Assembly (NCBI RefSeq): GCF_000154785.2
Contig: NC_015728.1
Location: forward strand, 19,130 to 83,129
Direction: 5' to 3'
Source: Roseobacter litoralis Och 149
Lineage (GTDB): Bacteria > Pseudomonadota > Alphaproteobacteria > Rhodobacterales > Rhodobacteraceae
Length of the DNA stretch: 64,000 nt
Of this stretch, positions 1 to 64,000 are shown piece after piece. The position numbers and the translations under genes were made by a program. The notes beneath the pieces are model-generated. The model ran no database searches and was not told the origin of the DNA. It saw only the letters and a program-made list of their open reading frames with translations. The first letter of the stretch is position 1. Each line of letters opens with the position of its first letter.

Positions 1-396
1 TTTTTCGGCTTTACCAACTGCCCCGACGTCTGCCCGACGACCCTATCTGAGGTCGCGGCGGTGATGGAGGGTCTGGGCGACGATGCCGCCAAGGTCCAGC
101 CGATTTTCATAACAATCGACCCTGAACGAGACACGCCCGCAGCACTCGCCGAATACGTCCCGCTGTTCGATGCGGGCATCATCGGGCTGACGGGCACGCC
201 GGAACAGATCGCCGCCACGTCCGAGACGTTTCCAATCTTCTTTGAGCGCGTCGAAGAGGCCGCAGCGCCGGATGGTTACACGATGGGCCACACGTCGCAT
301 CTGTTCCTCTTCGATCCCGACGCGGGCTTCGCCGACTCGTGGCCCTACGGCACCTCCGCCGAAGAGATCCTCGCCGATCTGGAAGAGAGGATCTGA
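1..396 (+). CDS. SCO1/SenC family copper chaperone, 5' truncated by window edge
   Basis: The reading frame is open from base 1, so the N-terminus lies outside the window. The visible 131 residues begin inside the thioredoxin-like fold and show the copper-binding CPDVC motif (Cys at visible residues 7 and 11), the DPERDT motif and the distal His in YTMGHTSHLF. SCO proteins deliver copper to cytochrome oxidase or act as periplasmic thiol reductases. A second SCO gene lies 1.6 kb downstream in the same run of genes, so this is one of two paralogues. It is followed after 5 nt by dsbB. Confidence 0.93.
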   Translation, partial: FFGFTNCPDVCPTTLSEVAAVMEGLGDDAAKVQPIFITIDPERDTPAALAEYVPLFDAGIIGLTGTPEQIAATSETFPIFFERVEEAAAPDGYTMGHTSHLFLFDPDAGFADSWPYGTSAEEILADLEERI

Positions 397-401
397 CCGA
401 A

Positions 402-824
402 ATGAACCGCATATCCGGAGAAACAGCCCTCGGGCTGGCGTGGATCATCGCACTCGTCGCCTCGCTTGCCGTGCTTTTTATCGGCGAGGTGCTGGGGCAG
501 ACGCCCTGTTTGCTGTGCTGGTTCCAGCGCGCCTTCATGTTTCCCTTGGCCATTGTCCTCGGGCTCGGCCTTTGGTGGCGGGACGGCCGCGTGGGGCGCT
601 ACGGCATCGCATTGGCGCTTGGCGGCGGCGCAATCGCCCTCTGGCACATGGGGCTGTACGTCGGTCTTGTTCCCGAACGCATCCAGCCCTGCACGGCCAC
701 CGGCCCCTCTTGCACCGATGACAACCAACTGGTCTTCGGCATCCCGATCCCGCTGATGGCGCTCGCCGCCTTCGCGCTGATCGGGGCGCTGTCGGCCCTT
801 TCATTGAAGGACACACGAACATGA
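402..824 (+). CDS. dsbB: Disulfide bond formation protein DsbB
   Basis: This 140-residue inner-membrane protein has four hydrophobic segments and the DsbB cysteine pairs: CLLC (C36, C39) after the first helix and C97/C104 in the second periplasmic loop. DsbB reoxidises DsbA and passes electrons to quinone. The ATG at 402 is chosen because it follows the sco stop by 5 nt and matches the usual DsbB N-terminus. The stop overlaps the next start by 4 nt (ATGA), and that gene is DsbA-like, so the two form a local oxidase pair. A second DsbB is at 11523-12038. Confidence 0.93.
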   Translation: MNRISGETALGLAWIIALVASLAVLFIGEVLGQTPCLLCWFQRAFMFPLAIVLGLGLWWRDGRVGRYGIALALGGGAIALWHMGLYVGLVPERIQPCTATGPSCTDDNQLVFGIPIPLMALAAFALIGALSALSLKDTRT

Positions 825-1480
825 ACCGACGCGGCCTGATCCTGTCCGTTCTCGCCCTCGGCGTCGCCGGTTTCGGCGGAGCCACCTGGTTTGCAACCCG
901 CCCCGGCCCGGTGGCCGAAGCGGAGCCTGTTGCGCCGGAACTCGCGGACGCGATGATCCGCCCCTACTCGCCCATCCTCGGGCCTGCGGAAGCGCCCGTC
1001 ACGATCGTCGAATTCTTCGATCCGGCCTGCGAGGCCTGTCGCGCCTTTCATCCCATCGTGAAGGACATCATGGCCGAGCATGGGGATGCTGTCCGCGTCG
1101 TGATCCGCTACACGCCCTTCCACGGCGCGGCATCCGAGGAAGCGATCCGCGTGCTCGAGGCGGCGCGCATGCAGGACGTTTACGTGCCGGTGCTTGAGGC
1201 CGTTCTGCGGGAACAGCCGAGATGGGCGTCGCACGGTGCCCCGGCGCCTGGCCTGATCCTTCAGATCGCCGCCACGGCCGGACTCGATGCCGAGGCCGCG
1301 CGCACGCAAATGCTGGCACCCGATGTCGTGGCGATCCTGAACCAGGATCGTGCTGACGTCGAGACCGTGGGAATTCGCCAGACGCCCACATTCTTCGTGA
1401 ACGGCAAGCCGCTCGATCCATTCGGAGAGGCAGAATTGCGTCGTCTGGTGGCTGCCGAAGTCGCTGCCGCGCAAAGCTGA
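821..1480 (+). CDS. DsbA-family thiol oxidoreductase
   Basis: This 219-residue protein has an N-terminal membrane anchor or signal (RRGLILSVLALGVAGFGGA), then a thioredoxin fold with active site CEAC (C70, C73) inside FFDPACEACRAFHP. The cis-Pro loop reads QTPTFFVNG and an insert of helices lies between, as in DsbA/DsbG-like proteins. It overlaps dsbB by 4 nt, so the two are probably translationally coupled and act together in the periplasm. The CEAC dipeptide differs from the CPHC of classical DsbA, so whether it is an oxidase or isomerase is open. Confidence 0.9.
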   Translation: MNRRGLILSVLALGVAGFGGATWFATRPGPVAEAEPVAPELADAMIRPYSPILGPAEAPVTIVEFFDPACEACRAFHPIVKDIMAEHGDAVRVVIRYTPFHGAASEEAIRVLEAARMQDVYVPVLEAVLREQPRWASHGAPAPGLILQIAATAGLDAEAARTQMLAPDVVAILNQDRADVETVGIRQTPTFFVNGKPLDPFGEAELRRLVAAEVAAAQS

Positions 1481-1503
1481 ATAGAAAGGGCAGGATCAGA
1501 ACG

Positions 1504-1971
1504 ATGAAAAAGTATATTTTGACCAGCACACTGGCGGCGCTTTTGACCCTTGGAGGGTTCTCAGCGCCCGCGCTGGCCGGACTCGAGTATGTTGTCGTCG
1601 AGAACGCGTGGTCCCGCGCCTCCATCGGGATGAACCGTCCCGGGGCCGCTTACATGACGATCCGCAACACTGGCGACGAGCCAGTGACGCTGATCGGCCT
1701 TACAACACCGCTCGCGATGATGCCCGAAATTCACGAGACGAAGACAAATGCCGAAGGTGTGAGTTCCATGAGCCCGGCGGGGGAGATCGCGATCGCCCCG
1801 GGCGAGAGCGTCGCGCTCGAACCGGGGGGCCTGCACGCAATGCTGATGCGGCTACAAGAACCGATGACGGAAGGGGACACCTTTCCGCTGACCCTGCTTT
1901 TCGACGACGGAGGCGAAGTGACGGTCGAGGTGCCGATCCTTGGAATCGCCGCGCGGGGGCCAGAGGACTGA
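1504..1971 (+). CDS. Periplasmic copper chaperone PCuAC (DUF461)
   Basis: This 155-residue protein has a signal peptide ending around APALAG. It carries the PCuAC copper site, H77-X11-M89-X21-H111-X-M113, in the expected spacing. Family members bind Cu(I) in the periplasm and hand it to SCO or to the CuA centre of cytochrome oxidase. It lies between two SCO genes, which fits a copper-delivery unit, although in this metal-resistance setting it may serve mainly as a buffer. Its stop shares one base with the next ATG. Confidence 0.93.
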   Translation: MKKYILTSTLAALLTLGGFSAPALAGLEYVVVENAWSRASIGMNRPGAAYMTIRNTGDEPVTLIGLTTPLAMMPEIHETKTNAEGVSSMSPAGEIAIAPGESVALEPGGLHAMLMRLQEPMTEGDTFPLTLLFDDGGEVTVEVPILGIAARGPED

Positions 1972-2597
1972 TGCGGCGACGGGCGATCCTGGGGTACGGG
2001 GCGGCTGGTGTCGGGGCGGTCGCCCTGATGCTCTTCGTCGGTTGGTGGCAGGTCGATGGACCCGGTGGACCCGAACCTGTCGGGCAGCGGCCTGTGGCCC
2101 TGACCGAGATGGATTTCCGTCTGACGGATCATGAGGGCAACGCGGTCGGGCCAGAAACCCTGATCGGTCGCCCGACGATGGCGTTCTTCGGCTTCACCTA
2201 CTGTCCCGATGTCTGCCCGACCACGCTCTCGGACATTTCGGGATGGCTCGACGATCTGGGAGACGAGGCCGACGAAATGAACGTGGTTTTCATCACGGTC
2301 GATCCCGAGCGCGACACTGTCGAAACGATGGCCGAATATGTCGGCTACTTCCATCCTGGGATACGTGGCTGGACGGGACCGGAAGAGCAGATCGCGCGCG
2401 TCGCGGACGGCTTCCGCGCCACCTACGAGCGGGTGCCGACGGAGAGCGGCGATTACACGATGAACCACACCGCGAGCGTCTTCCTGTTCGCAGCCTCTGG
2501 GCGGTTCGTCACCATGATCGACTATCACGAACCCAGAGAATTCGCGGTGCCGAAAATTCGCCGCGCGCTAGCAGAAGAAATGGAGGGGGCGACATGA
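1971..2597 (+). CDS. SCO1/SenC family protein
   Basis: This 208-residue protein has one N-terminal membrane anchor (about residues 8-26) and a thioredoxin-like domain. Copper ligands are present: CPDVC (C78, C82) in FGFTYCPDVCPTT and H166 in DYTMNHTASVFLF. The ATG at 1971 overlaps the PCuAC stop by one base, which favours this start over upstream codons in the same frame. Together with PCuAC and the partial SCO at the left edge it makes a periplasmic copper-handling set. Its stop overlaps the next gene by 4 nt. Confidence 0.93.
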   Translation: MRRRAILGYGAAGVGAVALMLFVGWWQVDGPGGPEPVGQRPVALTEMDFRLTDHEGNAVGPETLIGRPTMAFFGFTYCPDVCPTTLSDISGWLDDLGDEADEMNVVFITVDPERDTVETMAEYVGYFHPGIRGWTGPEEQIARVADGFRATYERVPTESGDYTMNHTASVFLFAASGRFVTMIDYHEPREFAVPKIRRALAEEMEGAT

Positions 2598-3967
2598 GGC
2601 TCAGAACTTTGGCGGCGGGTGTCGCAATTGCGGGGACGGTTTCGGGAGCGGCTATCGCCATCTCTGATTTCATGTCGAAAGAACCCGTGCCGCCGGAACT
2701 TGCCCAGGCAGGTAGCTGGATGCCCCAAGGTCCTGAAGCCCCTAGAAACGTTGAAATCCTCGTGACGCTGCCCGCGACGGCATGGGCAGAGGATGCACCC
2801 GACCTCGGCCCCCTACCCCTTCTGCAGGTCGCGTTTGCCGACAGGCCGGTAAGGGCGATCGAGCCACCGCTGTCGACGTGGTCGCGCGACATTGCACCTG
2901 GCGAGACGCTCGATTTCTTGCTGTCCGAAGCTGGACTTGCGGCACCTGACAGAGCCGAAGTTGCCCTCGCGCTTGGCGCGGAATACGATCTGCGACGGCT
3001 GCGGCCGGGGCACTCGGTCACTGTCGCTTCGACCGTGGACGGCAGCCCCCGCACCGTCTCACTCGCCGTCGAGGACGGGGTTCGGATCGAGGTGGTTTTC
3101 GGCGAGAAGTTGTCCACGCAGGTCGTGGCTCCGGATCCGGAGATCGTAACCCTTGCCGGCGAAGCGGTGATCTACAGCTCGATCTTCGCGGCACTCGACG
3201 AAGCCGGCATACCCGCCCGTTTTTCCGTGGACCTTGCGCAGATGCTGGGTGGGACCGTGGACTTCCGCCGCGAGTTGGCCGGTGGCGAGACACTAAGGCT
3301 TCTCTGGCGCGAGGCGCGTGTGGGCGAGGACAGGATCGGACAGCCCGAGCTCGCCTTCGCCGCATTGGAGATCGGCGGTTCGCTTTACGAGATCGTATGG
3401 CCAAACGACGGCAGCGGTCAGGCGACGATCTACGTCGATGGCGAGGTGCTGCGCGTCTTCGCACAGCCGGTCGAGGGTGCGCGCCTCAGCTCGGTGTTCG
3501 GACGCCGTACGCATCCGGTCTTTGGCAACGTCCGGATGCACACCGGCGTCGATTTCGCAGCGGCACGTGGGACACCGGTTCAATCGACGGCACCGGGGCG
3601 GGTCAGTTTCATCGGCTGGCGGGGCGGCTATGGTCGAGTGGTCGAAATCGCCCACGGCTCCGACACCATGACGCGCTACGCGCATCTGAGCGCCGTGCCG
3701 GAAGACCTGGCACAAGGCCAACGCGTTGCGGCGGGAGATGTGATCGGCCGCGTCGGCGCGACTGGTACGGCGACAGGTCCGAACCTGCACTACGAAGTCC
3801 TCGTGGATGGGCGCCCGACTGACCCCCTCGCTGACGACCGGCTCGCCGAAGCAGCCGAGAGCGAAGCGGATGATACCGCCGCGCTCTCGCGTCTGGCCGA
3901 GGCGCGCGCGCTTCTGAATCAAAACCTCGGCAGCGAGATTGCCGAAACGACAACCGAAAGGCTCTGA
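2594..3967 (+). CDS. M23 family (LytM-type) peptidoglycan endopeptidase
   Basis: This 457-residue exported protein has an N-terminal signal or anchor. A long central region with an OapA/LysM-like segment (around ETLDFLLSEAGL) leads to a C-terminal M23 domain. Zinc ligands are visible as HTGVD (after THPVFGNVRM), the downstream RYAHLS, and the NLHYEV strand that carries the third ligand. Such enzymes cut peptide cross-links in the cell wall. It overlaps the SCO gene by 4 nt, so it is part of the copper operon. Its presence, with lspA, lnt and four L,D-transpeptidases elsewhere, points to envelope repair as part of the island. Confidence 0.9.
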   Translation: MRLRTLAAGVAIAGTVSGAAIAISDFMSKEPVPPELAQAGSWMPQGPEAPRNVEILVTLPATAWAEDAPDLGPLPLLQVAFADRPVRAIEPPLSTWSRDIAPGETLDFLLSEAGLAAPDRAEVALALGAEYDLRRLRPGHSVTVASTVDGSPRTVSLAVEDGVRIEVVFGEKLSTQVVAPDPEIVTLAGEAVIYSSIFAALDEAGIPARFSVDLAQMLGGTVDFRRELAGGETLRLLWREARVGEDRIGQPELAFAALEIGGSLYEIVWPNDGSGQATIYVDGEVLRVFAQPVEGARLSSVFGRRTHPVFGNVRMHTGVDFAAARGTPVQSTAPGRVSFIGWRGGYGRVVEIAHGSDTMTRYAHLSAVPEDLAQGQRVAAGDVIGRVGATGTATGPNLHYEVLVDGRPTDPLADDRLAEAAESEADDTAALSRLAEARALLNQNLGSEIAETTTERL

Positions 3968-3970
3968 CCC

Positions 3971-4426
3971 ATGAAACGTATGACCCAAGCTCTTGCCATC
4001 ACGCTCGCCCTGTTCCCGGCGGCACAGGCCCTCGCAGAGGCAACGGCGATCGACGTCCGCAAGACGAACGGTTGCGGCTGCTGCCTCTCGTGGATGAACC
4101 ATCTCGAAGAAAACGGGTTTGCGCCGACGGGCGAGAACATGTTCGGTGGGTCGTTGGTTCGCTTCAAGCTCGACAACGGCGTGCCGCAGCGCATGGTCTC
4201 CTGCCACACCGCGCTCATTGATGGCTACGTGATCGAAGGCCATGTCCCAGCCGCTGACATCCGCCGCCTTCTCGAGGAGCGCCCGGACGCCGTCGGCCTC
4301 GCCGTTCCGGGGATGCCCTATGGCTCGCCCGGCATGGGGCCAGAAGACGACCGCGAGGCCTATGATGTCTTCCTCATCCGCAAGGACGGGTCGACGGAAG
4401 TCTTTTCGAGCTACGCCGAAGGATAA
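3971..4426 (+). CDS. DUF411 family metal-binding protein
   Basis: This 151-residue protein has a cleavable signal peptide ending around QALAEA. The DUF411 signature KTNGCGCCLSW (C35, C37, C38) is followed by MVSCHTALIDGYVIEGHVP, which contributes another Cys and two His. Members of this family are common beside copper genes and are thought to bind copper in the periplasm, but the biochemical role is poorly defined. It is 3 nt from the peptidase gene and 12 nt from the ZIP gene, in one transcription unit. Confidence 0.88.
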   Translation: MKRMTQALAITLALFPAAQALAEATAIDVRKTNGCGCCLSWMNHLEENGFAPTGENMFGGSLVRFKLDNGVPQRMVSCHTALIDGYVIEGHVPAADIRRLLEERPDAVGLAVPGMPYGSPGMGPEDDREAYDVFLIRKDGSTEVFSSYAEG

Positions 4427-4438
4427 TCTGGCCCGCCC

Positions 4439-5221
4439 ATGGAAAATCTGTCTCCGATAATGCTCGGCTTTCTCGGAAGTCTCGCTGCCGGTTCGCTCAC
4501 GGCAGTCGGGGCAGCTCCCGTGCTGTTCGGGCGCATCCCGTCCCGGGCCACGCGCGATCTGTCGCTCGGCTTCGCTGCCGGTGTCATGCTGTCAGCCTCG
4601 TTCTTTTCGCTGATCATCCCGGCATTGGATGCGGCAGAGCCAATGTTCGAAAACGGCGCGATGCCTGCGGCCATCGTATGCGTCTCGATCCTTCTGGGCA
4701 TGGGGGCTGTCGCGCTGATGAACGAAAAGCTGCCGCACGAGCACTTCAAGACGGGACGCGAAGGGCCCGAAGCGGCGTCTTTGCGGCGGGTCTGGCTGTT
4801 CATCATCGCGATCACGATCCACAACTTCCCCGAAGGCCTCGCGGTCGGGGTCGGCTTCGGATCCGGAGGTATGGAGGGCGGTCTGCCGCTCGCCATCGGC
4901 ATCGGGCTTCAGAATGCGCCCGAAGGATTGGCCGTCGCTGTATCTCTGCTGGGCGAGGGATATCCGAAGCTGCGCGCCTGGGGCATCGCGGCGCTGACGG
5001 GCATGGTCGAGCCGATTGGCGGCCTGCTCGGGGCCGGGATCATCACACTGTCGGAACCGCTGCTGCCTTGGGGTCTGGCCTTTGCCGCGGGAGCGATGCT
5101 CTACGTCATCAGCCACGAAATCATCCCTGAAACCCATCGCAGCGGCCATCAGAACAGGGCAACGCTCGGGCTGGCAGTCGGGCTCGTTCTGATGCTGTTC
5201 CTTGATGTCTGGTTGGGATGA
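4439..5221 (+). CDS. ZIP family metal transporter
   Basis: This 260-residue protein has about eight membrane segments. The transport-site motifs are HNFPEG (residues 128-133) and QNAPEG (about 159-163). A short acidic/His loop, NEKLPHEHF, sits between helices where ZIP proteins usually carry a metal-binding loop. ZIP proteins usually move Zn, Fe or Mn into the cytoplasm, so importing a metal from within a copper-resistance operon is notable. It may restore zinc lost to copper competition. The symmetrical bacterial type resembles ZupT/GufA, but substrate cannot be read from sequence. Confidence 0.88.
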   Translation: MENLSPIMLGFLGSLAAGSLTAVGAAPVLFGRIPSRATRDLSLGFAAGVMLSASFFSLIIPALDAAEPMFENGAMPAAIVCVSILLGMGAVALMNEKLPHEHFKTGREGPEAASLRRVWLFIIAITIHNFPEGLAVGVGFGSGGMEGGLPLAIGIGLQNAPEGLAVAVSLLGEGYPKLRAWGIAALTGMVEPIGGLLGAGIITLSEPLLPWGLAFAAGAMLYVISHEIIPETHRSGHQNRATLGLAVGLVLMLFLDVWLG

Positions 5222-5225
5222 GGCA

Positions 5226-5708
5226 ATGTCACTAAACAAGGTATCTCCGGTTATCGGCGTCTTCGCGGCGCTTGCTGCGTTCGCGATTGATCAGATCACC
5301 AAAGCCATTGTCGTTGCGAATTCCGCCACTTTAAGCGCCGGGATTTCCGTGTTTCCGCGATTCAACCTCGTCTTTTATCGTAATGACGGCGTGACTTTCG
5401 GGATGCTGGGCGGCGCGCCGTGGTGGAGCCTCATCGCTCTCGCTCTTGTCATCTGTGTTTGGCTGGGGATTATGCTGTTTCGCGCCGACAATGCGGTCGA
5501 AACGCTTGCCTATGGCGCGATGATTGGCGGAGCCCTGGGCAATGTCATCGATCGTGTGCGGTATCGGGCTGTAACAGACTTTCTCGATTTCTACATTGGC
5601 ACAACACATTGGCCTGCCTTCAACTTGGCCGATGTATTTGTCGTCAGTGGCGTGGGGCTCTTGCTCGCCGCGCCATGGATCAGCGCGCGGCGTTCGATCA
5701 AGTCGTGA
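5226..5708 (+). CDS. lspA: Lipoprotein signal peptidase II
   Basis: This 160-residue membrane protein has four helices and the two aspartate motifs of signal peptidase II: GNVIDRVRYRAVTDFLDF and FNLADVFVVSG. It removes lipoprotein signal peptides. The ATG at 5226 is preferred to in-frame TTG/ATG codons at 5202 and 5205 because those lie inside the ZIP gene; the chosen start is 5 nt past its stop. The stop overlaps the lnt start in GTGA. The usual chromosomal lspA is not linked to metal genes, so this is probably an extra copy. Confidence 0.92.
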   Translation: MSLNKVSPVIGVFAALAAFAIDQITKAIVVANSATLSAGISVFPRFNLVFYRNDGVTFGMLGGAPWWSLIALALVICVWLGIMLFRADNAVETLAYGAMIGGALGNVIDRVRYRAVTDFLDFYIGTTHWPAFNLADVFVVSGVGLLLAAPWISARRSIKS

Positions 5709-7252
5709 AGCCGGAAATTCTGAACCGCATCGCTCTGCGCCACCGTTTTCTTTCGCGGATGACGCTTGGTTTCGTCGCCGGGGCGCTGACCGTTCTGACT
5801 TTCCCGCCTTTCTCGCTTCTCTTGCTTGTTCCCATTGCCTATTCCGCGTTGTTTGTCGGTCTTCGCGATCTCTCCTTCGGGCGCGCTTTCCTCGTCGGCT
5901 GGGCATTTGGTCTTGGCCAGTTCGGTTTCGGGATTTCGTGGATTGCAGAGAGTTTCTACGTCGAGGCCGAGCGGTTTGGGACGATGGCGATCCCGGCGGT
6001 CGCGGGATTGTCCGCAGGTCTCGCGATTTTCCCAGCCATTGCCGCCGCGCTTTTTGCCGAAATCGCGCGGCGCGGAGCCATGGGCAGTCTCTTGGCCTGC
6101 CTCCTGTTCGCGACCTCCTGGACCGCTGCCGAGTGGTTGCGAGGTCACGTTTTGACAGGATTTCCGTGGAACCTCGCCAGCTACGCTCTGGTCGATTACG
6201 CCGCTTTTCGCCAGCCCGCCGCCTGGGTCGGAAGCTATGGGTTAAGCTTTCTCACCGTGTTCGTTGCGGTACTCCCCGGCGCGGCTGCCATGGCGTCCGG
6301 GCGGCAACGATTGACCATCTCGCTCATGGCGCTGGCCGGCATAGCGACGATGTGGGCTGTCGGCACGCTTCGCCTCCAGTCGGATGCACAACAGCCATCC
6401 GGTGTCGACCTGCGCATTGTCCAAGGCAACATTCCACAAGAGGAGAAATGGGCGCCCGAGAACCGCGAGGCGACATTCGCGCGCTATCTTGAGCTTTCAA
6501 CCCGGCGCGGCGATTTCGACGTTCTTCTCTGGCCGGAAACCGCCTTTCCGGGTTTCCTCGATGAGGATACGGAGGCGCAGACCCGCATTGCCGCTGCGCT
6601 ACCAGAAGGCAGCGTGCTGCTCACCGGGGTGCCGGACCGGGTACCGAGCGAGGATGGCACCCGATATTTCAACACGGTCCAGGCTTTTGGCGCGACCGGC
6701 GGAATCCTGACCGGATACGCGAAACACCATCTCGTACCCTTCGGCGAATATGTGCCATTCCGCGGCTGGTTGCCCATCGAGCGGCTCACGGCGGGTCTGG
6801 GCGATTTTACGCCCGGACCGGGCCCGAGAACGCTTGCGCTTCCGGGTGTGCCGCTGGTCGCCGTGGCGATCTGCTATGAGATCATCTTCCCAGGGCATGT
6901 GGTCGACGACCTGTTCCGGCCGGACTGGATTTTGAACGCGACAAACGATGCCTGGTTTGGCACCAGCATCGGACCCGAGCAGCATCTGGCTTCCGCACGT
7001 ATGCGCGCCGTAGAGGAAGGCCTTCCAGTCATCCGAGCCGCGAATACGGGCATCTCTGCGGTCATCGACGCGAGCGGAGAGATCGTTGCGCGGCTCGATA
7101 CCGGCGAAACGGGCATCATCGACGCTAGCCTGCCCTCCGCGCGACCGCCGACACTCTACGCGAGCTTCGGGGACTGGATGCTGTTGGCGCTCATCTTGGC
7201 TTCGTGGAGCTGGGCAATGGCGCCAATGCGACGGCTCACTACCGCCGCATGA
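5705..7252 (+). CDS. lnt: Apolipoprotein N-acyltransferase
   Basis: This 515-residue protein has several N-terminal membrane helices and a periplasmic nitrilase domain. The three catalytic motifs are visible: LLWPETAFPG (Glu), YAKHHLVPFGEYVPFR (Lys) and VAICYEIIFP (Cys). It N-acylates lipoproteins after LspA. The GTG at 5705 overlaps the lspA stop by 4 nt and gives the family's usual length (E. coli Lnt is 512 residues); an in-frame ATG at 5759 would remove only the first residues. The lspA-lnt pair would mature the many lipoproteins encoded on this island. Confidence 0.93.
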   Translation: MKPEILNRIALRHRFLSRMTLGFVAGALTVLTFPPFSLLLLVPIAYSALFVGLRDLSFGRAFLVGWAFGLGQFGFGISWIAESFYVEAERFGTMAIPAVAGLSAGLAIFPAIAAALFAEIARRGAMGSLLACLLFATSWTAAEWLRGHVLTGFPWNLASYALVDYAAFRQPAAWVGSYGLSFLTVFVAVLPGAAAMASGRQRLTISLMALAGIATMWAVGTLRLQSDAQQPSGVDLRIVQGNIPQEEKWAPENREATFARYLELSTRRGDFDVLLWPETAFPGFLDEDTEAQTRIAAALPEGSVLLTGVPDRVPSEDGTRYFNTVQAFGATGGILTGYAKHHLVPFGEYVPFRGWLPIERLTAGLGDFTPGPGPRTLALPGVPLVAVAICYEIIFPGHVVDDLFRPDWILNATNDAWFGTSIGPEQHLASARMRAVEEGLPVIRAANTGISAVIDASGEIVARLDTGETGIIDASLPSARPPTLYASFGDWMLLALILASWSWAMAPMRRLTTAA

Positions 7253-7261
7253 GAAAGACCG

Positions 7262-7774
7262 TCATGCAAAGATGTGGATAGGTGTTCCGTCTTTCACCAT
7301 TGCATAGATGTCCTCGATCTGCCGATCTGTGACCGCGATGCAGCCAGCTGTCCAGTCGCGGACGTCCGTTGGGTCGATGCCCGGGCGTGGACCACCATGG
7401 ATGAAGATGTCGCCGCCGGGGGAAAGGCCCTGCGCTTCGGCAAAGGCGATGTCGACCTCGTTCGGATAAGAGATACCAACTGAAAGATGATACGTACTTT
7501 CAGGGTTGCGCTTATCTACTATGTAGGTGCCCTCCGGGGTCCGGCCGTCTCCCTCGAATTGCTTGTGACCCTCAGGAGCGAAACCCAGCCCGACCGGATA
7601 GGTTTGCAATACGCGATCGGCTCCGTCGAGAACAAGCAAGCGCTGTCCCTTATAAAGCCGAACACGGGTCACCTCGGGTCCGCCATAGCTGCGGAACTTG
7701 CTGGCACAGCCGGACAAAAACGCTGCCAACCCGCCCAACAGGACGGCACGGCGGGGAAATCGGATGGTTTTCAC
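7262..7774 (-). CDS. L,D-transpeptidase (YkuD), lipoprotein form
   Basis: This 170-residue protein has a lipobox (LSGC, lipid Cys at 23) and a YkuD domain with FIHGGPRPG and the catalytic DWTAGCIAVTD (Cys 145). L,D-transpeptidases form 3-3 cross-links or attach proteins to peptidoglycan. It lies 63 nt downstream of the zntA-like ATPase on the same strand and is probably co-transcribed with it. It converges with lnt with 9 nt between the genes. It is not close in sequence to the Tat-type enzymes at 10674 and 48291, so it is a separate subfamily. Confidence 0.9.
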   Translation of the reverse strand: MKTIRFPRRAVLLGGLAAFLSGCASKFRSYGGPEVTRVRLYKGQRLLVLDGADRVLQTYPVGLGFAPEGHKQFEGDGRTPEGTYIVDKRNPESTYHLSVGISYPNEVDIAFAEAQGLSPGGDIFIHGGPRPGIDPTDVRDWTAGCIAVTDRQIEDIYAMVKDGTPIHIFA

Positions 7775-7837
7775 TGCTCGATGCCTCTTTCGTGAGGTCT
7801 GATATGGACCTTACGTTACCTTGCAAATGCTGCGTGA

Positions 7838-10204
7838 TCAATGGCCGTGGGCAAGCGCGGCCTTTGTCATCTGTGGACCAACCTGTTCACCGCCGGACGG
7901 CGGCGCCTTGGCCTCTTGGCTGTTAAGCAGGCGCAGGGCGTTGGCCACCACCAGCAATGACACTCCTACGTCGGCTGCAATAGCGCCCCACATCGATGCC
8001 ACTCCGAACGCAGTAGCGACGACGAAAACACCCTTGGTCGCCAAGGAAATACCGATGTTCTGATGGATAATCGACATTGTCCGGCGCGAATGACCGATCA
8101 GCCAAGGCACCTTGCCGAGGTCGTCGGTCATCAGGGCAATATCCGCCGTCTCGATTGCCGCGTCCGAACCAACAGCACCCATCGCGATGGCGTAATGCGC
8201 ACGTGCCATGGCGGGGGCGTCGTTCACCCCGTCGCCGATCATGGCCACCATGTCATGCGTTTCGACCAGTTCTTCGATGGCAGTCACCTTGTCTTCGGGC
8301 AGAAGCTCGGCGCGGACCTCGTCGATGCCGACCTCGGCGGCAACGGCGCGCGCTGTCCGCTCGTTGTCGCCCGTCAGCATGACGATGGTCTTCACGCCTT
8401 GCGCGTGGAGCCGTGCCACGATGCCCTTGGCGTCGGGGCGGATACGGTCGCGCAATTCCAGAATGCCCGTCACGCCGGTGTCGTCGCCCACGGCAACAAG
8501 GGTGCTGCCGGCGCCTTCGATGCGGTCGCGCAAATCCTTCGGAATGGCGTCGCCGAAACCCTTATCCTCGGCAAACCGGTCGGACCCTAGCCAGATCGAC
8601 CGGCCGTCTGTGCGTCCTTCAAGTCCCCTACCGGGAACGGTTCGGGTATCTTGCGCGGCGGACACATTGATCCCGTCGGCTTCTGCCCGCGCGAGAATGG
8701 CGCGCGCCAAGGGATGCGAGGAACGTGCCTCCAGTCCAGCGGCGAGGGTCATCAGATCTTGCGCCGATGCTTTGCCCAGCGGATGCACCGCCGCCACCTC
8801 GGGCTCGCCCATGGTGATCGTGCCGGTCTTGTCCATGGCCAGTGCAGTCGTCTTGCCCGGTGCCTCAACATATGCGCCGCCCTTGATCAGCACCCCGGCC
8901 CGCGCTGAGGCGGTGAGTGCAGCGACGATGGAGACCGGTGTCGAGATGACCAGAGCGCATGGGCAAGCGATCACCAGCAGCACGAGTGCATTGTAGAACC
9001 AATAATCCCAGGCCCCCCCGAAAATGAGCGGCGGCAGCAGGGCAATTGCGATGGCGAGAGCCATGACGATAGGCGTGTAGATGCGGGCGAACTTCGCCAC
9101 CCACTGCTCCACCGGCGCGCGGCGGGCATGGGCGTCACCGACCATGCGGATGATCTTGGCCAACACGGTATCCGAGGCGGCCTTCGTGGCGCGCACCGTC
9201 AGTGTGCCTTCGCCGTTGATCGTACCGGCGTAGACTTCGTCGCCCCGTTCCTTCGGGACCAGCGCACTCTCTCCGGTGATTGGCGCCTGATCGACGGCCC
9301 CTGCCCCATCGACAACCTCACCATCCAATGGGATGCGGTCGCCGCCCCGCACGATGAAACGTGCGTTGATAGCAACCGCGGAAGCCGGAACGTCCGCTTC
9401 CGTGCCGTCATCATTAAGAACTCTTGCCGTCGGCGGCGCGAGGTCGAGCAGAGCTGAAATCGCATTCCTCGCACGCCCGACGCTCCAGCTTTCGAGGAAA
9501 AGCGAGAGCGAGAAGAAGAACGCGACCGTTGCCGCCTCGAAAAATTCGCCAAGGCCAATTGCACCCGCGACTGCGACGACCATCAGCAGGTTCATGTCGG
9601 GCGACAGCCGCCGTGCGGACGACCATGCCTTGGGTGCCACGAGCCAGACACCGAACAGGATCGCAACCGCGAATAGCCCTGCCTCGACCAGTGGCATCGG
9701 CGCTTCGCCGTGCCCCGCGAAGAGGCCGAGTGCCCCCCCCATGCCGGTCTCGATGATGTGCCACAGAAATCCCGCGGCCCAGAAGCCGCCGCTCAGAATC
9801 GTGAACCATTTCTGTTTGGCGAGATACGACGCCTGATCGGCGCTGGCATTGTCCGCGTCCCACGCACGGGCCGTCATCCCCGTGCTGGCAACCAAGTCCA
9901 AGATCTGGCTGTCCGAAATCTGGTCAGCGCTTTCCAGCACGGTCATCCGACCGTTGATCACATCAAAAGCCAAGTGCTCTGCCCCGCCGAGTTTCGGGCC
10001 GACGACTTTGGAAAGGATAGAGACCTCTTCGACGCAGTCGAGGCCGCTCACCTGAAAGCTTCGGCCATGCTCGGGCGGCGTTGAAGGGATTACGCCCCCA
10101 GATCCCGTGCCGCCACCGCAGCAGGTTGCCTCACCAGACTCATGCGTTGGATGGTCGTATGCGTGAGAGACGTCGTGTTGCTCGGTCTCGGAATTTGCCG
10201 CCAT
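7838..10204 (-). CDS. Zn/Cd/Pb-type P1B ATPase (ZntA/CadA-like)
   Basis: This 788-residue heavy-metal pump has a His/Cys-rich N-terminus (CCGGG near residue 28), then a degenerate HMA-like domain with GLDCVEE in place of the usual CxxC. The membrane motif is CPC (C414-C416), the phosphorylation site DKTGT (D458), and hinge motifs TGDNERTARA and GDGVNDAPA are present. A degenerate GLDC-E domain plus the final helix KGVFVVATAFGVASMWGAIAADVG is typical of the Zn/Cd/Pb group rather than the Cu group. The promoter upstream fits a MerR-family regulator, but no zntR/cadR gene is adjacent. An L,D-transpeptidase follows. Confidence 0.93.
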   Translation of the reverse strand: MAANSETEQHDVSHAYDHPTHESGEATCCGGGTGSGGVIPSTPPEHGRSFQVSGLDCVEEVSILSKVVGPKLGGAEHLAFDVINGRMTVLESADQISDSQILDLVASTGMTARAWDADNASADQASYLAKQKWFTILSGGFWAAGFLWHIIETGMGGALGLFAGHGEAPMPLVEAGLFAVAILFGVWLVAPKAWSSARRLSPDMNLLMVVAVAGAIGLGEFFEAATVAFFFSLSLFLESWSVGRARNAISALLDLAPPTARVLNDDGTEADVPASAVAINARFIVRGGDRIPLDGEVVDGAGAVDQAPITGESALVPKERGDEVYAGTINGEGTLTVRATKAASDTVLAKIIRMVGDAHARRAPVEQWVAKFARIYTPIVMALAIAIALLPPLIFGGAWDYWFYNALVLLVIACPCALVISTPVSIVAALTASARAGVLIKGGAYVEAPGKTTALAMDKTGTITMGEPEVAAVHPLGKASAQDLMTLAAGLEARSSHPLARAILARAEADGINVSAAQDTRTVPGRGLEGRTDGRSIWLGSDRFAEDKGFGDAIPKDLRDRIEGAGSTLVAVGDDTGVTGILELRDRIRPDAKGIVARLHAQGVKTIVMLTGDNERTARAVAAEVGIDEVRAELLPEDKVTAIEELVETHDMVAMIGDGVNDAPAMARAHYAIAMGAVGSDAAIETADIALMTDDLGKVPWLIGHSRRTMSIIHQNIGISLATKGVFVVATAFGVASMWGAIAADVGVSLLVVANALRLLNSQEAKAPPSGGEQVGPQMTKAALAHGH

Positions 10205-10215
10205 TTGATCTCTCC

Positions 10216-10239
10216 AGAATCATATGTTGAAATGATTCT
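10216..10239. repeat. Perfect inverted repeat in zntA-like 5' leader
   Basis: AGAATCAT and ATGATTCT form a perfect 8-bp inverted repeat separated by 8 nt. It overlaps the -10 element and sits between it and the ATPase start codon. It could be a second operator or an mRNA hairpin near the ribosome binding site. Confidence 0.6.
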
Positions 10240-10265
10240 AATGTCTCCAGTGGCTTTAGGTTCAA
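10235..10265 (-). promoter_or_regulatory. MerR-family (ZntR/CadR-like) promoter of the zinc ATPase
   Basis: On the minus strand a -35 TTGAAC and a -10 TAGAAT are separated by exactly 19 nt, the overlong spacing used by MerR-family activators. The spacer holds an imperfect dyad (CTAAAGCCACTGGAG). The start codon at 10204 lies about 30 nt downstream of the -10. The sequence differs from the CueR-type boxes elsewhere in the window, which fits a Zn/Cd/Pb sensor encoded outside the window. Confidence 0.75.
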
Positions 10266-10387
10266 GGCCTAACTCCAATGTCGTTGTAGATTTCCAAACG
10301 GCACAACTGAGGTCGTTGCAACATGGCGCAGAGAATGCGATTGATATCCGTAGAAACGCAAATTGTGTGAACTGGCAGGGGGTTGTC

Positions 10388-10654
10388 GTGCGAATTGGAT
10401 CAGGAACACTATTGGCAGGCGCTATTTTATTGAGCGCGTGTTCAGCTACGACGCCTCCAAACGGGCCATCCGATATCGGGAACGTCCCGGAAGCCGTGGT
10501 TGAGTTGGCCGGGCCTGGTCAGAATCTGGCTACAGCCCGCCTTCGCCCAGAAGACGGTTGCTACTGGTACGAACACAGTGGCCCTGTCGAAACCACGCTG
10601 TTGCCGTTGCGCACGGCGCGCGGCAACCCGATTTGCGTGGCCAAAGAAGCCTGA
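10388..10654 (+). CDS. Small lipoprotein paired with an L,D-transpeptidase
   Basis: This 88-residue product starts at GTG and has a short signal with lipobox LLSAC, then a conserved-looking core (AGPGQNLATARL, DGCYWYEHSGPV, LLPLRTARGNPIC). The two downstream Cys may pair. I do not recognise the family. A homologue sits at 47987-48271, also tail-to-tail with a homologous L,D-transpeptidase, so the two genes travel as a module. The frame stays open upstream, but the GTG gives a clean lipoprotein signal. It converges with the transpeptidase with 19 nt between stops. Confidence 0.72.
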   Translation: MRIGSGTLLAGAILLSACSATTPPNGPSDIGNVPEAVVELAGPGQNLATARLRPEDGCYWYEHSGPVETTLLPLRTARGNPICVAKEA

Positions 10655-10673
10655 CCGTTGCTCGTGGAAGAGG

Positions 10674-11315
10674 TCATTCGGCAGCGTAAAGGTGTGCTGT
10701 CGAGCCAATCTGTACATTTGGGTAGAGATCGTTGATATGCGCCATCACCATACGGACGCAGCCTGAACTGGCCCGACCACCGATAGATCGCGCCTCAGGC
10801 GATCCGTGTATTCTTAGATAGGTGTCTCGATTGCCAACAAAGAGGTAAAGCGCACGGGATCCAAGCGGATTACTCGGCCCCGGTTCCTGCCCATCTGCCC
10901 ATTGAGCGTATTCGGGGTTCCGCTCGATCATGGAGGCCGTTGGCGTCCAATGCGGCCATTCAACCTTGCGCTTTATTGTGTAGGTTCCCGGCTCGTAGAG
11001 ATTACCCCTCGCAATGGCCACACCATAGCGCATCGCTGTGCCGCCATCCTCGATGTGGTAGAGATAGCGCGCAACTGCATCGACGTGAATGTCCCCCGGT
11101 TTCAGCCCATCGTTCGCAGTCACTCGCTGCGGTAGAAACCGAGACTGCAGCCCCCATGGGTTTGACGTCGCCGGATCGTACCCTACCGGAGTAACTTGCG
11201 CATCCCAGGCGGCCTTCTCGCTATTTGTCGGCCAGCTTTTTGCCAACACGGGGCTTGCCAACGGTGCCGAGAACAATGCAGCGCTCGTTGAAATGAAATG
11301 ACGTCGTGTCAGCAT
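10674..11315 (-). CDS. L,D-transpeptidase (YkuD), Tat-exported
   Basis: This 213-residue protein begins with a twin-arginine signal (TRRHFISTSAALFSAPLASPV). The YkuD domain ends in GGRASSGCVRM with catalytic Cys 186, preceded by YLRIHGSPEARSIGG. The ATG at 11315 is preferred to 11363 because it puts the Tat motif at the N-terminus and has GGAG upstream. It is closely similar to the enzyme at 48291-48959 over the whole length. Tat export implies folding in the cytoplasm. It is last in the run cusBAF-dsbB and converges with the lipoprotein gene. Confidence 0.92.
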   Translation of the reverse strand: MLTRRHFISTSAALFSAPLASPVLAKSWPTNSEKAAWDAQVTPVGYDPATSNPWGLQSRFLPQRVTANDGLKPGDIHVDAVARYLYHIEDGGTAMRYGVAIARGNLYEPGTYTIKRKVEWPHWTPTASMIERNPEYAQWADGQEPGPSNPLGSRALYLFVGNRDTYLRIHGSPEARSIGGRASSGCVRMVMAHINDLYPNVQIGSTAHLYAAE

Positions 11316-11522
11316 TAATCGTACTCCGGCTTCTAATTCCAACAGTCTTGTGGCGTTTGTCATCGGGTTTTATCGTGGTGATACAACCTCAAGCAACTAT
11401 AGGTTCAAGTGTCCATCTCAGTTTTCTGGTCAAGTTTTCTTGAGTAATGGGGCTGATGAAACAGCCGAATTTGGCCATTCACATGTCATATCCCACCGAA
11501 TTCCCTGAATGCGAGTAACGCG

Positions 11523-12038
11523 TCACAACGGTTCCTGTTGCGCGATTTTGGGTTGCGTGAATGAATGCTTGTAAGCGGCGTAGGCCCAAACCACTGCAAG
11601 CATAAGACTAAGCACGGCGTTCCAACTCGCCATAGACAGGCTGAGGAACTCCCAGGCGACTTCGTCGCACATGACCAAGGCCGATGCTGTGGATGATGCA
11701 GAGGGCAGAAGGTCCGCAGCTGACAAGTTTGACATATCAAGACCAGAGCCTGTGCAAGATGTCGGACCTTCCCACCAACCTCGTTCGACGCCGGTATGAA
11801 ACATCCCGATGCCTGCTGTCACGGACGCAGCGACAGCGCCTGCCATCAGTAGCAGTAAGATGGGCAAACCAACCATGAGGAGCGCGCCAATAGCGATGGC
11901 GATCGCGTGAGGGTATCGCTGCCAAATGCACATCGCGCATGGTGCGTAGCCCGCTGCCTGAAACAAGAAGGCAGCCAGCAAAAGAACGGCCGATCCGCCG
12001 GCAGCGATCAAACCAAGTTGTTTCGAAGACAGCGGCAT
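11523..12038 (-). CDS. dsbB: Disulfide bond formation protein B (second copy)
   Basis: This 171-residue four-helix membrane protein has CAMC (C34, C37) after the first helix and a second loop with SCTG and MCDEV cysteines, the DsbB pattern. The second periplasmic loop is longer than in the copy at 402-824, and that loop and the C-terminal helix differ, so the genes are not recent duplicates. It lies downstream of cusF behind a strong hairpin. It probably recharges one of the DsbA-like proteins under copper stress. Confidence 0.9.
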   Translation of the reverse strand: MPLSSKQLGLIAAGGSAVLLLAAFLFQAAGYAPCAMCIWQRYPHAIAIAIGALLMVGLPILLLLMAGAVAASVTAGIGMFHTGVERGWWEGPTSCTGSGLDMSNLSAADLLPSASSTASALVMCDEVAWEFLSLSMASWNAVLSLMLAVVWAYAAYKHSFTQPKIAQQEPL

Positions 12039-12103
12039 TCACTTTCCTTTCGCCTACATGCAGCTCGGCGGTCGAATTCGGTGTACCTCTCCAAGCACGC
12101 GCC

Positions 12104-12129
12104 GCAGTTGCCGATTTCTCGGCAACTGC
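12104..12129 (-). terminator. Hairpin downstream of cusF-like gene
   Basis: GCAGTTGCCGA and TCGGCAACTGC form a perfect 11-bp stem with a TTTC loop, 10 nt after the cusF-like stop on the minus strand. There is no T-run, so it may be a weak terminator or an mRNA 3'-end stabiliser rather than a classical intrinsic terminator. Confidence 0.55.
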
Positions 12130-12139
12130 GCATTCGTGA

Positions 12140-12481
12140 TCAGTTCGGCATTATGGCCCCGATTGCGTACATGCCATCCTCGCCCTTGACGAGCATCAGG
12201 GTCACCTCGTCACCATCGGTCACCTCTCCCATCATCTGCGCGTTTTCCAGAACCGTCATATCCATCGTCATTGCAGGCCAGCCGATCTCGGGAATCGGGT
12301 CATGGCTCACATTTGCAGTGCCGTCGCCGATCGAATTGATCACGGCCTTCGCGTGAACTGCGCCCTCCATTTGTTCGGCGGACATCGGCATGTCCGAATG
12401 ATCCATATTGTGGTTCATTTGTGCGATAGCCCCTGTCGCGGACAGGGTCAGAAGTGCGAGACTTGCAGTCAGTATCTTCAT
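12140..12481 (-). CDS. cusF: CusF-like periplasmic copper-binding protein
   Basis: This 113-residue protein has a signal peptide ending near TGAIAQ. The Met/His-rich segment MNHNMDHSDMPMS is followed by one CusF fold with HDPIPEIGWPAMTMDM, which supplies the His, Trp and two Met that bind Cu(I)/Ag(I) in CusF. It delivers copper to the CusCBA pump. The ATG at 12481 starts the signal peptide; a codon four residues upstream is also possible. It lies 33 nt downstream of cusA, the usual neighbour, although cusB here carries its own CusF modules. Confidence 0.9.
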   Translation of the reverse strand: MKILTASLALLTLSATGAIAQMNHNMDHSDMPMSAEQMEGAVHAKAVINSIGDGTANVSHDPIPEIGWPAMTMDMTVLENAQMMGEVTDGDEVTLMLVKGEDGMYAIGAIMPN

Positions 12482-12514
12482 GAGAAGCTCCATTCTTGAG
12501 GTTTGTGCGTTCGA

Positions 12515-15500
12515 TTATTCGGCAGGCAGTGCTGCATCGACGGGCTGCTGAATTGGGGACGTGATTTCGCGGTTTACGCGTTTCAGCGCGAGCCGTTTCC
12601 AAATCACGAATGTGGAAGGAATGACAAAAAGCGTCAGCAGGGTCGCTGTCACCATACCGCCGATCATCGGTGCAGCGATGCGTTGCATGATCTCCGAGCC
12701 AGTGCCGGTGCCATACATGATCGGTATCAGCGCCGCGAAGATGGTGGCCACGGTCATGACTTTGGGTCTCACCCGAAGAACAGCTCCCTCAAAGACGGCC
12801 TCCTCGATATCGTCTTGTGTCAGCTTGCGGCCTTCGGATTGACCGAGTTTGCGTCGCTTTTCCCAGGCGAGATTGAGATAAAGCAGCATGACGATGGCTG
12901 TTTCGACGGCCACGCCGGCCAGGGCAATGAAGCCGACGAGGACGGCGATCGAAATGTCGAAGCTGAGATACCACAGAAACCAGACACCGCCTGCCAACGC
13001 GACAGGAAGCGCGGCGAGAATGATGCCAACTTCGATCACCCTATTGAACGCCATGAACAACATCAGCGTGATGATCATAAGCGTGGCGGGGGCGACGATC
13101 GCCAGCCGGTCCTGCATCCGCTCGATGTACTCATACTGCCCGGACCATGTCAGAGAATATCCGGGCGGCAGGCGCACCTGATCGGCCACGACCCTCTGCG
13201 CCTCGGCGACATATCCGCCGAGGTCTCGTCCTGCGATATCGATAAACACGAACCCCGTGCGCCGAGCGTTCTCTGATCGGATCATGCCCGGACCATCTAC
13301 AATTCGGACATCGGCCAAGGCGGTCAGCGGCACATGAGCCCCCGATGGGGTGACAACGGGCAAGTTTTCGAGGCGTTCGGGGCTGTCGCGCCACGCCTGC
13401 GGATAGCGCAGGTTAATCGGAAAGCGCTCCAGCCCTTCAACGGATTCCGATACCTGCATCCCACCGATGGCGGTTTGCACCACATCCTGAACATCCCGCA
13501 CGCTCATCATGTATCGCGCTGCGGCGTCGCGCTTGACGTCGATTTCTATGAAGCGCCCGCCTACCGGGCGCTCCGCATAGGCGGAGGCAGTTCCCTCGAT
13601 ATCCGACACGGCTCGTTCCACTTCGATCCCGATGTCTGTGATGACGTTCAGATCAGCACCCGAGATCTTGACACCAACCGGCGTTCGTATCCCGGTGGCA
13701 AGCATGTCGATCCGGTTCTTGATCGGCTGGATCCAGACATTGGTCACGCCTGGAATCTGCACAGTCCGATCAAGCTCATCGCGAATTTTTCCCATGGTCA
13801 TGCCAGGGCGCCACTCAGCTTCTGGTTTGAGTTGGATCGTAGTTTCCACCATCGTGAGTGGTGCAGGATCGGTCGCTGTCTCTGCGCGCCCCACTTTGCC
13901 GTGCACAGTTTCAACCTCTGGGATTGTAGCGATCAGACGATTGGTCTGCTGCAGGACCTCGCGCGCCTTACCGATCGACACTCCCGGGTAGAAGCTTGGC
14001 ATATAGAGGAAGTCGCCCTCATTCAGCTCGGGCATGAACTCGGACCCGAGCCGTTGGTACGGATACCACATTGAAGCCACGAGGGCGCCGGCAAGCAAGG
14101 TTGTCGCCCACGGCCAAGCGATGGCTGCATCCAGAAAGGGACGATACAGGAAGACCACCAATCGGTTCAGTGGGTTTTTGCGCTCGGGCAAAATCCGGCC
14201 CCGGACAAAGTATCCCATCAAGACCGGAACCAGTGTGATTGATAGGATCGCGGCGGCGGCCATCGCATAGGTCTTTGTATAGGCCAGCGGGGCAAAAAGC
14301 CTGCCCTCCTGATTTTCCAGCACAAAGACAGGCAGAAAGCTGACCGTGATGATTGCCAAGGAGTAAAAGAGGGCCGGACCGACCTCAGAGGCGCATTCCT
14401 GCACGATCCTCCACCTGTTTTCTGCGGTCAGCTTTTCCTTCTCCAGCCGCCTGTGCATCGCCTCGATCATCACGATCGACGCATCGACCATGGCCCCAAT
14501 GGCAATCGCGATGCCACCAAGCGACATGATGTTCGCATTCACACCCTGCGCTTTCATCAGAATGAAGGCAGCGAAGATGCCGAGGGGCAACGACAGCAGG
14601 ATCACCAGTGATGAGCGCAGATGCAGCAGAAAGGCCGCACAGACGAGGACGACGACAACGAATTCCTGAGTCAGCTTCTTCTTGAGATTGTCGATTGCGC
14701 GTTCGATCACGCCGGACCGGTCATAGGTCGTGATAATCTCGACACCTTCCGGCAGGTTCGGCCGCAACTCTTCGATGCGGGCCTCCACCGCTTTGATGGT
14801 CGCAAGGGCATTGCCACCCCATCGCATGATGACCACGCCGCCAACGGCATCGCCCTGCCCGTCAAACTCTCCGACTCCGCGGCGCAATTCCGGTCCTAGG
14901 CGAATGTCAGCAACGTCGCCGAGGGTCAGAGCGGCTCCACGCTCGTTGATCATTAGGGGGGCGCTGGATAGATCAGAAAGCTCATCGATGTATCCGGACG
15001 AGCGGATCATGAATTCTGCTTCGCCCATCTCGATCACGCTTCCGCCGGTCTCTCGATTGGCCGCCTGTATCGCGTTCCTGAGTTGTGTCAGTGTGATATC
15101 GTAGGCCCGCAATTTGTTCGGATCGACGACGACCTGATACTGTTTGACCATGCCGCCAATCGTTGCGACTTCAGACACACCGTCGACAGCCTGCAGTTCG
15201 TATTTCAGAAACCAGTCCTGCAGCGTTCTCAGTTGCGCGAGATCGTGTGTGCCGGTTCTGTCGATCAACGCATATTGGTAGATCCATCCGACCCCGGTGG
15301 CATCCGGGCCAAGCTGAGGGGACACTCCGTCCGGCAGGCTCCCGGTGATCTGCCCAAGATATTCGAGGACGCGGGATCTTGCCCAATACAGGTCCGTGCC
15401 ATCTTCGAAAACGACATAGACAAAACTGTCACCAAAGAAGGAAAAGCCGCGTACATCCTGTGCGCCAGGTACCGCCAGCAACGATGTGGCGAGCGGATAA

Positions 15501-15697
15501 GTGATCTGGTTTTCGACCACTTGCGGCGCCTGCCCCGGATAAGGGGTGCGGACGATCACCTGCACATCGGACAGGTCCGGTATCGCATCGACCGGTGTCT
15601 CGCGGATGGCCCAGATGCCTGCGACACCCATCATGACGGCAAGGACCAGAATAACAAACCTATTGGCCAGCGAGGCGCGGATGATCGCCGGGATCAC
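12515..15697 (-). CDS. cusA: CusA/CzcA-type RND heavy-metal efflux pump
   Basis: This 1060-residue pump has the RND layout: two sets of membrane helices and two large periplasmic loops. The proton-relay motif GAMVDASIVMIEA is present. Of the three Met that line the E. coli CusA copper path, two are recognisable (APLTMVET and NRIDMLATG); the first position reads YPGVS, with Val where E. coli has Met as I recall it. The motifs otherwise favour the monovalent Cu/Ag branch, and the neighbours (CusB, CusF) agree. The start overlaps the cusB stop by 4 nt. Confidence 0.94.
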   Translation of the reverse strand: MIPAIIRASLANRFVILVLAVMMGVAGIWAIRETPVDAIPDLSDVQVIVRTPYPGQAPQVVENQITYPLATSLLAVPGAQDVRGFSFFGDSFVYVVFEDGTDLYWARSRVLEYLGQITGSLPDGVSPQLGPDATGVGWIYQYALIDRTGTHDLAQLRTLQDWFLKYELQAVDGVSEVATIGGMVKQYQVVVDPNKLRAYDITLTQLRNAIQAANRETGGSVIEMGEAEFMIRSSGYIDELSDLSSAPLMINERGAALTLGDVADIRLGPELRRGVGEFDGQGDAVGGVVIMRWGGNALATIKAVEARIEELRPNLPEGVEIITTYDRSGVIERAIDNLKKKLTQEFVVVVLVCAAFLLHLRSSLVILLSLPLGIFAAFILMKAQGVNANIMSLGGIAIAIGAMVDASIVMIEAMHRRLEKEKLTAENRWRIVQECASEVGPALFYSLAIITVSFLPVFVLENQEGRLFAPLAYTKTYAMAAAAILSITLVPVLMGYFVRGRILPERKNPLNRLVVFLYRPFLDAAIAWPWATTLLAGALVASMWYPYQRLGSEFMPELNEGDFLYMPSFYPGVSIGKAREVLQQTNRLIATIPEVETVHGKVGRAETATDPAPLTMVETTIQLKPEAEWRPGMTMGKIRDELDRTVQIPGVTNVWIQPIKNRIDMLATGIRTPVGVKISGADLNVITDIGIEVERAVSDIEGTASAYAERPVGGRFIEIDVKRDAAARYMMSVRDVQDVVQTAIGGMQVSESVEGLERFPINLRYPQAWRDSPERLENLPVVTPSGAHVPLTALADVRIVDGPGMIRSENARRTGFVFIDIAGRDLGGYVAEAQRVVADQVRLPPGYSLTWSGQYEYIERMQDRLAIVAPATLMIITLMLFMAFNRVIEVGIILAALPVALAGGVWFLWYLSFDISIAVLVGFIALAGVAVETAIVMLLYLNLAWEKRRKLGQSEGRKLTQDDIEEAVFEGAVLRVRPKVMTVATIFAALIPIMYGTGTGSEIMQRIAAPMIGGMVTATLLTLFVIPSTFVIWKRLALKRVNREITSPIQQPVDAALPAE

Positions 15698-18117
15698 TGG
15701 GTAACCCTCCCGTCACGGACAACATCGATCAATGTCATCGAGAAATCCGGGTTGCGCCGCAGGATGAGCGTGACGTCCGTTCCCACTGTGAGTTGGGAAA
15801 TCTCGAGTTCCTCAGCCAAGGGAAAATCCATTGTCATTCCGGGCATGCCGATATCGGTCATCGGCCCATGGGTGATGTTCGCCGTCCGTGATTGAGCATC
15901 GATGGAGTTGATTTGACCTGAAACCTGCATGGGCGGTGCCACAGGTTCGGCCGCCGCCAGCACCATATTCATGCCGTCCGGGCGCGCGAAAGTGAGCACC
16001 ATCTCCACATCTGTCATCAAAGCGGCAGCGTCGAGTGACGGATCAATATCAAAGGCCATGGTCATGCCAGGCATGCCGATATCGGTCATCGGTCCATGGG
16101 TGATCGTGGCCTTTGAGGCGTTTGTATCGACACTATCGATCGTGCCTGAGACCACGATGGGCGGTGCCGCAGCTGCCTCAAGCTCGACATCAGACAAGAT
16201 CATGTTTAAGCCATCCGGCCGTGCAAATGTGAGGGTCATTTGGACGCCGGTTTTCAGCGATGCCATGTCCAAGCCCGGATCGATAGGGAAATCCATGGTC
16301 ATGCCTGGCATTCCGATCTCAGCCATGGGCCCGTGGGTGATCGTTGCGGTTTCGGAATTCAGATCCAGGTCGTCGATGGTGCCGGACACCATGATCGGCG
16401 CTGCGGCATTTGTTTCAGCCGCTTCCACCTCTTCGGGATCGGTGCCCTCGGCGCGGACCGCGACTACGGAGAAAAGGCCGCCATCACCTGCCGTGAGATC
16501 GAATTCGATCGGCGCATCGAGAGGCACGGCCTCAAGATCAACCCCCAACACCGGCAGGTCCATCGTCATTGCGGGCCAGCCAAGCTCTGGGATCGGGCCA
16601 TGCTCCAGCGTTAGCTTGCCATCCGACGTCACCGCGCGTGCAATCCCAGTGCCGGTACCGGCAATTCCATCATCTGGCGCAAGTTCGGTGAGGCTCAGGA
16701 GTCCATCTGCGCCACGGGCCACGAGAAACGCGACTGCCTCCCCCTCCTTTAGCCGATCCAGGGGAACATCGGCTCTCACCGGGAAGTCGGATGTCATCGC
16801 TGGCCAGTCCAGGCTTTCCAGGGCGTCATGCTGCACGGTTGCCACCCGACTCTGTGGATCGAGAGCAACGAGAACACCGCTGCCCCGCGCCGGGTCGGCA
16901 TCCGTTGGCGCCATGCGCGTGAAGCCTGCGCTCAAAGCGCTTTCGCTGTCGATCAGGAACTGTGCGGAGGCAACGACCTCTTCACCCGGACCCAGGCCCT
17001 GAAGAATTTCTGTCCGCCCGCCTTCTCCGAAACTGTCCCGGAGACCGGCAGTCACCAATCTCGGTCGGAAGGTCCCCTCCCCTGTTTTCAGGATGACGCG
17101 CTCAGCCGACCCTGTGCGTATTACGGCCTCAGATGGCACTGTCAGGACCGTCCGGCTTTCGTTGGGTGTGAGACTGACACTTCCGAACATTCCGGGGCGG
17201 AGCACGCCATCGGAATTGTCAAACCTCAGTCGAACAGGAAGCGTTCGTGTTTGGGGATCGAGTTCGGGATAGATGTAGTCGATGTCGCCTTCAAACACGC
17301 GCCCTGGCAAGTGTTCGAACCGAGCGATGGCCCGCATATCCTCAGACAGCCGGGCAATATCACGTTCAAAGACATCTACAATGAGCCAGACCTTCGACAA
17401 GTCAGCGACGGAGAAGGCAAGCGTTCCAGGTTGCAGATACATGCCATCGGCCGCATTCAGGGCGATGACCACGCCGTTCTGTGGTGCTTCGATCTCGATG
17501 TTGCGAACCATTTCGCCGCCCGCCTCGATCTCCGCAATCTGGCGGGCGGACATGCCATGGCTCATCAGCTTGCTGCGCGCCGCATCCAGAATGCGGGGGT
17601 CACCAGCCTCGACTGCGCGCACAAGGTCCCCGGTCGCCGTCGCGATGAGCGGCGAAAAAAGCTCAAAAAGTACCTGTTCTTGGCTGACCCGATCGCCGAC
17701 TGCTCGTACTTCGAGCTTCTCGATCCATCCCTCAGCTCGCGTATGCACATGACTGGTCAGATGCTCGTCATACCCCACGAAACCCACAGTCTCGATCTGG
17801 GGTCGCACTTCACTCATGCGGGCGACCGCCGTGCGTACGCCGATTGCGTTGATTTCGGCCGCGTTCAGTGTGACCTCGGCAGGATCACCAGATGGCTCCT
17901 GTCCGGCATAGACGGGAATAAGATCCATCCCCATGGGCGACTTGCCGGGTCCTGGTTGACGGAAATTCGGATCCATGGGCGCAACCCAATAGAGAACCTC
18001 GGGGCCTTCAGATCCGCCTTGCACTGCTGGATTCAGGTACAACCGCTCAACGTAAACCCCACCACCAAGGCCGGCTGCCAAGGCAAGAACTGAAAGTGCC
18101 GCGTATCTTCCACGCAT
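15694..18117 (-). CDS. cusB: CusB-type adaptor with five C-terminal CusF-like modules
   Basis: At 807 residues this is about twice the normal CusB length. It has an N-terminal anchor, a heavy-metal-binding segment (residues 43-70, APMDPNF...PMGMDLIPVY), the adaptor barrel and hairpin (about 75-400), then five consecutive CusF folds with cores at residues 438, 514, 603, 682 and 758. Modules 1-2 keep Trp (WPAMTSD, WPAMTMD). Modules 3-5 have Met instead (MPGMTMD or MPGMTMA), and module 1 lacks the second Met. The adaptor joins CusA to an outer-membrane channel. Fusion of one CusF is known; five in tandem is not something I recall. Confidence 0.93.
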   Translation of the reverse strand: MRGRYAALSVLALAAGLGGGVYVERLYLNPAVQGGSEGPEVLYWVAPMDPNFRQPGPGKSPMGMDLIPVYAGQEPSGDPAEVTLNAAEINAIGVRTAVARMSEVRPQIETVGFVGYDEHLTSHVHTRAEGWIEKLEVRAVGDRVSQEQVLFELFSPLIATATGDLVRAVEAGDPRILDAARSKLMSHGMSARQIAEIEAGGEMVRNIEIEAPQNGVVIALNAADGMYLQPGTLAFSVADLSKVWLIVDVFERDIARLSEDMRAIARFEHLPGRVFEGDIDYIYPELDPQTRTLPVRLRFDNSDGVLRPGMFGSVSLTPNESRTVLTVPSEAVIRTGSAERVILKTGEGTFRPRLVTAGLRDSFGEGGRTEILQGLGPGEEVVASAQFLIDSESALSAGFTRMAPTDADPARGSGVLVALDPQSRVATVQHDALESLDWPAMTSDFPVRADVPLDRLKEGEAVAFLVARGADGLLSLTELAPDDGIAGTGTGIARAVTSDGKLTLEHGPIPELGWPAMTMDLPVLGVDLEAVPLDAPIEFDLTAGDGGLFSVVAVRAEGTDPEEVEAAETNAAAPIMVSGTIDDLDLNSETATITHGPMAEIGMPGMTMDFPIDPGLDMASLKTGVQMTLTFARPDGLNMILSDVELEAAAAPPIVVSGTIDSVDTNASKATITHGPMTDIGMPGMTMAFDIDPSLDAAALMTDVEMVLTFARPDGMNMVLAAAEPVAPPMQVSGQINSIDAQSRTANITHGPMTDIGMPGMTMDFPLAEELEISQLTVGTDVTLILRRNPDFSMTLIDVVRDGRVTQ
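15718..16392 (-). repeat. Three near-identical CusF-module repeats within cusB
   Basis: Modules 3, 4 and 5 of the cusB gene repeat every 76-79 codons and share long stretches at the DNA level around 15840, 16070 and 16305 (ATGCCGATATCGGTCATCGG in two of them). Modules 1 and 2, further upstream in the gene, are much more diverged. This indicates recent tandem duplication of the last modules. Confidence 0.8.
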
Positions 18118-18194
18118 AAAAATCGTCTCCTGACGGCTGCATTGGATGCAGCGATCGATTGGTCAAACAGCCCGCATATGCGGGCACCGAAATG

Positions 18195-18587
18195 TCAGGA
18201 GTGTCGGGGCGGGCGATCGGGCACGAGGGGCTCACGGGATACATGAGCCCTGAAAAATCCGACCCGTGTTGGCGCTGTAAAAGCGGTTTCTTCAGACCGA
18301 TGATCTAGATGTTGCTGGTAGTCCATGACACAGCAAAGACCGTTGTGACACCCGTCGCCGTGTCCTGCGTGAGCGTCCGCTTGCCGCTCGCCATTGTTTT
18401 CGGGGTGGTGCGCGTGGACGTGGTTGGGCACTTCTCCCGCAGAAGCGACAGCGGGGATTTGCGGACCGCACTCCGCGCTGCTCATCTCTCCTTCAAACGG
18501 CATTGCCTGCGTTCCGACGACGGTAATCGTCAGACACACAAAGGCAAGACATGCCGATCGCAGGAAAGAGAACGCATTCCAAACCAT
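18195..18587 (-). CDS. Secreted His/Cys-rich leader-gene protein of the cus operon
   Basis: From the ATG at 18587 this 130-residue protein has a clear signal peptide (FLRSACLAFVCLTITVVGTQA). A His-rich stretch (HVHAHHPENNGE, DAHAGHGDGCHNGLCCVMD) with a Cys cluster follows. An upstream in-frame ATG at 18650 exists, but it lies inside a shared regulatory repeat (18643-18657), so transcription should begin downstream of it. I do not recognise the family. It is probably a periplasmic copper-binding protein or copper-responsive leader gene. A similar gene at 40023-40427 precedes the TolC/multicopper oxidase cluster. Confidence 0.68.
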   Translation of the reverse strand: MVWNAFSFLRSACLAFVCLTITVVGTQAMPFEGEMSSAECGPQIPAVASAGEVPNHVHAHHPENNGERQADAHAGHGDGCHNGLCCVMDYQQHLDHRSEETAFTAPTRVGFFRAHVSREPLVPDRPPRHS

Positions 18588-18642
18588 ACGCGTGAAGTAG
18601 CGCTCTTCAGAAGTTGCAGCAATTGAAGCGGGGCTGAAAGAT

Positions 18643-18657
18643 TGTATCATTTTGTAA
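18643..18657. promoter_or_regulatory. TGTAT-N5-TGTAA direct repeat (candidate response-regulator box)
   Basis: TGTAT CATTT TGTAA lies between the cus leader gene (minus) and the dsbA-like gene (plus). The same 15-bp layout is present at 40476-40490, 47355-47369 and 53944-53958. Direct half-sites in a 10-bp phase are typical of OmpR-family response regulators, one of which is encoded at 55434-56165. Confidence 0.6.
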
Positions 18658-18721
18658 AGTTGACCTTTTCCAAGTTGTGCCAGTACGACTCCAACGGTGG
18701 CATAATCAGATCAGGCGTCAG

Positions 18722-19504
18722 ATGGATTCCAAGAAACGATCAACACTCTTGACGATCGGTGCGGTCATTGCAGGCTATGCGGCGCTTCGAACCGTGCCCT
18801 CTTTGCTGCCGGAAAAACTTGAACTTGAAGCACTCGATCGTCCGAAAGGCTTCCGGAGATTTATCGCTGGTGAGACATCCGGATCGTTTGACGCGTTCGT
18901 CGGCTTGGACAGTCCGGACAGTGTGGATGTGGCAGCACGGAAGGCGGCGGCTATCGAGCGAGTCTCAGCAGATATTTGCGGCGCTCTCTACGGAGACCTC
19001 GACATGAGCAATGCACGTATCCCTCTGGCATCATTTTCTGACTATTATTGTCCTTTTTGCAGAGTACAAACCAAGAGCTTCGCCGATATGACAAGCAAAA
19101 TGCCAGATCAGGTTGCAATAGCATGGCACGAGCTTCCTCTGCTGGGCGACAGCTCTAATCTGGCAGCAAAGGCGGCCTTGGCCGCCAAGCGTCAAGGTGC
19201 CTACGTCGCATTCCAGGAACGTTTGATGACCTCGCCATTTCAAGCCACACCGGAATACCTTGCCCGTCTCTCTGAAGATCTGGGCGTTGATGGCGAACAA
19301 TTGGTCGCTGACATGGAGAGCCCCGAAGTCGCGCGCGAGCTGGAAAATAGCGCGGCTCTCGCGCAGGTTTTTGCCTTTGTTGGCACGCCTGCCCTCGTCA
19401 TCGGTCGTACAGTTGTCCAAGGTCAGGTCAGCGACAGAATGATACGAAAGATCATTGACCTTGAGCGTGAGGAGGGCTGGGACCTTGCCTGTGTGTCGGC
19501 CTGA
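18722..19504 (+). CDS. DsbA-family thiol:disulfide oxidoreductase
   Basis: This 260-residue protein has an N-terminal membrane segment (about residues 7-24), a roughly 70-residue linker region and a DsbA fold with CPFC (C110, C113) in FSDYYCPFCRVQ. The cis-Pro loop is FVGTPALVIG. The ATG at 18722 is preferred to 18677 because the longer form puts a basic, non-signal stretch ahead of the anchor. It is followed by a rhodanese and a ScsB/DsbD protein, a set that resembles the Scs copper-sensitivity suppressor system. It is divergent from the cus operon. Confidence 0.88.
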   Translation: MDSKKRSTLLTIGAVIAGYAALRTVPSLLPEKLELEALDRPKGFRRFIAGETSGSFDAFVGLDSPDSVDVAARKAAAIERVSADICGALYGDLDMSNARIPLASFSDYYCPFCRVQTKSFADMTSKMPDQVAIAWHELPLLGDSSNLAAKAALAAKRQGAYVAFQERLMTSPFQATPEYLARLSEDLGVDGEQLVADMESPEVARELENSAALAQVFAFVGTPALVIGRTVVQGQVSDRMIRKIIDLEREEGWDLACVSA

Positions 19505-19563
19505 CAAACCTATGCTGTCTGCTGTTCTCTCCGCCTTACTCTTCTATCGAAATTGGAGACGGA

Positions 19564-20019
19564 ATGGATAGACGGCACTTCATCCTACTAGCTTCTGCGT
19601 TGGTCATGGTCCCCTATTCTGTGACGGCCGCCACGCGCAAAGTCTGGTCAGCCGTCGAAGCCTCGGCCGCGTTGGCGCAGGGCGAGATTTCTCTGATTGA
19701 TATTCGTTCACGCGTTGAGTGGAGGGACACAGCCGTGGCGAAAGACGCCTGGCCGATCAGTATGCATGAACCGAGGTTTGAGCAGAGGTTGTTCGCTGCA
19801 CGCGATCTGTCTGGCGAAAAACCAATCGCCTTGATCTGTGCCACCGGAGGGCGGAGTGGCCGTCTCTTGAGCGCTCTAAATCGAGCGGGATACCCGGGCT
19901 TCATCGATGTCTCAGAAGGCATGTTGGGATCACTGAAAGGGCCAGGCTGGATCGCACACGGTTTGCCTGTGATGGATCTGGAGGCGGCCTTGGCCAATCT
20001 GCCGGACGTTCTCCGTTGA
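19564..20019 (+). CDS. Exported rhodanese-domain protein
   Basis: This 151-residue protein has an N-terminal signal (RRHFILLASALVMVPYSVTAA) and a single rhodanese domain with active loop CATGGR. Rhodaneses transfer sulfane sulfur. A periplasmic one beside DsbA- and DsbD-type proteins could handle oxidised thiols or persulfides made by copper. There are 59 nt to the gene before and 16 nt to the ScsB/DsbD gene after, so it is probably part of one operon. The substrate is unknown. Confidence 0.85.
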   Translation: MDRRHFILLASALVMVPYSVTAATRKVWSAVEASAALAQGEISLIDIRSRVEWRDTAVAKDAWPISMHEPRFEQRLFAARDLSGEKPIALICATGGRSGRLLSALNRAGYPGFIDVSEGMLGSLKGPGWIAHGLPVMDLEAALANLPDVLR

Positions 20020-20035
20020 TCGTGGGTCCGCGTCC

Positions 20036-22150
20036 ATGAAGGGAGCGGTTTCTCAAATCTGGGCTGGGTTGCTGTCGATTGTTTTGGGTTGCGTAATCAT
20101 CCTTGCCGCCGCTGGCGCCGATGCCGCGGAATCCGAGTCTGTTTCAAATCCTGCGGTCACGGCACGTCTGATCTCGGCCGAAAACGGGATTGCGCCGGAT
20201 GCCGCCTCCGTTTCCCTTGGATTGGCCTTGGAGTACGGCGAGGGCTGGAAAGGATACTGGCGTACGCCCGGCGAGGTTGGCTTGGCACCCGAGATCAACT
20301 GGTCGGGTTCAACCAATCTGAAATCCGCCGAGCTCCTCTGGCCCGCGCCGGAACGGTTCGAGGCCTTCGGGATCGAGAACTTCGGCTATTCAGGTCAGGT
20401 TGTCTTGCCGATCCGCGCGAGACTTGAGGACGCCGGCCAGCCTCTGGAACTGCGTGCCCGCGTGTCCTTGCTGACATGTTCGACTGTCTGTGTGCCCCAT
20501 GACTTCGAACTTTCACTCGCCCTGCCACAAGGCGTCGGGATCGATACAAACTCGGCTCGCCAGATTGCCACTTATGCCGATCGCGTTCCCGCGGTACCCG
20601 AGAACAGCGACATCAGAATATCGGTCACGGCCCTCGATGCGCGCGACTCGGCTCTCATCGTTGTGGCAACGAGCGACACACCGTTCGATGAGGTCGACGT
20701 GTTCCCGGAATTCGGACCCCTTGTGACCTTTGGCAAACCAGATATCCGATTGGATCGGGATAGAACGGAACTCTGGGCACAAATACCGATCAACGCCTGG
20801 ACCGAAGAGCACGCAGAGCCTTCGGTGACGATCGCAGACACCGCACGTGCAATCACGGCGCCGATCACGCTTACCTCAGATCCCCCTGCCCCACCGTTTT
20901 CAAGCGCAAACCCTCGAACGAGTCTGCTGAAGGTCGTGGCGGTGGCCGCCATCGCCTTTCTCGGTGGTCTGATCCTCAATGTCATGCCCTGCGTGTTACC
21001 CGTTCTATCGATCAAGCTCACATCTGTTTTGAAGGCAACCGGTCAAACCCGGCAGATGACGCGCAACGGATTCCTGTTTTCAGCTTTGGGGGTACTGGCT
21101 TTTGTCTGGGCGCTTGCGGCTGTTTTGCTGTTTCTCCAATGGATCGGTGTATCCGTCGGCTGGGGCATGCAGTTCCAAAACCCGGTCTTCGTGACGCTGA
21201 TGTTCATGGTCATCACTGTCTTTGCGGCCAATCTCTTTGGGGCATTCGAGATAACCCTGCCCGCGGCCCTTCAAGACCGCCTGGGTGCCAGCAATGCCAG
21301 AGCCGGGTACATCTCAGACTTTGGCACCGGATTGCTTGCGGCCATCCTCGCTACACCGTGTTCCGCCCCGTTCCTCGGCACCGCGATCACCTTTGCGCTC
21401 GCTGGTACATCACTGGACGTGATAGTGATATTCACGGCACTCGGTCTTGGACTGGCCCTCCCCTACCTCGTCATTGCCGCACGTCCCGAGTTGGTCACGC
21501 GACTGCCCCGGCCCGGGCGATGGATGCTTCTGGTCAGGATCCTTCTTGGCGGTCTGTTGCTGGCAACGGCCGCATGGCTCTTGTTCGTTCTTGTCGGCGT
21601 GGCGGGTGGGCGGGCAGCTGCCTTTATCACGTCACTCACAGCTGTGTTCATCGTCGCCGCATCAATCCCACAGGCAAACCAATGGGTACGGCGTGCGGTT
21701 CTCAGCGCCTGTGTTTTTCTGGCGATTTTCGGGGCAGGTCTCACCTCAACCCCTGACCGCACCACTCCGGGGGTTGATGCGACGTCCCATTGGCAGGATT
21801 TCGAACCCCTCGGCATCGCGCGCCGCGTCTCTGAAGGCGAGACGGTGTTCGTCGATGTGACCGCGGATTGGTGTCTGACCTGCAAAGCCAACAAGTCTCT
21901 CGTGCTTGACAGGGATCCAGTGCGTGCGCGGTTGCGCGGCGGTTCCGTGATCGCCATGCAGGCGGATTGGACCCGCCCGGATGACAACATAGCGCGGTTT
22001 CTCGAGCGATATGACCGCTACGGCATTCCGTTCAATATCGTCTTCGGGCCAGGGTCGCCTTCCGGCATCGCTCTCCCGGAGATTCTAACGCCACAGGCAG
22101 TGCTCGACGCGCTCGACACCGCTTCTGTGCGCAGTCTCGTGTCAGAGTGA
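20036..22150 (+). CDS. ScsB/DsbD-type thiol:disulfide interchange protein
   Basis: This 704-residue protein has a signal peptide, a large periplasmic N-terminal domain with the pair CSTVC, eight or so membrane helices (about 300-560; LNVMPCVLPVLSIK and ATPCSAPFLG carry the electron-relay cysteines) and a C-terminal thioredoxin domain with WCLTC (C613, C616). DsbD proteins carry electrons from cytoplasmic thioredoxin to periplasmic partners. The long N-terminal region resembles ScsB, which protects against copper. Its likely partners are the DsbA-like proteins at 18722 and 49014. Confidence 0.91.
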   Translation: MKGAVSQIWAGLLSIVLGCVIILAAAGADAAESESVSNPAVTARLISAENGIAPDAASVSLGLALEYGEGWKGYWRTPGEVGLAPEINWSGSTNLKSAELLWPAPERFEAFGIENFGYSGQVVLPIRARLEDAGQPLELRARVSLLTCSTVCVPHDFELSLALPQGVGIDTNSARQIATYADRVPAVPENSDIRISVTALDARDSALIVVATSDTPFDEVDVFPEFGPLVTFGKPDIRLDRDRTELWAQIPINAWTEEHAEPSVTIADTARAITAPITLTSDPPAPPFSSANPRTSLLKVVAVAAIAFLGGLILNVMPCVLPVLSIKLTSVLKATGQTRQMTRNGFLFSALGVLAFVWALAAVLLFLQWIGVSVGWGMQFQNPVFVTLMFMVITVFAANLFGAFEITLPAALQDRLGASNARAGYISDFGTGLLAAILATPCSAPFLGTAITFALAGTSLDVIVIFTALGLGLALPYLVIAARPELVTRLPRPGRWMLLVRILLGGLLLATAAWLLFVLVGVAGGRAAAFITSLTAVFIVAASIPQANQWVRRAVLSACVFLAIFGAGLTSTPDRTTPGVDATSHWQDFEPLGIARRVSEGETVFVDVTADWCLTCKANKSLVLDRDPVRARLRGGSVIAMQADWTRPDDNIARFLERYDRYGIPFNIVFGPGSPSGIALPEILTPQAVLDALDTASVRSLVSE

Positions 22151-22260
22151 TATGCCAACTTGCGCGTGTTTGATCGAGTTGACTACTTCCACATATGATT
22201 TCCCCGTTGTCTGATACCTTTGCGTCGTATCCCATGCGAAAGTCCGAATAAACTCTAGCA

Positions 22261-23586
22261 TCAGTTTTCGTGAGCACCCTGCGGTGCGAGCCAGCGCGAT
22301 AGATACAGTCGTTCAAGTATAAAGACCGCGGTAATTCCGACGGCGGCATAAAGCACGATGGCCGGGTCACTTTGCAGTTTCATCGCAGTGAAGGCTGCCA
22401 GCACAAGCGCATCGAATGCGAGTGCCAAGAGCAACACAGAAGCCGCCGCTCCGATCTCCTTCCGGCGGAAGCGGAAGACGCCCCAATGCACGACCATATC
22501 CATGATGAGATAGAAAAACGCGCCCAATGAGGCGATCCGGCCCAGATCGAAGAACACAGCCAGTGTCGAGGCGATCACCACCGTATAGATAAGCATGTGG
22601 CGCTGGATCCTGCCTGACATGCCAAAGTGGCTGTGCGGGATCATTTTCATGTCCGTCAGCATTGCGAGCATTCGTGACACGGCGAACACACTGGCCAGAA
22701 CGCCTGATGCAGTAGCCACGGCGGCCAGCAAGACGGTTAGATAGAACCCGACCTGCCCAAGCGCGGGGGCCGCCGCTTCTGCCAGAGAATAATCACGTGC
22801 GGCAATGATCTCGTCGAGTGTCAGGCTGGCGCCGACGCCGAACGCCACAAGCAGGTAGACAACCACGCAAATCGCGATGGAGATCATGATCGTGCGGCCC
22901 ACGTTGCGATGGGGATCGGTGATCTCTCCGCCGCTGTTGGTAATGGTCGTGAAACCCTTGAACGCAAGGATGGCCAGTGCGACAGAGGCAATGAACCCCA
23001 CGATCCCTGATGGCTCGGCCGTCTGCGATGCGGCGGCGAACTGAAATCCGCTCGACCACAGAGCGGCAATACCAAAAAGAGCGATGCCGCCGATCTTGAT
23101 TGCCGCCATGATCAGCGAAAACAGCCCGACGGAGCGGTTGCCTGCAATATTGACAAGAAACGCGAAAACGATCACTGCAACCGCCAGAATGGGGACGAGC
23201 GGCCCGCCGGTGATGTCGAAGGGGCGCAGGACGTAGGTGGCAAATGTCCTTGCCACGAGGCTTTCTGCAATCACCATGCTCAGCGCCATCAGAAGCGCTG
23301 CTCCCGCCGCGACTGCGCCTGATCCATAGCATTTCTGGAGGATCATCGCGATCCCACCCGCCGAGGGCCAGGCGTTCGACATCTTGATATAGCTGTAGGC
23401 GCTGAAGCTGGTGACGATGGCACCGGCGATGAAGGCCAGCGGGAAAAGTGGTCCGGCCAGTTGGGCGATCTGCCCGGTCAGCGCAAAGATGCCCGCCCCG
23501 ATCATAACGCCCGTGCCCATGGCTACGGCACCGCCGAGGCTTATTGATCCTTCGTCATAATCGCTGCTTCTCTGGTTATGCTGCAT
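22261..23586 (-). CDS. APC superfamily amino-acid permease
   Basis: This 441-residue protein has about 12 membrane segments and the APC start GAVAMGTGVMIGAGIFALTG. ITNSGGEITDPHRNVGRTI matches the conserved helix-6 region. It should take up or exchange an amino acid or amine, but substrate cannot be read. It converges with the ScsB gene and has no obvious metal function; it may be cargo, or it may supply a thiol or metal-chelating amino acid. No close neighbour suggests an operon. Confidence 0.88.
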   Translation of the reverse strand: MQHNQRSSDYDEGSISLGGAVAMGTGVMIGAGIFALTGQIAQLAGPLFPLAFIAGAIVTSFSAYSYIKMSNAWPSAGGIAMILQKCYGSGAVAAGAALLMALSMVIAESLVARTFATYVLRPFDITGGPLVPILAVAVIVFAFLVNIAGNRSVGLFSLIMAAIKIGGIALFGIAALWSSGFQFAAASQTAEPSGIVGFIASVALAILAFKGFTTITNSGGEITDPHRNVGRTIMISIAICVVVYLLVAFGVGASLTLDEIIAARDYSLAEAAAPALGQVGFYLTVLLAAVATASGVLASVFAVSRMLAMLTDMKMIPHSHFGMSGRIQRHMLIYTVVIASTLAVFFDLGRIASLGAFFYLIMDMVVHWGVFRFRRKEIGAAASVLLLALAFDALVLAAFTAMKLQSDPAIVLYAAVGITAVFILERLYLSRWLAPQGAHEN

Positions 23587-23784
23587 ACTGGTTCTTGCCT
23601 GCTTTCAGATTTCTCGTTTCATTTGGCGCATCGCTGTTCTGGCCAGAACCTATTTCTGCAGTTCCATTATCGCACCCGATCGAACCCTACTGGCCTTCAG
23701 CTCTCGCTGGCAAAAGGCCCGAAAATGCAGTCAACGATGGGGACAACTAGCAATGCTAGGTACGGGCCTCATTTCCACATATTC

Positions 23785-24453
23785 TCAGACTTCGCGGCTG
23801 TCGTGTTTATTGCCCGCCCCCGCAAACCTTGGAATAAACGCTGGCACTGATTGCGCGTATTGCTCATAGACCTGTCCGAAACGGGCGCTGGTGTCGGCCT
23901 CCTCGCTGCGTGCCAATCGGACGTACATCCAGACCAGTACCGGGAACATCGCCAGTGTCAGAATGGTCGGCCATTGAACGAGAAATCCGAGCATGACCAG
24001 AATGAATCCCACGTATTGGGGATGTCTGATCCTCGCATAGGGCCCGGTGACGGCCAACCGGCCCTGCCGCTGTGCATTCCACAGTTGGTGCCATGCCACC
24101 GAGATCAGCCAGAACCCTCCTCCGATCAGGGCGAAGCTCAACAGGTGGAACGGTCCGAAATGCGGGCTCGACTTCCAGCCGAACATCATTTCGGGCAGAT
24201 GTCCGCTATCGTGGGCTAGCCAGTCGATGTCCGGCCAAGTGGATTGCAACCAGCCGGACAACACAAAGATCGTCAACGGGAACCCGTACATTTCGGTGAA
24301 CAGTGCCAAGATAAAGGCGCTGAATGCACCGAAGCTCCGCCAGTCTCGGGACGTTTGCGGCTTGAAGAAGCTGAAAGCAAAAATGATGAAGACAGCCGAG
24401 TTGATGAAGACCAGAAGCCAAAGGCCATATGATGCGCCTGCATCAGTCATCAT
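23785..24453 (-). CDS. Isoprenylcysteine carboxyl methyltransferase-family membrane protein
   Basis: This 222-residue protein has about five membrane helices and a C-terminal segment typical of the ICMT/PEMT fold (GPYARIRHPQYVGFILVMLG, then RSEEADTSARFGQVYEQYAQ). Such domains bind S-adenosylmethionine or lipid head groups, but bacterial members beside metal genes have no proven substrate. It overlaps the DUF2933 gene by 4 nt, which itself follows copA2, so it belongs to a CueR-controlled operon. Related proteins are often found next to copper ATPases. Confidence 0.82.
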   Translation of the reverse strand: MMTDAGASYGLWLLVFINSAVFIIFAFSFFKPQTSRDWRSFGAFSAFILALFTEMYGFPLTIFVLSGWLQSTWPDIDWLAHDSGHLPEMMFGWKSSPHFGPFHLLSFALIGGGFWLISVAWHQLWNAQRQGRLAVTGPYARIRHPQYVGFILVMLGFLVQWPTILTLAMFPVLVWMYVRLARSEEADTSARFGQVYEQYAQSVPAFIPRFAGAGNKHDSREV

Positions 24454-24713
24454 TGATCATCTCCCTTGCCATATCCGCCGTGGCCTCCATGCCCGCCATG
24501 CATGAAGAAGTGCATGCCAACACAGAGCAGCAACGGCAGCCAGATCAGCAACCCGCTGCCCAGAATGTGCACCCGATGCTCGTAACCCAGCAGAAGTCCG
24601 CCAAGGACAAGCGCGAAGATAAGGTAGATGCCAGACCGTGACTTCCAGAACGAGGGCGGCGTCGGCGGATTGTCCTGCGGTTCTTGATTGTCGTGCGTCG
24701 AAGGGTTTTCCAT
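24450..24713 (-). CDS. DUF2933 small membrane protein
   Basis: This 87-residue protein has two membrane helices (about 27-45 and 52-68) and a His/Gly tail, HFFMHGGHGGHGGYGKG, that could bind copper. DUF2933 proteins are regular neighbours of copper ATPases, with no known activity. It lies 16 nt after copA2 and overlaps the methyltransferase-like gene by 4 nt. A shorter protein with a similar HGHGGHKHGK tail is encoded at 29823-30002. Confidence 0.85.
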   Translation of the reverse strand: MENPSTHDNQEPQDNPPTPPSFWKSRSGIYLIFALVLGGLLLGYEHRVHILGSGLLIWLPLLLCVGMHFFMHGGHGGHGGYGKGDDQ

Positions 24714-24729
24714 ATCACTCGTCCTTTTG

Positions 24730-27114
24730 TCAGATTTTCGCGCCGCGCAGCCGCAAAGCGTTCAGAACCACAGAGATGGACGAGGCGCTCATCGCGAAGG
24801 CGGCGAACATCGGGCTGATCAGGATGCCAAGGAAGGGAAACAGTACGCCCGCAGCAACCGGCACGCCCGAAGCATTGTAGATCAGTGCAAAGAACAGGTT
24901 CTGTCGGATGTTGCGCATCGTAGCGCGCGATAGACGCCGAGCGCGCACGATCCCGTCAAGGTTGCCTTTGATCAGCGTGAAGCCCGCGCTTTCGATAGCG
25001 ACATCCGCACCGGTGCCCATGGCGATGCCGACATCCGCCTGCGCTAACGCGGGCGCATCGTTGACGCCGTCGCCCGCCATGGCGACCTTGCGACCGGCTT
25101 CCTGCAACTCGCGGATGATCCGTGCCTTGTCCTCAGGCAGAACATCGGCGCGGATCTCGTCGATTCTCAGCCGTGCGCCAATGGCCTTTGCGGTGAGTTC
25201 GTTGTCACCTGTGGCCATGATGATCCGAAAGCCCAGATCATGCAGCGCCTTTAGCGCAGCTGGCGTCGTTTCCTTCACCGGGTCGGCGACGCTGACCAGC
25301 CCGGCAATCGTGCCTTCCAGTACGACAAACATCACCGTTTCGCCTTCGTCACGCCGCGCGTTAGCCTTTGCGGTCAGCGCACCGGCCTCTAGACCCATAT
25401 CCGAAATCAATGCGAGATTTCCCAGAGCCACCGCGTGGCCGTCGACCACACCCTTGACGCCCTTGCCGGTCACCGCCTCGAAATCGCTGGCGTTCGCCAT
25501 ATCCACGCCGCGGTCTTCAGCACCACGCACGATGGCTTCGGCCAGCGGATGTTCCGATCCGCGTTCCAGCGAAGCGGCCAGTCGCAGCACCTCGGCCTCG
25601 TCATGCCCCGGTTCGGGCAGGACTGCGATCAGCCGGGGCTTGCCTTCTGTGAGAGTGCCGGTCTTGTCTACGATTAGAGTGTCTACCTTCTCGAACCGCT
25701 CCAGCGCCTCGGCGTTCTTGATCAGAACGCCCGCCTGGGCACCGCGCCCTGTGGCCGTCATGATCGACATTGGCGTCGCCAGACCCAGCGCGCAGGGACA
25801 GGCGATGATGAGGACCGCCACTGCAGAGATGAGGGCATAAGAAAGGGCGGGCGCTGGTCCCCAGATCGCCCACGCGATGAACGACAAGATGGCGACCACA
25901 ATCACTACAGGCACGAAGAACCCCGCGACTTTGTCGGCGTATTTCTGGATCGGCGCGCGCGACCGCTGGGCATTCGCCACCATTTCGACAATCTGCGCCA
26001 GCATCGTGTCGGCTCCTACTCTCGTCGCCTCCATCACCAGGCTGCCGGTGCCGTTGATCGTAGCCCCCGTCAGCACGTCACCTTCGGTTTTCTCGACCGG
26101 AACCGGCTCCCCCGAAATCATGCTTTCATCCACCGAAGAGCGTCCATCGACCACGGTGCCATCGACCGGTACCTTATCACCGGGACGAACACGTAGATGG
26201 TCACCGACTTCCACCTCTTCCAGCGGAATTTCCTCTTCGCTCCCGTCTTCGCGGATCACGCGCGCAGTCTTGGCTGCCATGTCCAGCAGCGCGCGGATCG
26301 CTTTGCCGGTGCCTTCACGGGCGCGCAATTCCATCACCTGCCCTAACAGGACAAGGGTAACGATCACCGCCGCAGCTTCAAAATAGACGCCAACATGGCC
26401 TTCGGGATCGCGGAAGCCATCGGGAAAGATGTCAGGTGCAAGAACGGCCACGATGCTGAAAAGCCAGGCCGCCATCACGCCCATGCTTATGAGCGAAAAC
26501 ATATTGAGGTTCATCGTCCGGAATGAATTCCAGCCGCGCACCATGAACGGCCAGCCGCTCCAGAGGACGACGGGTGTGCCCAGTACAAGTTCGATCCACA
26601 AGGTCGTGCGTTCGCCGAATATGTCGCGGACGCCCCCAAAACCTAGATAAGGGCCCATCGTCAGAACCAGTAGCGGCAGGGTCAGCACTGCGCCGACCCA
26701 AAACCGGCGCGTAAAATCCACCAGCTCGTGGTTCGGTCCGTCCTCGACCATCGTGGCGCTTTCGAGCTCCAGCCCCATGCCGCAGATTGGACAGGATCCC
26801 GGATCGGTCTTGCGGACTTCGGCATGCATTGGACAGGTGTAGACTGCGCCTTGGTAACCGGCGGGCACGGTGTCGTATCTGCCTCCCTTTTCACCAGTCG
26901 TGGTGGCGGAATGCCCATGGGCGTGGTGGCCGTGCCCGTCCGCGGCACCGTGTCCGGCGTGATCATGTTGTGGAGCCGCAACCTCGCCTTCAGGCACAAG
27001 ATGCATGCCGCATTTCGGGCAATCTCCAGGTTCGGTCTTGCGCACTTCGTGATGCATCGGACAAGTATAGATCACACTCTCTTGCGTCGGGTCAGGATTG
27101 GGTCTTTGGTTCAT
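24730..27114 (-). CDS. copA: Copper-type P1B ATPase with two N-terminal heavy-metal-binding domains
   Basis: This 794-residue pump starts with two short zinc-ribbon-like metal-binding domains ([20 protein letters not shown] and [20 protein letters not shown]) separated by a His-rich linker ([16 protein letters not shown]). The membrane site is CPC (C439-C441), the phosphorylation site DKTGT (D483), and the hinge is GDGVNDAPA. The final helices ([30 protein letters not shown]) are those of Cu(I) exporters. It lacks the HMA domains found in the other CopA at 44704. A CueR-type promoter lies 168 nt upstream. Confidence 0.94.
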
Positions 27115-27281
27115 GTGTCCGCCTCAAACGTATTCGGGTTTCTCAAGTCGTTGTGGGTGTCAGGACAGCGTGTCGAGCCTAGGTCGGCGGCCGACTACGC
27201 AGGGTCCGCACCGCATGGGTCGCTAGACACCGCGTTCGATTCCTTGCTCATCGGCAAAATCCCGATGTTTCGATACATATT

Positions 27282-27312
27282 GCTGTACTTCGTCCAGTAG
27301 CTGGAAGGTCAA
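27282..27312 (-). promoter_or_regulatory. CueR-type promoter of copA2 operon
   Basis: On the minus strand, -35 TTGACC and -10 TACAGC are separated by 19 nt that contain the dyad TTCCAGCTACTGGA. The arrangement matches the copA promoter at 47246-47276. It leaves a leader of about 160 nt before the copA2 start, longer than at the other CueR-type promoters. Confidence 0.75.
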
Positions 27313-27406
27313 CACCTCTTATCACCATGAGGCAGATTTCGGCGACGACGGGTGATGTGTCGATATCATTCGACACGCGTGCCACTGATCGGTTGGGGAG
27401 TTGGCG

Positions 27407-27772
27407 TCATAACTTTACCCCCTTATTGGCCATGGCGTTGAAGAGCCCGCCGAAGATCAGCGCTGCATACCAGCCATAAAGAAAGCTTTCGGCCAGACCG
27501 ATAATGAAGCTCATCGGGGTCAGCCAGACGAACCCAGGCAGCAGGCCAGCCCAGGTTTCATACATCGCGTAGTCGGGGAAAATCATGTCGAACGCGACGC
27601 AGACAACGAATGTCACTGCCAAAAACAGGCTTAGTGCCCAGCCCAGCGGAATAAGCGGCAAACCTGCACGCCCTGCCCCAGTATTTGCGCCCATGACACA
27701 GGCCCCGCAGGTCATGCGCAAGGCCAGAAAAAGGATCGCCGCTATCGCAGTGAAATAGATAATTGGCAGCAT
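27407..27772 (-). CDS. Small membrane protein (DUF5676-like)
   Basis: This 121-residue protein has about four membrane helices. CGACVMG follows the first helix, and the C-terminal half reads WAGLLPGFVWLTP...SFIIGLAESFLYGWYAALIFGGLFN, a pattern I associate with DUF5676. No function is established. It is flanked upstream by a hairpin that probably ends transcription from the EF-hand gene, so it may have its own promoter. The Cys pair could bind metal, but that is a guess. Confidence 0.75.
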   Translation of the reverse strand: MLPIIYFTAIAAILFLALRMTCGACVMGANTGAGRAGLPLIPLGWALSLFLAVTFVVCVAFDMIFPDYAMYETWAGLLPGFVWLTPMSFIIGLAESFLYGWYAALIFGGLFNAMANKGVKL

Positions 27773-27821
27773 GGTTCGCTCCTTTTTTGTCGGTCAGATT
27801 GAGAACGAAGAGATCCCGCAA

Positions 27822-27851
27822 AATGCCGGGCAAGCTGGCTTACCCGGCATT
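27822..27851 (-). terminator. Hairpin terminator after the EF-hand gene
   Basis: AATGCCGGG...CCCGGCATT with inner AAGC/GCTT pairs forms a long stem, followed on the minus strand by TTTTGC. It begins 6 nt after the EF-hand stop. Confidence 0.75.
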
Positions 27852-27856
27852 ATATC

Positions 27857-28408
27857 CTAGTTGTCGGAATTATCCGTCGACATAGCGCCCATCCTCTCGC
27901 GCATGCTCATCCGACCGGCCGGAGCAACCATCTCCGAGGGGCTCACTGTGCCATCTCCGTCGGCATCCAGATGCTGGAACCGGTCAACCATGGACTCGCG
28001 GATCATTGCGCTGTGCAGGGTTTCAAATTCGCTCAGGGACAGGCTGCCATCGCCATCCGCGTCAAACTCGCTCAACCGCGCTTGCATCGCCGCGGTAGCC
28101 TCCTCGACCGAGGGTACTCCCATCATTCCAGGGCCCATCATCATCTGCATCATGCCCCGATCCATCATAGCCATGCCCGGTCTGTCGCCATGATCCATCA
28201 TCCGGGCGTGCATGCCCATCATCATGGGCATCATCTTTTGCATCATGTCGGTCTGATCACCAGTCATGGGACCAGACTCGCTATCGCTTGTTCCCGTGGC
28301 CACACCAGGCTGCTGAGCACCATGACCGTGACCGGCCTGGGCAAAAACCACACCCGTAGCAGCCAGCAACAGCGTGGCGGAGGTCGCGAGTATCTTAAGA
28401 GTTTGCAT
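27857..28408 (-). CDS. Exported Met-rich EF-hand protein
   Basis: This 183-residue protein has a signal peptide (LATSATLLLAATGVVFAQ), a Met/His-rich centre (MMQKMMPMMMGMHARMMDHG, MMQMMMGPGMMG) and two EF-hand loops (DADGDGSLSLSE and DADGDGTVSPSE). The Met clusters would suit Cu(I) or Ag(I), the EF hands Ca(II) or another divalent ion. It follows the Cys-rich small gene by 80 nt and is probably on the transcript from the ECF-type promoter at 28692-28719. Its role is unknown; a periplasmic metal buffer is the simplest guess. Confidence 0.88.
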   Translation of the reverse strand: MQTLKILATSATLLLAATGVVFAQAGHGHGAQQPGVATGTSDSESGPMTGDQTDMMQKMMPMMMGMHARMMDHGDRPGMAMMDRGMMQMMMGPGMMGVPSVEEATAAMQARLSEFDADGDGSLSLSEFETLHSAMIRESMVDRFQHLDADGDGTVSPSEMVAPAGRMSMRERMGAMSTDNSDN

Positions 28409-28488
28409 TATGTATTTCTTTCTTGTTTCAGTTGATCATGTTTAGCAGAAACGGCCTTGCGACCGTCTGAATCAGAGACGCCAGTGCG

Positions 28489-28659
28489 TCAGTTGCTGCT
28501 GCAACAGCAGCCCCCTTTGCCCGCCTTTTCCGGCTTGCTGTCTTCCGTTGGTCGCGATTCTGTCTCGGCAACGGCCTCGGTTTGAGTCACGCTTCCGCAG
28601 CATTCTTTCGACGACCCAGTGTTAATGTCTTGGGCCGGGGTATCGGAACGATTGTCCAT
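28489..28659 (-). CDS. Small cysteine-rich protein (metallothionein-like)
   Basis: This 56-residue protein has a CC pair (KECCGS) and a terminal GGCCCSSN. It has no signal peptide, so it is probably cytoplasmic. AGGAGG lies 5-10 nt before the ATG. It is the first gene after an ECF-type promoter (28692-28719) with -10 about 33 nt upstream of the start. Five cysteines in a short acidic/Lys chain suggest soft-metal binding; I know no named family. Confidence 0.72.
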   Translation of the reverse strand: MDNRSDTPAQDINTGSSKECCGSVTQTEAVAETESRPTEDSKPEKAGKGGCCCSSN

Positions 28660-28691
28660 CTGAACCTCCTCGGGTTTTTGCGTTCATTCAG

Positions 28692-28719
28692 TAGACGCTC
28701 ACCGTCGAAAAACGTTACA
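28692..28719 (-). promoter_or_regulatory. Candidate ECF sigma promoter P1
   Basis: On the minus strand TGTAACG, 15 nt, then CGTCTA. The same pair, with CGTCTT and the same 15-nt gap, occurs at 32141-32168 in front of the DUF3141 operon. The ECF sigma gene lies 4 kb away at 32187-32813. The Cys-rich gene is directly downstream. Confidence 0.65.
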
Positions 28720-29014
28720 GAAAAAGAAAAGTATCATGATTTTGGGGATGAGATCCGGCAGCCGCGTTGATAAAAAACGACCGGATATTAATGCCTTGGC
28801 AATCGTTTTCTGGAATAGCGACACACGGGTCCATAGACCCCCTTGAAAGTGGTCCTGCTTGTCCTCTCACTCGTTGGTCAGTTCGAATTGGACCCGACAA
28901 ATCGTGTCCGTCGATATTTTTTGGAGCTCTGTCTCCGCTCCCGCGATGGTCGATCATCCCCACGCAAATGCTGTGCCGACTTCCAATCGCCGGTATCTGT
29001 TTGGGCATGCGCTC
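28720..29014. other. Intergenic region without recognisable gene
   Basis: Between promoter P1 and the CBS-BON gene I see no convincing ORF. A small hairpin (GGGTC CATA GACCC near 28830) downstream of the CBS-BON stop could limit read-through. Confidence 0.5.
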
Positions 29015-29710
29015 TCAAATGCCGTAGGCCCATGCCGCCAGTCGGCCCATGTGGATGTCAACACTATGGACACCGGACACGTTTTCCACGGCGACCCGAA
29101 TGGCGTTCTCTTCGAAATCGCTGTCTGCAACGCCCCAGATCGCGACATTGCCCTTGTCCACGGTGTAGTTGATCAAATTGACTGTCGCACCGGGAACCTC
29201 TTTCAGGGCTTCATCTATCTTCGAGCGCAGCACCCTATCATCTTCCGATGGTTCCCCCAGTGCCCCGTCCGGGAGTGCCGACAAAGCATGGAGCAGGTTC
29301 GCACGACTGACAATTCCAACGACGGGCCCCTCTCGCAGCACCGGCACCCGTTTGATCCGGTGCTTTTCCAGAAGGCGCGCGATCTCGGCAACCGGTGCGT
29401 CTTCCTCGACCGAAACGACATCGCGGGTCATCACGTCCGCGATATGGTGGCTGTTGAGCTTGACGAATTCCTGGGCAGAATTGCCCGACCCGCTCAGCAG
29501 TTCGAGCCACCAGGATCGGCGCGGGCCGTCGGTGTCGCGGACGCGCCGCATCAGGTCTCCTTCGCTGACCAGTCCCTTCAGGGCGCCGTCCACGTCTACG
29601 ACGGGTAGCGCGCTGACGTGATGGTCGAGCATCAGGCGCACGGCGTCCTCGATTTTTCCGTCCTGCGGGACGGAGATCACGGACGTCGTCATGATATCCT
29701 TGGCTTGCAT
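29015..29710 (-). CDS. CBS-pair and BON domain protein
   Basis: This 231-residue protein has two CBS motifs (about residues 7-60, IMTTSVISVPQDGKIEDAV, and 92-145, DVMTRDVVSVEEDAPVAEI) and a C-terminal BON domain (about 155-220). CBS pairs bind adenine nucleotides and BON domains bind membranes or phospholipid. It has no signal peptide. It follows the short His-rich membrane gene and DUF3141 by 112 nt on the same strand and is probably in the same stress operon. Orthologues often sit beside DUF3141 or universal-stress genes. Confidence 0.88.
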   Translation of the reverse strand: MQAKDIMTTSVISVPQDGKIEDAVRLMLDHHVSALPVVDVDGALKGLVSEGDLMRRVRDTDGPRRSWWLELLSGSGNSAQEFVKLNSHHIADVMTRDVVSVEEDAPVAEIARLLEKHRIKRVPVLREGPVVGIVSRANLLHALSALPDGALGEPSEDDRVLRSKIDEALKEVPGATVNLINYTVDKGNVAIWGVADSDFEENAIRVAVENVSGVHSVDIHMGRLAAWAYGI

Positions 29711-29822
29711 GTCGTTGTCTCCTTCTCAAATACTGTGTTGACGCGTCGATCAGTTGCCGATGACCAGGCCCTTGCGACCGGACAGGTCCAAGAGTTCCAT
29801 GGGATCGCAGCATTCGGGGAAG

Positions 29823-30002
29823 TCAGGCATCTTCCGGTTGAACCCGGGTATCGGCGGGTGCGTCTAGCACCTTCTTCTGTGCAGTTTGACGCTTCGCGGT
29901 CTTGCCGTGCTTATGCCCGCCGTGTCCATGCCCGAAGAGATGCATCACAGCCATTCCGCCGATCACGAGGACCAGAATCCAGTTTTCGATAATCCATTCC
30001 AT
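29823..30002 (-). CDS. Short membrane protein with His-rich tail (DUF2933-like)
   Basis: This 59-residue protein has one helix (WIIENWILVLVIGGMAVMHLF) followed by GHGHGGHKHGK and a polar tail. It resembles a short DUF2933 protein. It starts 6 nt after the DUF3141 stop, so it is co-transcribed. A His cluster at the membrane face would fit copper or zinc binding. Confidence 0.72.
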   Translation of the reverse strand: MEWIIENWILVLVIGGMAVMHLFGHGHGGHKHGKTAKRQTAQKKVLDAPADTRVQPEDA

Positions 30003-30008
30003 GATTGT

Positions 30009-31775
30009 TCACTCCTTGTTTGATGTGTCGGGCGGCTGGCCCGTTTGCGTGGTGGTGGCGAAAGGAAAACTGCCGTACATCGCGCCGAAGACATGTGTGA
30101 GCCATGCGTCGCGCGCTTTGCGCAATGACGCCAGGCTTTCGCCGGTACGCGCCAACAGCGCGCGTTCGGCAAGGATGGCAGGATGGTCTTTCGGCAGGGG
30201 ATCGCGCGTCTCGCGCACGGAGTCGGCTGTGGATTTCACCAGCGCCATCCATGGGTTCACACGTTCGGAAAACATCGTTGTGGTCCATCGCATCGGATGC
30301 AGGGCGCGCAGCATCTCGGCACTGGCCGGGGACGTCGCGGCCTTGATCCAAGGGCTGACGAATGTCGAATAAGCCGCCTCGTTGATCCGTGATATCTGCG
30401 CGACCTGCGCCAGCGCTCCATGGTCTGACCCAAAACCGAGATCTTCGACGTCGCGCTTCACAAAACGCACGTCGTAGTCGCTGGTTTTGCGCTTTGCGCC
30501 GCCCGAAGGAATATCGAATACCATCTCATAAAGCCCGGGCGCCAGCGCCTCGACCGCCTCCAGGCTTTCCAGGATCGTCCGATGCTGAAGCCGCGCGACA
30601 GACCCGGAGACGAAGATACCCAGATGCCCGACAGTCTCGTGCGTCATGTAGACGATGCGCTGTCCTGCGGCCTTGAGCGCTTCGGTGTCAGGATACAACT
30701 TGGCAATCCAGCCCAACGCCTGCTGCGGTGGGGTGATGTTGTCGCCCTCCGAGGCAAAGACGATGATCGGGTTGCGGATCCGTTTCAGATCGATGGTGCA
30801 ATGCGCGTCCAGTTGCATTTCGCCCTGCTCCAGCCGATTGCCGATAAAAAGGTTCTGCGTGATGCCGAGAATTTCCTCGCGGCTCAGCGTATAGTAGCCA
30901 TTCCACCAGCGTTCGAAGTCGAGGAACCGTTCACGTTCGGTATCGGCATGGGAAAAGAGGTTGACGTATTTCTCCCAGATCGCCTTTTCGGGTTGCAGTG
31001 TTTCGAAGTTTTGCGCCAGCCACGCGCCGTCGAACCGCCCGTCGCCCAGATCGGCAATCATGTGCGCCGCCCACGACCCGCCCGAGAGCGCGCCGAGCAT
31101 CCGCATCGGGCTGCTGGCCGCCTCGCCCGACCAGTAGCTGAGCGGCGAGCCATTCAGGACGATGGGTCCGGTTAGACCGTCGCAATCGGCAGCCAGCAGC
31201 GCGGCGGCCCAACCAGCCTGGCAATTTCCGTAGAGTACAGGTGCTTTGTCCGGGTGACGGCGGGCAACTTCGGTGACGAAGTCACGCAGGGCATAGTGTA
31301 CGTCGGCCAGCGTCTGTCCTGGCACCGGCTCTAGAAAGAAGATCACGAAATAGACCGGATGGCCCTCGTGCATAGCCATGCCGACCTCGCTGTCGTGCTT
31401 GAAGCCGCCGATGCCCGGCCCATGACCCGCGCGCGGGTCGATGACGATGACCGGCGGTTTCGCCTCGTCCACGCAATCCTCCCAGCAATCGTCTCCGACT
31501 CGCGTGATCCAGAGCAGCGCATAATTGGCGGGCCGGACGAAAGTGCGGGCATCCAGCAAAAGCTCGTAATCGAAATCCAGAAGCGGCGGCATGCCCAGCC
31601 GGTCATGCGCGATCATGTTATCCGCGCGTTCACGTAAGGTATCAAGGAACAGCAGCCAGCGTTCGAAGGCGTCTTGGGCGTACGGCACATTCGCGCCAGC
31701 CGAGGTCTGTTCCGGCACAGGTTGTGAGGATTGAGTGGGCGTCACAGTTGCAAGTCGCAAGCTCTTATTCATCAT
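30009..31775 (-). CDS. DUF3141 protein, PHA-synthase-like alpha/beta hydrolase
   Basis: From the ATG at 31775 (AAGGGA upstream) the product has 588 residues. An alpha/beta-hydrolase core carries the nucleophile elbow YGNCQAGWAA, with Cys where hydrolases have Ser, as in class III polyhydroxyalkanoate synthases. The downstream Asp and His positions are in NPIIVFASEGDNITPP and THETVGHLGIFV. DUF3141 has no proven reaction. The upstream gene overlaps this start by 11 nt. The operon begins at an ECF-type promoter, so this enzyme is probably stress-induced. Confidence 0.86.
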   Translation of the reverse strand: MMNKSLRLATVTPTQSSQPVPEQTSAGANVPYAQDAFERWLLFLDTLRERADNMIAHDRLGMPPLLDFDYELLLDARTFVRPANYALLWITRVGDDCWEDCVDEAKPPVIVIDPRAGHGPGIGGFKHDSEVGMAMHEGHPVYFVIFFLEPVPGQTLADVHYALRDFVTEVARRHPDKAPVLYGNCQAGWAAALLAADCDGLTGPIVLNGSPLSYWSGEAASSPMRMLGALSGGSWAAHMIADLGDGRFDGAWLAQNFETLQPEKAIWEKYVNLFSHADTERERFLDFERWWNGYYTLSREEILGITQNLFIGNRLEQGEMQLDAHCTIDLKRIRNPIIVFASEGDNITPPQQALGWIAKLYPDTEALKAAGQRIVYMTHETVGHLGIFVSGSVARLQHRTILESLEAVEALAPGLYEMVFDIPSGGAKRKTSDYDVRFVKRDVEDLGFGSDHGALAQVAQISRINEAAYSTFVSPWIKAATSPASAEMLRALHPMRWTTTMFSERVNPWMALVKSTADSVRETRDPLPKDHPAILAERALLARTGESLASLRKARDAWLTHVFGAMYGSFPFATTTQTGQPPDTSNKE

Positions 31776-32094
31776 CAGTTCCCTTCTGATCATTGATTTC
31801 TCTAGATGGCCGCCCTGCAAGAAGCGCAAGTGCCATGTCCTTTGCGACATCCTCGCGCAGACCGGCCAGCAGGTAGGCCGCATCACCGGGTTTCAGACCC
31901 AGTGCGCGGGCCGCCAATTCCAAGGGTTGCTTCAAGACTTCCACGCGCTGGAACAACGCCAGAGCCATCGGAGCGTCTGAATGCGCGGGAGGCTCTGCAC
32001 AATTGCATATCATCCGCGACACGAGCCCCGGAACGGCGGCATCCCGCGAAGATTCCGTTGCTCCCGAGCGCCTATTCGTCCTGACCCGTGGCAT
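31765..32094 (-). CDS. Hypothetical protein leading the DUF3141 operon
   Basis: This 109-residue protein has a good ribosome site (AGGAGG 9 nt before the ATG). Its C-terminal half is predicted helical (ALGLKPGDAAYLLAGLREDVAKDMALALLAGRPS). Its end overlaps the DUF3141 start by 11 nt, which suggests translational coupling. The -10 of ECF promoter P2 is 47 nt upstream. I do not recognise it. The C-terminal part might be a short protein-contact helix for DUF3141. Confidence 0.65.
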   Translation of the reverse strand: MPRVRTNRRSGATESSRDAAVPGLVSRMICNCAEPPAHSDAPMALALFQRVEVLKQPLELAARALGLKPGDAAYLLAGLREDVAKDMALALLAGRPSREINDQKGTDDE

Positions 32095-32140
32095 GTTCCG
32101 GTTCCTCCTGCTGTGCTGCTATAAGGTGCAGTTACAGAAG

Positions 32141-32168
32141 AAGACGTCGGTAGACGGAGAACGTTACA
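32141..32168 (-). promoter_or_regulatory. Candidate ECF sigma promoter P2
   Basis: TGTAACG-N15-CGTCTT on the minus strand, the same layout as P1 at 28692-28719. It stands between the ECF sigma gene and the hypothetical/DUF3141 operon and is correctly placed to drive the latter. Confidence 0.65.
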
Positions 32169-32186
32169 GAACCGACCGCGTTTCGA

Positions 32187-32813
32187 TCAGGAACTCTGCT
32201 GATCTGCTTCGCAATCTGTTTTGTGCTCGGCGTTCTTGCAACCCTCAGGCTGACAATAGCAATCGTCACGGTCATCTTGGCAGCAAGCGCCGCAATGATT
32301 TGTCAGCGCCTCGCGCAGAGCCGTGCGCGCCCGGTGTAGCCGAACGCCAAGGGCGTTGCGGGTCAGTCCAAGGTCGCACGCCACGTGCTCGCGGTCCTCT
32401 TCGCCGAAGTCGATGCGCCGGAGTAGTTCCGAATCCGCCGGGCGCAGTTCGGAGATTAGTCCACGATGACAGGTGCACAACCGCGCCATCTGAGTCGGCG
32501 CATCGGCGATCCATTCCTCCGGTTCGCGCGCCACTGCCGCATCCAATCGACCACGCCGCATGCCCTTGCGGTAGAAGTCATTCAAAGTGGACCTCAGGAT
32601 CGCATAGAGCCAGGCATCCATCCGTTCGACGTCTCTGAGCTGATCCTTGCGTCCCAGCACGCGAATGCAGAAGTCTTGCAGGACATCCTCTGCATCCGCC
32701 CGATTTCCAAGCCGTTTGATCAGAAACCCCAGAAACGCGGTCCGTCCATCCAGCAACGCACGTTCCGGCGAGGTGTCCGGCACCTTCGCTTTTCCGGTAT
32801 CTTGCAGTACCAT
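32187..32813 (-). CDS. ECF-type RNA polymerase sigma factor with Cys-rich tail
   Basis: This 208-residue protein has sigma region 2 (FLIKRLGNRADAEDVLQDFC, MDAWLYAILRSTLNDFYRK) and region 4 (DREHVACDLGLTRNALGVRL). A Cys-rich tail of about 36 residues follows (C174, C177, C178, C185, C187, C192, C201, with His residues). Metal-responsive ECF factors of the CorE type sense copper through a C-terminal Cys-rich domain and need no anti-sigma factor; no anti-sigma gene is adjacent here. Two matched promoters nearby are its likely targets. No copy of that promoter precedes this gene itself. Confidence 0.88.
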   Translation of the reverse strand: MVLQDTGKAKVPDTSPERALLDGRTAFLGFLIKRLGNRADAEDVLQDFCIRVLGRKDQLRDVERMDAWLYAILRSTLNDFYRKGMRRGRLDAAVAREPEEWIADAPTQMARLCTCHRGLISELRPADSELLRRIDFGEEDREHVACDLGLTRNALGVRLHRARTALREALTNHCGACCQDDRDDCYCQPEGCKNAEHKTDCEADQQSS

Positions 32814-33039
32814 AACGTTCCTGTCCTTTCCAAGTTTTCAGAGATTTAATCGATCAACAACGAGATCATCGTCTTTTTTCACATTCAATGCTTCGAGACG
32901 CTAACATGAACTATCCATCCTCCTTTCGTTTCATCGCGCCGAATTCCATGAAGACTCTTCCGTTTTGCTGAGAAGTCATTCGACGACGACAACCACGATA
33001 ACCGGAGCGCCTTAACTCATTGAATTGATTTTTTCCTTT

Positions 33040-33936
33040 CTAGATTTTGCTAAGCTGATCCTGCAGTCTACCGTTAAGATTGACGAACGAAATGCCCACA
33101 ATGACCAATAAGATGCCGAAGAGTTGGACAGCGGAAAGACGCTCGCCAAAGAACAGTGCACCAATTGTGAGGCCGAAAATCGGCACTAAGAAGCTGAACA
33201 CGATCGCTCGGTTTAGTTCCACGACCTCCAGCACAGAAAACCAAAGCCAGTAAACCAATGCAGAGCCAAACAAGGCCAGACCCAACAGCGACATTACGAA
33301 AACCGATGTCCATTGGATGGCAGATTGATCTTCAAGGAGTAGGGCCGCCACGGCAAGAGGGACGCTGCCGATCAGCATCTGAAATCCCATTGCAAACAGA
33401 CCGTCAACCTCACCTGCGATAGATTTGATAGCCACGTTGCTGATCGTCACTCCAACGGCTGCTAGAACAATGTACGCAAAGCCGATGGCCGTTTCATCCT
33501 GCACTTCGTTTTCCAATTGCGGCAGTGCGATCACAAGTATCCCGGCGAAACCGATCAAGAGCCCGCCCCACCCGACCTTCGCCAGTCGCTCGCCAAGCCA
33601 TGCGACACCGAGCATCGCGGCAAGTAGCGGCTGAGCATTGGCGACAACTGTAGCGAGTCCGGGAGATACGAATTCTGCCGCATGAAACATTCCCACGAAA
33701 CCCAGACTTGTCGCGCCAACGCCAACAACACAAAGCGTCAGCCATGTGCGACGGCCATGCGGAATCGGCCGACCCAAAAATATTGCAATAAGCACCAAGG
33801 CGACACCGGCCAGAACCGCACGCAGTGTCGCAAACGTCAGATGTGGCGAATACTGCAGTCCCGCCGTGATCAGCGGGAAGCACAGGGCCCACAAAAGCAT
33901 GGCCATAACGATCTTGGTTGTTGTCGTCAGCGACAC
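33040..33936 (-). CDS. EamA/DMT superfamily transporter
   Basis: This 298-residue protein has ten membrane helices in two EamA repeats (GFVGMFHAAEFVSPGLATVVAN in the first half; FGSALVYWLWFSVLEVVELNRA in the second). The GTG start at 33936 has AAGGAA 14 nt upstream; no better start is in frame. DMT proteins export amino acids, nucleosides or drugs; the substrate is unknown. It stands alone between the ECF region and the ABC/cupredoxin cluster and has no apparent copper link. Confidence 0.88.
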   Translation of the reverse strand: MSLTTTTKIVMAMLLWALCFPLITAGLQYSPHLTFATLRAVLAGVALVLIAIFLGRPIPHGRRTWLTLCVVGVGATSLGFVGMFHAAEFVSPGLATVVANAQPLLAAMLGVAWLGERLAKVGWGGLLIGFAGILVIALPQLENEVQDETAIGFAYIVLAAVGVTISNVAIKSIAGEVDGLFAMGFQMLIGSVPLAVAALLLEDQSAIQWTSVFVMSLLGLALFGSALVYWLWFSVLEVVELNRAIVFSFLVPIFGLTIGALFFGERLSAVQLFGILLVIVGISFVNLNGRLQDQLSKI

Positions 33937-34082
33937 TGGGCTTCCTTTTTCATGTCAACAGCAGCGGGAATTTCCGGAAATCATCCGGTTGGTAACTGTC
34001 GATCGAGGGCAATACCAAAATTGCACACGCAATAGATTCAAAACGCAGCCCTGGCGACAATCCAATTGATCATACAAAACGC

Positions 34083-34148
34083 CTACCAAACATACCAAAC
34101 ACCTGCCGCCAACGCGACTAAGGCAAAGAATAGGGCCGCCAATCTCAT
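34083..34148 (-). CDS. Candidate 21-residue membrane peptide
   Basis: A short frame encodes MRLAALFFALVALAAGVWYV and one more Trp, a single hydrophobic helix. A strong ribosome site (GAAGGAA) precedes the ATG. It lies alone in the 300-nt gap between the EamA gene and the ABC gene. Small helix-only proteins of this kind often regulate a transporter. The case rests only on start signal and composition. Confidence 0.4.
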   Translation of the reverse strand: MRLAALFFALVALAAGVWYVW

Positions 34149-34240
34149 AATTTTTATTCCTTCGATGTTTGGTCGGCCTAGGTATCGCCCACATACGTCG
34201 GCAGACTTCTCCTAATCACCCACCGGAAGCAGAACGAAAA

Positions 34241-35479
34241 TCACGCATGTACTACCTCCAAAGCAAAATCATGCCTTGGCACTTCCTTTCGGTTTGCCTC
34301 AACCTTTGAGAAGAATGTGGTTATCTCGTGATATCTAATCCGGGTGTCTTCCAGAGTCTGATAATAGCGAAACAGTTCTTTCAGAGGCGCTGAAAAATCT
34401 TTGTGTGCCGCCAGCACAGCAACTAGCGCACCAAGGCTGATGCGTCCTTCGATAACGAAGTACCCTCCTAGGGAGTAGAACAGGAATGGCGTCAGCGCGG
34501 TCAAAAAGTTGTTCAGGGACTTGATAAAGAATTTCAAATGGAAAATGCGACGTCTTACTTGCTCAAGCTCACGAAAGCTGGTGCTTGTCCGTAAAAGAGG
34601 CTGGGACCCGGCTGCCTCTCCTCGTAATTGGTCGCTCAGAAGCCTGCCCAGTTGGCGAACCTCGGAAATTCGCTTTCTAGAAAGGATATTCACCCGTCTT
34701 TGCAGTTTTGGAAGCAGGATAAGTTGTATCGGCAAGACAGTCAGCGCAGCGGCACCCAAAACCGGGTCTTGCATGAACATGAACAAGAGAATGGTCGCAA
34801 GGGTTCCCCCCTGCATGATGGGTAGCGTAAGCACGTCGGCCGCGAAGCCACCGATTGGCTCAACCTCCTGTGCGAGTATGGGAACAATCTCACTCTGGTT
34901 CTTGGAATCCGGATCACTGCGCCACTGACGGAAAACCAATAATCTGAAGCGACGCAGGAACCTCTCGGCAACATAGCCCTTGAAGACGTTCAGGATGTAT
35001 TTGTTCAGTCCGCTAAGTATGATGGCAAACAAGTAGAGGCCACACAAAACAAGGAGGAACGCCACCTGGTCAAATTCATAGTCCCAAAAACGGACTGGGA
35101 ACCGATCAGAGTCCAATGCATTGTTCACGATTTGCTTCGGCAACTCGAGTGTCAGATATAAGATGGGCATGGCGATAAGGCTCAACGTGATCATCAAAGC
35201 CTGTTGTTTTCGCGAATGCCGCAGGACAGCGTTGAATAGGCGAGGGTCCAACCCGCGAATCCAATCTCGCTGCGGCGTTACAACTCTTGGGCGACGCCAC
35301 TGTTTGAGGATAAATCGAATTGTGAGAAAACCAGTAACAGCAGTGAGAAGTGCTGGCGCAAGCACCAAGATCAGGTGTAAAAATGGGTGAACCCAATCTG
35401 GAGTTGACTCGTGATAGTGATATCCAAATGTGGCGGATATTTTGTGAAAGACGTCGTGATAACGATCCAACAGAGACAT
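34241..35479 (-). CDS. ABC exporter membrane domain lacking its ATPase domain
   Basis: This 412-residue protein has the six-helix ABC exporter fold after an N-terminal extension with an extra helix. The sequence stops at PRHDFALEVVHA, which looks like the first strand of a nucleotide-binding domain, so the ATPase half is missing. No Walker A motif appears in any frame immediately downstream that I can see. It is either a truncated gene or a half-transporter with a partner elsewhere. It follows the cupredoxin gene by 17 nt and is on its strand. Confidence 0.72.
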   Translation of the reverse strand: MSLLDRYHDVFHKISATFGYHYHESTPDWVHPFLHLILVLAPALLTAVTGFLTIRFILKQWRRPRVVTPQRDWIRGLDPRLFNAVLRHSRKQQALMITLSLIAMPILYLTLELPKQIVNNALDSDRFPVRFWDYEFDQVAFLLVLCGLYLFAIILSGLNKYILNVFKGYVAERFLRRFRLLVFRQWRSDPDSKNQSEIVPILAQEVEPIGGFAADVLTLPIMQGGTLATILLFMFMQDPVLGAAALTVLPIQLILLPKLQRRVNILSRKRISEVRQLGRLLSDQLRGEAAGSQPLLRTSTSFRELEQVRRRIFHLKFFIKSLNNFLTALTPFLFYSLGGYFVIEGRISLGALVAVLAAHKDFSAPLKELFRYYQTLEDTRIRYHEITTFFSKVEANRKEVPRHDFALEVVHA

Positions 35480-35496
35480 GCGTTTGATTCTCGAGC

Positions 35497-36072
35497 TTAT
35501 GGTCTTGAGCGGAAATGATCATGCACAATGATCACACCGAACATGCCTGCCTCACGGTGACCCGGGATCAGACACACAAACTCCAGATTGGTTATGTTCG
35601 AAAACTCCCAATCCAACGTCGCAGTCTTTGCGCTTGGAATTTTAACTGAGTTCTTTTCACTATGCTCCATATCAGGGTGCTTCTGCATCCATTGTTGATG
35701 TTTGGCTATCTCATCAAAGGAACCCAAAAAGAACTCATGGTCGATTGAACCTGAGTTATCTACTACGAACCGCACCACCGATCCGTGCTCGATATTGATC
35801 ACATCCGGTTCAAACAGCATATAGCCGCTCTCAGTTTCCTTTATGTTCACTTCAATTGTTCGGGTGATATCCGCGCCGGCGGCCGGTCTTCCGATTGAGG
35901 TATGCCCAGGTTGTTCATATGCATTCTCATGAGGTCGAGCGCCAACCCCGGAATCTGCGCCAGCTATCATTGGCGGCAGGCTGGCTACAATACCAATAGC
36001 GATTGCCATAAACAACTGCTTCGGTTTCTTAATCCAACGGCCAAGCTTCAGAAGCGCGAGACAGTTCAGCAT
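35497..36072 (-). CDS. Exported cupredoxin-like protein
   Basis: This 191-residue protein has a signal region (LFMAIAIGIVASLPPMIAG) and a cupredoxin domain. Type-1 copper ligands can be placed: His in SIDHEFFLG and the Cys-His-Met loop FVCLIPGHREAGMFG. Start 36072 has GGAG just upstream; a longer form from 36141 is less likely. It is a paralogue of the next gene upstream (36138-36851) but lacks its CusF domain. Such blue-copper-like proteins carry electrons or store copper in the periplasm. Confidence 0.85.
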   Translation of the reverse strand: MLNCLALLKLGRWIKKPKQLFMAIAIGIVASLPPMIAGADSGVGARPHENAYEQPGHTSIGRPAAGADITRTIEVNIKETESGYMLFEPDVINIEHGSVVRFVVDNSGSIDHEFFLGSFDEIAKHQQWMQKHPDMEHSEKNSVKIPSAKTATLDWEFSNITNLEFVCLIPGHREAGMFGVIIVHDHFRSRP

Positions 36073-36137
36073 TTTCACTCCAATCAAATCCGAGGCGAGG
36101 TGAAAGGAGACGATAAAGAATATCGCCTCCTTTATGG

Positions 36138-36851
36138 TCATTTGAGTTGAGTGACAGTCAACTTGCCTTTTACGCGGTCGGCAACGAATTCGATGTCTTG
36201 ACCTTCGGACATCTTGGCAATCATCGCCTCGTCGGCGCGAAACACCATTGTCATCGCGGGCATGTCGAGATTGACTAGAGGGCCGTGGATGATCGTCACC
36301 TTGCCAGCCTTAGCGTCGATCTTCTTGATCTTGCCGGTCGTGTAGTCCACATCCGCTTGCGCCATCTGGTCCCCAACTGCAACCTTACGGTGCATGCCAG
36401 ACTCGTAGTGGCCGGGGATCAGGCACGCGGCCTCGAACGTACCGGCATTTGCGAAAGTCCAGACGACCTCACCAGATGCGCCCGCATCGAGGCGGATGCG
36501 GTTCGGGTCGTCGTGTTCCATGTCCATCTTGGCCATTTCAATCTTGTGCTCGGCATTGCGCTCAACCGTGTCGAGGACAAATTCGTGCTCCAATTCACCC
36601 TCGTTCGTGATCTTGAAGCGTATGGTCTCACCCTGTTTGATGTTCATCTCTTCGCTCTGGATCAGCATTTCGCCGTCATCGTTCTCAAGCAGAATGACAT
36701 CAATGGTGCGATCAACTTTTTCCGAATGGCCCGGCATGCCGACAATCATTTCCGATGCATCCGTTGTTTCTTTTTTTGCATGGCCGACATCCGCGAAAGC
36801 GCCTGATGCGAACATAATGGTGATAGCTGTGCTCAGAAGTAGTTTTTTCAT
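36138..36851 (-). CDS. Cupredoxin-CusF fusion protein
   Basis: This 237-residue protein has a signal peptide (LLLSTAITIMFASGAFA), a cupredoxin domain (about 45-155) with His in LEHEFVLD and loop ACLIPGHYESGM, and a C-terminal CusF fold (about 165-237) with IIHGPLVNLDMPAMTMVF. As in the last three cusB modules, Met replaces the CusF Trp. It would combine electron transfer with Cu(I) binding. It follows the multicopper oxidase gene by 44 nt and may be its electron or copper partner. Confidence 0.88.
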   Translation of the reverse strand: MKKLLLSTAITIMFASGAFADVGHAKKETTDASEMIVGMPGHSEKVDRTIDVILLENDDGEMLIQSEEMNIKQGETIRFKITNEGELEHEFVLDTVERNAEHKIEMAKMDMEHDDPNRIRLDAGASGEVVWTFANAGTFEAACLIPGHYESGMHRKVAVGDQMAQADVDYTTGKIKKIDAKAGKVTIIHGPLVNLDMPAMTMVFRADEAMIAKMSEGQDIEFVADRVKGKLTVTQLK

Positions 36852-36895
36852 TTGATTTCCTATGGTTTTGGGTGGGTCGAACTTGAAGAGGCTAG

Positions 36896-38254
36896 TCAGC
36901 CCTTCGAGTTTGGTTTTGGTGTGAGAATGGTCTTGGGGCTGTTGTTCGAGGCGAACTCGGGCAACTCGCCGGTCCATTCGTAGGCCATCTCGCCCGGAGG
37001 ATTTTCGTACCAGCCGGGGTCGGAGTAATCGTCCGCGTCGATGCCGTCCCGCACCTTTACGACCGAAAACATGCCGCCCATCTCGATGGGGCCGTAGGGC
37101 CCCCAACCCGTCATCATCGGGATGGTGTTGTCAGGCAGCGGCATTTCCATTTTCGCCATGTCCCCCATGCCGGACATCCCCATGGGCATGTATTCCGGCT
37201 GGAATTGACGGATCTTCTGGGTCAGTGGTTTCTTGTTGACCCCGATGAATGTGGGCACGTCGTGTCCCATCGCATTCATGGTGTGGTGCGACTTGTGGCA
37301 GTGAATCGCCCAGTCACCCAGATGGTCTGCGACGAACTCATATGCGCGCATCGCGCCCACGGGGATGTCGATGCTGACCTCGGGCCACTGAGCAGACTCC
37401 GGAACCCAACCACCATCAGTACAGGTGACTTTGAAGTCGTAGCCGTGCATGTGGATTGGGTGGTTTGTCATGGTCAGGTTGCCAACCCGAACCCGCACGC
37501 GGTCGCCCTTGTTGACGACCAGCGGGTCGATGTCCGGAAAGATCCTGCTGTTCCACGTCCAGAGGTTAAAGTCTGTCATCGTCATGATGCGAGGGACATA
37601 GGTACCTGGATCAATGTCGAATGCGTTCAGCATGATCAGGAAATCGCGGTCCACTGGCATGAACGTCGGGTCCTTCGGGTGGACCACGAACATCCCCATC
37701 ATGCCCATCGCCATTTGGGTCATCTCATCGCCGTGTGGATGGTACATGAACGTGCCCGACTTCACCAAATCGAACTCGTAAATGAATGTCTTGCCCGGTG
37801 GGATACTAGGATGGCTCAGACCTGAAACACCGTCCATGCCCGAGGGCAGGATGAGCCCGTGCCAATGAACTGTCGTTCCTTCGGGTAGCTTGTTGGTGAC
37901 GTAGATACGTACTCGATCGCCCTCGACCGCCTCGATTGTGGGACCCGTGGACTGGCCATTGTAGCCCCACAAATGCGCGATCATGCCGTCTGCAAGTTCG
38001 CGTTCGACGGGTTCGGCAACAAGATGGAATTCCTTGACGCCGTTGTTCATCCGATAAGGCAACGTCCAGCCGTTCAGCGTGACAACCGGGGTATAATCCA
38101 CGCCCGAAGAGGGGCGCGGCGTCACCTGTGTGGCAGCGGTGTCCATAAGTGCCGCTTCCGGCAGACCCATGTTCAGTGTCTGGCCCCAAGCTTTGGAGGA
38201 TACCAGGGTCGCACCTGCGGCACCGGCTCCGAGTAGTTGACGTCTATTTAACAT
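36896..38254 (-). CDS. Multicopper oxidase (CopA/CueO-like)
   Basis: This 452-residue protein has a Tat signal (RRQLLGAGAAGATLVSS). Copper ligand motifs are VHWHGLILP, MYHPHGDE, NHPIHMHGYDF and WAIHCHKSHHTMNAMGHD. Such enzymes oxidise Cu(I) to less toxic Cu(II) in the periplasm. Met-rich segments (MPMGMSGMGDMAKMEM) in the C-terminal part fit a cuprous oxidase. It stands between the TolC-like gene and the cupredoxin-CusF gene. It has only distant similarity to the second oxidase at 50226. Confidence 0.92.
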   Translation of the reverse strand: MLNRRQLLGAGAAGATLVSSKAWGQTLNMGLPEAALMDTAATQVTPRPSSGVDYTPVVTLNGWTLPYRMNNGVKEFHLVAEPVERELADGMIAHLWGYNGQSTGPTIEAVEGDRVRIYVTNKLPEGTTVHWHGLILPSGMDGVSGLSHPSIPPGKTFIYEFDLVKSGTFMYHPHGDEMTQMAMGMMGMFVVHPKDPTFMPVDRDFLIMLNAFDIDPGTYVPRIMTMTDFNLWTWNSRIFPDIDPLVVNKGDRVRVRVGNLTMTNHPIHMHGYDFKVTCTDGGWVPESAQWPEVSIDIPVGAMRAYEFVADHLGDWAIHCHKSHHTMNAMGHDVPTFIGVNKKPLTQKIRQFQPEYMPMGMSGMGDMAKMEMPLPDNTIPMMTGWGPYGPIEMGGMFSVVKVRDGIDADDYSDPGWYENPPGEMAYEWTGELPEFASNNSPKTILTPKPNSKG

Positions 38255-38267
38255 ATCATCATTCCTT

Positions 38268-39728
38268 TCAGTGTCCTGGGCCGCCGCCGGCGGCTACGGC
38301 TGCGCCCTCACCATCGCCACCACCGGCGACGCCACCGCCGTAGATCGCGGCTGTAATGTTGGCTTGGGCAATGTAGAAGTCGCGCTTCGCGTTAGCTGCT
38401 TCCAATGAAGCTGCCAGTTTTTGACGGACGTCCGTCAACAATTCAAACGTGTTGGTAATCATGCCGTTGTAGGAAAGAAGGCCTTCCTCCTCGACCGTCG
38501 CGCGCAACGGAACCAAAACGTCCCGATAGTGCCGTGCGATCTTGTATGAGGAGTGATAAGCGACTTCCGCGCTTCTGGCCTCGGACCGGACATTCACCGC
38601 CCTTTCGGCCAGAACATTGGCCGCCTGAAGGTACATCAGTTCAGCCTTGCGCATGCGTGCCTTGCCAGTGTCGTAGATGGGGATCGCGAATTCGACCTCA
38701 AGTTGCGGCAGGGTTTCGGTTTCCGTATTGCCATCCTCGCGCTCACGTTCCGATTCGACACCGGCGACAAGCTCTAGATCGCTAACGATGCGGGTTTGGT
38801 CCGTCAGTTCGAAAGCTCTCGCCTGTGCTTCCAAGCCGAGTTTTGCCACGCGAAGATCGACGCGGTTGGCCAGCGCTTTTTGTTCGATGCTTGTCACTCG
38901 CCCGACGGATCCAGGCAAAGCGGGCAAGGCATCCGGAACATAGTAATTAACATCGCTGCCCCAGAGTCCCATCAGCCGGGTCAGCCGCTCTTTGGCGAGA
39001 GTTGCGTTCAGACGCGCCTTCGCCAGTTGGCCGGCGAGTTCGGCGTTGAATGCCTGCTCCCTTGCCTGCCCTGCTTTGTTCAACGCGCCGGTCTCGCCCA
39101 GACGCAGAGCAAGCTCGGACCCCGCATCCGATGTGGCCTTTGCCTTCTTGAGGTAATCTGCTGTCTCAAAAGCGGCGACAGCTTCGATCCACGCCATACG
39201 CGTTTCATTGGCCAGCGCCAGCGTGTCGCTGACCGCTTCCAGCTGAGCACCCTGAAAGTTGGCATCTGCGATCGCGATACGCTGCTTGCGGGTTGTCGCG
39301 TCCAGAATGTTGGTCCGGATCAGCCCCTCGATGGACCGGTAGACTCCCAATTCCGGTGCGCCGATCCCGATCAGCCCGATGGAGATGACCGGGTTTTCAG
39401 GTGTTGCCTGCTGCCAGGCTTCCGCCGCTGACAATCCTACATTTGCATAGGCAGCCTGCAACCCTTTGTTGTTCAAAAGCGCGACCTGAACCGCGGTTTC
39501 CGCAGAAATGGTTTTTCCGTGAATCATGGATCTGACTTCTTTGGTCAACGCCACGTTCTCGGCTTGTGTCTGCGCGAAAGCAGTCCGTTTGCCAAGAGCA
39601 GCAGAAGTCTGGTTGGAAACGTTAAGGAAACCTGCTTTCGGCTCGGTATAGGCACTGGGTACGGCTGTTGCGCAGGCACCTAGTAGCAAAGGAAATCCAA
39701 ATATTACGGGAAGTTTTGAGACGCGCAT
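38268..39728 (-). CDS. TolC-family outer-membrane efflux lipoprotein
   Basis: This 486-residue protein has a lipoprotein signal (LLLGACATA) and the two TolC repeats rich in coiled helices (AWIEAVAAFETADYLKKA; AEVAYHSSYKIARHY). The tail is Gly-rich. It is the only outer-membrane channel in the window and so is the likely exit duct for the CusBA pump, although it is encoded 20 kb away beside the multicopper oxidase. Its start shares a base with the stop of the small lipoprotein gene. Confidence 0.9.
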   Translation of the reverse strand: MRVSKLPVIFGFPLLLGACATAVPSAYTEPKAGFLNVSNQTSAALGKRTAFAQTQAENVALTKEVRSMIHGKTISAETAVQVALLNNKGLQAAYANVGLSAAEAWQQATPENPVISIGLIGIGAPELGVYRSIEGLIRTNILDATTRKQRIAIADANFQGAQLEAVSDTLALANETRMAWIEAVAAFETADYLKKAKATSDAGSELALRLGETGALNKAGQAREQAFNAELAGQLAKARLNATLAKERLTRLMGLWGSDVNYYVPDALPALPGSVGRVTSIEQKALANRVDLRVAKLGLEAQARAFELTDQTRIVSDLELVAGVESEREREDGNTETETLPQLEVEFAIPIYDTGKARMRKAELMYLQAANVLAERAVNVRSEARSAEVAYHSSYKIARHYRDVLVPLRATVEEEGLLSYNGMITNTFELLTDVRQKLAASLEAANAKRDFYIAQANITAAIYGGGVAGGGDGEGAAVAAGGGPGH

Positions 39729-39949
39729 CAGTTGCCCTCCGTCTGTTCTTCGTTGACCGAGCGCCAGTCGCGTGGACCGGTGGGTGCGCGATAGGTATAG
39801 CCGGCCAACGGGTCCTGATATTGGACCGGTGAAAGGACGGAACTGTTCACAGCTGCTTGTTGATCTGCAACAATCGGTAGAGGAGTTGGCTCATACGCAC
39901 ACGCGCCGAGCACGAGGGCCAAGGCCCCCGAAAAAACATAGGATTTCAT
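39728..39949 (-). CDS. Small lipoprotein before the TolC gene
   Basis: This 73-residue protein has signal and lipobox LVLGAC and a polar mature part. The stop overlaps the TolC start (TGATG), so translation is coupled. Family unknown to me. Proteins of this size often assist an outer-membrane channel. Confidence 0.75.
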   Translation of the reverse strand: MKSYVFSGALALVLGACAYEPTPLPIVADQQAAVNSSVLSPVQYQDPLAGYTYRAPTGPRDWRSVNEEQTEGN

Positions 39950-40022
39950 GGATATTACCTGACTTTAGTGGACGATGTCGTCGCGGCACGAGGGCCAGAT
40001 GACAAACCTCAAAGAAGAAAAA

Positions 40023-40427
40023 TCAGATCAATTCTCGAGGCGGCCGCAGATCGGCAGTCGCACCTGCTGAGGGTTCAAATTCTGCGGCCCGTACAAAAGT
40101 CTCGGACGCCTCTACACGCACAGCAGCTTCTCGGGGCTGTGGTGGCATGAAGGACATGCAAACGCCATCGCAGCACTCAACAGATGCCTGATGTTCGCCC
40201 GCGGCCAGTGGCTGTGTCTCACAGATGCCTGATGCGGCATGTAACTCACAATGGTGTGCTTCATTATCAGAGATCAGACTGTGTTCATGAACCACGTTAG
40301 AAAGAGCGTAATCAGGCGCATGTGAACCAGCATGTCCGAGTCCGGATGTCGCAACGACCAGCGTAGATACGACGACTAGCTTCAGAAAAGCCAAACGTAA
40401 CTGAGGTGTCCAAAGGCGTTGCATCAT
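40023..40427 (-). CDS. Secreted His/Cys-rich protein heading the TolC-oxidase cluster
   Basis: From the ATG at 40427 this 134-residue protein has a signal region (LAFLKLVVVSTLVVATSGLG), His/Cys-rich stretches (HEHSLISDNEAHHCELHAA) and VECCDGVCMSF. It resembles the protein at 18195-18587 in size, export, His content and a CC cluster. Both start just downstream of the TGTAT-N5-TGTAA repeat. I do not recognise a family. It is likely a periplasmic copper binder. Confidence 0.68.
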   Translation of the reverse strand: MMQRLWTPQLRLAFLKLVVVSTLVVATSGLGHAGSHAPDYALSNVVHEHSLISDNEAHHCELHAASGICETQPLAAGEHQASVECCDGVCMSFMPPQPREAAVRVEASETFVRAAEFEPSAGATADLRPPRELI

Positions 40428-40475
40428 GCCGTACACTTGCCGAATGACTGCGAAACTGTCAATGGGAACAGCGCC

Positions 40476-40490
40476 TTACAATTTGATACA
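40476..40490. promoter_or_regulatory. TGTAT-N5-TGTAA direct repeat
   Basis: On the minus strand TGTAT CAAAT TGTAA ends 49 nt before the start of the secreted His/Cys-rich gene. It matches the repeats at 18643, 47355 and 53944. Confidence 0.6.
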
Positions 40491-40535
40491 TTTCGCGTTG
40501 GCGCCTGTTCCGATTTCTAGCATTGGATCTCGGCC

Positions 40536-41303
40536 CTAAGTCCACCCAAGAGCCCGCGCTGGCATCCAGAGACCCATAAAGATCATCATCAGGTTCTCGG
40601 TCAACGACACAAAGCCAAGGGGAACGTTCGATCCGCCACCGACGCAAGCGCATTTAAGTTCCCGCTTGTCAATGTAGACGGCTTTGAACACGGATACCGC
40701 ACCGATGGTCCCAATGACGAGTGCAATCGGCGCGCTGATCCAGAGAAGAGCCCCCGCTACCATGAGAATGCCGGCGATGGCTTCCCCAAATGGATAGACG
40801 TAGCCGTACCGTACCCAATGCTGCGCGAGTAAATCGTAGTTCAGGAACATCGTGGAAAATCCTTCGATATCCTGGAGTTTCTGCACGGCGAGGAAACACA
40901 TTGAGATCGCGATGAACCATTCGAACGCGCGAACGGTGAAAACCGAGCCATAAAACGCCCAACTAAGACCCAAAGCCATCAAGAAAGCGACAGAGAAAAT
41001 CGCGATGACGGGCTGGTAGGACGTTTCATCATCGCCGCGGACCTCCTGTCCAAAGTGCTCACGTAACGCGTCGTATCCGCCGATGCGCTCACCACCGATA
41101 AATGTCTGCGGGGTGGTCTCGACCGAATACTCTTCCTTGAAAGCATCGGTTTCTTCTCGGGAAGTAAGGTGGTGGTCCTCCACCGTGTATCCTTCACGCT
41201 CCAGAAGATCCTTTGATTTCAATCCGTAGGGACACAGATGGTCCTCCATAACCATCCGATAAAGAATGGCCTTTTGAGCGGGTTGATTGCTATCTTTTGG
41301 CAT
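40536..41303 (-). CDS. Glutaredoxin-MauE/DoxX fusion protein
   Basis: This 255-residue protein has an N-terminal glutaredoxin domain (HLCPYGLKS, C24; ETTPQTFIGGERIGGYD) followed by four membrane helices of MauE/DoxX type and a cytoplasmic-edge CACVGGG motif. A CPYG active site with the second Cys absent indicates a monothiol glutaredoxin. Such fusions probably pass reducing power through the membrane. It follows the DUF305 gene by 16 nt and shares its CueR-type promoter. Confidence 0.86.
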   Translation of the reverse strand: MPKDSNQPAQKAILYRMVMEDHLCPYGLKSKDLLEREGYTVEDHHLTSREETDAFKEEYSVETTPQTFIGGERIGGYDALREHFGQEVRGDDETSYQPVIAIFSVAFLMALGLSWAFYGSVFTVRAFEWFIAISMCFLAVQKLQDIEGFSTMFLNYDLLAQHWVRYGYVYPFGEAIAGILMVAGALLWISAPIALVIGTIGAVSVFKAVYIDKRELKCACVGGGSNVPLGFVSLTENLMMIFMGLWMPARALGWT

Positions 41304-41319
41304 GTCTCATTCCTTTTCT

Positions 41320-42255
41320 TCAGCTGCGGCAGGTCCAATAGCCCATAAAACCGACTGCGAGAGGCGTTTCACCCGTCAGCTCGAAGAGAAGGCTGGAGCC
41401 TTCACCATCATCGGCGTCGCTTGGCGTCAATGTCACTTTGCCACCGTCGGCTGTCAGCACACCGCCTGACGCCACACTGCCCTGCGCACTGAACGTCACC
41501 AACGCGCCAGATACCTTTGCAATGGCTTGTCCGTTGCCGTCTGTCGCCAAAATCGGATCAGCATTGACAGCGCGAACAAAAGTGCAAGCCGGTTGGGCTT
41601 TCAGACCACGGTCAATCTCTTCGGCCGAGAGCGGAGCGGGACGAATGCCTGCGATGACCGGGGTCGAAATCGCTTGCGTCAAGCTCTCCAACGGCGCAGG
41701 ACCTTCTGACTTACCAAGCGGCCAATCTGACCCGGCTTCACCATTGGCCGCGATGTCAGCCAGCAAGAAGCGCATCTCCGCGATTTCCCGATCTTGAGCC
41801 ACGACAATTTCTTCAGCGAGGACTTTGACACGTGGGTCGGTGATTTCGGCTCTCTCACTTGTCATGATGGCGATCGAATGGTGGGGGATCATGGCACTCA
41901 TCCAGCTTTCATCTTGCACGGTCTCCTGGCTGCGCACGAGCCAGAGCGCGCCAGCAAACATCACTGCAGAGCCTGCAAGGATGGCAACATTGGCTGCCAT
42001 GTTTTTGTACATGCCCCACATGAAAAGAAGCATCACGACTGCCATCGTCGCGCCCATGACAAATGTCATGTAGAAACGCGTCTCGCTCCAATAGATGTGC
42101 TCAAGTGAGTAGGAGTTGAGGTACATCAACCCGAACATGATGGCGGTTGACGTACCAACCATTGCGAGAAAGCGGCCATACGATGACTTGCAGTGCGCCT
42201 TATTGCTTTCTTCACCCTCAACTCTCGAATGATTTTGATATGTTGAATCTGACAT
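41320..42255 (-). CDS. DUF305 membrane protein
   Basis: This 311-residue protein has three to four membrane helices (GRFLAMVGTSTAIMFGLMYL onward). A DUF305-like segment, SWMSAMIPHHSIAIMTSERA, has the paired His and Met residues of that family, and a C-terminal soluble domain of unknown type follows. Start 42255 has AAAGGAACTCCT upstream. The alternative at 42276 would lie before the predicted transcription start and is unlikely. DUF305 proteins occur with copper genes; a metal-binding role is inferred. Confidence 0.85.
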   Translation of the reverse strand: MSDSTYQNHSRVEGEESNKAHCKSSYGRFLAMVGTSTAIMFGLMYLNSYSLEHIYWSETRFYMTFVMGATMAVVMLLFMWGMYKNMAANVAILAGSAVMFAGALWLVRSQETVQDESWMSAMIPHHSIAIMTSERAEITDPRVKVLAEEIVVAQDREIAEMRFLLADIAANGEAGSDWPLGKSEGPAPLESLTQAISTPVIAGIRPAPLSAEEIDRGLKAQPACTFVRAVNADPILATDGNGQAIAKVSGALVTFSAQGSVASGGVLTADGGKVTLTPSDADDGEGSSLLFELTGETPLAVGFMGYWTCRS

Positions 42256-42279
42256 AGGAGTTCCTTTCGCTTTCATCCA

Positions 42280-42310
42280 AAACTAGGCTCCAGCGCTGGA
42301 GGGTTCCCAA
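42280..42310 (-). promoter_or_regulatory. CueR-type promoter of the DUF305 operon
   Basis: TTGGGA, 19 nt with the dyad CCCTCCAGCGCTGGAG, then TAGTTT on the minus strand. The predicted transcription start (about 42273) is 18 nt before the DUF305 ATG. Confidence 0.7.
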
Positions 42311-42320
42311 CGGTTCAAAT

Positions 42321-42757
42321 TTATTTTCGGAAAGGGTTCTTTCCAGACATCACCTGCAGCAAATAGCCACCCGACGCAGTGATAAGCAGAAAGCCATGAA
42401 ACGCGCTAATACCAGTCAGGAACCGAAAATGACCTGATGGTTGAAGATCACCCCGGCCAAGCGTCGTGAGGTTCACAAGCGCGAAATAGAAATAATCCAT
42501 GGGGTACAAGTTCTCTGTGGGATCCTGCGCCAATTGCAAAGAGCCAATGTCAATCTGGTGCACAGCAACCCAGAAGGCCGAGGCGTAGATGGCCGCCTCT
42601 ATGATGTGCGCTGCGGTGATCAGCGAGACTGAGATGAATAAACATCTTTTGGGGTGCGCTGCCGGATCAACATGAGCGTTGCAAAACGAAGAGCGCTGCA
42701 ATGAATTGCTGTGCACGCAAGGATGAGAAGCGCCGCAAGAAGCATTGATTGAAGCAT
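42321..42757 (-). pseudogene. Two-helix ion channel with a -1 frame disruption
   Basis: An N-terminal frame from ATG 42757 encodes a membrane helix (MLQSMLLAALLILACTAIHC) and continues to RQRTPK. The next domain is in the -1 frame: CLFISVSLITAAHIIEAA, then FALVNLTTLGRGDLQPSGHF with two-helix potassium-channel character. The switch falls at C CCA AAA (plus 42647-42653), a classical -1 slippery heptamer. The joined product would be about 145 residues. The filter reads TLGRGD rather than TVGYGD, so selectivity is unusual. It is either a single-base deletion or a programmed frameshift. Confidence 0.68.
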
Positions 42758-42870
42758 TTGTTGATCTCTGTTCGGTTGCTTTGCGCGGCCGTCTCTGGCG
42801 TGCGAGAAGAACAGGATAGTGATCAGGGACAGCGCTCAATCCGCGATCCGTTACCGTACCCTAGCCTATG

Positions 42871-43251
42871 CTATTTGACTGATTTCCGTACAGGCGCACC
42901 ACTGGCCATATCCGCCGCGACATAATCCAGCTTTGCGTCTTTCCACGCGCCAAACCCTCCTTCCAGATGGGCGATCCGTTTTGCGCCGGATTGCAGCGTT
43001 TTTCGCGCCATCATCTCTAATCGCGCCGACGAACCACACATCAGAATAAGTCGCTGTTCGTTGTCTTCCGGCAAGAATCGCGGATCGAAAAACGCCATGG
43101 GCAGAAGCAAGGCACCCTCGACGTGCTCAAATGTATACTCGGCCGGCTTGCGGACATCCTCGAGGACGATCTCACCCTTGCGCAAGGCTGCTTCAACCTC
43201 TTCCGGCGTCCAGGTTTCGAGGGCGCCACTATCAACCATTTCTTTCTTCAT
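42871..43251 (-). CDS. Rhodanese-domain protein
   Basis: This 126-residue cytoplasmic protein is a single rhodanese domain with catalytic loop CGSSAR and the usual LEDVRKPAEYTFEHVEGA. It is 9 nt downstream of the MBL-fold gene, a pair known in persulfide oxidation: the dioxygenase oxidises glutathione persulfide and the rhodanese moves sulfane sulfur. The pair is behind a CueR-type promoter, so copper should induce it. Confidence 0.88.
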   Translation of the reverse strand: MKKEMVDSGALETWTPEEVEAALRKGEIVLEDVRKPAEYTFEHVEGALLLPMAFFDPRFLPEDNEQRLILMCGSSARLEMMARKTLQSGAKRIAHLEGGFGAWKDAKLDYVAADMASGAPVRKSVK

Positions 43252-43260
43252 TTCTTCTCC

Positions 43261-44160
43261 TCAGAATTTGTTTGCAGGAATCTTGAAATAGGAATTTCCG
43301 TCTGCCTCGGCAGGTGGAAGACGCCCACCACGCAGGTTGACTTGCAAGGCAAAGAGCACGCGATCGGGTAGCCCCAGCGTCGCGTCGCGCTCTTCCCGCA
43401 GTTTGATGAACGCCTCTTTCGACTGATTGCCGCCGACGTGCGGATTGTCGGTCCGGTGTTGGGCGACAGTTGCCTCACAGGCCGGTCTCTCGCGTTTATC
43501 GGCCCCGTAGTCGTGACCGATAAAAAGACGTGTGTTTTCTGGCAACGACAGAATTTCTTGTATCAAGTCCCAAATCTCTCCGGTGCTGCCACCCGGAAAG
43601 TCTGCGCGCGCGGTCCCCACATCGACATGCATTAACGCGTCATGCACGAACGCCGCATCGTCAACGACATAGCTGACAGAGCCAAGCGTGTGTCCTGCCG
43701 AAAGCAGGACTTTGACACCAAGTTCACCGATGGAGAAATCGATGCCCTCGGGAAGCAGACGGTCGAAATCATCTGCCACCGGAAAAGCGTCAGGCAGATG
43801 ATAATAGTCCCGCCAAAGCTTCGCGATCTCGGTGACCTTTTCTCCTATGACATGCGGCGCACCGGTGCAGTCCGCCAGCCACCGTCCGGCGGTCAGGTGG
43901 TCGGCATGCGGATGTGTGTCGAGGATCCATTGCACGTCGTAGCCGTGCTGCTTCACGATCCCCAAAAGCTTTTCCGCAGACTCGGTTGACGTGCGGGCAT
44001 GGGCGGGATCGAAATCCAGCACCGGATCAATGATTGCGCACTTTCCAGTGGCGGGATCCGCACAGATGTATTGCCACGACCCGGTATCGGGTTCGTACAG
44101 ACAGTGAACCAGCGGCCCACCGCTGCTAGAATGGCTGGTGAATTCTTGTCCGACCGACAT
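43261..44160 (-). CDS. MBL-fold persulfide dioxygenase-like protein
   Basis: This 299-residue metallohydrolase has the metal motif THPHADHLTAGRWL and later His/Asp ligands (SAGHTLGSVSY, LFIGHDYGADKRE). The layout matches ETHE1/Blh persulfide dioxygenases. The ATG at 44160 has AGGAGGG upstream; the longer in-frame extension from 44211 runs into the operator region. It is followed by a rhodanese. Persulfides could protect thiols from copper or be a product of copper damage to Fe-S clusters; this link is inference. Confidence 0.88.
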   Translation of the reverse strand: MSVGQEFTSHSSSGGPLVHCLYEPDTGSWQYICADPATGKCAIIDPVLDFDPAHARTSTESAEKLLGIVKQHGYDVQWILDTHPHADHLTAGRWLADCTGAPHVIGEKVTEIAKLWRDYYHLPDAFPVADDFDRLLPEGIDFSIGELGVKVLLSAGHTLGSVSYVVDDAAFVHDALMHVDVGTARADFPGGSTGEIWDLIQEILSLPENTRLFIGHDYGADKRERPACEATVAQHRTDNPHVGGNQSKEAFIKLREERDATLGLPDRVLFALQVNLRGGRLPPAEADGNSYFKIPANKF

Positions 44161-44193
44161 GTGTTCCCTCCTGTCTTTTTCGCACTTATCAAC

Positions 44194-44224
44194 TGAACAA
44201 CCTTCCAGCACTGGATGGTTCCAA
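44194..44224 (-). promoter_or_regulatory. CueR-type promoter of the MBL-rhodanese operon
   Basis: TTGGAA, 19 nt containing the dyad CCATCCAGTGCTGGAAGG, then a poor -10 TGTTCA. It lies 34 nt before the MBL start and just downstream of the cueR stop. Confidence 0.68.
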
Positions 44225-44265
44225 GGGATTTCGCCAACGAAAAGAGGAATTTGGAAAACGTTGCA

Positions 44266-44691
44266 CTAATCCGCGCTTCTTCCGGTCGTTGGTTTGCATC
44301 CAGCGAGCGCACCAGAAAGATCCTTCAAGATCGGGCAATCCGGTCGGTGGTCGCCGTGGCAGGCCTCGACGAGATGCGACAAGGTCTCGCGCATCTCTTG
44401 AAGCTGAGCGATTTTGTCGTCGATTGCGCTCAGGTGCTCTTCAGCGATGGTCTTTACCTGGGCACTTTCCCGCGTTTCATCCTCGTAAAGGCTCAAGAGA
44501 TTGCGGCAATCCTCGATCGAGAACCCGAGCGCGCGCGCGCGACCCAGGAACGCAAGCTTGTGCAGATCGGTCTCGCGGAACGCGCGGTATCCGTTGCCGC
44601 TGCGCTGCGGTCTGACCAGACCTATATCCTCGTAGTAGCGGATGGTTTTAGGCGGGATGCCGGACCGCTCCGCGACTTCTCCAATGTTCAT
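44266..44691 (-). CDS. cueR: MerR-family copper regulator CueR
   Basis: This 141-residue protein has the MerR helix-turn-helix (MNIGEVAERSGIPPKTIRYY), a long dimerisation helix and the Cu(I) loop CHGDHRPDC (C111, C119), the spacing seen in CueR. No other metal-binding Cys cluster is present, which favours monovalent metal sensing. It is 12 nt downstream of copA and so in the operon it controls. It is the likely activator of the five CueR-type promoters in the window. Confidence 0.93.
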   Translation of the reverse strand: MNIGEVAERSGIPPKTIRYYEDIGLVRPQRSGNGYRAFRETDLHKLAFLGRARALGFSIEDCRNLLSLYEDETRESAQVKTIAEEHLSAIDDKIAQLQEMRETLSHLVEACHGDHRPDCPILKDLSGALAGCKPTTGRSAD

Positions 44692-44703
44692 GAGACGATC
44701 CTC

Positions 44704-47214
44704 CTATTCTGCGGGTTGGGTCTGTGCACTGATCCGTGGTGCGGTGACGTCTCTGTCTTCACGCAAGGCCGGCGCGATGCGGCGCAGACGCAGGGCGTTT
44801 GTCAGAACCGATACCGATGACAGGGCCATCGCACCCGCCGCGAAAACCGGGGAAAGAAGCAGACCAAAGGCCGGATAGAGAACCCCGGCGGCGACCGGGA
44901 TCAGCGCAACATTATACCCGAAGGCCCAGACGAGGTTCTGGCGAATATTCGACATGGTGCGCCTGGAAACCTCGACCGCATTCACCACGCCGCGCAGATC
45001 GCCTGACATCAAGACCACATCGGCGGATTCGATGGCGACATCGGTTCCGGTGCCGATGGCGATTCCGACATCCGCATGGGCCAGGGCCGGTGCATCATTG
45101 ATGCCGTCGCCCACGAAAGCAATCTTTCGGTCTCCCGCGCGCAGATCGTCGAGAGCTGCGACCTTGCCATCCGGCAGGACACCCGCGATCACGTGGTCGA
45201 TTCCGGTTTCGCGCGCGATAGCCTCCGCCGTCTCGCGTTTGTCTCCGGTGATCATCGCAACCTTGAAACCGCGCGCGTGCAGGGCTGCAATGGCTTCCTG
45301 GCTGGCGGGTTTCACGGGGTCTGCCACGGCGATCACTGCGGCCAGTTTGCCGTCGATAGCCGCATAAAGCGCTGTCCGGCCCCGCTCTGCCAGCTCGGCT
45401 TCCGTTTCGACCAAGGCGGCGATTTCGATCCCTTCGCGGGACATATAACGGTCCGCGCCTACCATCACCTCCTGACCTTCGACGGTCGCGGCGACGCCAT
45501 AACCCGTGATCGACCGGAAGCCCGTAGCACTCGGAATGGCGATCCCTTCGGCCCACGAGCCGCGCACAATGGCTTCGGCGATGGGATGCTCAGACTGGGC
45601 CTCCACGGCAGCGATCATGCTCAGCACCCTGTCTCGGTCCAAACCGTCGGTGGTGACCAGATCGGTCAGCGACGGCTGACCTTCGGTGACAGTCCCCGTC
45701 TTGTCGAGTGCGATGACATCGACTTCGGACAAGGCCTGGAGTGCATCACCCTTACGGAACAAGACCCCCATCTCTGCGGCGCGCCCGGTGCCCATCATGA
45801 TCGACGTGGGCGTGGCCAAGCCCATGGCGCAGGGACAGGCGATGATCAGAACCGAGACGCCGGCCACCAGCGCAAAGGTCAAAGCCGGGTCCGGTCCGAC
45901 AAGCAACCAGACCGCCACCGTGAGCGCCGAGAGCATCATGACCGCAGGCACGAACCACAGGGTCACGCGGTCAACAAGGCCCTGGATGGGCAGTTTGGCG
46001 CCTTGAGCTTCCTCGACCATGCGGATGATCTGTGCGAGCGTGGTATCCGACCCGACCCGTGCGGCCTTGAACGTCAGGCTCCCGGTGCCGTTGACGGTCC
46101 CGCCCGTTACCGCCGCACCTGCAGCCTTCTGCACGGGCACAGGCTCTCCGGTAATCATGCTCTCATCCACATTGCTGGATCCCTCGGTAACCTCGCCGTC
46201 CACAGGGATCCGCTCACCCGGTCGGACCAGGATCACATCGCCGACGGCAAGTGCATCGACATCGACCTCCACCGTCTCACCACCCCGAATGACGCGCGCG
46301 GTGCGGACCTGCAGGCCCAGCAGAGCCTGAATCGCAGCGCCGGTGCGGCCCTTGGCGCGTGCTTCGAGCCATCGGCCAATCAAAATAAGGACGACGATGA
46401 CCGCAGCGGCCTCGAAATAGACCGCACGCACCCCTTCTGGCAAAAGTCCGGGAAGAAAGGTTGCGACCACCGAATATCCCCAGGCCGCGCCGGTGCCGAC
46501 GGCGACGAGGCTGTTCATGTCCGGCGCGCCCTTGAAAAGCGCGGGAAACCCCTTGGTGTAGAAATGGCGTCCCGGCCCGAAGAGGACGAGTGTTGCGAGG
46601 ACGAACTGGATGATCCAAGACGTTTGGAGACCAATCGTCGTCATCACCATGTGATGAAATGCCGGAACAAGATGGGAGCCCATTTCTAGAATGAAGACCG
46701 GGAGCGTTAGAATTCCTGCCAAAAGGACGCTGCGGCGCAGTCCGTCGGCTTCTTCTGCCTTGCGTGCGACGCGAGACTGGCTCGCCTGCGCCTCTGCAAT
46801 CTCGGCCGGATAACCAATCGCCGCCGATGCGGCCATCAAGTCGCCCAAGGACACTGCGCCCTCGAGATACTCGACCGTCGCCGTTTCTGCCGCCAGGTTC
46901 ACGTTGACGGAAAGCACTCCGGGCACGTCCGCCAGTGCCTTGTCCACCCGCCCGACGCAGGATGCGCAGGACATGGACGCAATGTTCAAGGTGACCTTGG
47001 ATGTCCGCGCCGGATAGCCCAAGGAGGCAAGCGCCTGCGTGGCGTCGGTAAGGCGAGACGGATCATCCAGCGAAAGGCGCGCCGTTTCGGATGCGAGGTT
47101 GACGGCGACTTCGGAAACCCCGTCGAGCCCCGCCAAGGCCTTTTCAACACGCCCCACGCAGGATGCACAGGTCATGCCTTCGATGCTGAGCGTTGTTTGG
47201 CTGGTGTCGGTCAT
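44704..47214 (-). CDS. copA: Cu(I) P1B ATPase CopA with two HMA domains
   Basis: This 836-residue pump has two HMA domains with GMTCASC (C16, C19) and SMSCASC (C83, C86). The membrane motif is CPC (C460-C462), the phosphorylation site DKTGT (D504), and the last helices match Cu(I) exporters ([30 protein letters not shown]). It exports Cu(I) to the periplasm. It differs from the 24730 pump in its N-terminal domains, and the two may differ in chaperone or flux. Its CueR-type promoter is 31 nt upstream. Confidence 0.96.
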
Positions 47215-47245
47215 GGCATGTTACCTCGATTGCGTACTCGAGGCA

Positions 47246-47276
47246 GATATAGGGCTTCCAGTCACTGGAAGCTCAA
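47246..47276 (-). promoter_or_regulatory. CueR-type promoter of copA-cueR
   Basis: TTGAGC, 19 nt with the near-perfect dyad CTTCCAGTGACTGGAAG, then TATATC on the minus strand. This is the clearest of the five CueR-type sites and serves as the reference for the others. Confidence 0.82.
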
Positions 47277-47354
47277 GGGGTTTATCGGAGATTTCTTTTT
47301 CAACCGGCACAGCATCAACCTACAGTCTCTCTAACCCTCTGTTTCCGATTGAAA

Positions 47355-47369
47355 TGTATCGATTTGTAA
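47355..47369. promoter_or_regulatory. TGTAT-N5-TGTAA direct repeat
   Basis: TGTAT CGATT TGTAA on the plus strand ends 51 nt before the GTG start of the small membrane gene at 47421. It is nearly identical to the repeat at 18643 over 20 nt. Confidence 0.6.
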
Positions 47370-47420
47370 ACTTGTCGCACGAGCGATTGGTGCGCTATCT
47401 CCGAAGAAGGAGTATGTTCG

Positions 47421-47714
47421 GTGAATATGCCAGATCAAGAAAAGCAGCCGCAGAATTCAAAGATGATGCACGTCGGCATGTGGGTGTGCTGCGCTGTGAT
47501 GCTGCTTCCACTGCTCGTTTTCTTTTCCCGAGGCGGCACACTTTCTGGCTTGCAGAACAGTTTGGGCGTTCTAGCCCCAATCGTCCTTTGCCTCGGCGCA
47601 CATGGCGTGATGTTCTTCTTCATGGGAAAGTCTTGTCATGGAGGCAGCAAGTCATCGAACAGCAACGCAACCATCGCCGCAAAAACTTCTGTCCCGACAT
47701 CAACGGACGCTTGA
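47421..47714 (+). CDS. Small two-helix membrane protein before CopZ-like gene
   Basis: This 97-residue protein has a polar start, two membrane helices (about 18-36 and 47-69) and a Cys/His tail (GKSCHGGSKSSN). The GTG start has AAGGAG 8 nt upstream; the ATG at 47427 is 14 nt away. Some features recall DUF2933 proteins (two helices plus a metal-binding tail). It is divergent from copA and likely controlled by the repeat at 47355. Confidence 0.68.
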   Translation: MNMPDQEKQPQNSKMMHVGMWVCCAVMLLPLLVFFSRGGTLSGLQNSLGVLAPIVLCLGAHGVMFFFMGKSCHGGSKSSNSNATIAAKTSVPTSTDA

Positions 47715-47765
47715 CCTTCCACCAACTGGAACCTCTATTTTCAACTGGTGAGAAAAGGATGCGCC

Positions 47766-47978
47766 ATGAAATTTCACGTCCCAGAGATGAGCTGCGGCCA
47801 TTGCGTCGCTGCAATCGAGAAAGCGGTAAAGGCCGCAGACCCGTCAGCAACCATCCGGACGGATTTGGCTACACACGCGACAGAGATCGACTCGATAGTC
47901 TCCACGGCTGCCCTGCTTCAGGTTCTTGCGGAAGCTGGTTATCCGGCGACCGCTCTGGGAGAAGGTCCGGAGGATTGA
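47766..47978 (+). CDS. HMA-domain copper chaperone (CopZ-like)
   Basis: This 70-residue protein is a single HMA domain with MSCGHC. No signal peptide is present, so it is cytoplasmic and should carry Cu(I) to CopA. AAGGA lies 7 nt before the ATG at 47766; the longer frame from 47748 has no start support. A His replaces the usual Ala/Ser in the CxxC loop (CGHC), which can tune copper affinity. Confidence 0.85.
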   Translation: MKFHVPEMSCGHCVAAIEKAVKAADPSATIRTDLATHATEIDSIVSTAALLQVLAEAGYPATALGEGPED

Positions 47979-47986
47979 AAATCCGG

Positions 47987-48271
47987 ATGAACGCGACCTC
48001 TAAGGCGTTGGGCCTGATTTTTGGTGCGTATTTGCTGACCGGATGTGCCACGACGCCGGCGGTTGATGCGGACGGTGCCTTCACCGAATTGCCTGAACCA
48101 CTCGTCGGTCTCGCTGCGCCATACCAGAACCTCAACAAGGTACGGCTTGATCCGAATGACAGTTGCTTCTGGTATATGCACAACGGCCCTGTCTAAGCGA
48201 CTTGGTTGCCGCTCAGAACTTCACAGGGCAATCCAATCTGCCAGGCGGTGAGCTATTCCAAGATGCTCTGA
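47987..48271 (+). pseudogene. Small lipoprotein gene with internal stop codon
   Basis: The lipoprotein signal (LIFGAYLLTGCATTP) and core (APYQNLNKVRL, DSCFWYMHNGPV) match the intact gene at 10388-10654. An in-frame TAA at 48194-48196 stops the frame where the intact copy has Glu. Reading through gives ATWLPLRTSQGNPIC, which aligns with the intact LLPLRTARGNPIC. The gene is therefore a nonsense copy, or it produces a 69-residue short form. It still faces its partner L,D-transpeptidase, as in the intact module. Confidence 0.8.
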
Positions 48272-48290
48272 GCGACATCAAGGCGCCCAT

Positions 48291-48959
48291 TTAGCCACCG
48301 ATCGCATCTTCGGGCGGATACAGGTGAGCGGTCTTGCCCGTTTCCACGTTGGGATAGAGATCGTTGATATGTGCCATGATCATGCGTACGCACCCCGAAC
48401 TCGCACGACCTCCGATCGAACGCGGCTCAGGCGATCCATAAATACGCCTATAAGTGTCCCGGTTCCCCACGTAGAGATAAAGCGCACGGGATCCCAATGG
48501 ATTGGTTGGCCCCGCGTCCATCCCCTCCGCATGCTGTGCATAAAGGTCCGGGTCGCGTTCGATCATGTCGTCCGTTGGACGCCAAGTGAGCCACTTGGCT
48601 TTACGCTGGACCGTGTAGACACCCGGCTCGTACAATGTCCCGCGTGCGATGGCCACGCCATAGCGCATCGCCGTGCTGCCGTTCGGCTCGATATGATACA
48701 AGTAGCGCGCAACGGCATCGACATGGATGTCACCTGGAACAAGGCCCGCCTTTGCCTCCACCCGAACCGGTAGGAAACGCGGATGAACCCCCCACAGATT
48801 GGAAGTTGAGGGGTCAAAGCCTAGGGGTGTGACTTGCGCATCCCAGACATCCCACATTGCGCGCGGAGACGTGGGCGCTGCAGATATCGACGTGGCGAGC
48901 GGTGCCGAAAAGAGCATTGCAGACCCTACCACAAAGTGCCGACGCGTCAGTTTGGCCAT
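48291..48959 (-). CDS. L,D-transpeptidase (YkuD), Tat-exported
   Basis: This 222-residue protein has Tat signal TRRHFVVGSAMLFSAPLATS and YkuD core YRRIYGSPEPRSIGG and GGRASSGCVRM with catalytic Cys 190. It is highly similar to the enzyme at 10674-11315, but the active-site His position reads RIYGSPE here against RIHGSPE there. That Tyr for His change should be checked, since the His is usually conserved. It is the last gene of the eight-gene copC operon. Confidence 0.9.
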   Translation of the reverse strand: MAKLTRRHFVVGSAMLFSAPLATSISAAPTSPRAMWDVWDAQVTPLGFDPSTSNLWGVHPRFLPVRVEAKAGLVPGDIHVDAVARYLYHIEPNGSTAMRYGVAIARGTLYEPGVYTVQRKAKWLTWRPTDDMIERDPDLYAQHAEGMDAGPTNPLGSRALYLYVGNRDTYRRIYGSPEPRSIGGRASSGCVRMIMAHINDLYPNVETGKTAHLYPPEDAIGG

Positions 48960-49013
48960 CAAAGTACCTCTTTCACTCGTTTTGACTGTGTCTGTTCGGC
49001 CATTGTCCGGAAA

Positions 49014-49742
49014 CTATTGACCTGCGACGCGTGCCTCCTGCGCAAGACGGATCATCTGATCGGCCTCGATGACCCCTGGAACCAGCGCGTCTCCGATCAC
49101 AAAGGATGGTGTGCCATTGAAGCCGAGCGCGCGGCTCATCTCCATTGACGCCGCGATATGGGCATCGATCTCAGGCGCCTGCATGTCCCGTCGCAGCTGC
49201 GCGATATCCAAACCAATCTCCTGTGCGACCTGGATGACGGACGCTTCCTCGGCCCGGCCTTGCATGCCCATCAACGCCCAGTGGAATTCCTCGTATTTGC
49301 CCTGCTCTCGCGCGGCCAATGCGGCGCGCGCGGCAAACACCGAGCCATCACCGAGGATCGGCCACTCGCGATAGACCAGCCTCACATTGGGATCTTCGTC
49401 CAAGAGCGCTTCGATATGCGGCTTCACCCGACGACAATAGGGACAGTTGTAATCGAAGAACTCCACGACCGTGACGTCGCCGTCTGGATTTCCGAGAACC
49501 GGCGCGTTCGGGTCGTTCTCGAGGAGATCGCGGTTTTCGGAGAGGACACTCGCCGCTGCGGCGGCCTGCCGCTCCTGTTCACGCCGTTCAATGATCTGAA
49601 CCGCCTCGAGGACAATTTCTGGGTTTTCGCGGATGGCCTCCAGAACCAATTCCTTGACCCGGTCTTCGCTGAGTGCGTCAGCATGAGACGCGAGTGGAGC
49701 AAGCAGAGTGGCGACCAGTGAGATTGCCATTGCGATCTTCAT
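49014..49742 (-). CDS. DsbA-family protein with ScsC-type N-terminal domain
   Basis: This 242-residue protein has a signal peptide (LVATLLAPLASHA) and an N-terminal helical segment (about 24-60, EDRVKELVLEAIRENP) like the oligomerisation domain of ScsC. A DsbA fold follows with CPYC (C100, C103) and loop FNGTPSFVIGD. ScsC proteins are copper-protective isomerases reduced by ScsB. A ScsB-like protein is encoded at 20036, giving a plausible partner. It is 10 nt from the cytochrome c gene. Confidence 0.88.
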   Translation of the reverse strand: MKIAMAISLVATLLAPLASHADALSEDRVKELVLEAIRENPEIVLEAVQIIERREQERQAAAAASVLSENRDLLENDPNAPVLGNPDGDVTVVEFFDYNCPYCRRVKPHIEALLDEDPNVRLVYREWPILGDGSVFAARAALAAREQGKYEEFHWALMGMQGRAEEASVIQVAQEIGLDIAQLRRDMQAPEIDAHIAASMEMSRALGFNGTPSFVIGDALVPGVIEADQMIRLAQEARVAGQ

Positions 49743-49752
49743 GAGCGTTCTC

Positions 49753-50229
49753 CTAGTTCACCGGCACGCCATTGGTGCGCGCGGCTTGCATGTCCTGTAT
49801 TTCCTCGGGCCAGGTTGACTTGATGTACCCGAGGACATTCCAGATTTCCTGATCGGAAAGTTGGTCGCCGAAACCGGGCATGCCGCTGTCGAACTCCATG
49901 CCCTGAGCGGCCATCACTGCTCGGCCCCCAAGCTTCGTGTAGTCAAACAGAACCTGGTCCCCGTGATGCCAGGTGTGACCGGTTTCATCATGGGGAGGTG
50001 CCGGCAGCCGACCGTCCTCGCCCGGACTCCGCCAGTTGTCCTGACCCTCCAGATTGGCCCCATGGCACGCGGCACAGGTCTCGGCATAAAGCGCCTTGCC
50101 GGCGACGAGATCGACGCTCTCCGGCATCACCCCGCCTTGGCCGTCATCGGCAGACCCGGTCCAGACATAGGCCCCTGCCCCGAGAGACGCCAGGACGCCA
50201 ATCCCGAGGATGGCAGCCAGACCTCTCAT
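49753..50229 (-). CDS. Membrane-anchored cytochrome c
   Basis: This 158-residue protein has an N-terminal anchor and one CAACH haem c site followed by LEGQDNWRSP. The distal Met is probably in DSGMPGFGDQL. It overlaps the multicopper oxidase stop by 4 nt. Its neighbours (oxidase, copC/copD, a second cytochrome) suggest it accepts electrons from copper oxidation or passes them to an oxidase. Confidence 0.88.
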   Translation of the reverse strand: MRGLAAILGIGVLASLGAGAYVWTGSADDGQGGVMPESVDLVAGKALYAETCAACHGANLEGQDNWRSPGEDGRLPAPPHDETGHTWHHGDQVLFDYTKLGGRAVMAAQGMEFDSGMPGFGDQLSDQEIWNVLGYIKSTWPEEIQDMQAARTNGVPVN

Positions 50230-51611
50230 GCCACATTAACCCATGTCATCATGCCGGACGCTGCGTGGGACAGCATATGGCAATGCAGCAGCCATTTTCC
50301 GGGGTTGTCTGCCACGAAGGCAATGTCGCGCACTTCGCCCCGGTCGAGCAGCGTGGTGTCGCGCAGCGCGCCGAGGCTGCCATCGGGTGCGATCTCGTGA
50401 AAATGCATGCCATGAAGATGCATGGCATGCGGAAACGACGTGTCATTGGTGATCTTCAGCCGAACGGTTTCGCCACGCGACAGTTCCGCCAGTGCTGGAC
50501 CATCCATGCCCCCCACCGCGCCATTGAAGGCCCAGAAGTTTCCTGTCTCCATCATGTCGCGCATCGAAGACATCCGCCCGCCCATCATGGCACCGCGCAT
50601 GCCGCCCATGGCCCCCCCTTCCATCAGCAATGCGATGTCCCTTGCCGATGCCAGATCGGGCATGGCATGGGCATTCAGCGGCAGGGGTAGAGGCGTTTCG
50701 CGCCGCGCGCGTGTGCCGTCGCCAGTCACTTCGAAGGCCACCTGAGAAAAGCTTTCATCGCGGCTCAATTGCACGATATGGCCCGCGCTGCCGACCTCTG
50801 CGGTCACGTCGACGATCAGGTCCACCCGTTGTGCCGATGACAGCAGGAATGAACCTTCCACGGGTTGCGGCACGGCCAGCGGCATCCCGTCCATGGCCAC
50901 AATCCAGCCTTCGAGCCCCTCCAGCGCGAGTTTGAAAATCCGCGCGTTGGACGCATTGATCAGCCGCAGACGCAGCCGCTCATGCCGTTTCACGGTCTTT
51001 GCGAGATTGTAGACGCCGTTCGTCGTGATGTAGTTCCCGAGGCGCCCGGCATGGCTGAGGTCATGCATCGCCCCGAATGTATCCGCAATCTGGGCTGTCT
51101 CCGGATCGATGCGCCAATCGTCGAGGATCAGGACTTCTTCCCGGTCGATATCGATCTGCTCCGGCTCTTCGACGATCAGCGCACCCTGAAGACCGCGTGC
51201 GACCTGCTCGAACGAGCGGTTGTGCGCGTGATACCAGTAGGTGCCCGCATCGGGGACAACGAAATCATAGTCAAAGCTGTCCCCGGGGCGAATGGCCTCT
51301 TGCGTCAGACCGGCCACCCCATCCATCGCATTGTCGATGCGGATTCCGTGCCAATGGGTCGATGTCGGATCGGGTAAGTCATTGATGACCCGTCTCTGTA
51401 CCCGTGCACCTTGCGTAACCCGGATCTCCGGGCCCGGCGCGATACCATCGAACCCCCAGATCTGTGTTTTTCCGTAGTCATCAGGCAAAAGCTGTATATC
51501 TGCGACCCGGGCTGTCACCGCGCGCATGTCTGTCTGCGCGAGCAGTGAATTCGGCATGCACACCAAACCGGCAGCACTCATGCGAAGGAAGTCGCGTTTT
51601 GAAAGTTTCAT
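50226..51611 (-). CDS. Multicopper oxidase (CueO-like)
   Basis: This 461-residue protein has a Tat-like signal (KRDFLRMSAAGLVCMP). Copper sites are STHWHGIRIDN, TYWYHAHNRS, PHAMHLHGMHFH and WLLHCHMLSHA. A Met-rich insert (AMGGMRGAMMGGRMSSMRDMM) is like the CueO segment that feeds Cu(I). It would oxidise Cu(I). Start 51611 overlaps the copD stop by 4 nt. The next gene is a cytochrome c rather than the TolC seen at the other oxidase. Confidence 0.93.
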   Translation of the reverse strand: MKLSKRDFLRMSAAGLVCMPNSLLAQTDMRAVTARVADIQLLPDDYGKTQIWGFDGIAPGPEIRVTQGARVQRRVINDLPDPTSTHWHGIRIDNAMDGVAGLTQEAIRPGDSFDYDFVVPDAGTYWYHAHNRSFEQVARGLQGALIVEEPEQIDIDREEVLILDDWRIDPETAQIADTFGAMHDLSHAGRLGNYITTNGVYNLAKTVKRHERLRLRLINASNARIFKLALEGLEGWIVAMDGMPLAVPQPVEGSFLLSSAQRVDLIVDVTAEVGSAGHIVQLSRDESFSQVAFEVTGDGTRARRETPLPLPLNAHAMPDLASARDIALLMEGGAMGGMRGAMMGGRMSSMRDMMETGNFWAFNGAVGGMDGPALAELSRGETVRLKITNDTSFPHAMHLHGMHFHEIAPDGSLGALRDTTLLDRGEVRDIAFVADNPGKWLLHCHMLSHAASGMMTWVNVA

Positions 51612-52474
51612 GATGGCACCGTTAGTATTGAGGTGAAGACAGCCGTGGCAAGCAAGATGACACCGATACAAACCCATTCGAGAGAAATCGATCTTGCAAG
51701 GTGCGGCCCAGCTTTCTCATCGCCTCTCTGCAGGGATGGCACGAGGCGCGTTTTGTTGATTGCACCGAGGGTCAGAAGCACAACGACTGCTGCAGTCTTA
51801 GCCAGTAGCGTCAAACCGTAACTGGTCTCAAACATAGCCGATATCGACCCAACTAGTTGCCAAGTCATGATCACGCCGGCAAGCAGCAAGACTGGCACCG
51901 AGACAACAGCAACTTGACCAAAGCGATGCCCAAGTCCGGCAGCCGATACCAGCCTCTCGTGCGAACGGGAAAGTCGGAGGAGCGGTGGCAAAACACCGAT
52001 CCAGAAAGCAGCGGTAAATAAATGCAAAAACAATACAACCTGAAGCCAGAACAGCTCTTCGATGGCCACATGACCGATTGCACAAAAACTCCAGATCGCG
52101 ACCGCAGTTCCCAAGACCGCAACCCACAACCACTGTCCCCCTAAATACGATCCCAAGAGTACGGCGCTCAAACCGAGAACGCGCAACATGAGCGCGTCGC
52201 CAGGTGGGGTCTCCCAGAGTAGCAGCAAGATAGGGACATCAATCATGCCAGCGATGTCTCCCAACAGCACGGCTCCACGTAACAAGAACCCTATAACAGC
52301 CATTGCCAACCCCAATGTGGCGAATGCCATCACACACGTCCTAGTGAAACGATCTATGCATTGCATTTGTTCTGCGAACATTTGGCGGCACAGAACAAGC
52401 CCACCACTTACCAACACACCAAGATAGAGCAAGAACTTTGCTCCGATCGCGGCTAAGCCCCATGCATCAATCAC
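51608..52474 (-). CDS. copD: CopD-domain copper transport protein
   Basis: This 288-residue protein has eight membrane helices. Conserved positions include VLFLHLFTAAFWIGVLPPLL with paired His and Trp, as in CopD. CopC and CopD together move copper through the inner membrane or load copper proteins. It follows copC with a 3-nt gap and overlaps the multicopper oxidase gene. Confidence 0.88.
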   Translation of the reverse strand: MIDAWGLAAIGAKFLLYLGVLVSGGLVLCRQMFAEQMQCIDRFTRTCVMAFATLGLAMAVIGFLLRGAVLLGDIAGMIDVPILLLLWETPPGDALMLRVLGLSAVLLGSYLGGQWLWVAVLGTAVAIWSFCAIGHVAIEELFWLQVVLFLHLFTAAFWIGVLPPLLRLSRSHERLVSAAGLGHRFGQVAVVSVPVLLLAGVIMTWQLVGSISAMFETSYGLTLLAKTAAVVVLLTLGAINKTRLVPSLQRGDEKAGPHLARSISLEWVCIGVILLATAVFTSILTVPS

Positions 52475-52477
52475 GGC

Positions 52478-52822
52478 TCACTTTACCTCGAAGGAAAAGG
52501 TGCCATTCATTGGATGCCCATCGATACCTAGACCGCGCCAGTCGATTTGATAGATGCCCGTCCCCATTGAGATAAGTGGAAGCGAGAATTCCTTGAGAAA
52601 ACCAGACTGCGAACTAACCTCCAGCGTTTTCGGTGCTGAACTTGCATAGATCATCTCGACCTTGGTCAAGCGCATCCCGTCGGTGAACCGCAACCCAATG
52701 GTTTCCGGAACGTCTTCAACAACGGCACCGTTGGCTGGTGTTGTGCTCTCCTTTTCCGAATGGGCGAGCGCTTGCGCGCTGGTCAGCGCTAAAAAGATTG
52801 TTAGTGCGAATCTGTATTTCAC
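52478..52822 (-). CDS. copC: Periplasmic copper-binding protein CopC
   Basis: This 114-residue protein has a signal peptide ending at QALA, giving mature His at the N-terminus (HSEKES). The CopC core ends GHPMNGTFSFEV. Mature N-terminal His plus the His in DGHP form the Cu(II) site of CopC. Only the Cu(II)-type ligands are visible. It precedes copD by 3 nt. Confidence 0.9.
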   Translation of the reverse strand: MKYRFALTIFLALTSAQALAHSEKESTTPANGAVVEDVPETIGLRFTDGMRLTKVEMIYASSAPKTLEVSSQSGFLKEFSLPLISMGTGIYQIDWRGLGIDGHPMNGTFSFEVK

Positions 52823-52848
52823 GGGTCGTCCTTCGTCGATTTGCTGGT

Positions 52849-53292
52849 TCAGTTTATGCCGTTCGCGCGCTGCAACTCACGAACATAGGTCACGATCATT
52901 TTCACATCGCCATCAGTGACACCTTCGACCGTCGGCATGTTCCCAAAGCGCCAATGATGCGCACGAACACCATTCTTGGCCGCCAGAAGGAATGCGGCTT
53001 CCCCATGGTGACTGGGTTCGTAGATCTTGTGCACAAGCGGAGGGGCCGCACCGTCCTGCCCGGCGGCATCTGCGCCATGACAGACTGCACATTTCGCATC
53101 ATAGGCCAGTTTGCCGATCTCCGCATTGGCCGAGAGCGTCTCCGGGACAGCAACCGCAACTATCGCCGCACCTGTGCTCACCGGTTCGTCCGAAGTGGAT
53201 GACACGTCGTCCCGGCCTGGCACTGTCCACCAAAAGCCAATTCCGAGAACGACTGCAATAGCAACGGCAAAGACAGCGTAGCGCCCGATCAA
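52849..53292 (-). CDS. Membrane-anchored cytochrome c
   Basis: This 147-residue protein has an N-terminal membrane segment (VFAVAIAVVLGIGFWW) and one CAVCH haem c site. The distal Met is probably in RFGNMPTVEGV. It overlaps the L,D-transpeptidase gene by 4 nt. Two cytochromes c in one copper operon with a multicopper oxidase suggest a small periplasmic electron chain. Confidence 0.87.
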   Translation of the reverse strand: MIGRYAVFAVAIAVVLGIGFWWTVPGRDDVSSTSDEPVSTGAAIVAVAVPETLSANAEIGKLAYDAKCAVCHGADAAGQDGAAPPLVHKIYEPSHHGEAAFLLAAKNGVRAHHWRFGNMPTVEGVTDGDVKMIVTYVRELQRANGIN

Positions 53293-53861
53293 ATCAACCT
53301 GACCTTCGTGCCAACAGGGACGCGCTCGAACACCTCTTCGATGTGTTCATTGTAAAGACCGATGCAGCCGTTGGACGATCGTCGTCCAATCTTGCGCGTG
53401 TCCTGAGTGCCGTGAATACGGTAGTACTGCCAGGACAAGTAGAGCGCGCGCGTCCCGAGAGGGTTAGCAGGATCGCCGCCCGGGATTACGGCGGGCCACT
53501 CGGGATTGCGCTCGCGCATGGACGGTGTTGGTGCCCAACTTGGGTTTTCTCGCTTCTCCACAACCTCTGTGTACCCGAGCCGTGTCAAGTCCTCTGACAA
53601 GGGAACTGATGTCGGGTAGAGACGCATTTCCCCATCGGCCGTCCAATGCTGAAGAGCTTTTGAGCCGGTATCCGAGATGATCAAACCGACGCCGAGCGTA
53701 TCGAAGTGATCCTGCCAGTTGTGGGTCTGGAAGGACGACACATTGCGCCGCACCGGGTCGACTGTCTGAGAGCTGACAAGAGAGGGCGAGAAGAGAATCG
53801 TAGCCCCGATCGCACGTGCGAAGCCGCGACGGGTGAAGGAAGATCGGTTTCTTGCCTGCAT
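53289..53861 (-). CDS. L,D-transpeptidase (YkuD), Tat-exported, first gene of copC operon
   Basis: This 190-residue protein has a Tat signal (TRRGFARAIGATILFSPSL) and a YkuD domain with YYRIHGTQDTRKIGR and GRRSSNGCIGLYN (catalytic Cys 166). It is a different subfamily from the 10674/48291 pair. It leads the operon with copC, copD, a multicopper oxidase and two cytochromes, so its copper link is by position. Confidence 0.9.
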   Translation of the reverse strand: MQARNRSSFTRRGFARAIGATILFSPSLVSSQTVDPVRRNVSSFQTHNWQDHFDTLGVGLIISDTGSKALQHWTADGEMRLYPTSVPLSEDLTRLGYTEVVEKRENPSWAPTPSMRERNPEWPAVIPGGDPANPLGTRALYLSWQYYRIHGTQDTRKIGRRSSNGCIGLYNEHIEEVFERVPVGTKVRLI

Positions 53862-53943
53862 GGGTCTGCCTCATTTCCATGTCCAACGACAGGGTATCTA
53901 CTCAAATTCAGGTACTAAAGGAACGCCGCGCGGCGCAGTTTTT

Positions 53944-53958
53944 TGTAAGGATATGTAA
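53944..53958. promoter_or_regulatory. TGTAA-N5-TGTAA direct repeat
   Basis: TGTAA GGATA TGTAA lies 83 nt upstream of the first gene of the copC operon and just after the histidine-kinase gene. It is the fourth occurrence of the TGTAW-N5-TGTAA layout. Confidence 0.52.
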
Positions 53959-53982
53959 CAACGCATCTGTCAGACGACAGCT

Positions 53983-55437
53983 TCACGCCTTTTTGATCCG
54001 TGTTGAAAATCCGCTGTCCAATTCTGTTTCTGTGTGCTCGGCTGTCGGTATCGTTGCGGCCCGGAGCATTGTCATCGGCAAGGCGACTCGCGCGCAAAGC
54101 CCGCCATCTTTTCGGTTCGAAAGGGTGATGGTACCGCCGTGTTCCAGAACGATGCTTCGCGCGATCGAGAGGCCCAGCCCATGTCCGCCCGTCTCATGAG
54201 AGCGCGATTGTTCCAGGCGGAGGAATGGCTGGAACACATCGCGCAAACGGTCTTCGGGGATCCCGGGCCCATCGTCGTCGACCACGATCTCCAAACTTTC
54301 GGCTGACACGCGCCAAGACAGCGTCGGGTTACACCCATACCGTTGCGCGTTGTCGATTAGATTGCGCAAGGCTCGGCGCAAGGCCACTGGCTTGATGTGC
54401 ACCATCGCCCCAGATCCCGGTTTCAGGTCCAGCGCACCATGCGTCTGGTGTTTGATGTCGGTCAGGTACTCGGTGATCTCGATTGCCTGCAGGTGCTCGT
54501 CCCGTCCTACGCCACGGGCATAGGCGAGCGTGGCTTCTACCATGTCCTGCATTTCGTCGAGCGAAACTGTCATGCCGCTTTTGGTCTCCGGATCCTCTAC
54601 CATCTCGGCATGAACGCGCAGGGCCGTGAGTGGCGATCTCAAATCATGTGCCAATGCGGCCAGCATCTGCGTCCGATCCGAGACGAAACGGGCCAGACGG
54701 GCTTGCATTTCATTGAACGCCATCGTCAGGTTCCGTACCTCGTTCGGTCCGGCCGCCGTGAGTGGTTCTTGCCCGCCACCGCGCCCGAACTCCTCTGCGG
54801 CGGCGGCAAGTTCATTCAATGGCCGCGTCAGGCGCGTGAGCAGAAACCAGAATATAGCCAAGAGTAACACCCCTGCCGTCAGCACGAAGGAAAGCGTGGA
54901 CGCCCAAGACCATTGAATTGGCGGTCGCTCGAAACGGGTGGCGACGTTCAGCCATTGGCCCCCGGCAATGGAGATCGAGACCTCCATCTCGATAGCCGCG
55001 AGCGTGCCCTGCATCATCTCGGCGTGCATCTCTGCCATTTCCGGCGAGAGGTTCGGCAGCGGCAGAAGACCCTGTTCGATTTCATGGACCTCAACGCGGA
55101 TATCACGGCTGTATTCATCGTTCAGGAGTGCGCGAATTCGGGCTTCCACGGCTCCATTAACATTGTGATCTGTGTGTACGACGGCTGGTTCGTTTTCGAG
55201 GTCAAACCGCACGAGCGGCGAATTTGCGGCAACAACGATTTGCTGTCGTAGATCGCTCGGTGCTTCCTCGATAAGACGCGCAACATTCGCGGCGCGCCCA
55301 GCGGCCTCACTGCCGATAGCCGCCTGAACTGCAAGAGACCGTTCATCCACAAAAAGCCAAAGACCAACGACCTGCGCCACGAATAGAACTGATACGACCA
55401 AAATTGCGATCTGTGTGCGGAATCCCATGCGCTTCAT
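53983..55437 (-). CDS. Sensor histidine kinase
   Basis: This 484-residue kinase has two membrane helices around a periplasmic sensor (about 33-180), a HAMP segment, a HisKA site (LAALAHDLRSPLTALR, H264) and an ATPase domain (LIDNAQRYG; DDDGPGIPEDR; GGHGLGLSIARS). The periplasmic part has a Met/His-poor sequence except PEMAEMHAEMMQGTL, a possible metal-binding segment. It overlaps the response-regulator stop by 4 nt. It probably senses periplasmic copper. Confidence 0.91.
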   Translation of the reverse strand: MKRMGFRTQIAILVVSVLFVAQVVGLWLFVDERSLAVQAAIGSEAAGRAANVARLIEEAPSDLRQQIVVAANSPLVRFDLENEPAVVHTDHNVNGAVEARIRALLNDEYSRDIRVEVHEIEQGLLPLPNLSPEMAEMHAEMMQGTLAAIEMEVSISIAGGQWLNVATRFERPPIQWSWASTLSFVLTAGVLLLAIFWFLLTRLTRPLNELAAAAEEFGRGGGQEPLTAAGPNEVRNLTMAFNEMQARLARFVSDRTQMLAALAHDLRSPLTALRVHAEMVEDPETKSGMTVSLDEMQDMVEATLAYARGVGRDEHLQAIEITEYLTDIKHQTHGALDLKPGSGAMVHIKPVALRRALRNLIDNAQRYGCNPTLSWRVSAESLEIVVDDDGPGIPEDRLRDVFQPFLRLEQSRSHETGGHGLGLSIARSIVLEHGGTITLSNRKDGGLCARVALPMTMLRAATIPTAEHTETELDSGFSTRIKKA

Positions 55438-56165
55438 GCATGGCTCTCCACGTCACTGTTCAGACAATAACCGCCGTTGCGCACTGTCGAAATGATACGA
55501 GGTCGAAGAACATCGGCTTCAATTTTTCGTCGCAACCGCGACACTTGATTGTCGATGGTCCTGTCAAATGGTCCTGCTTTACGCCCTGCGCTCAACTCGA
55601 GCAGCTCATCACGGCTCATCACTATTCGTGGGTTTTTCAGGAAGACGGCCAGCAGCTTTGCCTCTGCTGTCGTCAAAGCTTCGATCCTTCCATCAGAACG
55701 AGTAACTTGACGGGCGTCATGATCGAATATGACCCCAGAAAACGTGACCCGCTTGCCCGCAAATCCACCTCCGTGCAGAGTGTATCCAACGCCCGCGCGC
55801 CGGAGGATTGCGTTGATCCTGGCAAGTAATTCGCCAGGATTGAACGGTTTGGCGAGATAGTCATCCGCACCCGTGTCGAGACCCTTGATCCGATCATCAT
55901 CCTCGCCAAGTGCCGTCAACATGAGAATTGGAATACTTTGGTGCTGACGCCGCAACCTTGCACAGGCTGCCAGCCCGTCCTCGCCCGGCATCATGATGTC
56001 GAGCACGATCAGATCGAATGTGTAATCCTTCAGTTGCGCATCCATATCGGCAGCACTTTTTGCCCCTGTCGCCCGCATCCCGTTTATCTTCAGGTAGCGT
56101 GTCACGGAATGCCGGATCTCGGCATGATCATCGACCACAAGAATGCGTGGTGGGGTCGCCATCAT
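55434..56165 (-). CDS. OmpR-family response regulator
   Basis: This 243-residue protein has a receiver domain (D56 in IVLDIMMPGEDG; lysine in DDYLAKPFNPGE) and a winged-helix domain (SRDELLELSAGRKAGPFDRT). It is likely phosphorylated by the adjacent kinase. Its probable DNA target is the TGTAW-N5-TGTAA repeat seen four times in the window. Start 56165 overlaps the upstream stop by one base. Confidence 0.92.
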   Translation of the reverse strand: MMATPPRILVVDDHAEIRHSVTRYLKINGMRATGAKSAADMDAQLKDYTFDLIVLDIMMPGEDGLAACARLRRQHQSIPILMLTALGEDDDRIKGLDTGADDYLAKPFNPGELLARINAILRRAGVGYTLHGGGFAGKRVTFSGVIFDHDARQVTRSDGRIEALTTAEAKLLAVFLKNPRIVMSRDELLELSAGRKAGPFDRTIDNQVSRLRRKIEADVLRPRIISTVRNGGYCLNSDVESHA

Positions 56166-57472
56166 CAATCAAGGCCCATCAAGGTGGCCCGCCGCATCGC
56201 AATGCTGTCGCCAGTGCCATCAGGTTGGGTCCACGCGAAGTATATGTCGCGACCAAGCCGAGCCATCTTCGGGAAGTTCATTGATGCACCGCCCGTGTTG
56301 ATGGCAACTACCTCGCGGGCCAGACAGCCTGTTTCGCTCGTGATTTGGCATACCATGAGCGCCTCGTGGCCCTTGGTCCATTCGACCCAAGAGACCACAG
56401 CCATCCCGTTTTCGATCATCTCAACATCCACTCTGCCGACCGGATTGCCCAGATCGATCCGGGCAGGTTCCGCAAAGCTGTGGCCAGCATCGTCGGAGAA
56501 GGCCACATGCACCACAGCGACGTCATCCGCACCGGTGAACCAGGCAACGGCCACACGATCTTCGTGTGTCAAGATTGCTGGTCCATTTACGGGACATCCT
56601 GCCAACTCCCAACCATCGTCATGCACTCGAACCGGTGGCTGCCATCCATCCTTCGTCAGCCGAGCGACGGCAATATCCCGGATCTCACCCTCAGTTCGAT
56701 CGCGGTACGCTGCGAGGACTTCGCCGTCGCGTGTCGCAGCCATGCTGGTCTGACAACACGAGCAGGTTTGCATGTCTATTGCCACATCCCGTCCAAGCCG
56801 TGCGTCGCTGCTCAGTGTTGTGGCGCGGAGCTGCATCGCATCAGGCAAAGCCGTTGCTTTGCCCCTGTTCTTTCCATAGGCTCGACCGTCAAGCCAAACA
56901 ACGACCATATTGTTTGAACCGATGGGCAGTAATGATACAAAGCCATGCTGTGAGAATGATCGATCCCCGTGCGGGATCACTGGTTCGCTCCAAGTTTCGC
57001 CGTGGTCATGGGACAGCGCGATTTCAATACGGTAATCATAGCCGGACGCTCCGATTTCACGTAGCCAATGCACGGCAATTGTGTTGTCAGGAAAAACCGC
57101 GATGCTTGGGGAGTCGGCCCAATTTACAAAAAGATCAGCGCTCTGATGGACAATGCTCGGTTCGGTCCAGCTGTGATTTGAACCGCTGGACATCATCACT
57201 TTTGTTTGACCTTGCTCGTGTTCCATCCAGCTCAAATAAAGCGCACCGTTCTGACTAGTCAGAGATGGTTCGTGCGCACCAGGTGTGGTTACTGCCGTAA
57301 TTTCTTCGACCCGTTCAAAGAGCCGCACTTCGGTTTGTGCGGTTGCTAAACTCGCACTCGCAGTGAGAAGCGCAGCGAGTAGAGTTCCAAAGAGCACACC
57401 GAACCATTTCGCATTTGGGTATCCTTGGAAATAGCTATGGATTCTCTTCGGTGTCATCGGTTTATAAATCAT
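56165..57472 (-). CDS. Exported BNR-repeat (sialidase-like) protein
   Basis: This 435-residue protein has a signal region (FGVLFGTLLAALLTASAS) and several Asp-box-like repeats (SHDHGETWSEP, SDDAGHSFAEP) of a six-bladed propeller. The insert MQTCSCCQTSM places three Cys together. It is the first gene of the two-component operon. A sialidase activity is not supported by catalytic residues that I can see; the CSCC cluster suggests a metal-binding sensor partner. The start is uncertain, with 57457 as an alternative. Confidence 0.72.
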   Translation of the reverse strand: MIYKPMTPKRIHSYFQGYPNAKWFGVLFGTLLAALLTASASLATAQTEVRLFERVEEITAVTTPGAHEPSLTSQNGALYLSWMEHEQGQTKVMMSSGSNHSWTEPSIVHQSADLFVNWADSPSIAVFPDNTIAVHWLREIGASGYDYRIEIALSHDHGETWSEPVIPHGDRSFSQHGFVSLLPIGSNNMVVVWLDGRAYGKNRGKATALPDAMQLRATTLSSDARLGRDVAIDMQTCSCCQTSMAATRDGEVLAAYRDRTEGEIRDIAVARLTKDGWQPPVRVHDDGWELAGCPVNGPAILTHEDRVAVAWFTGADDVAVVHVAFSDDAGHSFAEPARIDLGNPVGRVDVEMIENGMAVVSWVEWTKGHEALMVCQITSETGCLAREVVAINTGGASMNFPKMARLGRDIYFAWTQPDGTGDSIAMRRATLMGLD

Positions 57473-57551
57473 GAGGCGCACAATAGATTTATTTTTCGGG
57501 AAAGGCCCGCATTTCGTTTGTCGCAATATGTATCAATGACCCAGACATGTC

Positions 57552-57582
57552 TTGACCTTCCAGTAGCTGGAAGCCCCATTCA
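57552..57582 (+). promoter_or_regulatory. CueR-type promoter of the 57.6-kb operon
   Basis: TTGACC, 19 nt with the dyad TTCCAGTAGCTGGAA, then CATTCA on the plus strand. The predicted transcription start is at about 57589-57590, the first base of the downstream ATG, so the transcript would be leaderless or nearly so. Confidence 0.75.
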
Positions 57583-57589
57583 ACCCAGC

Positions 57590-58036
57590 ATGACAAACAC
57601 ACGACAAGACACACCGGGGCAACATCCCGCCCAATCGGTGCACAAGACCGTGGCGGCACCCGCGTGGATCGGGTTTGCGCTTTTTGTGGTTACAATGCCC
57701 GCCCACCTCCTCCTGGAACAGGCAGACTCGCTTGCCTTGGCAGCGGTCACACTGGCCCTGATCGGCGGGGCCTATATCGGGTTCGGTGCCGCCGATGGCC
57801 GTCGCTCCGTGTTCTGGTCCGAGCTCGGCGTCGCCCTTTTCTTCGGGGCAGCGGCCGTGTCGGGCCTTCTCTGGCATTGGGCAGCCCTGCCTCTGGGCCT
57901 CGCGCTCCATGCGCTGTGGGATCTTGCCCATCACAATGCGGTCCGCCTCGCCCGGGTCCCACACTGGTACATCCCGTTTTGCGTCGTCTTTGACCTGATG
58001 GCGGCAGCCTTTCTTGTGCTGCTTTATACGAGGTAG
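57590..58036 (+). CDS. Membrane protein, copper-inducible by position
   Basis: This 148-residue protein has four to five membrane helices with LALHALWDLAHHNAVRLAR, a His-bearing loop of DUF6010 appearance. The ATG at 57590 is 7 nt after the -10 of the CueR-type promoter, and no ribosome site fits between, so a leaderless mRNA is likely. I cannot name its function. Confidence 0.75.
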   Translation: MTNTRQDTPGQHPAQSVHKTVAAPAWIGFALFVVTMPAHLLLEQADSLALAAVTLALIGGAYIGFGAADGRRSVFWSELGVALFFGAAAVSGLLWHWAALPLGLALHALWDLAHHNAVRLARVPHWYIPFCVVFDLMAAAFLVLLYTR

Positions 58037-58039
58037 GCC

Positions 58040-58291
58040 ATGGTGCGTGTCGTTGTTCTTGTCCTTCTGGGGCTCTTGCTTCTCGTCCTGGCGCGTCCGG
58101 ACCTTGCGGGGCTCGATGCCGATCTGCCGGAGCGCGACGACCTGCGCCTTTGGATCGAGGCGGCTGGTCTTCTTGGTCCGCTTCTGGTCGTGGCGCTGAT
58201 GACGCTGGCGATCGTGGCCAGTCCCCTGACGCGCAGTTGTCGGGAGAAGGTCGTAGGGCTCTGGCAGCATATGATTGAAATCATATTCTAG
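58040..58291 (+). pseudogene. Truncated TVP38/TMEM64-like membrane protein
   Basis: This 83-residue frame has two hydrophobic segments. Its second part, LLGPLLVVALMTLAIVASPL, looks like the start of a TVP38/TMEM64 protein, which should continue for more than 100 residues. Instead the frame ends after CREKVVGLWQHMIEIIF. The end coincides with a perfect inverted repeat (ATATGATT/AATCATAT, 58269-58286), so a deletion or insertion junction is likely. A complete small protein cannot be excluded. Confidence 0.5.
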
Positions 58292-58346
58292 AGCAGGCCT
58301 GCGTGCTAGGAAAAACGGGTATCGTGCCGTTCAAAAGGATCTCGCC

Positions 58347-58871
58347 ATGCGCCTTGTTGCTCTCCTGCTTGCCCTGTCATTGTCTGGACCCGTCGCGGCC
58401 CAGCACAGCCATTCCGCGACCGGGCATGCGATGCCGGGTCCGCAGGAAACCGGGCAATCAGCCTTTGCCGCCATGGCCGAGATCGTGGCGCTCCTGCGCG
58501 CCGATCCCGCCACCGATTGGGCAAATGTCGATATTGCGGCCCTGAGGCGACATCTGGTGGACATGGAGCTTTTGACGATGGAGGCCGAGGTTACCCGCAG
58601 TGTGCGGCCCGCCGGTATCCGGTTCGAAATCCGGGGGGCACCGCGCGTTCTCGAGGCCATTCGCGCCATGGTGCCTGCCCATGCGCCGTTCCTGGCTGCC
58701 GAGACAGGTTGGGAGGTCACGACAGAGGATCTCGGGGATGGTGTTGCCCTGCTCGTCGATGGCGATTCCGACCAGATACAGGGTCTTGGGTTCTTCGGTC
58801 TGATGACCATCGGCGCGCATCACCAGGAGCATCATCTCATGATGGCAAAAGGCGCACCACCCCACCATTGA
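58347..58871 (+). CDS. Exported His-rich hypothetical protein
   Basis: This 174-residue protein has a signal peptide (LVALLLALSLSGPVAAQ) with a His-rich mature start (HSHSATGHAM) and end (GAHHQEHHLMMAKGAPPHH). The ATG at 58347 begins the signal. I do not recognise a family. The terminal His clusters would suit Cu(II) or Zn(II). It is probably in the CueR-driven transcript from 57590, though the truncated gene and 55-nt gap intervene. Confidence 0.72.
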   Translation: MRLVALLLALSLSGPVAAQHSHSATGHAMPGPQETGQSAFAAMAEIVALLRADPATDWANVDIAALRRHLVDMELLTMEAEVTRSVRPAGIRFEIRGAPRVLEAIRAMVPAHAPFLAAETGWEVTTEDLGDGVALLVDGDSDQIQGLGFFGLMTIGAHHQEHHLMMAKGAPPHH

Positions 58872-58979
58872 GCCGATGATCCGCCACAGTTTCCATCCGC
58901 CAGCCCCCGGGTTGCAGACAAAACAGTACAAAACCCGCGTTGACGTTCCGGTGCGGGAAGGTTGCACATTTGCGATGCT

Positions 58980-59537
58980 ATGGATGCGACCGAGGACACT
59001 GAACGCAGGGATTTCCTGTACTATGCCACTGCTGGCGCGGGCGTGGTCGCCTCCGGTGTGGCGCTCTGGCCGCTGATCAATCAGATGAACCCCTCGGCGG
59101 ATGTGCGCGCCCTGGCGAGGATCTCGGTGGATATGTCCGGGCTTGCGGAAGGCACGCAACTGACCGTCAATTGGCGCGGAAAACCCGTTTTCATCCGCCA
59201 CCGGACGCAAGCGGAGATCGCCCAAGCGCGTGAAGAGGCGGTCTCCGCCTTGCCGGACACCGATGCGCGCAATCCCAATCTTCCCGGCGAGGCCGCAGCG
59301 CGGGATGAGAACCGCGCCATTCCGGGCCATGACGCCTATCTGGTGATGATCGGTGTCTGCACGCATTTGGGATGTGTCCCGCTTGGCGATGGCGCGGGCG
59401 ATTTCGGAGGCTGGTTCTGTCCCTGCCACGGGTCGCATTACGATACTGCGGGTCGTATTCGCAAAGGCCCTGCGCCGGAGAACCTGCACATTCCACCCCT
59501 CGCCTTATCCGACAACATGGTGCTGACGCTCGGTTAG
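58980..59537 (+). CDS. petA: Rieske iron-sulfur subunit of cytochrome bc1 (orphan)
   Basis: This 185-residue protein has the [11 protein letters not shown]at/anchor motif and the two Rieske cluster boxes CTHLGC and CPCHGSHYD. It is full length for bc1 Rieske proteins. No cytochrome b or c1 gene follows; a terminator is next, then plasmid genes. It could replace a chromosomal subunit damaged by copper. The ATG at 58980 fits the family start; the upstream TTG at 58962 is unlikely. Confidence 0.91.
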
Positions 59538-60065
59538 GTGCATGAGGCGTTGTCATCTTGACTGGCCCGCCAATCGCACGGCTGGGCAGGCTCTAGGGCA
59601 CAAGATGCCCCGGAGCCAATGGTGTCTCCGCCCTCCCGGGTAACGATCCTTCGGGCACAGGACAGAGGCAATCTCGGGCCTGCCCGCGATCACGGGGTAA
59701 TCGACGGGGGTGCCGCCGCTCTGCTATGGCACCCCCGACGGTTTTACATTTTTCCTCCGCCTGACATCCGAACGACGGCGCGAACAGGGGCTCGGGTGCC
59801 ACTGGCGCGTCAGCCTCCGCCGGAGAAATCCGGTGCCTCCCGTCGGTCGATGCCGTCGGGTCCCTCCCGATTTCACCGCTTCGGCCCCCTGTGTCCCGCC
59901 GCCGCCCGGCCGCAGGTCGGGCTATGCCCTTCCCTGCTCTGCCCTTCGGAAGACGCGGGGGTCTTCCGAACGCCAGAGACAGGGATGGCCCGCGCCCAAG
60001 GCGGACAATGGGCCAATGCACAAGAAACCCATGCCGCGCCAACCACGAAGGAAAGGAGCGAGACC
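59538..60065. other. Intergenic region with probable terminator
   Basis: No gene is supported in this 528-nt stretch. It holds the terminator described separately. A long in-frame extension upstream of the 60066 gene is open, but it lacks a start with ribosome site and looks non-coding. Confidence 0.5.
59705..59745 (+). terminator. Intrinsic terminator after petA
   Basis: GGGGGTGCC and GGCACCCCC form a strong 9-bp stem with a 13-nt loop, followed by GACGGTTTT. It is 168 nt after the petA stop. Confidence 0.6.
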
Positions 60066-60434
60066 ATGGGCCTCGACCAATATGCCTATCTCAAGACACC
60101 CGAAAGCGGAGACGAAGGGGAAGTGCCCGCCTTTGTCTGGCGCAAGCATTCCAAGCTGCAGACATTCATGGAAACCCTCTATGTCGCCCGCACCGGCCTC
60201 TCGGCCAGCGACCTCAACTGCGGCGAGTTGCGGCTCGTGCCGGAGGACATCGACCGTCTGGAACAGGCCGTCACTGACGGCACTCTGCCCCAATGCGACG
60301 GCGGCTTTTTCTACGGCCACCAGTTTCAGGACGAACAGGCGCAAGACTATCGCGCGTATGATCTGGATTTCTGTGCATGGGCGCGGGCCGAAGTGCAGGC
60401 CGGATCAACCGTGGTCTATTCCTGCTGGTGGTAA
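60066..60434 (+). CDS. Conserved plasmid-type hypothetical protein
   Basis: This 122-residue acidic protein begins MGLDQYAYLKTP, a start common to a family of phage/plasmid hypotheticals of unknown function, and ends STVVYSCWW. AAAGGAGCGAGACC precedes the ATG. It is the first of three genes with mobile-element character and has no metal-binding motif. Confidence 0.8.
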   Translation: MGLDQYAYLKTPESGDEGEVPAFVWRKHSKLQTFMETLYVARTGLSASDLNCGELRLVPEDIDRLEQAVTDGTLPQCDGGFFYGHQFQDEQAQDYRAYDLDFCAWARAEVQAGSTVVYSCWW

Positions 60435-60567
60435 CCCGACAGCGCCTCAGAGACGCCCTGAGCGTCTTCGGCCCCTTACCCCACCCTTTACCACCCACAG
60501 GCCTTTCTGCGCCGCCCAGAGGGCGCAGGGCGGCCCCTGTCCATCCAAACCGAAAGGAGACTTCCCC

Positions 60568-62424
60568 ATGACCAAGCAAGACCCAATCCCCACCGATACA
60601 GGCAGCATCGAACTGGTGCCGCTGGACGCCCTCACGCTCTCGGACCTCAATCCGCGCAAGAGCGTCTCGGATGCCCATATCGATACGCTTGCGGCCAGTA
60701 TCGCCCGCTTCGGACTGATCCAGAACCTTGCAGGCCTGCGCACAAAGAAAGGCCGCGTCGAGATCGTCGCGGGCGGATGCCGCCTGCGGGCATTGCAGAA
60801 GATCGCCGCCGAGGCCGAAACCCCGGCCCCGGTCACCGTCCCGGTGCGCATCACCGAAGATGCCGAGGAAGCCGCCATCTGGGCCAATGCCGAAAATGCC
60901 GCGCGTGAAGCCCTGACCCCGGCGGATGAAATCCGCGCCTTTGGAGCAATGACGGCCAAGGGCGCGACGGTGCCCGATATCGCGCTGGCCTTCGCCACCA
61001 GCGAGGCCCGCGTCTATCAGCGGCTGGCCCTTGCCGCCCTGCCCGCTCCGGTCATTGACGCGCTTGCCGCAGGCGAGATCACCCTCGGCGCGGCCAAGGC
61101 CTTCACCCTGTCGGAGGATGCGGCGTTGACGCTCGCGCTTCTCGAGCAGATCAAGGGGCAGCCGATCTCGGAGGCGCAGCTGAAATCCGCGCTCACCCCC
61201 GAAGCGGTGACCGGCAGTGATCGGCGCGCGCTCTTTGTCGGCCAAGAGGCCTATGAGGCCGCAGGCGGCGCGATTACGCGGGACCTGTTTTCGCAGGCGG
61301 TCTATTTCACCGATCCGGCTCTGCTGGATGATCTCTTTGACGAACGGCTCGAGGCGGCCCGTGCCGCGTTGGTGGCGGATGCGGGCTGGCTCTGGGCCGA
61401 GGCCAAACGCGAGCCATGGCTCAACTACTATGAAATCGACCAAGCCAAGCTGACACGGCTCTACCCGGTCGAGGGCGATCTGAGCGACGCGGAGGCCGAG
61501 GATTACGACCGGCTGGCCGAGATGTGCGAGGCGGGTGTGCTCGACGCGGACGGCGAGGCGCGGCTGGCCGATCTGCAATCCACCCTCGACGGCTCATACA
61601 CCGAAGATCAGAAGCGCGTCTCCGGTTGTCTTATCCTTGTAAATCAATCGGGTGAGGTGGAGATCACCGCCGGTCTGGTGCGCCCCGAAAACAAGGACGT
61701 GGCCCTCGCGGCGGGCGTTCTTACAGCCCCCGACCGCCCTGCCCCCGCGCCGAAATCGCCCTACTCCCAGAAACTGAGGACCGACATGCAGGCGATCCGG
61801 CTGGCGGCGGTGCAATCGGCCCTTCTGGCCAAGCCGGACCTTGTGCTCGATCTTCTGGCCTTCGGCCTGTCGGAAGCCTCCGGGTCGTTCGAAAGCCTCT
61901 TTGATCTGCGCCTCGGACGTCCCAACAACGTCCCGAGCATCGAGGATGGGTTTGACCGTGAGCCGCGGCTTGATCACGGTCTCGACCCGACCGCCGCGTG
62001 GCAGACCGGTACCCGTGTCGATGATCTGGAGGAGGCCTTCGCCGCCTTTCGGGCCAGCGGCAAGAAGGCCCGCAACGCGGTCCTCACCGAAGCTTTCGCG
62101 CGCGCCCTACCCGATCAGGCCGGGGACGAAGGTTTCTTTGCAGCCATCGCCGCCGAGGCCAAGGCCGATATCCGTGCCCACTGGACGCCCACGGCGGAGA
62201 ATTTCTTTTCGCGCGTCTCCGCCGGGGTGCTGACCGACCTGCTCTGCACCTTCCTCGACTGCGATACCCGCGACGCGCGCGTGGTGTCCTTCGGCAAGCT
62301 CAAGAAGGCGGAAAAGGCCGAGAAGCTGGAAAAGCTGATCGGCGATGCAACCACGCAGAAACTCATGGGGCTGACCTCCGAGCAGAAAGACGAGCTGGCG
62401 ATCTGGGTCCCGGATTGCCTCTGA
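60568..62424 (+). CDS. ParB-like nuclease-domain protein
   Basis: This 618-residue protein has an N-terminal ParB/Spo0J-type domain (LNPRKSVSDAHIDTLAASIA; VEIVAGGCRLRALQKIA; ANAENAAREALTPADEI) and a helix-turn-helix-like segment (TVPDIALAFATSEARVYQRL). A long C-terminal region of about 400 residues follows. It is longer than partition ParB proteins and fits the accessory ParB-like group on alphaproteobacterial plasmids and islands. No parA is adjacent. AAGGAG lies just before the ATG. Confidence 0.86.
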   Translation: MTKQDPIPTDTGSIELVPLDALTLSDLNPRKSVSDAHIDTLAASIARFGLIQNLAGLRTKKGRVEIVAGGCRLRALQKIAAEAETPAPVTVPVRITEDAEEAAIWANAENAAREALTPADEIRAFGAMTAKGATVPDIALAFATSEARVYQRLALAALPAPVIDALAAGEITLGAAKAFTLSEDAALTLALLEQIKGQPISEAQLKSALTPEAVTGSDRRALFVGQEAYEAAGGAITRDLFSQAVYFTDPALLDDLFDERLEAARAALVADAGWLWAEAKREPWLNYYEIDQAKLTRLYPVEGDLSDAEAEDYDRLAEMCEAGVLDADGEARLADLQSTLDGSYTEDQKRVSGCLILVNQSGEVEITAGLVRPENKDVALAAGVLTAPDRPAPAPKSPYSQKLRTDMQAIRLAAVQSALLAKPDLVLDLLAFGLSEASGSFESLFDLRLGRPNNVPSIEDGFDREPRLDHGLDPTAAWQTGTRVDDLEEAFAAFRASGKKARNAVLTEAFARALPDQAGDEGFFAAIAAEAKADIRAHWTPTAENFFSRVSAGVLTDLLCTFLDCDTRDARVVSFGKLKKAEKAEKLEKLIGDATTQKLMGLTSEQKDELAIWVPDCL

Positions 62425-63246
62425 GCCTTCCTTCGTGGGAAGACCACCTGGCCCCGCTCCGGCGGGGTCTTTTTTTGCTCCGGCCAGCGCGGGTACGGGA
62501 TGGAGCAAAATTGTCCGGCGGCGGGGCAGAGGAATGCCCCCTGCCCCGCCGCCGGACCGGCGCTGCCCGCGCGGGGGTCGCTGCGCGACGGGAGGTACCG
62601 GGGAAACACTCAGGGGGGGTCGTCAGGACCGTTGGGCGTGGAGTGGCCACTTGCGGCAGCTCCGGGGCGTGCCGTTGCAGCCAATGGATCGCCCCGGTGG
62701 CCCATGTGGCTGGGCGGGAGCCTGACACCCGGCGCGCCGGGCATGGCGCTGAGACAGGTGGCCTGCCCGCTGCGACCTGTGCCGAAACCCTGATTGATAT
62801 CTCACGGGATCGCCTTGGCGCTAAGCCTGAGTGCAGCGGCCTCTAAGGTTTACGGCATCGGGCCCATGGCGATGACCGGTGCCGGAGCCAGGCTAGCAAG
62901 TTCCCGGGCGAGAGGCGGGATGGCGTGCTGTTCTTGCGTTCCGGCGACATGCGTTGCCGAGGCGCAGATCTTGTCTAAGCCATTGGCGCTGATCGTGGCG
63001 GGCACCTGTTGTTGTCCGGGGGTCCGGCCCGTCTCCGACCGGTGTTGCTGAGCGTTGCCGGTGGCAGGGCACCCTGGGAGCCGCAAAGGTTGGGGCCCGT
63101 CTTTTTCCCCTGCCCGTGCCGGGCATTCCGCGCGGGTCAAAAAGTGCGCCCCCCTGCCCTTCTCCGCTGCGCTGCGCCTGCGGTGCTGTCCCTCGGGGGC
63201 CCTGCTTTGGTCACCGGCATTGCAACACCAGACAAGGAGACACGCA
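62425..63246. other. Long GC-rich intergenic region
   Basis: Apart from the terminator at its start this 822-nt stretch shows no gene I can support. All frames are open in places because of high GC content. It may contain regulatory or replication sites of the mobile element. Confidence 0.45.
62452..62477 (+). terminator. Intrinsic terminator after parB-like gene
   Basis: CCCCGC-TCCG-GCGGGG followed by TCTTTTTTTT. It lies 28 nt after the stop codon and is the clearest terminator in the window. Confidence 0.85.
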
Positions 63247-63585
63247 ATGACCCCGAACTGCATCAAATTTGACGCCGCCGAGATCGGCACCGCCAAAGGC
63301 ACCGGGTCGATCTCGACCCTGACCTTCGATCTCGACATCTCCGTGGAACCCGTGACCAGCGACAATCCGATGGCACCCACCCACCGGGTGCTGGGACGCT
63401 CGCCCCGCGGCCGTCTCGTCGAATGCGGCGGCATCTGGCGCAAACAGAACCGGGAGACCGGCGCGGACTATTTCACGCTGACGATCCGGGACTACGGGTT
63501 CAATGCCAATCTCGGCCAGGCGGCGCATCAGGACGACCCGACCCTGCAGGCGGTGATCCCCTGGGGCCCGAAAGAGGCCGCATGA
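63247..63585 (+). CDS. DUF736 protein
   Basis: This 112-residue protein has TGSISTLTFDLDISVEPV and a C-terminal YFTLTIRDYGFNANLG, the pattern of DUF736 proteins encoded on alphaproteobacterial plasmids and conjugative islands. AAGGAG precedes the ATG. Function is unknown. It supports a mobile-element setting for the right end. Confidence 0.86.
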   Translation: MTPNCIKFDAAEIGTAKGTGSISTLTFDLDISVEPVTSDNPMAPTHRVLGRSPRGRLVECGGIWRKQNRETGADYFTLTIRDYGFNANLGQAAHQDDPTLQAVIPWGPKEAA

Positions 63586-64000
63586 ACCCGCGGTTGGCCG
63601 GGACACCCGGCCAACCCACCCGGGCTTGGGCCTGGGAATCGGGGCCCGATTCTCTCCAATGGGTGGGCTGGGGGTGTTTCTTGCCGGGGTCCTCCGAGCG
63701 AGACCCCGGTGCGCTCCGTGCGGACGACCGTGATTGTGGCTCAGGCCTGCATCGGAGTTCGCAGGCAACGGCCATCTGGCTCCACGGCCCATATGCTCGG
63801 ATCGTGATTTGTCTTTCTTGACAGCCGTGCAAATCCAGAAATATGATTAAAAACAATAATCTATAGTAATTCTGCCGGCTTCTGCGCAAAGACGTAAGGA
63901 CTGGACCGGTAGTGCACCCTACCAGATGTTGCAGGTTCTCTTGTCCTGTCTACGGGGTCTTGTGGTCTTCCCGATCTGTGCCATGATCCGGCAGTGCTTT
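63586..64000. other. Right-edge intergenic region
   Basis: No supported gene. The stretch 63836-63877 is AT-rich (ATGATTAAAAACAATAATC) against a GC-rich background, which could mark a promoter, an origin or a junction. Confidence 0.4.

Follow-up and report, generated by a model that had tools for sequence, protein, structure and literature searches.

The 807-residue protein is confirmed as a CusB adaptor core followed by five CusF domains. These modules are not simple repeats: three ligand types follow each other along the array, a non-equivalence that had been overlooked, and their fixed order suggests a built-in graded relay or reservoir. With a probability of about 0.4, we propose that the protein is the adaptor in an efflux system of CusCBA type for Cu(I)/Ag(I) and that its fused, ordered copper-handling tail feeds the pump down affinity steps. 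Trp44, Met44 and one-Met versions of the CusF site occur in one protein, in conserved order and beside a pump.

Adaptor and modules

The features located in the window, a stretch of 64,000 nucleotides from Roseobacter litoralis Och 149, are compiled in Table 1. The adaptor gene starts with ATG at 18117 and stops at 15694. A Pfam search gave five matching stretches to PF11604 (CusF_Ec) in the adaptor, with a whole-protein E-value of 2.7e-77. The single modules scored 63.9, 62, 57.9, 51.4 and 47.3 bits in the genome profile search, all above the cut-off of 27 bits for PF11604. The first-pass annotation had described a CusB adaptor with five CusF folds; the profile search found these five, not fewer than four, and the core motifs at residues 438, 514, 603, 682 and 758 were exactly as described. 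A low-complexity or chance source of the modules is ruled out by the profile scores and a shuffle control, in which 1 of 2000 shuffles of residues 408-807 matched the in-house CusF profile at E < 0.001 per sequence. An assembly or sequencing artefact is likewise ruled out, as near-identical genes occur elsewhere, on plasmids of D. shibae as well as in further genomes.

Table 1. Features of the adaptor gene and its partner genes (window coordinates)
Feature	Position	Strand	Basis
CusB-type RND periplasmic adaptor, 5 C-terminal CusF modules, 807 aa	15694..18117	-	profile matches
N-terminal heavy-metal-binding segment, residues 43-69, CusB Met triad M48/M62/M64	17911..17991	-	PF19335
Adaptor core, HlyD_D23 barrel-sandwich, residues 104-311	17185..17808	-	PF16576, E 9.3e-70
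CusF module 1, residues 410-479: H430, W438, M441, S443; second Met ligand absent	16681..16890	-	
CusF module 2, residues 488-555: H506, W514, M517, M519; canonical ligands	16453..16656	-	
Ala/Glu-rich linker, 19 residues (556-574), Trp-type pair to Met-type block	16396..16452	-	
CusF module 3, residues 575-644: H595, M603, M606, M608; Met for Trp44	16186..16395	-	
CusF module 4, residues 654-723: H674, M682, M685, M687	15949..16158	-	
CusF module 5, residues 730-799: H750, M758, M761, M763	15721..15930	-	
CusA-type RND pump, GTG start	12515..15697	-	profile and alignment
Stand-alone cusF, 117 aa, canonical His-Trp-Met-Met	12140..12493	-	profile match
Outer-membrane efflux protein (OEP), candidate CusC	38268..39728	-	putative partner

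Residues 30-407 align with the solved E. coli CusB (E-value 3e-42), whose chain ends where the CusF tail of this adaptor starts. M48, M62 and M64 align with the Met triad of E. coli CusB and are unchanged across a 78-row adaptor alignment. With 169.1 bits the protein scores below the 390-bit cut-off of the NCBIfam CusB subfamily.

The canonical H36/W44/M47/M49 set is present in module 2 only; modules 1, 3, 4 and 5 are variant sites. Along the array the ligands are His-Trp-Met-Ser in module 1, His-Trp-Met-Met in module 2 and His-Met-Met-Met in modules 3-5, where Met stands at the position of the capping Trp44. The linker between modules 2 and 3 is the longest of the array, and in array proteins the median linkers comprise 7 residues (modules 1-2), 22 residues (modules 2-3) and 6 residues thereafter. 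Modules 3 and 4 of this adaptor are 67% identical, and module 4 is probably a duplicate of module 3. Charge gave no explanation of the module roles, module 2, the Met-type modules and free CusF being similarly acidic. Module 1 is less acidic than these.

Partner genes and plasmid setting

The adaptor gene is overlapped by cusA by 4 bases. M566, M616 and M665 of the pump match M573, M623 and M672 of E. coli CusA. The separate cusF, annotated at first as adjoining the adaptor gene, is present in the same gene run, but cusA intervenes, the gene order being cusB-cusA-cusF. Of 60 array loci with sufficient flanking sequence, 57 retained a separate single-domain CusF. Therefore, the array is an addition to the chaperone, and a substitution of free CusF is ruled out for most loci. 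An OEP/CusC match adjoining cusBAF was not found; one OEP gene of this plasmid is located some 20 kb away from the adaptor gene, and further OEP genes are located on contig C3. By its gene set, the adaptor gene is very probably RLO149_p830440 of the R. litoralis plasmid pRLO149_83. This gene has been listed as CusB-like, with the CusF modules unmentioned in the covered parts of that publication (PMC3141670).

Ligand order in relatives

Ligands were counted in 121 proteins, i.e. this adaptor and 120 relatives listed out of 542 matches found. Several entries of this set are near-copies. Among these matches and our own protein, 120 of 121 showed two Trp modules followed by two or three Met modules. 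Module 1 had H36 and W44 in all 121 and M47 in 119; its position 49 was occupied by Ser (106) or Thr (15) and never by Met. Module 2 was His-Trp-Met-Met and the last module His-Met-Met-Met throughout (121/121 each). The inner Met-type modules had H36 and M44 in 157 of 158 cases each, and M47 as well as M49 in all 158. Module 1, module 2 and the Met-type modules shared a mean identity of 24-28% with one another, compared with 63-72% for the equivalent module across proteins. Since module 1 is orthologous between proteins, conservation of the ligand order in part reflects shared descent.

One set of 80 loci (the best 80 of the matches listed) was found by a Met-type motif and is therefore uninformative on Met44, in contrast to two genome samples not selected for such motifs. 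In these two samples, all 11 arrays had the Trp, Trp, Met order and all 11 single-module adaptors were Trp-type, 2 of the latter being cut by a stretch or contig end. One listed place (G062:C34) was left out of these samples, and L169 and L181, which lacked a match to the in-house profile, were not counted. The same Trp/Met order was found in 25 further array proteins, in two of which module 1 also lacked Met47.

Proposed mechanism

Direct observations are the succession of domains, the ligands specific to each position together with their conservation, and the intactness of the Met triads in both CusB and CusA. We infer an affinity order of the modules, a direction of flow and threshold behavior. 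A pair of Trp-capped modules is placed beside the adaptor, and a linker that is longer and probably flexible separates this pair from the two or three Met-capped modules. In the proposed system, the distal His-Met-Met-Met modules would be the tightest periplasmic Cu(I)/Ag(I) holders, serving as a pump-tethered reservoir, and the canonical module 2 would swap metal both with this reservoir and with free CusF. Module 1, retaining a single Met ligand, would be a weak, transfer-ready site sharing its ion with the adaptor triad M48/M62/M64, from which CusA would take it. The last step would be irreversible owing to the proton-driven CusA. If affinity falls toward the pump, the reservoir would fill first and the pump would be fed upon spill-over. 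Metal movement from tight to weak sites requires either saturation or an input of energy, which the model assumes.

That tight distal sites would supply weaker ones close to the pump is proposed because replacement of Trp by Met raises the Cu(I) affinity of CusF; in the same source the exact function of the Trp is called 'not entirely clear' (PMC7558416). According to a counter-view, the pi-cation contact of the Trp is credited for CusF binding Cu(I) tighter than SilF (PMC10656224). A transfer intermediate between CusF and CusB is consistent with the proposed transfer-ready site, and another model of the intermediate, in which CusF contributes His and Met and CusB one Met, counts against it (both PMC6235853). 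That Met-rich sites are prone to oxidation speaks against a Met-type reservoir (PMC9302797). On duplicate CuCl2 plates, 0.04 mM Cu inhibited R. litoralis OCh149 and R. denitrificans grew at 0.1 mM, a comparison between species, not with a knockout; the R. denitrificans genome was reported to lack several metal genes of the R. litoralis plasmid (PMC3141670). The lower copper tolerance of R. litoralis speaks against a plain copper-resistance role.

The earlier suggestion that the array stores or feeds several ions is plausible. It is a rather doubtful further possibility that the tail constitutes a genetically encoded affinity ladder, in which one polypeptide has natural counterparts of three CusF site states in fixed order toward the pump: a one-Met transfer-like site, a Trp-capped site and a Met-capped tight site. 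If so, six adaptors per pump, the number given for E. coli (PMC7558416), would tether 30 copper sites to it, and pumping would begin only once the distal reservoir had filled. Module 1 would then represent a CusF domain that evolution has fixed permanently as a transfer intermediate. The array makes both the role of Trp44 and metal flow along affinity steps testable by module swaps and deletions.

Comparison with known systems

The E. coli CusCFBA system shares the adaptor core, the N-terminal Met triad, the CusA triad and a separate His-Trp-Met-Met CusF. The adaptor described here differs from E. coli CusB by five fused CusF domains, four of which have non-canonical ligands; to our knowledge, E. 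coli CusB is devoid of a CusF domain. As indicated in the first-pass annotation, single fusions are known. SilB of Cupriavidus metallidurans CH34 is an HME-RND adaptor that carries a CusF-like metallochaperone domain at its C-terminus (PMC4446572), and in 22 gammaproteobacterial organisms a single gene encodes CusB and CusF as a fusion (PMC3548706). SilB carries a single domain rather than the 4-5 of the arrays and lacks an ordered ligand series; its layout of exactly one C-terminal CusF domain is not that of our protein with five. The proteobacterial CusB-CusF fusions have one or two modules, again in contrast to five.

Human ATP7B resembles the adaptor in its tethered array of copper domains (six) on a pump and in their position-dependent roles (PMC11970713). 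Loading of the array, instead of delivery, could turn the pump on, as proposed for the terminal metal-binding domains of copper P-type ATPases; we consider this quite unlikely. Of the ATP7B domains, the first three were reported to be autoinhibitory and only the core-proximal one to be capable of delivery to a protein from which all six are missing; a sensor role was proposed for the N-terminal domain of SilB (PMC11970713). The length of the linker that separates modules 2 and 3 would also permit such switching. However, the argument draws an analogy between unrelated protein families, not homology: the ATP7B metal-binding domains have an unrelated fold and Cys ligands and are cytosolic, and the pump is ATP-driven.

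Distribution and evolution of the arrays

A minority of genomes carry an array, namely 10 of the 149 sampled from the family, our own included. Yet this large architecture occurs in many genera of Rhodobacterales and their relatives, and is also plasmid-borne. Among the 120 of 542 matches listed plus our own protein, 84 had four and 37 had five modules. Five modules as a peculiarity of this strain are thus ruled out, other five-module proteins occurring among relatives, with four being more common. Multi-module CusF arrays on adaptors were undescribed in the portions of the literature that the search covered, in contrast to single fusions.

On an adaptor tree of 172 rows, from which arrays of fewer than 4 modules, proteins shorter than 650 aa and identical rows were dropped, the four/five state requires 20 changes, 12 of these being forced by well supported branches. 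This indicates that the length of the Met block changed repeatedly. Modules 3 and 4 were mutually 63-90% identical in 32 of the 37 five-module proteins among the matches listed and our own; therefore, duplicates seem to be easily made. Both observations would fit a mostly neutral expansion, in which unequal recombination lets the module number drift and a fifth module brings no gain over four. This has little probability in our view, as ligands are near-invariant in every copy, no array of at least 6 modules occurred in either list of 120 proteins, among the matches listed, and none with an additional Trp-type module was seen among the array proteins compared.

Single-module adaptors also occurred in the genome samples and two-module adaptors outside the alphaproteobacteria, the second module of the latter being degenerate in 11 of 15 in a hand-picked set. 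Just one of the sampled one- and two-module adaptors (L106) had a Met44 module. Outside adaptors, Met44 was found in alphaproteobacteria in 26 of 41 CusF domains from 40 small ORFs and in 12 of 20 CusF domains of other non-adaptor ORFs. Met44 as an invention of arrays alone is thus ruled out, and since it is common outside pumps, it need not be an adaptation to this pump. The array might act as a sponge only, a tethered metal sink shielding the periplasm with no ordered transfer and with free CusF delivering as in E. coli. The frequency of Met44 in non-pump proteins is consistent with a holding role, and the labile Met-block length and the retention of free CusF also speak for a sponge. We regard this as rather unlikely: it leaves unexplained the ligand pattern of module 1 as well as the proximal position of the Trp-type pair in every complete adaptor array seen.

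A domain tree was built from 68 columns, omitting columns 44 and 49, without L182 and three domains with unclear ligands (L163, L164, L166); many of its forks are unresolved. An origin of the Met modules of arrays from a free Met-type lineage was unsupported. They cluster with the family's CusF genes of Trp type (support 85), which suggests that Trp was replaced by Met separately in the arrays. Module 2 clusters with Trp modules fused to adaptors (support 87). Module 1 falls on the side with most free Met-type domains, contrary to a neat scheme. A search for stand-alone relatives of the Met-type module returned 13 short proteins; with 5 of them named membrane fusion protein, these are probably array fragments.

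Conserved order of ligand types

The adaptor with a CusF array is a real and conserved variant of the known pump adaptor. What matters most is that three ligand types follow one another in a conserved order; the module count of five is less important. E. coli CusF holds Cu(I) by His36, Met47 and Met49 with Trp44 as a cap (PMC9302797). Residues aligned to positions 36, 44, 47 and 49 are HWMS, HWMM, HMMM, HMMM and HMMM in modules 1 (adaptor-proximal) to 5. Ligands were counted in the adaptor under study and in 120 relatives among the matches listed, out of 542 found, which are mutually related and include several near-copies of one another. Across these 121 proteins, His and Trp of module 1 are invariant, Met47 is present in 119, and position 49 is Ser (106) or Thr (15). 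Module 2 is HWMM and the last module HMMM in 121 of 121, and 157 of the 158 inner Met-type modules carry Met44. Written as residue 44 of successive modules, the types among these 121 listed proteins are WWMM (84), WWMMM (36) and WWMTM (1). A second search supplied, among the matches listed, at least 25 further proteins with the same Trp/Met order; seven of 25 have five modules, and in two module 1 also lacks Met47. Complete adaptor arrays keep a Trp block of two modules, followed by a Met block of two or three. Exceptions are one protein in which a single module has Thr as residue 44, a three-module protein from a Roseobacter MAG (L067) and a protein split into two frames (L068).

The adaptor gene and its neighbours

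Profile matches and alignment to E. coli CusB place the CusB-type adaptor part at residues 30-407. The first-pass annotation had proposed five CusF modules on this adaptor, and a profile search found all five at residues 410-799. It had also placed a separate cusF gene nearby; this gene is present, but the pump gene sits between it and the adaptor gene. All three Met residues that form this site in E. coli CusA are retained by the pump (M566, M616, M665), and the adaptor has its N-terminal Met triad (M48, M62, M64), so Cu(I)/Ag(I) would be the expected cargo. CusB-like, CusA and CusF genes of plasmid pRLO149_83 of R. litoralis OCh149 are listed in PMC3141670, whose available portion leaves the domains unmentioned.

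Thiol-redox genes flank the cus genes on both sides, and a comparable set also adjoins those of D. shibae pDFL36-06. In the gap corresponding to the 151-aa ORF that plasmid has an annotated hypothetical protein on the strand opposite the adaptor, so either strand may be the coding one.

Features of the cus region and other metal-related genes in the window
Feature	Position	Strand	Remark
P-type metal ATPase	7838-10204
ORF after stand-alone cusF	11523-12038		thiol-redox; slot annotated disulfide bond formation protein B on D. shibae plasmid with same gene order
Stand-alone cusF	12140-12493	minus	after pump gene
CusA-type pump gene	12515-15697	minus	four-base overlap with adaptor gene
CusB-type adaptor, five CusF domains, 807 residues	15694-18117	minus	ORF translation, profile matches
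151-aa His/Cys-bearing ORF	18195-18650	minus	upstream of adaptor gene; no match in Pfam search
Further thiol-redox genes	18677-22150		with 11523-12038: DsbB-like, DsbA-like, rhodanese, DsbD-like
P-type metal ATPase	24730-27114
Cupredoxin-like protein	36138-37106	minus	C-terminal CusF domain, Met44 type, motif MPAMTM
Multicopper oxidase	36896-38254		near cupredoxin-like/CusF gene
OEP outer-membrane protein	38268-39728		near cupredoxin-like/CusF gene
P-type metal ATPase	44704-47214
Multicopper oxidase	50226-51677
Sensor kinase	53983-55437

Sampling independent of the Met-type motif

The named comparison loci cannot test Met44 because they were retrieved with the Met-type motif. The Pfam CusF profile was searched against a family sample (149 genomes) and a class sample (385 genomes), and all places except one were read back. 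Besides the window's own, 82 ORFs were recovered. Of these, 11 were single-module adaptors, all Trp; nine adaptors had four modules and two had five, each beginning with two Trp modules and continuing with Met. Forty small ORFs supplied 41 domains, of which 26 were Met, nine Trp and two Leu, while four had no aligned His. The remaining 20 ORFs gave 12 Met and 8 Trp. Thus, Met44 CusF domains are common in the class, single modules fused to the pump adaptor are Trp, and arrays join both kinds. Arrays occurred in 10/149 genomes of the family and 3/385 of the class sample, own included. A phylum sample of 150 genomes contained 16 ORFs of at least 500 aa with CusF matches: two matches in five, four in two, five in one (the adaptor under study) and one in eight, of which that of genome G176 (623 aa) is a non-adaptor and the others were checked for adaptor status in part. 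All four- and five-match ORFs were alphaproteobacterial.

Growth of the array

Mean identity between module 1, module 2 and the Met type is 24-28%; the same module is 63-72% identical across different proteins. Because the third and fourth modules of a five-module protein on average both resemble module 3 of four-module proteins, the five-module form of the window would most simply result from duplication of module 3. Three relatives (P0064, P0093, P0107) do not match this pattern. On an adaptor tree of 172 rows, switching between four and five modules needs 20 changes, 12 of them forced by well supported branches, a count that recombination between tail and adaptor may inflate.

Possible function of the array

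According to a review, replacement of Trp44 by Met raises the affinity of CusF for Cu(I) (PMC7558416). From this effect and a likeness to the transfer intermediate, the distal modules may be tight sites, the middle module a canonical site and the proximal module a weak site resembling the donor half of that intermediate. Among the 121 listed proteins the median linker between modules 2 and 3 is 22 residues, versus 7 and 6 for the others; the longer linker could allow free movement of the distal block. Direction of metal flow, affinities and threshold are inferred.

Some published results count against this reading. CusF binds Cu(I) more tightly than SilF does, and the Trp contact has been given as the reason (PMC10656224), which is hard to square with the review. 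Copper at 0.04 mM inhibited R. litoralis, whereas growth of R. denitrificans was seen at 0.1 mM (PMC3141670), in a comparison between species on duplicate CuCl2 plates. The authors suggest other cations, and in their table the system is assigned to silver under aerobic and to copper under anaerobic conditions.

Related architectures

Single CusB-CusF fusions are known (PMC4446572, PMC3548706), as the first-pass annotation had stated. Among the papers and passages listed from the mostly open-access literature searched, no description of tandem CusF domains on an adaptor was found, and the array adaptor is apparently undescribed.

Three gammaproteobacterial MAG ORFs (L081 3320-4678, L082 3-1196, L083 2073-3614) contain three tandem Met44 CusF domains; an adaptor match was looked for in them and none was found, which makes them array-only relatives. 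A 1084-aa ORF of Mangrovicoccus ximenensis (L079 3484-6735) has a weak CopC match followed by three CusF domains, one of the Trp type and two of the Met type, again with no adaptor match found. Two-module CusB adaptors outside the alphaproteobacteria (L087-L089, L092, L095-L098, L102-L104) have a canonical first CusF and a ligand-depleted second (RRAM or HWGx). Among the single-module adaptors compared, only L106 (577-2136, minus strand) carries a Met44 CusF. With three P-type metal ATPases, multicopper oxidases and a sensor kinase, a large share of this part of the plasmid resembles a metal island.
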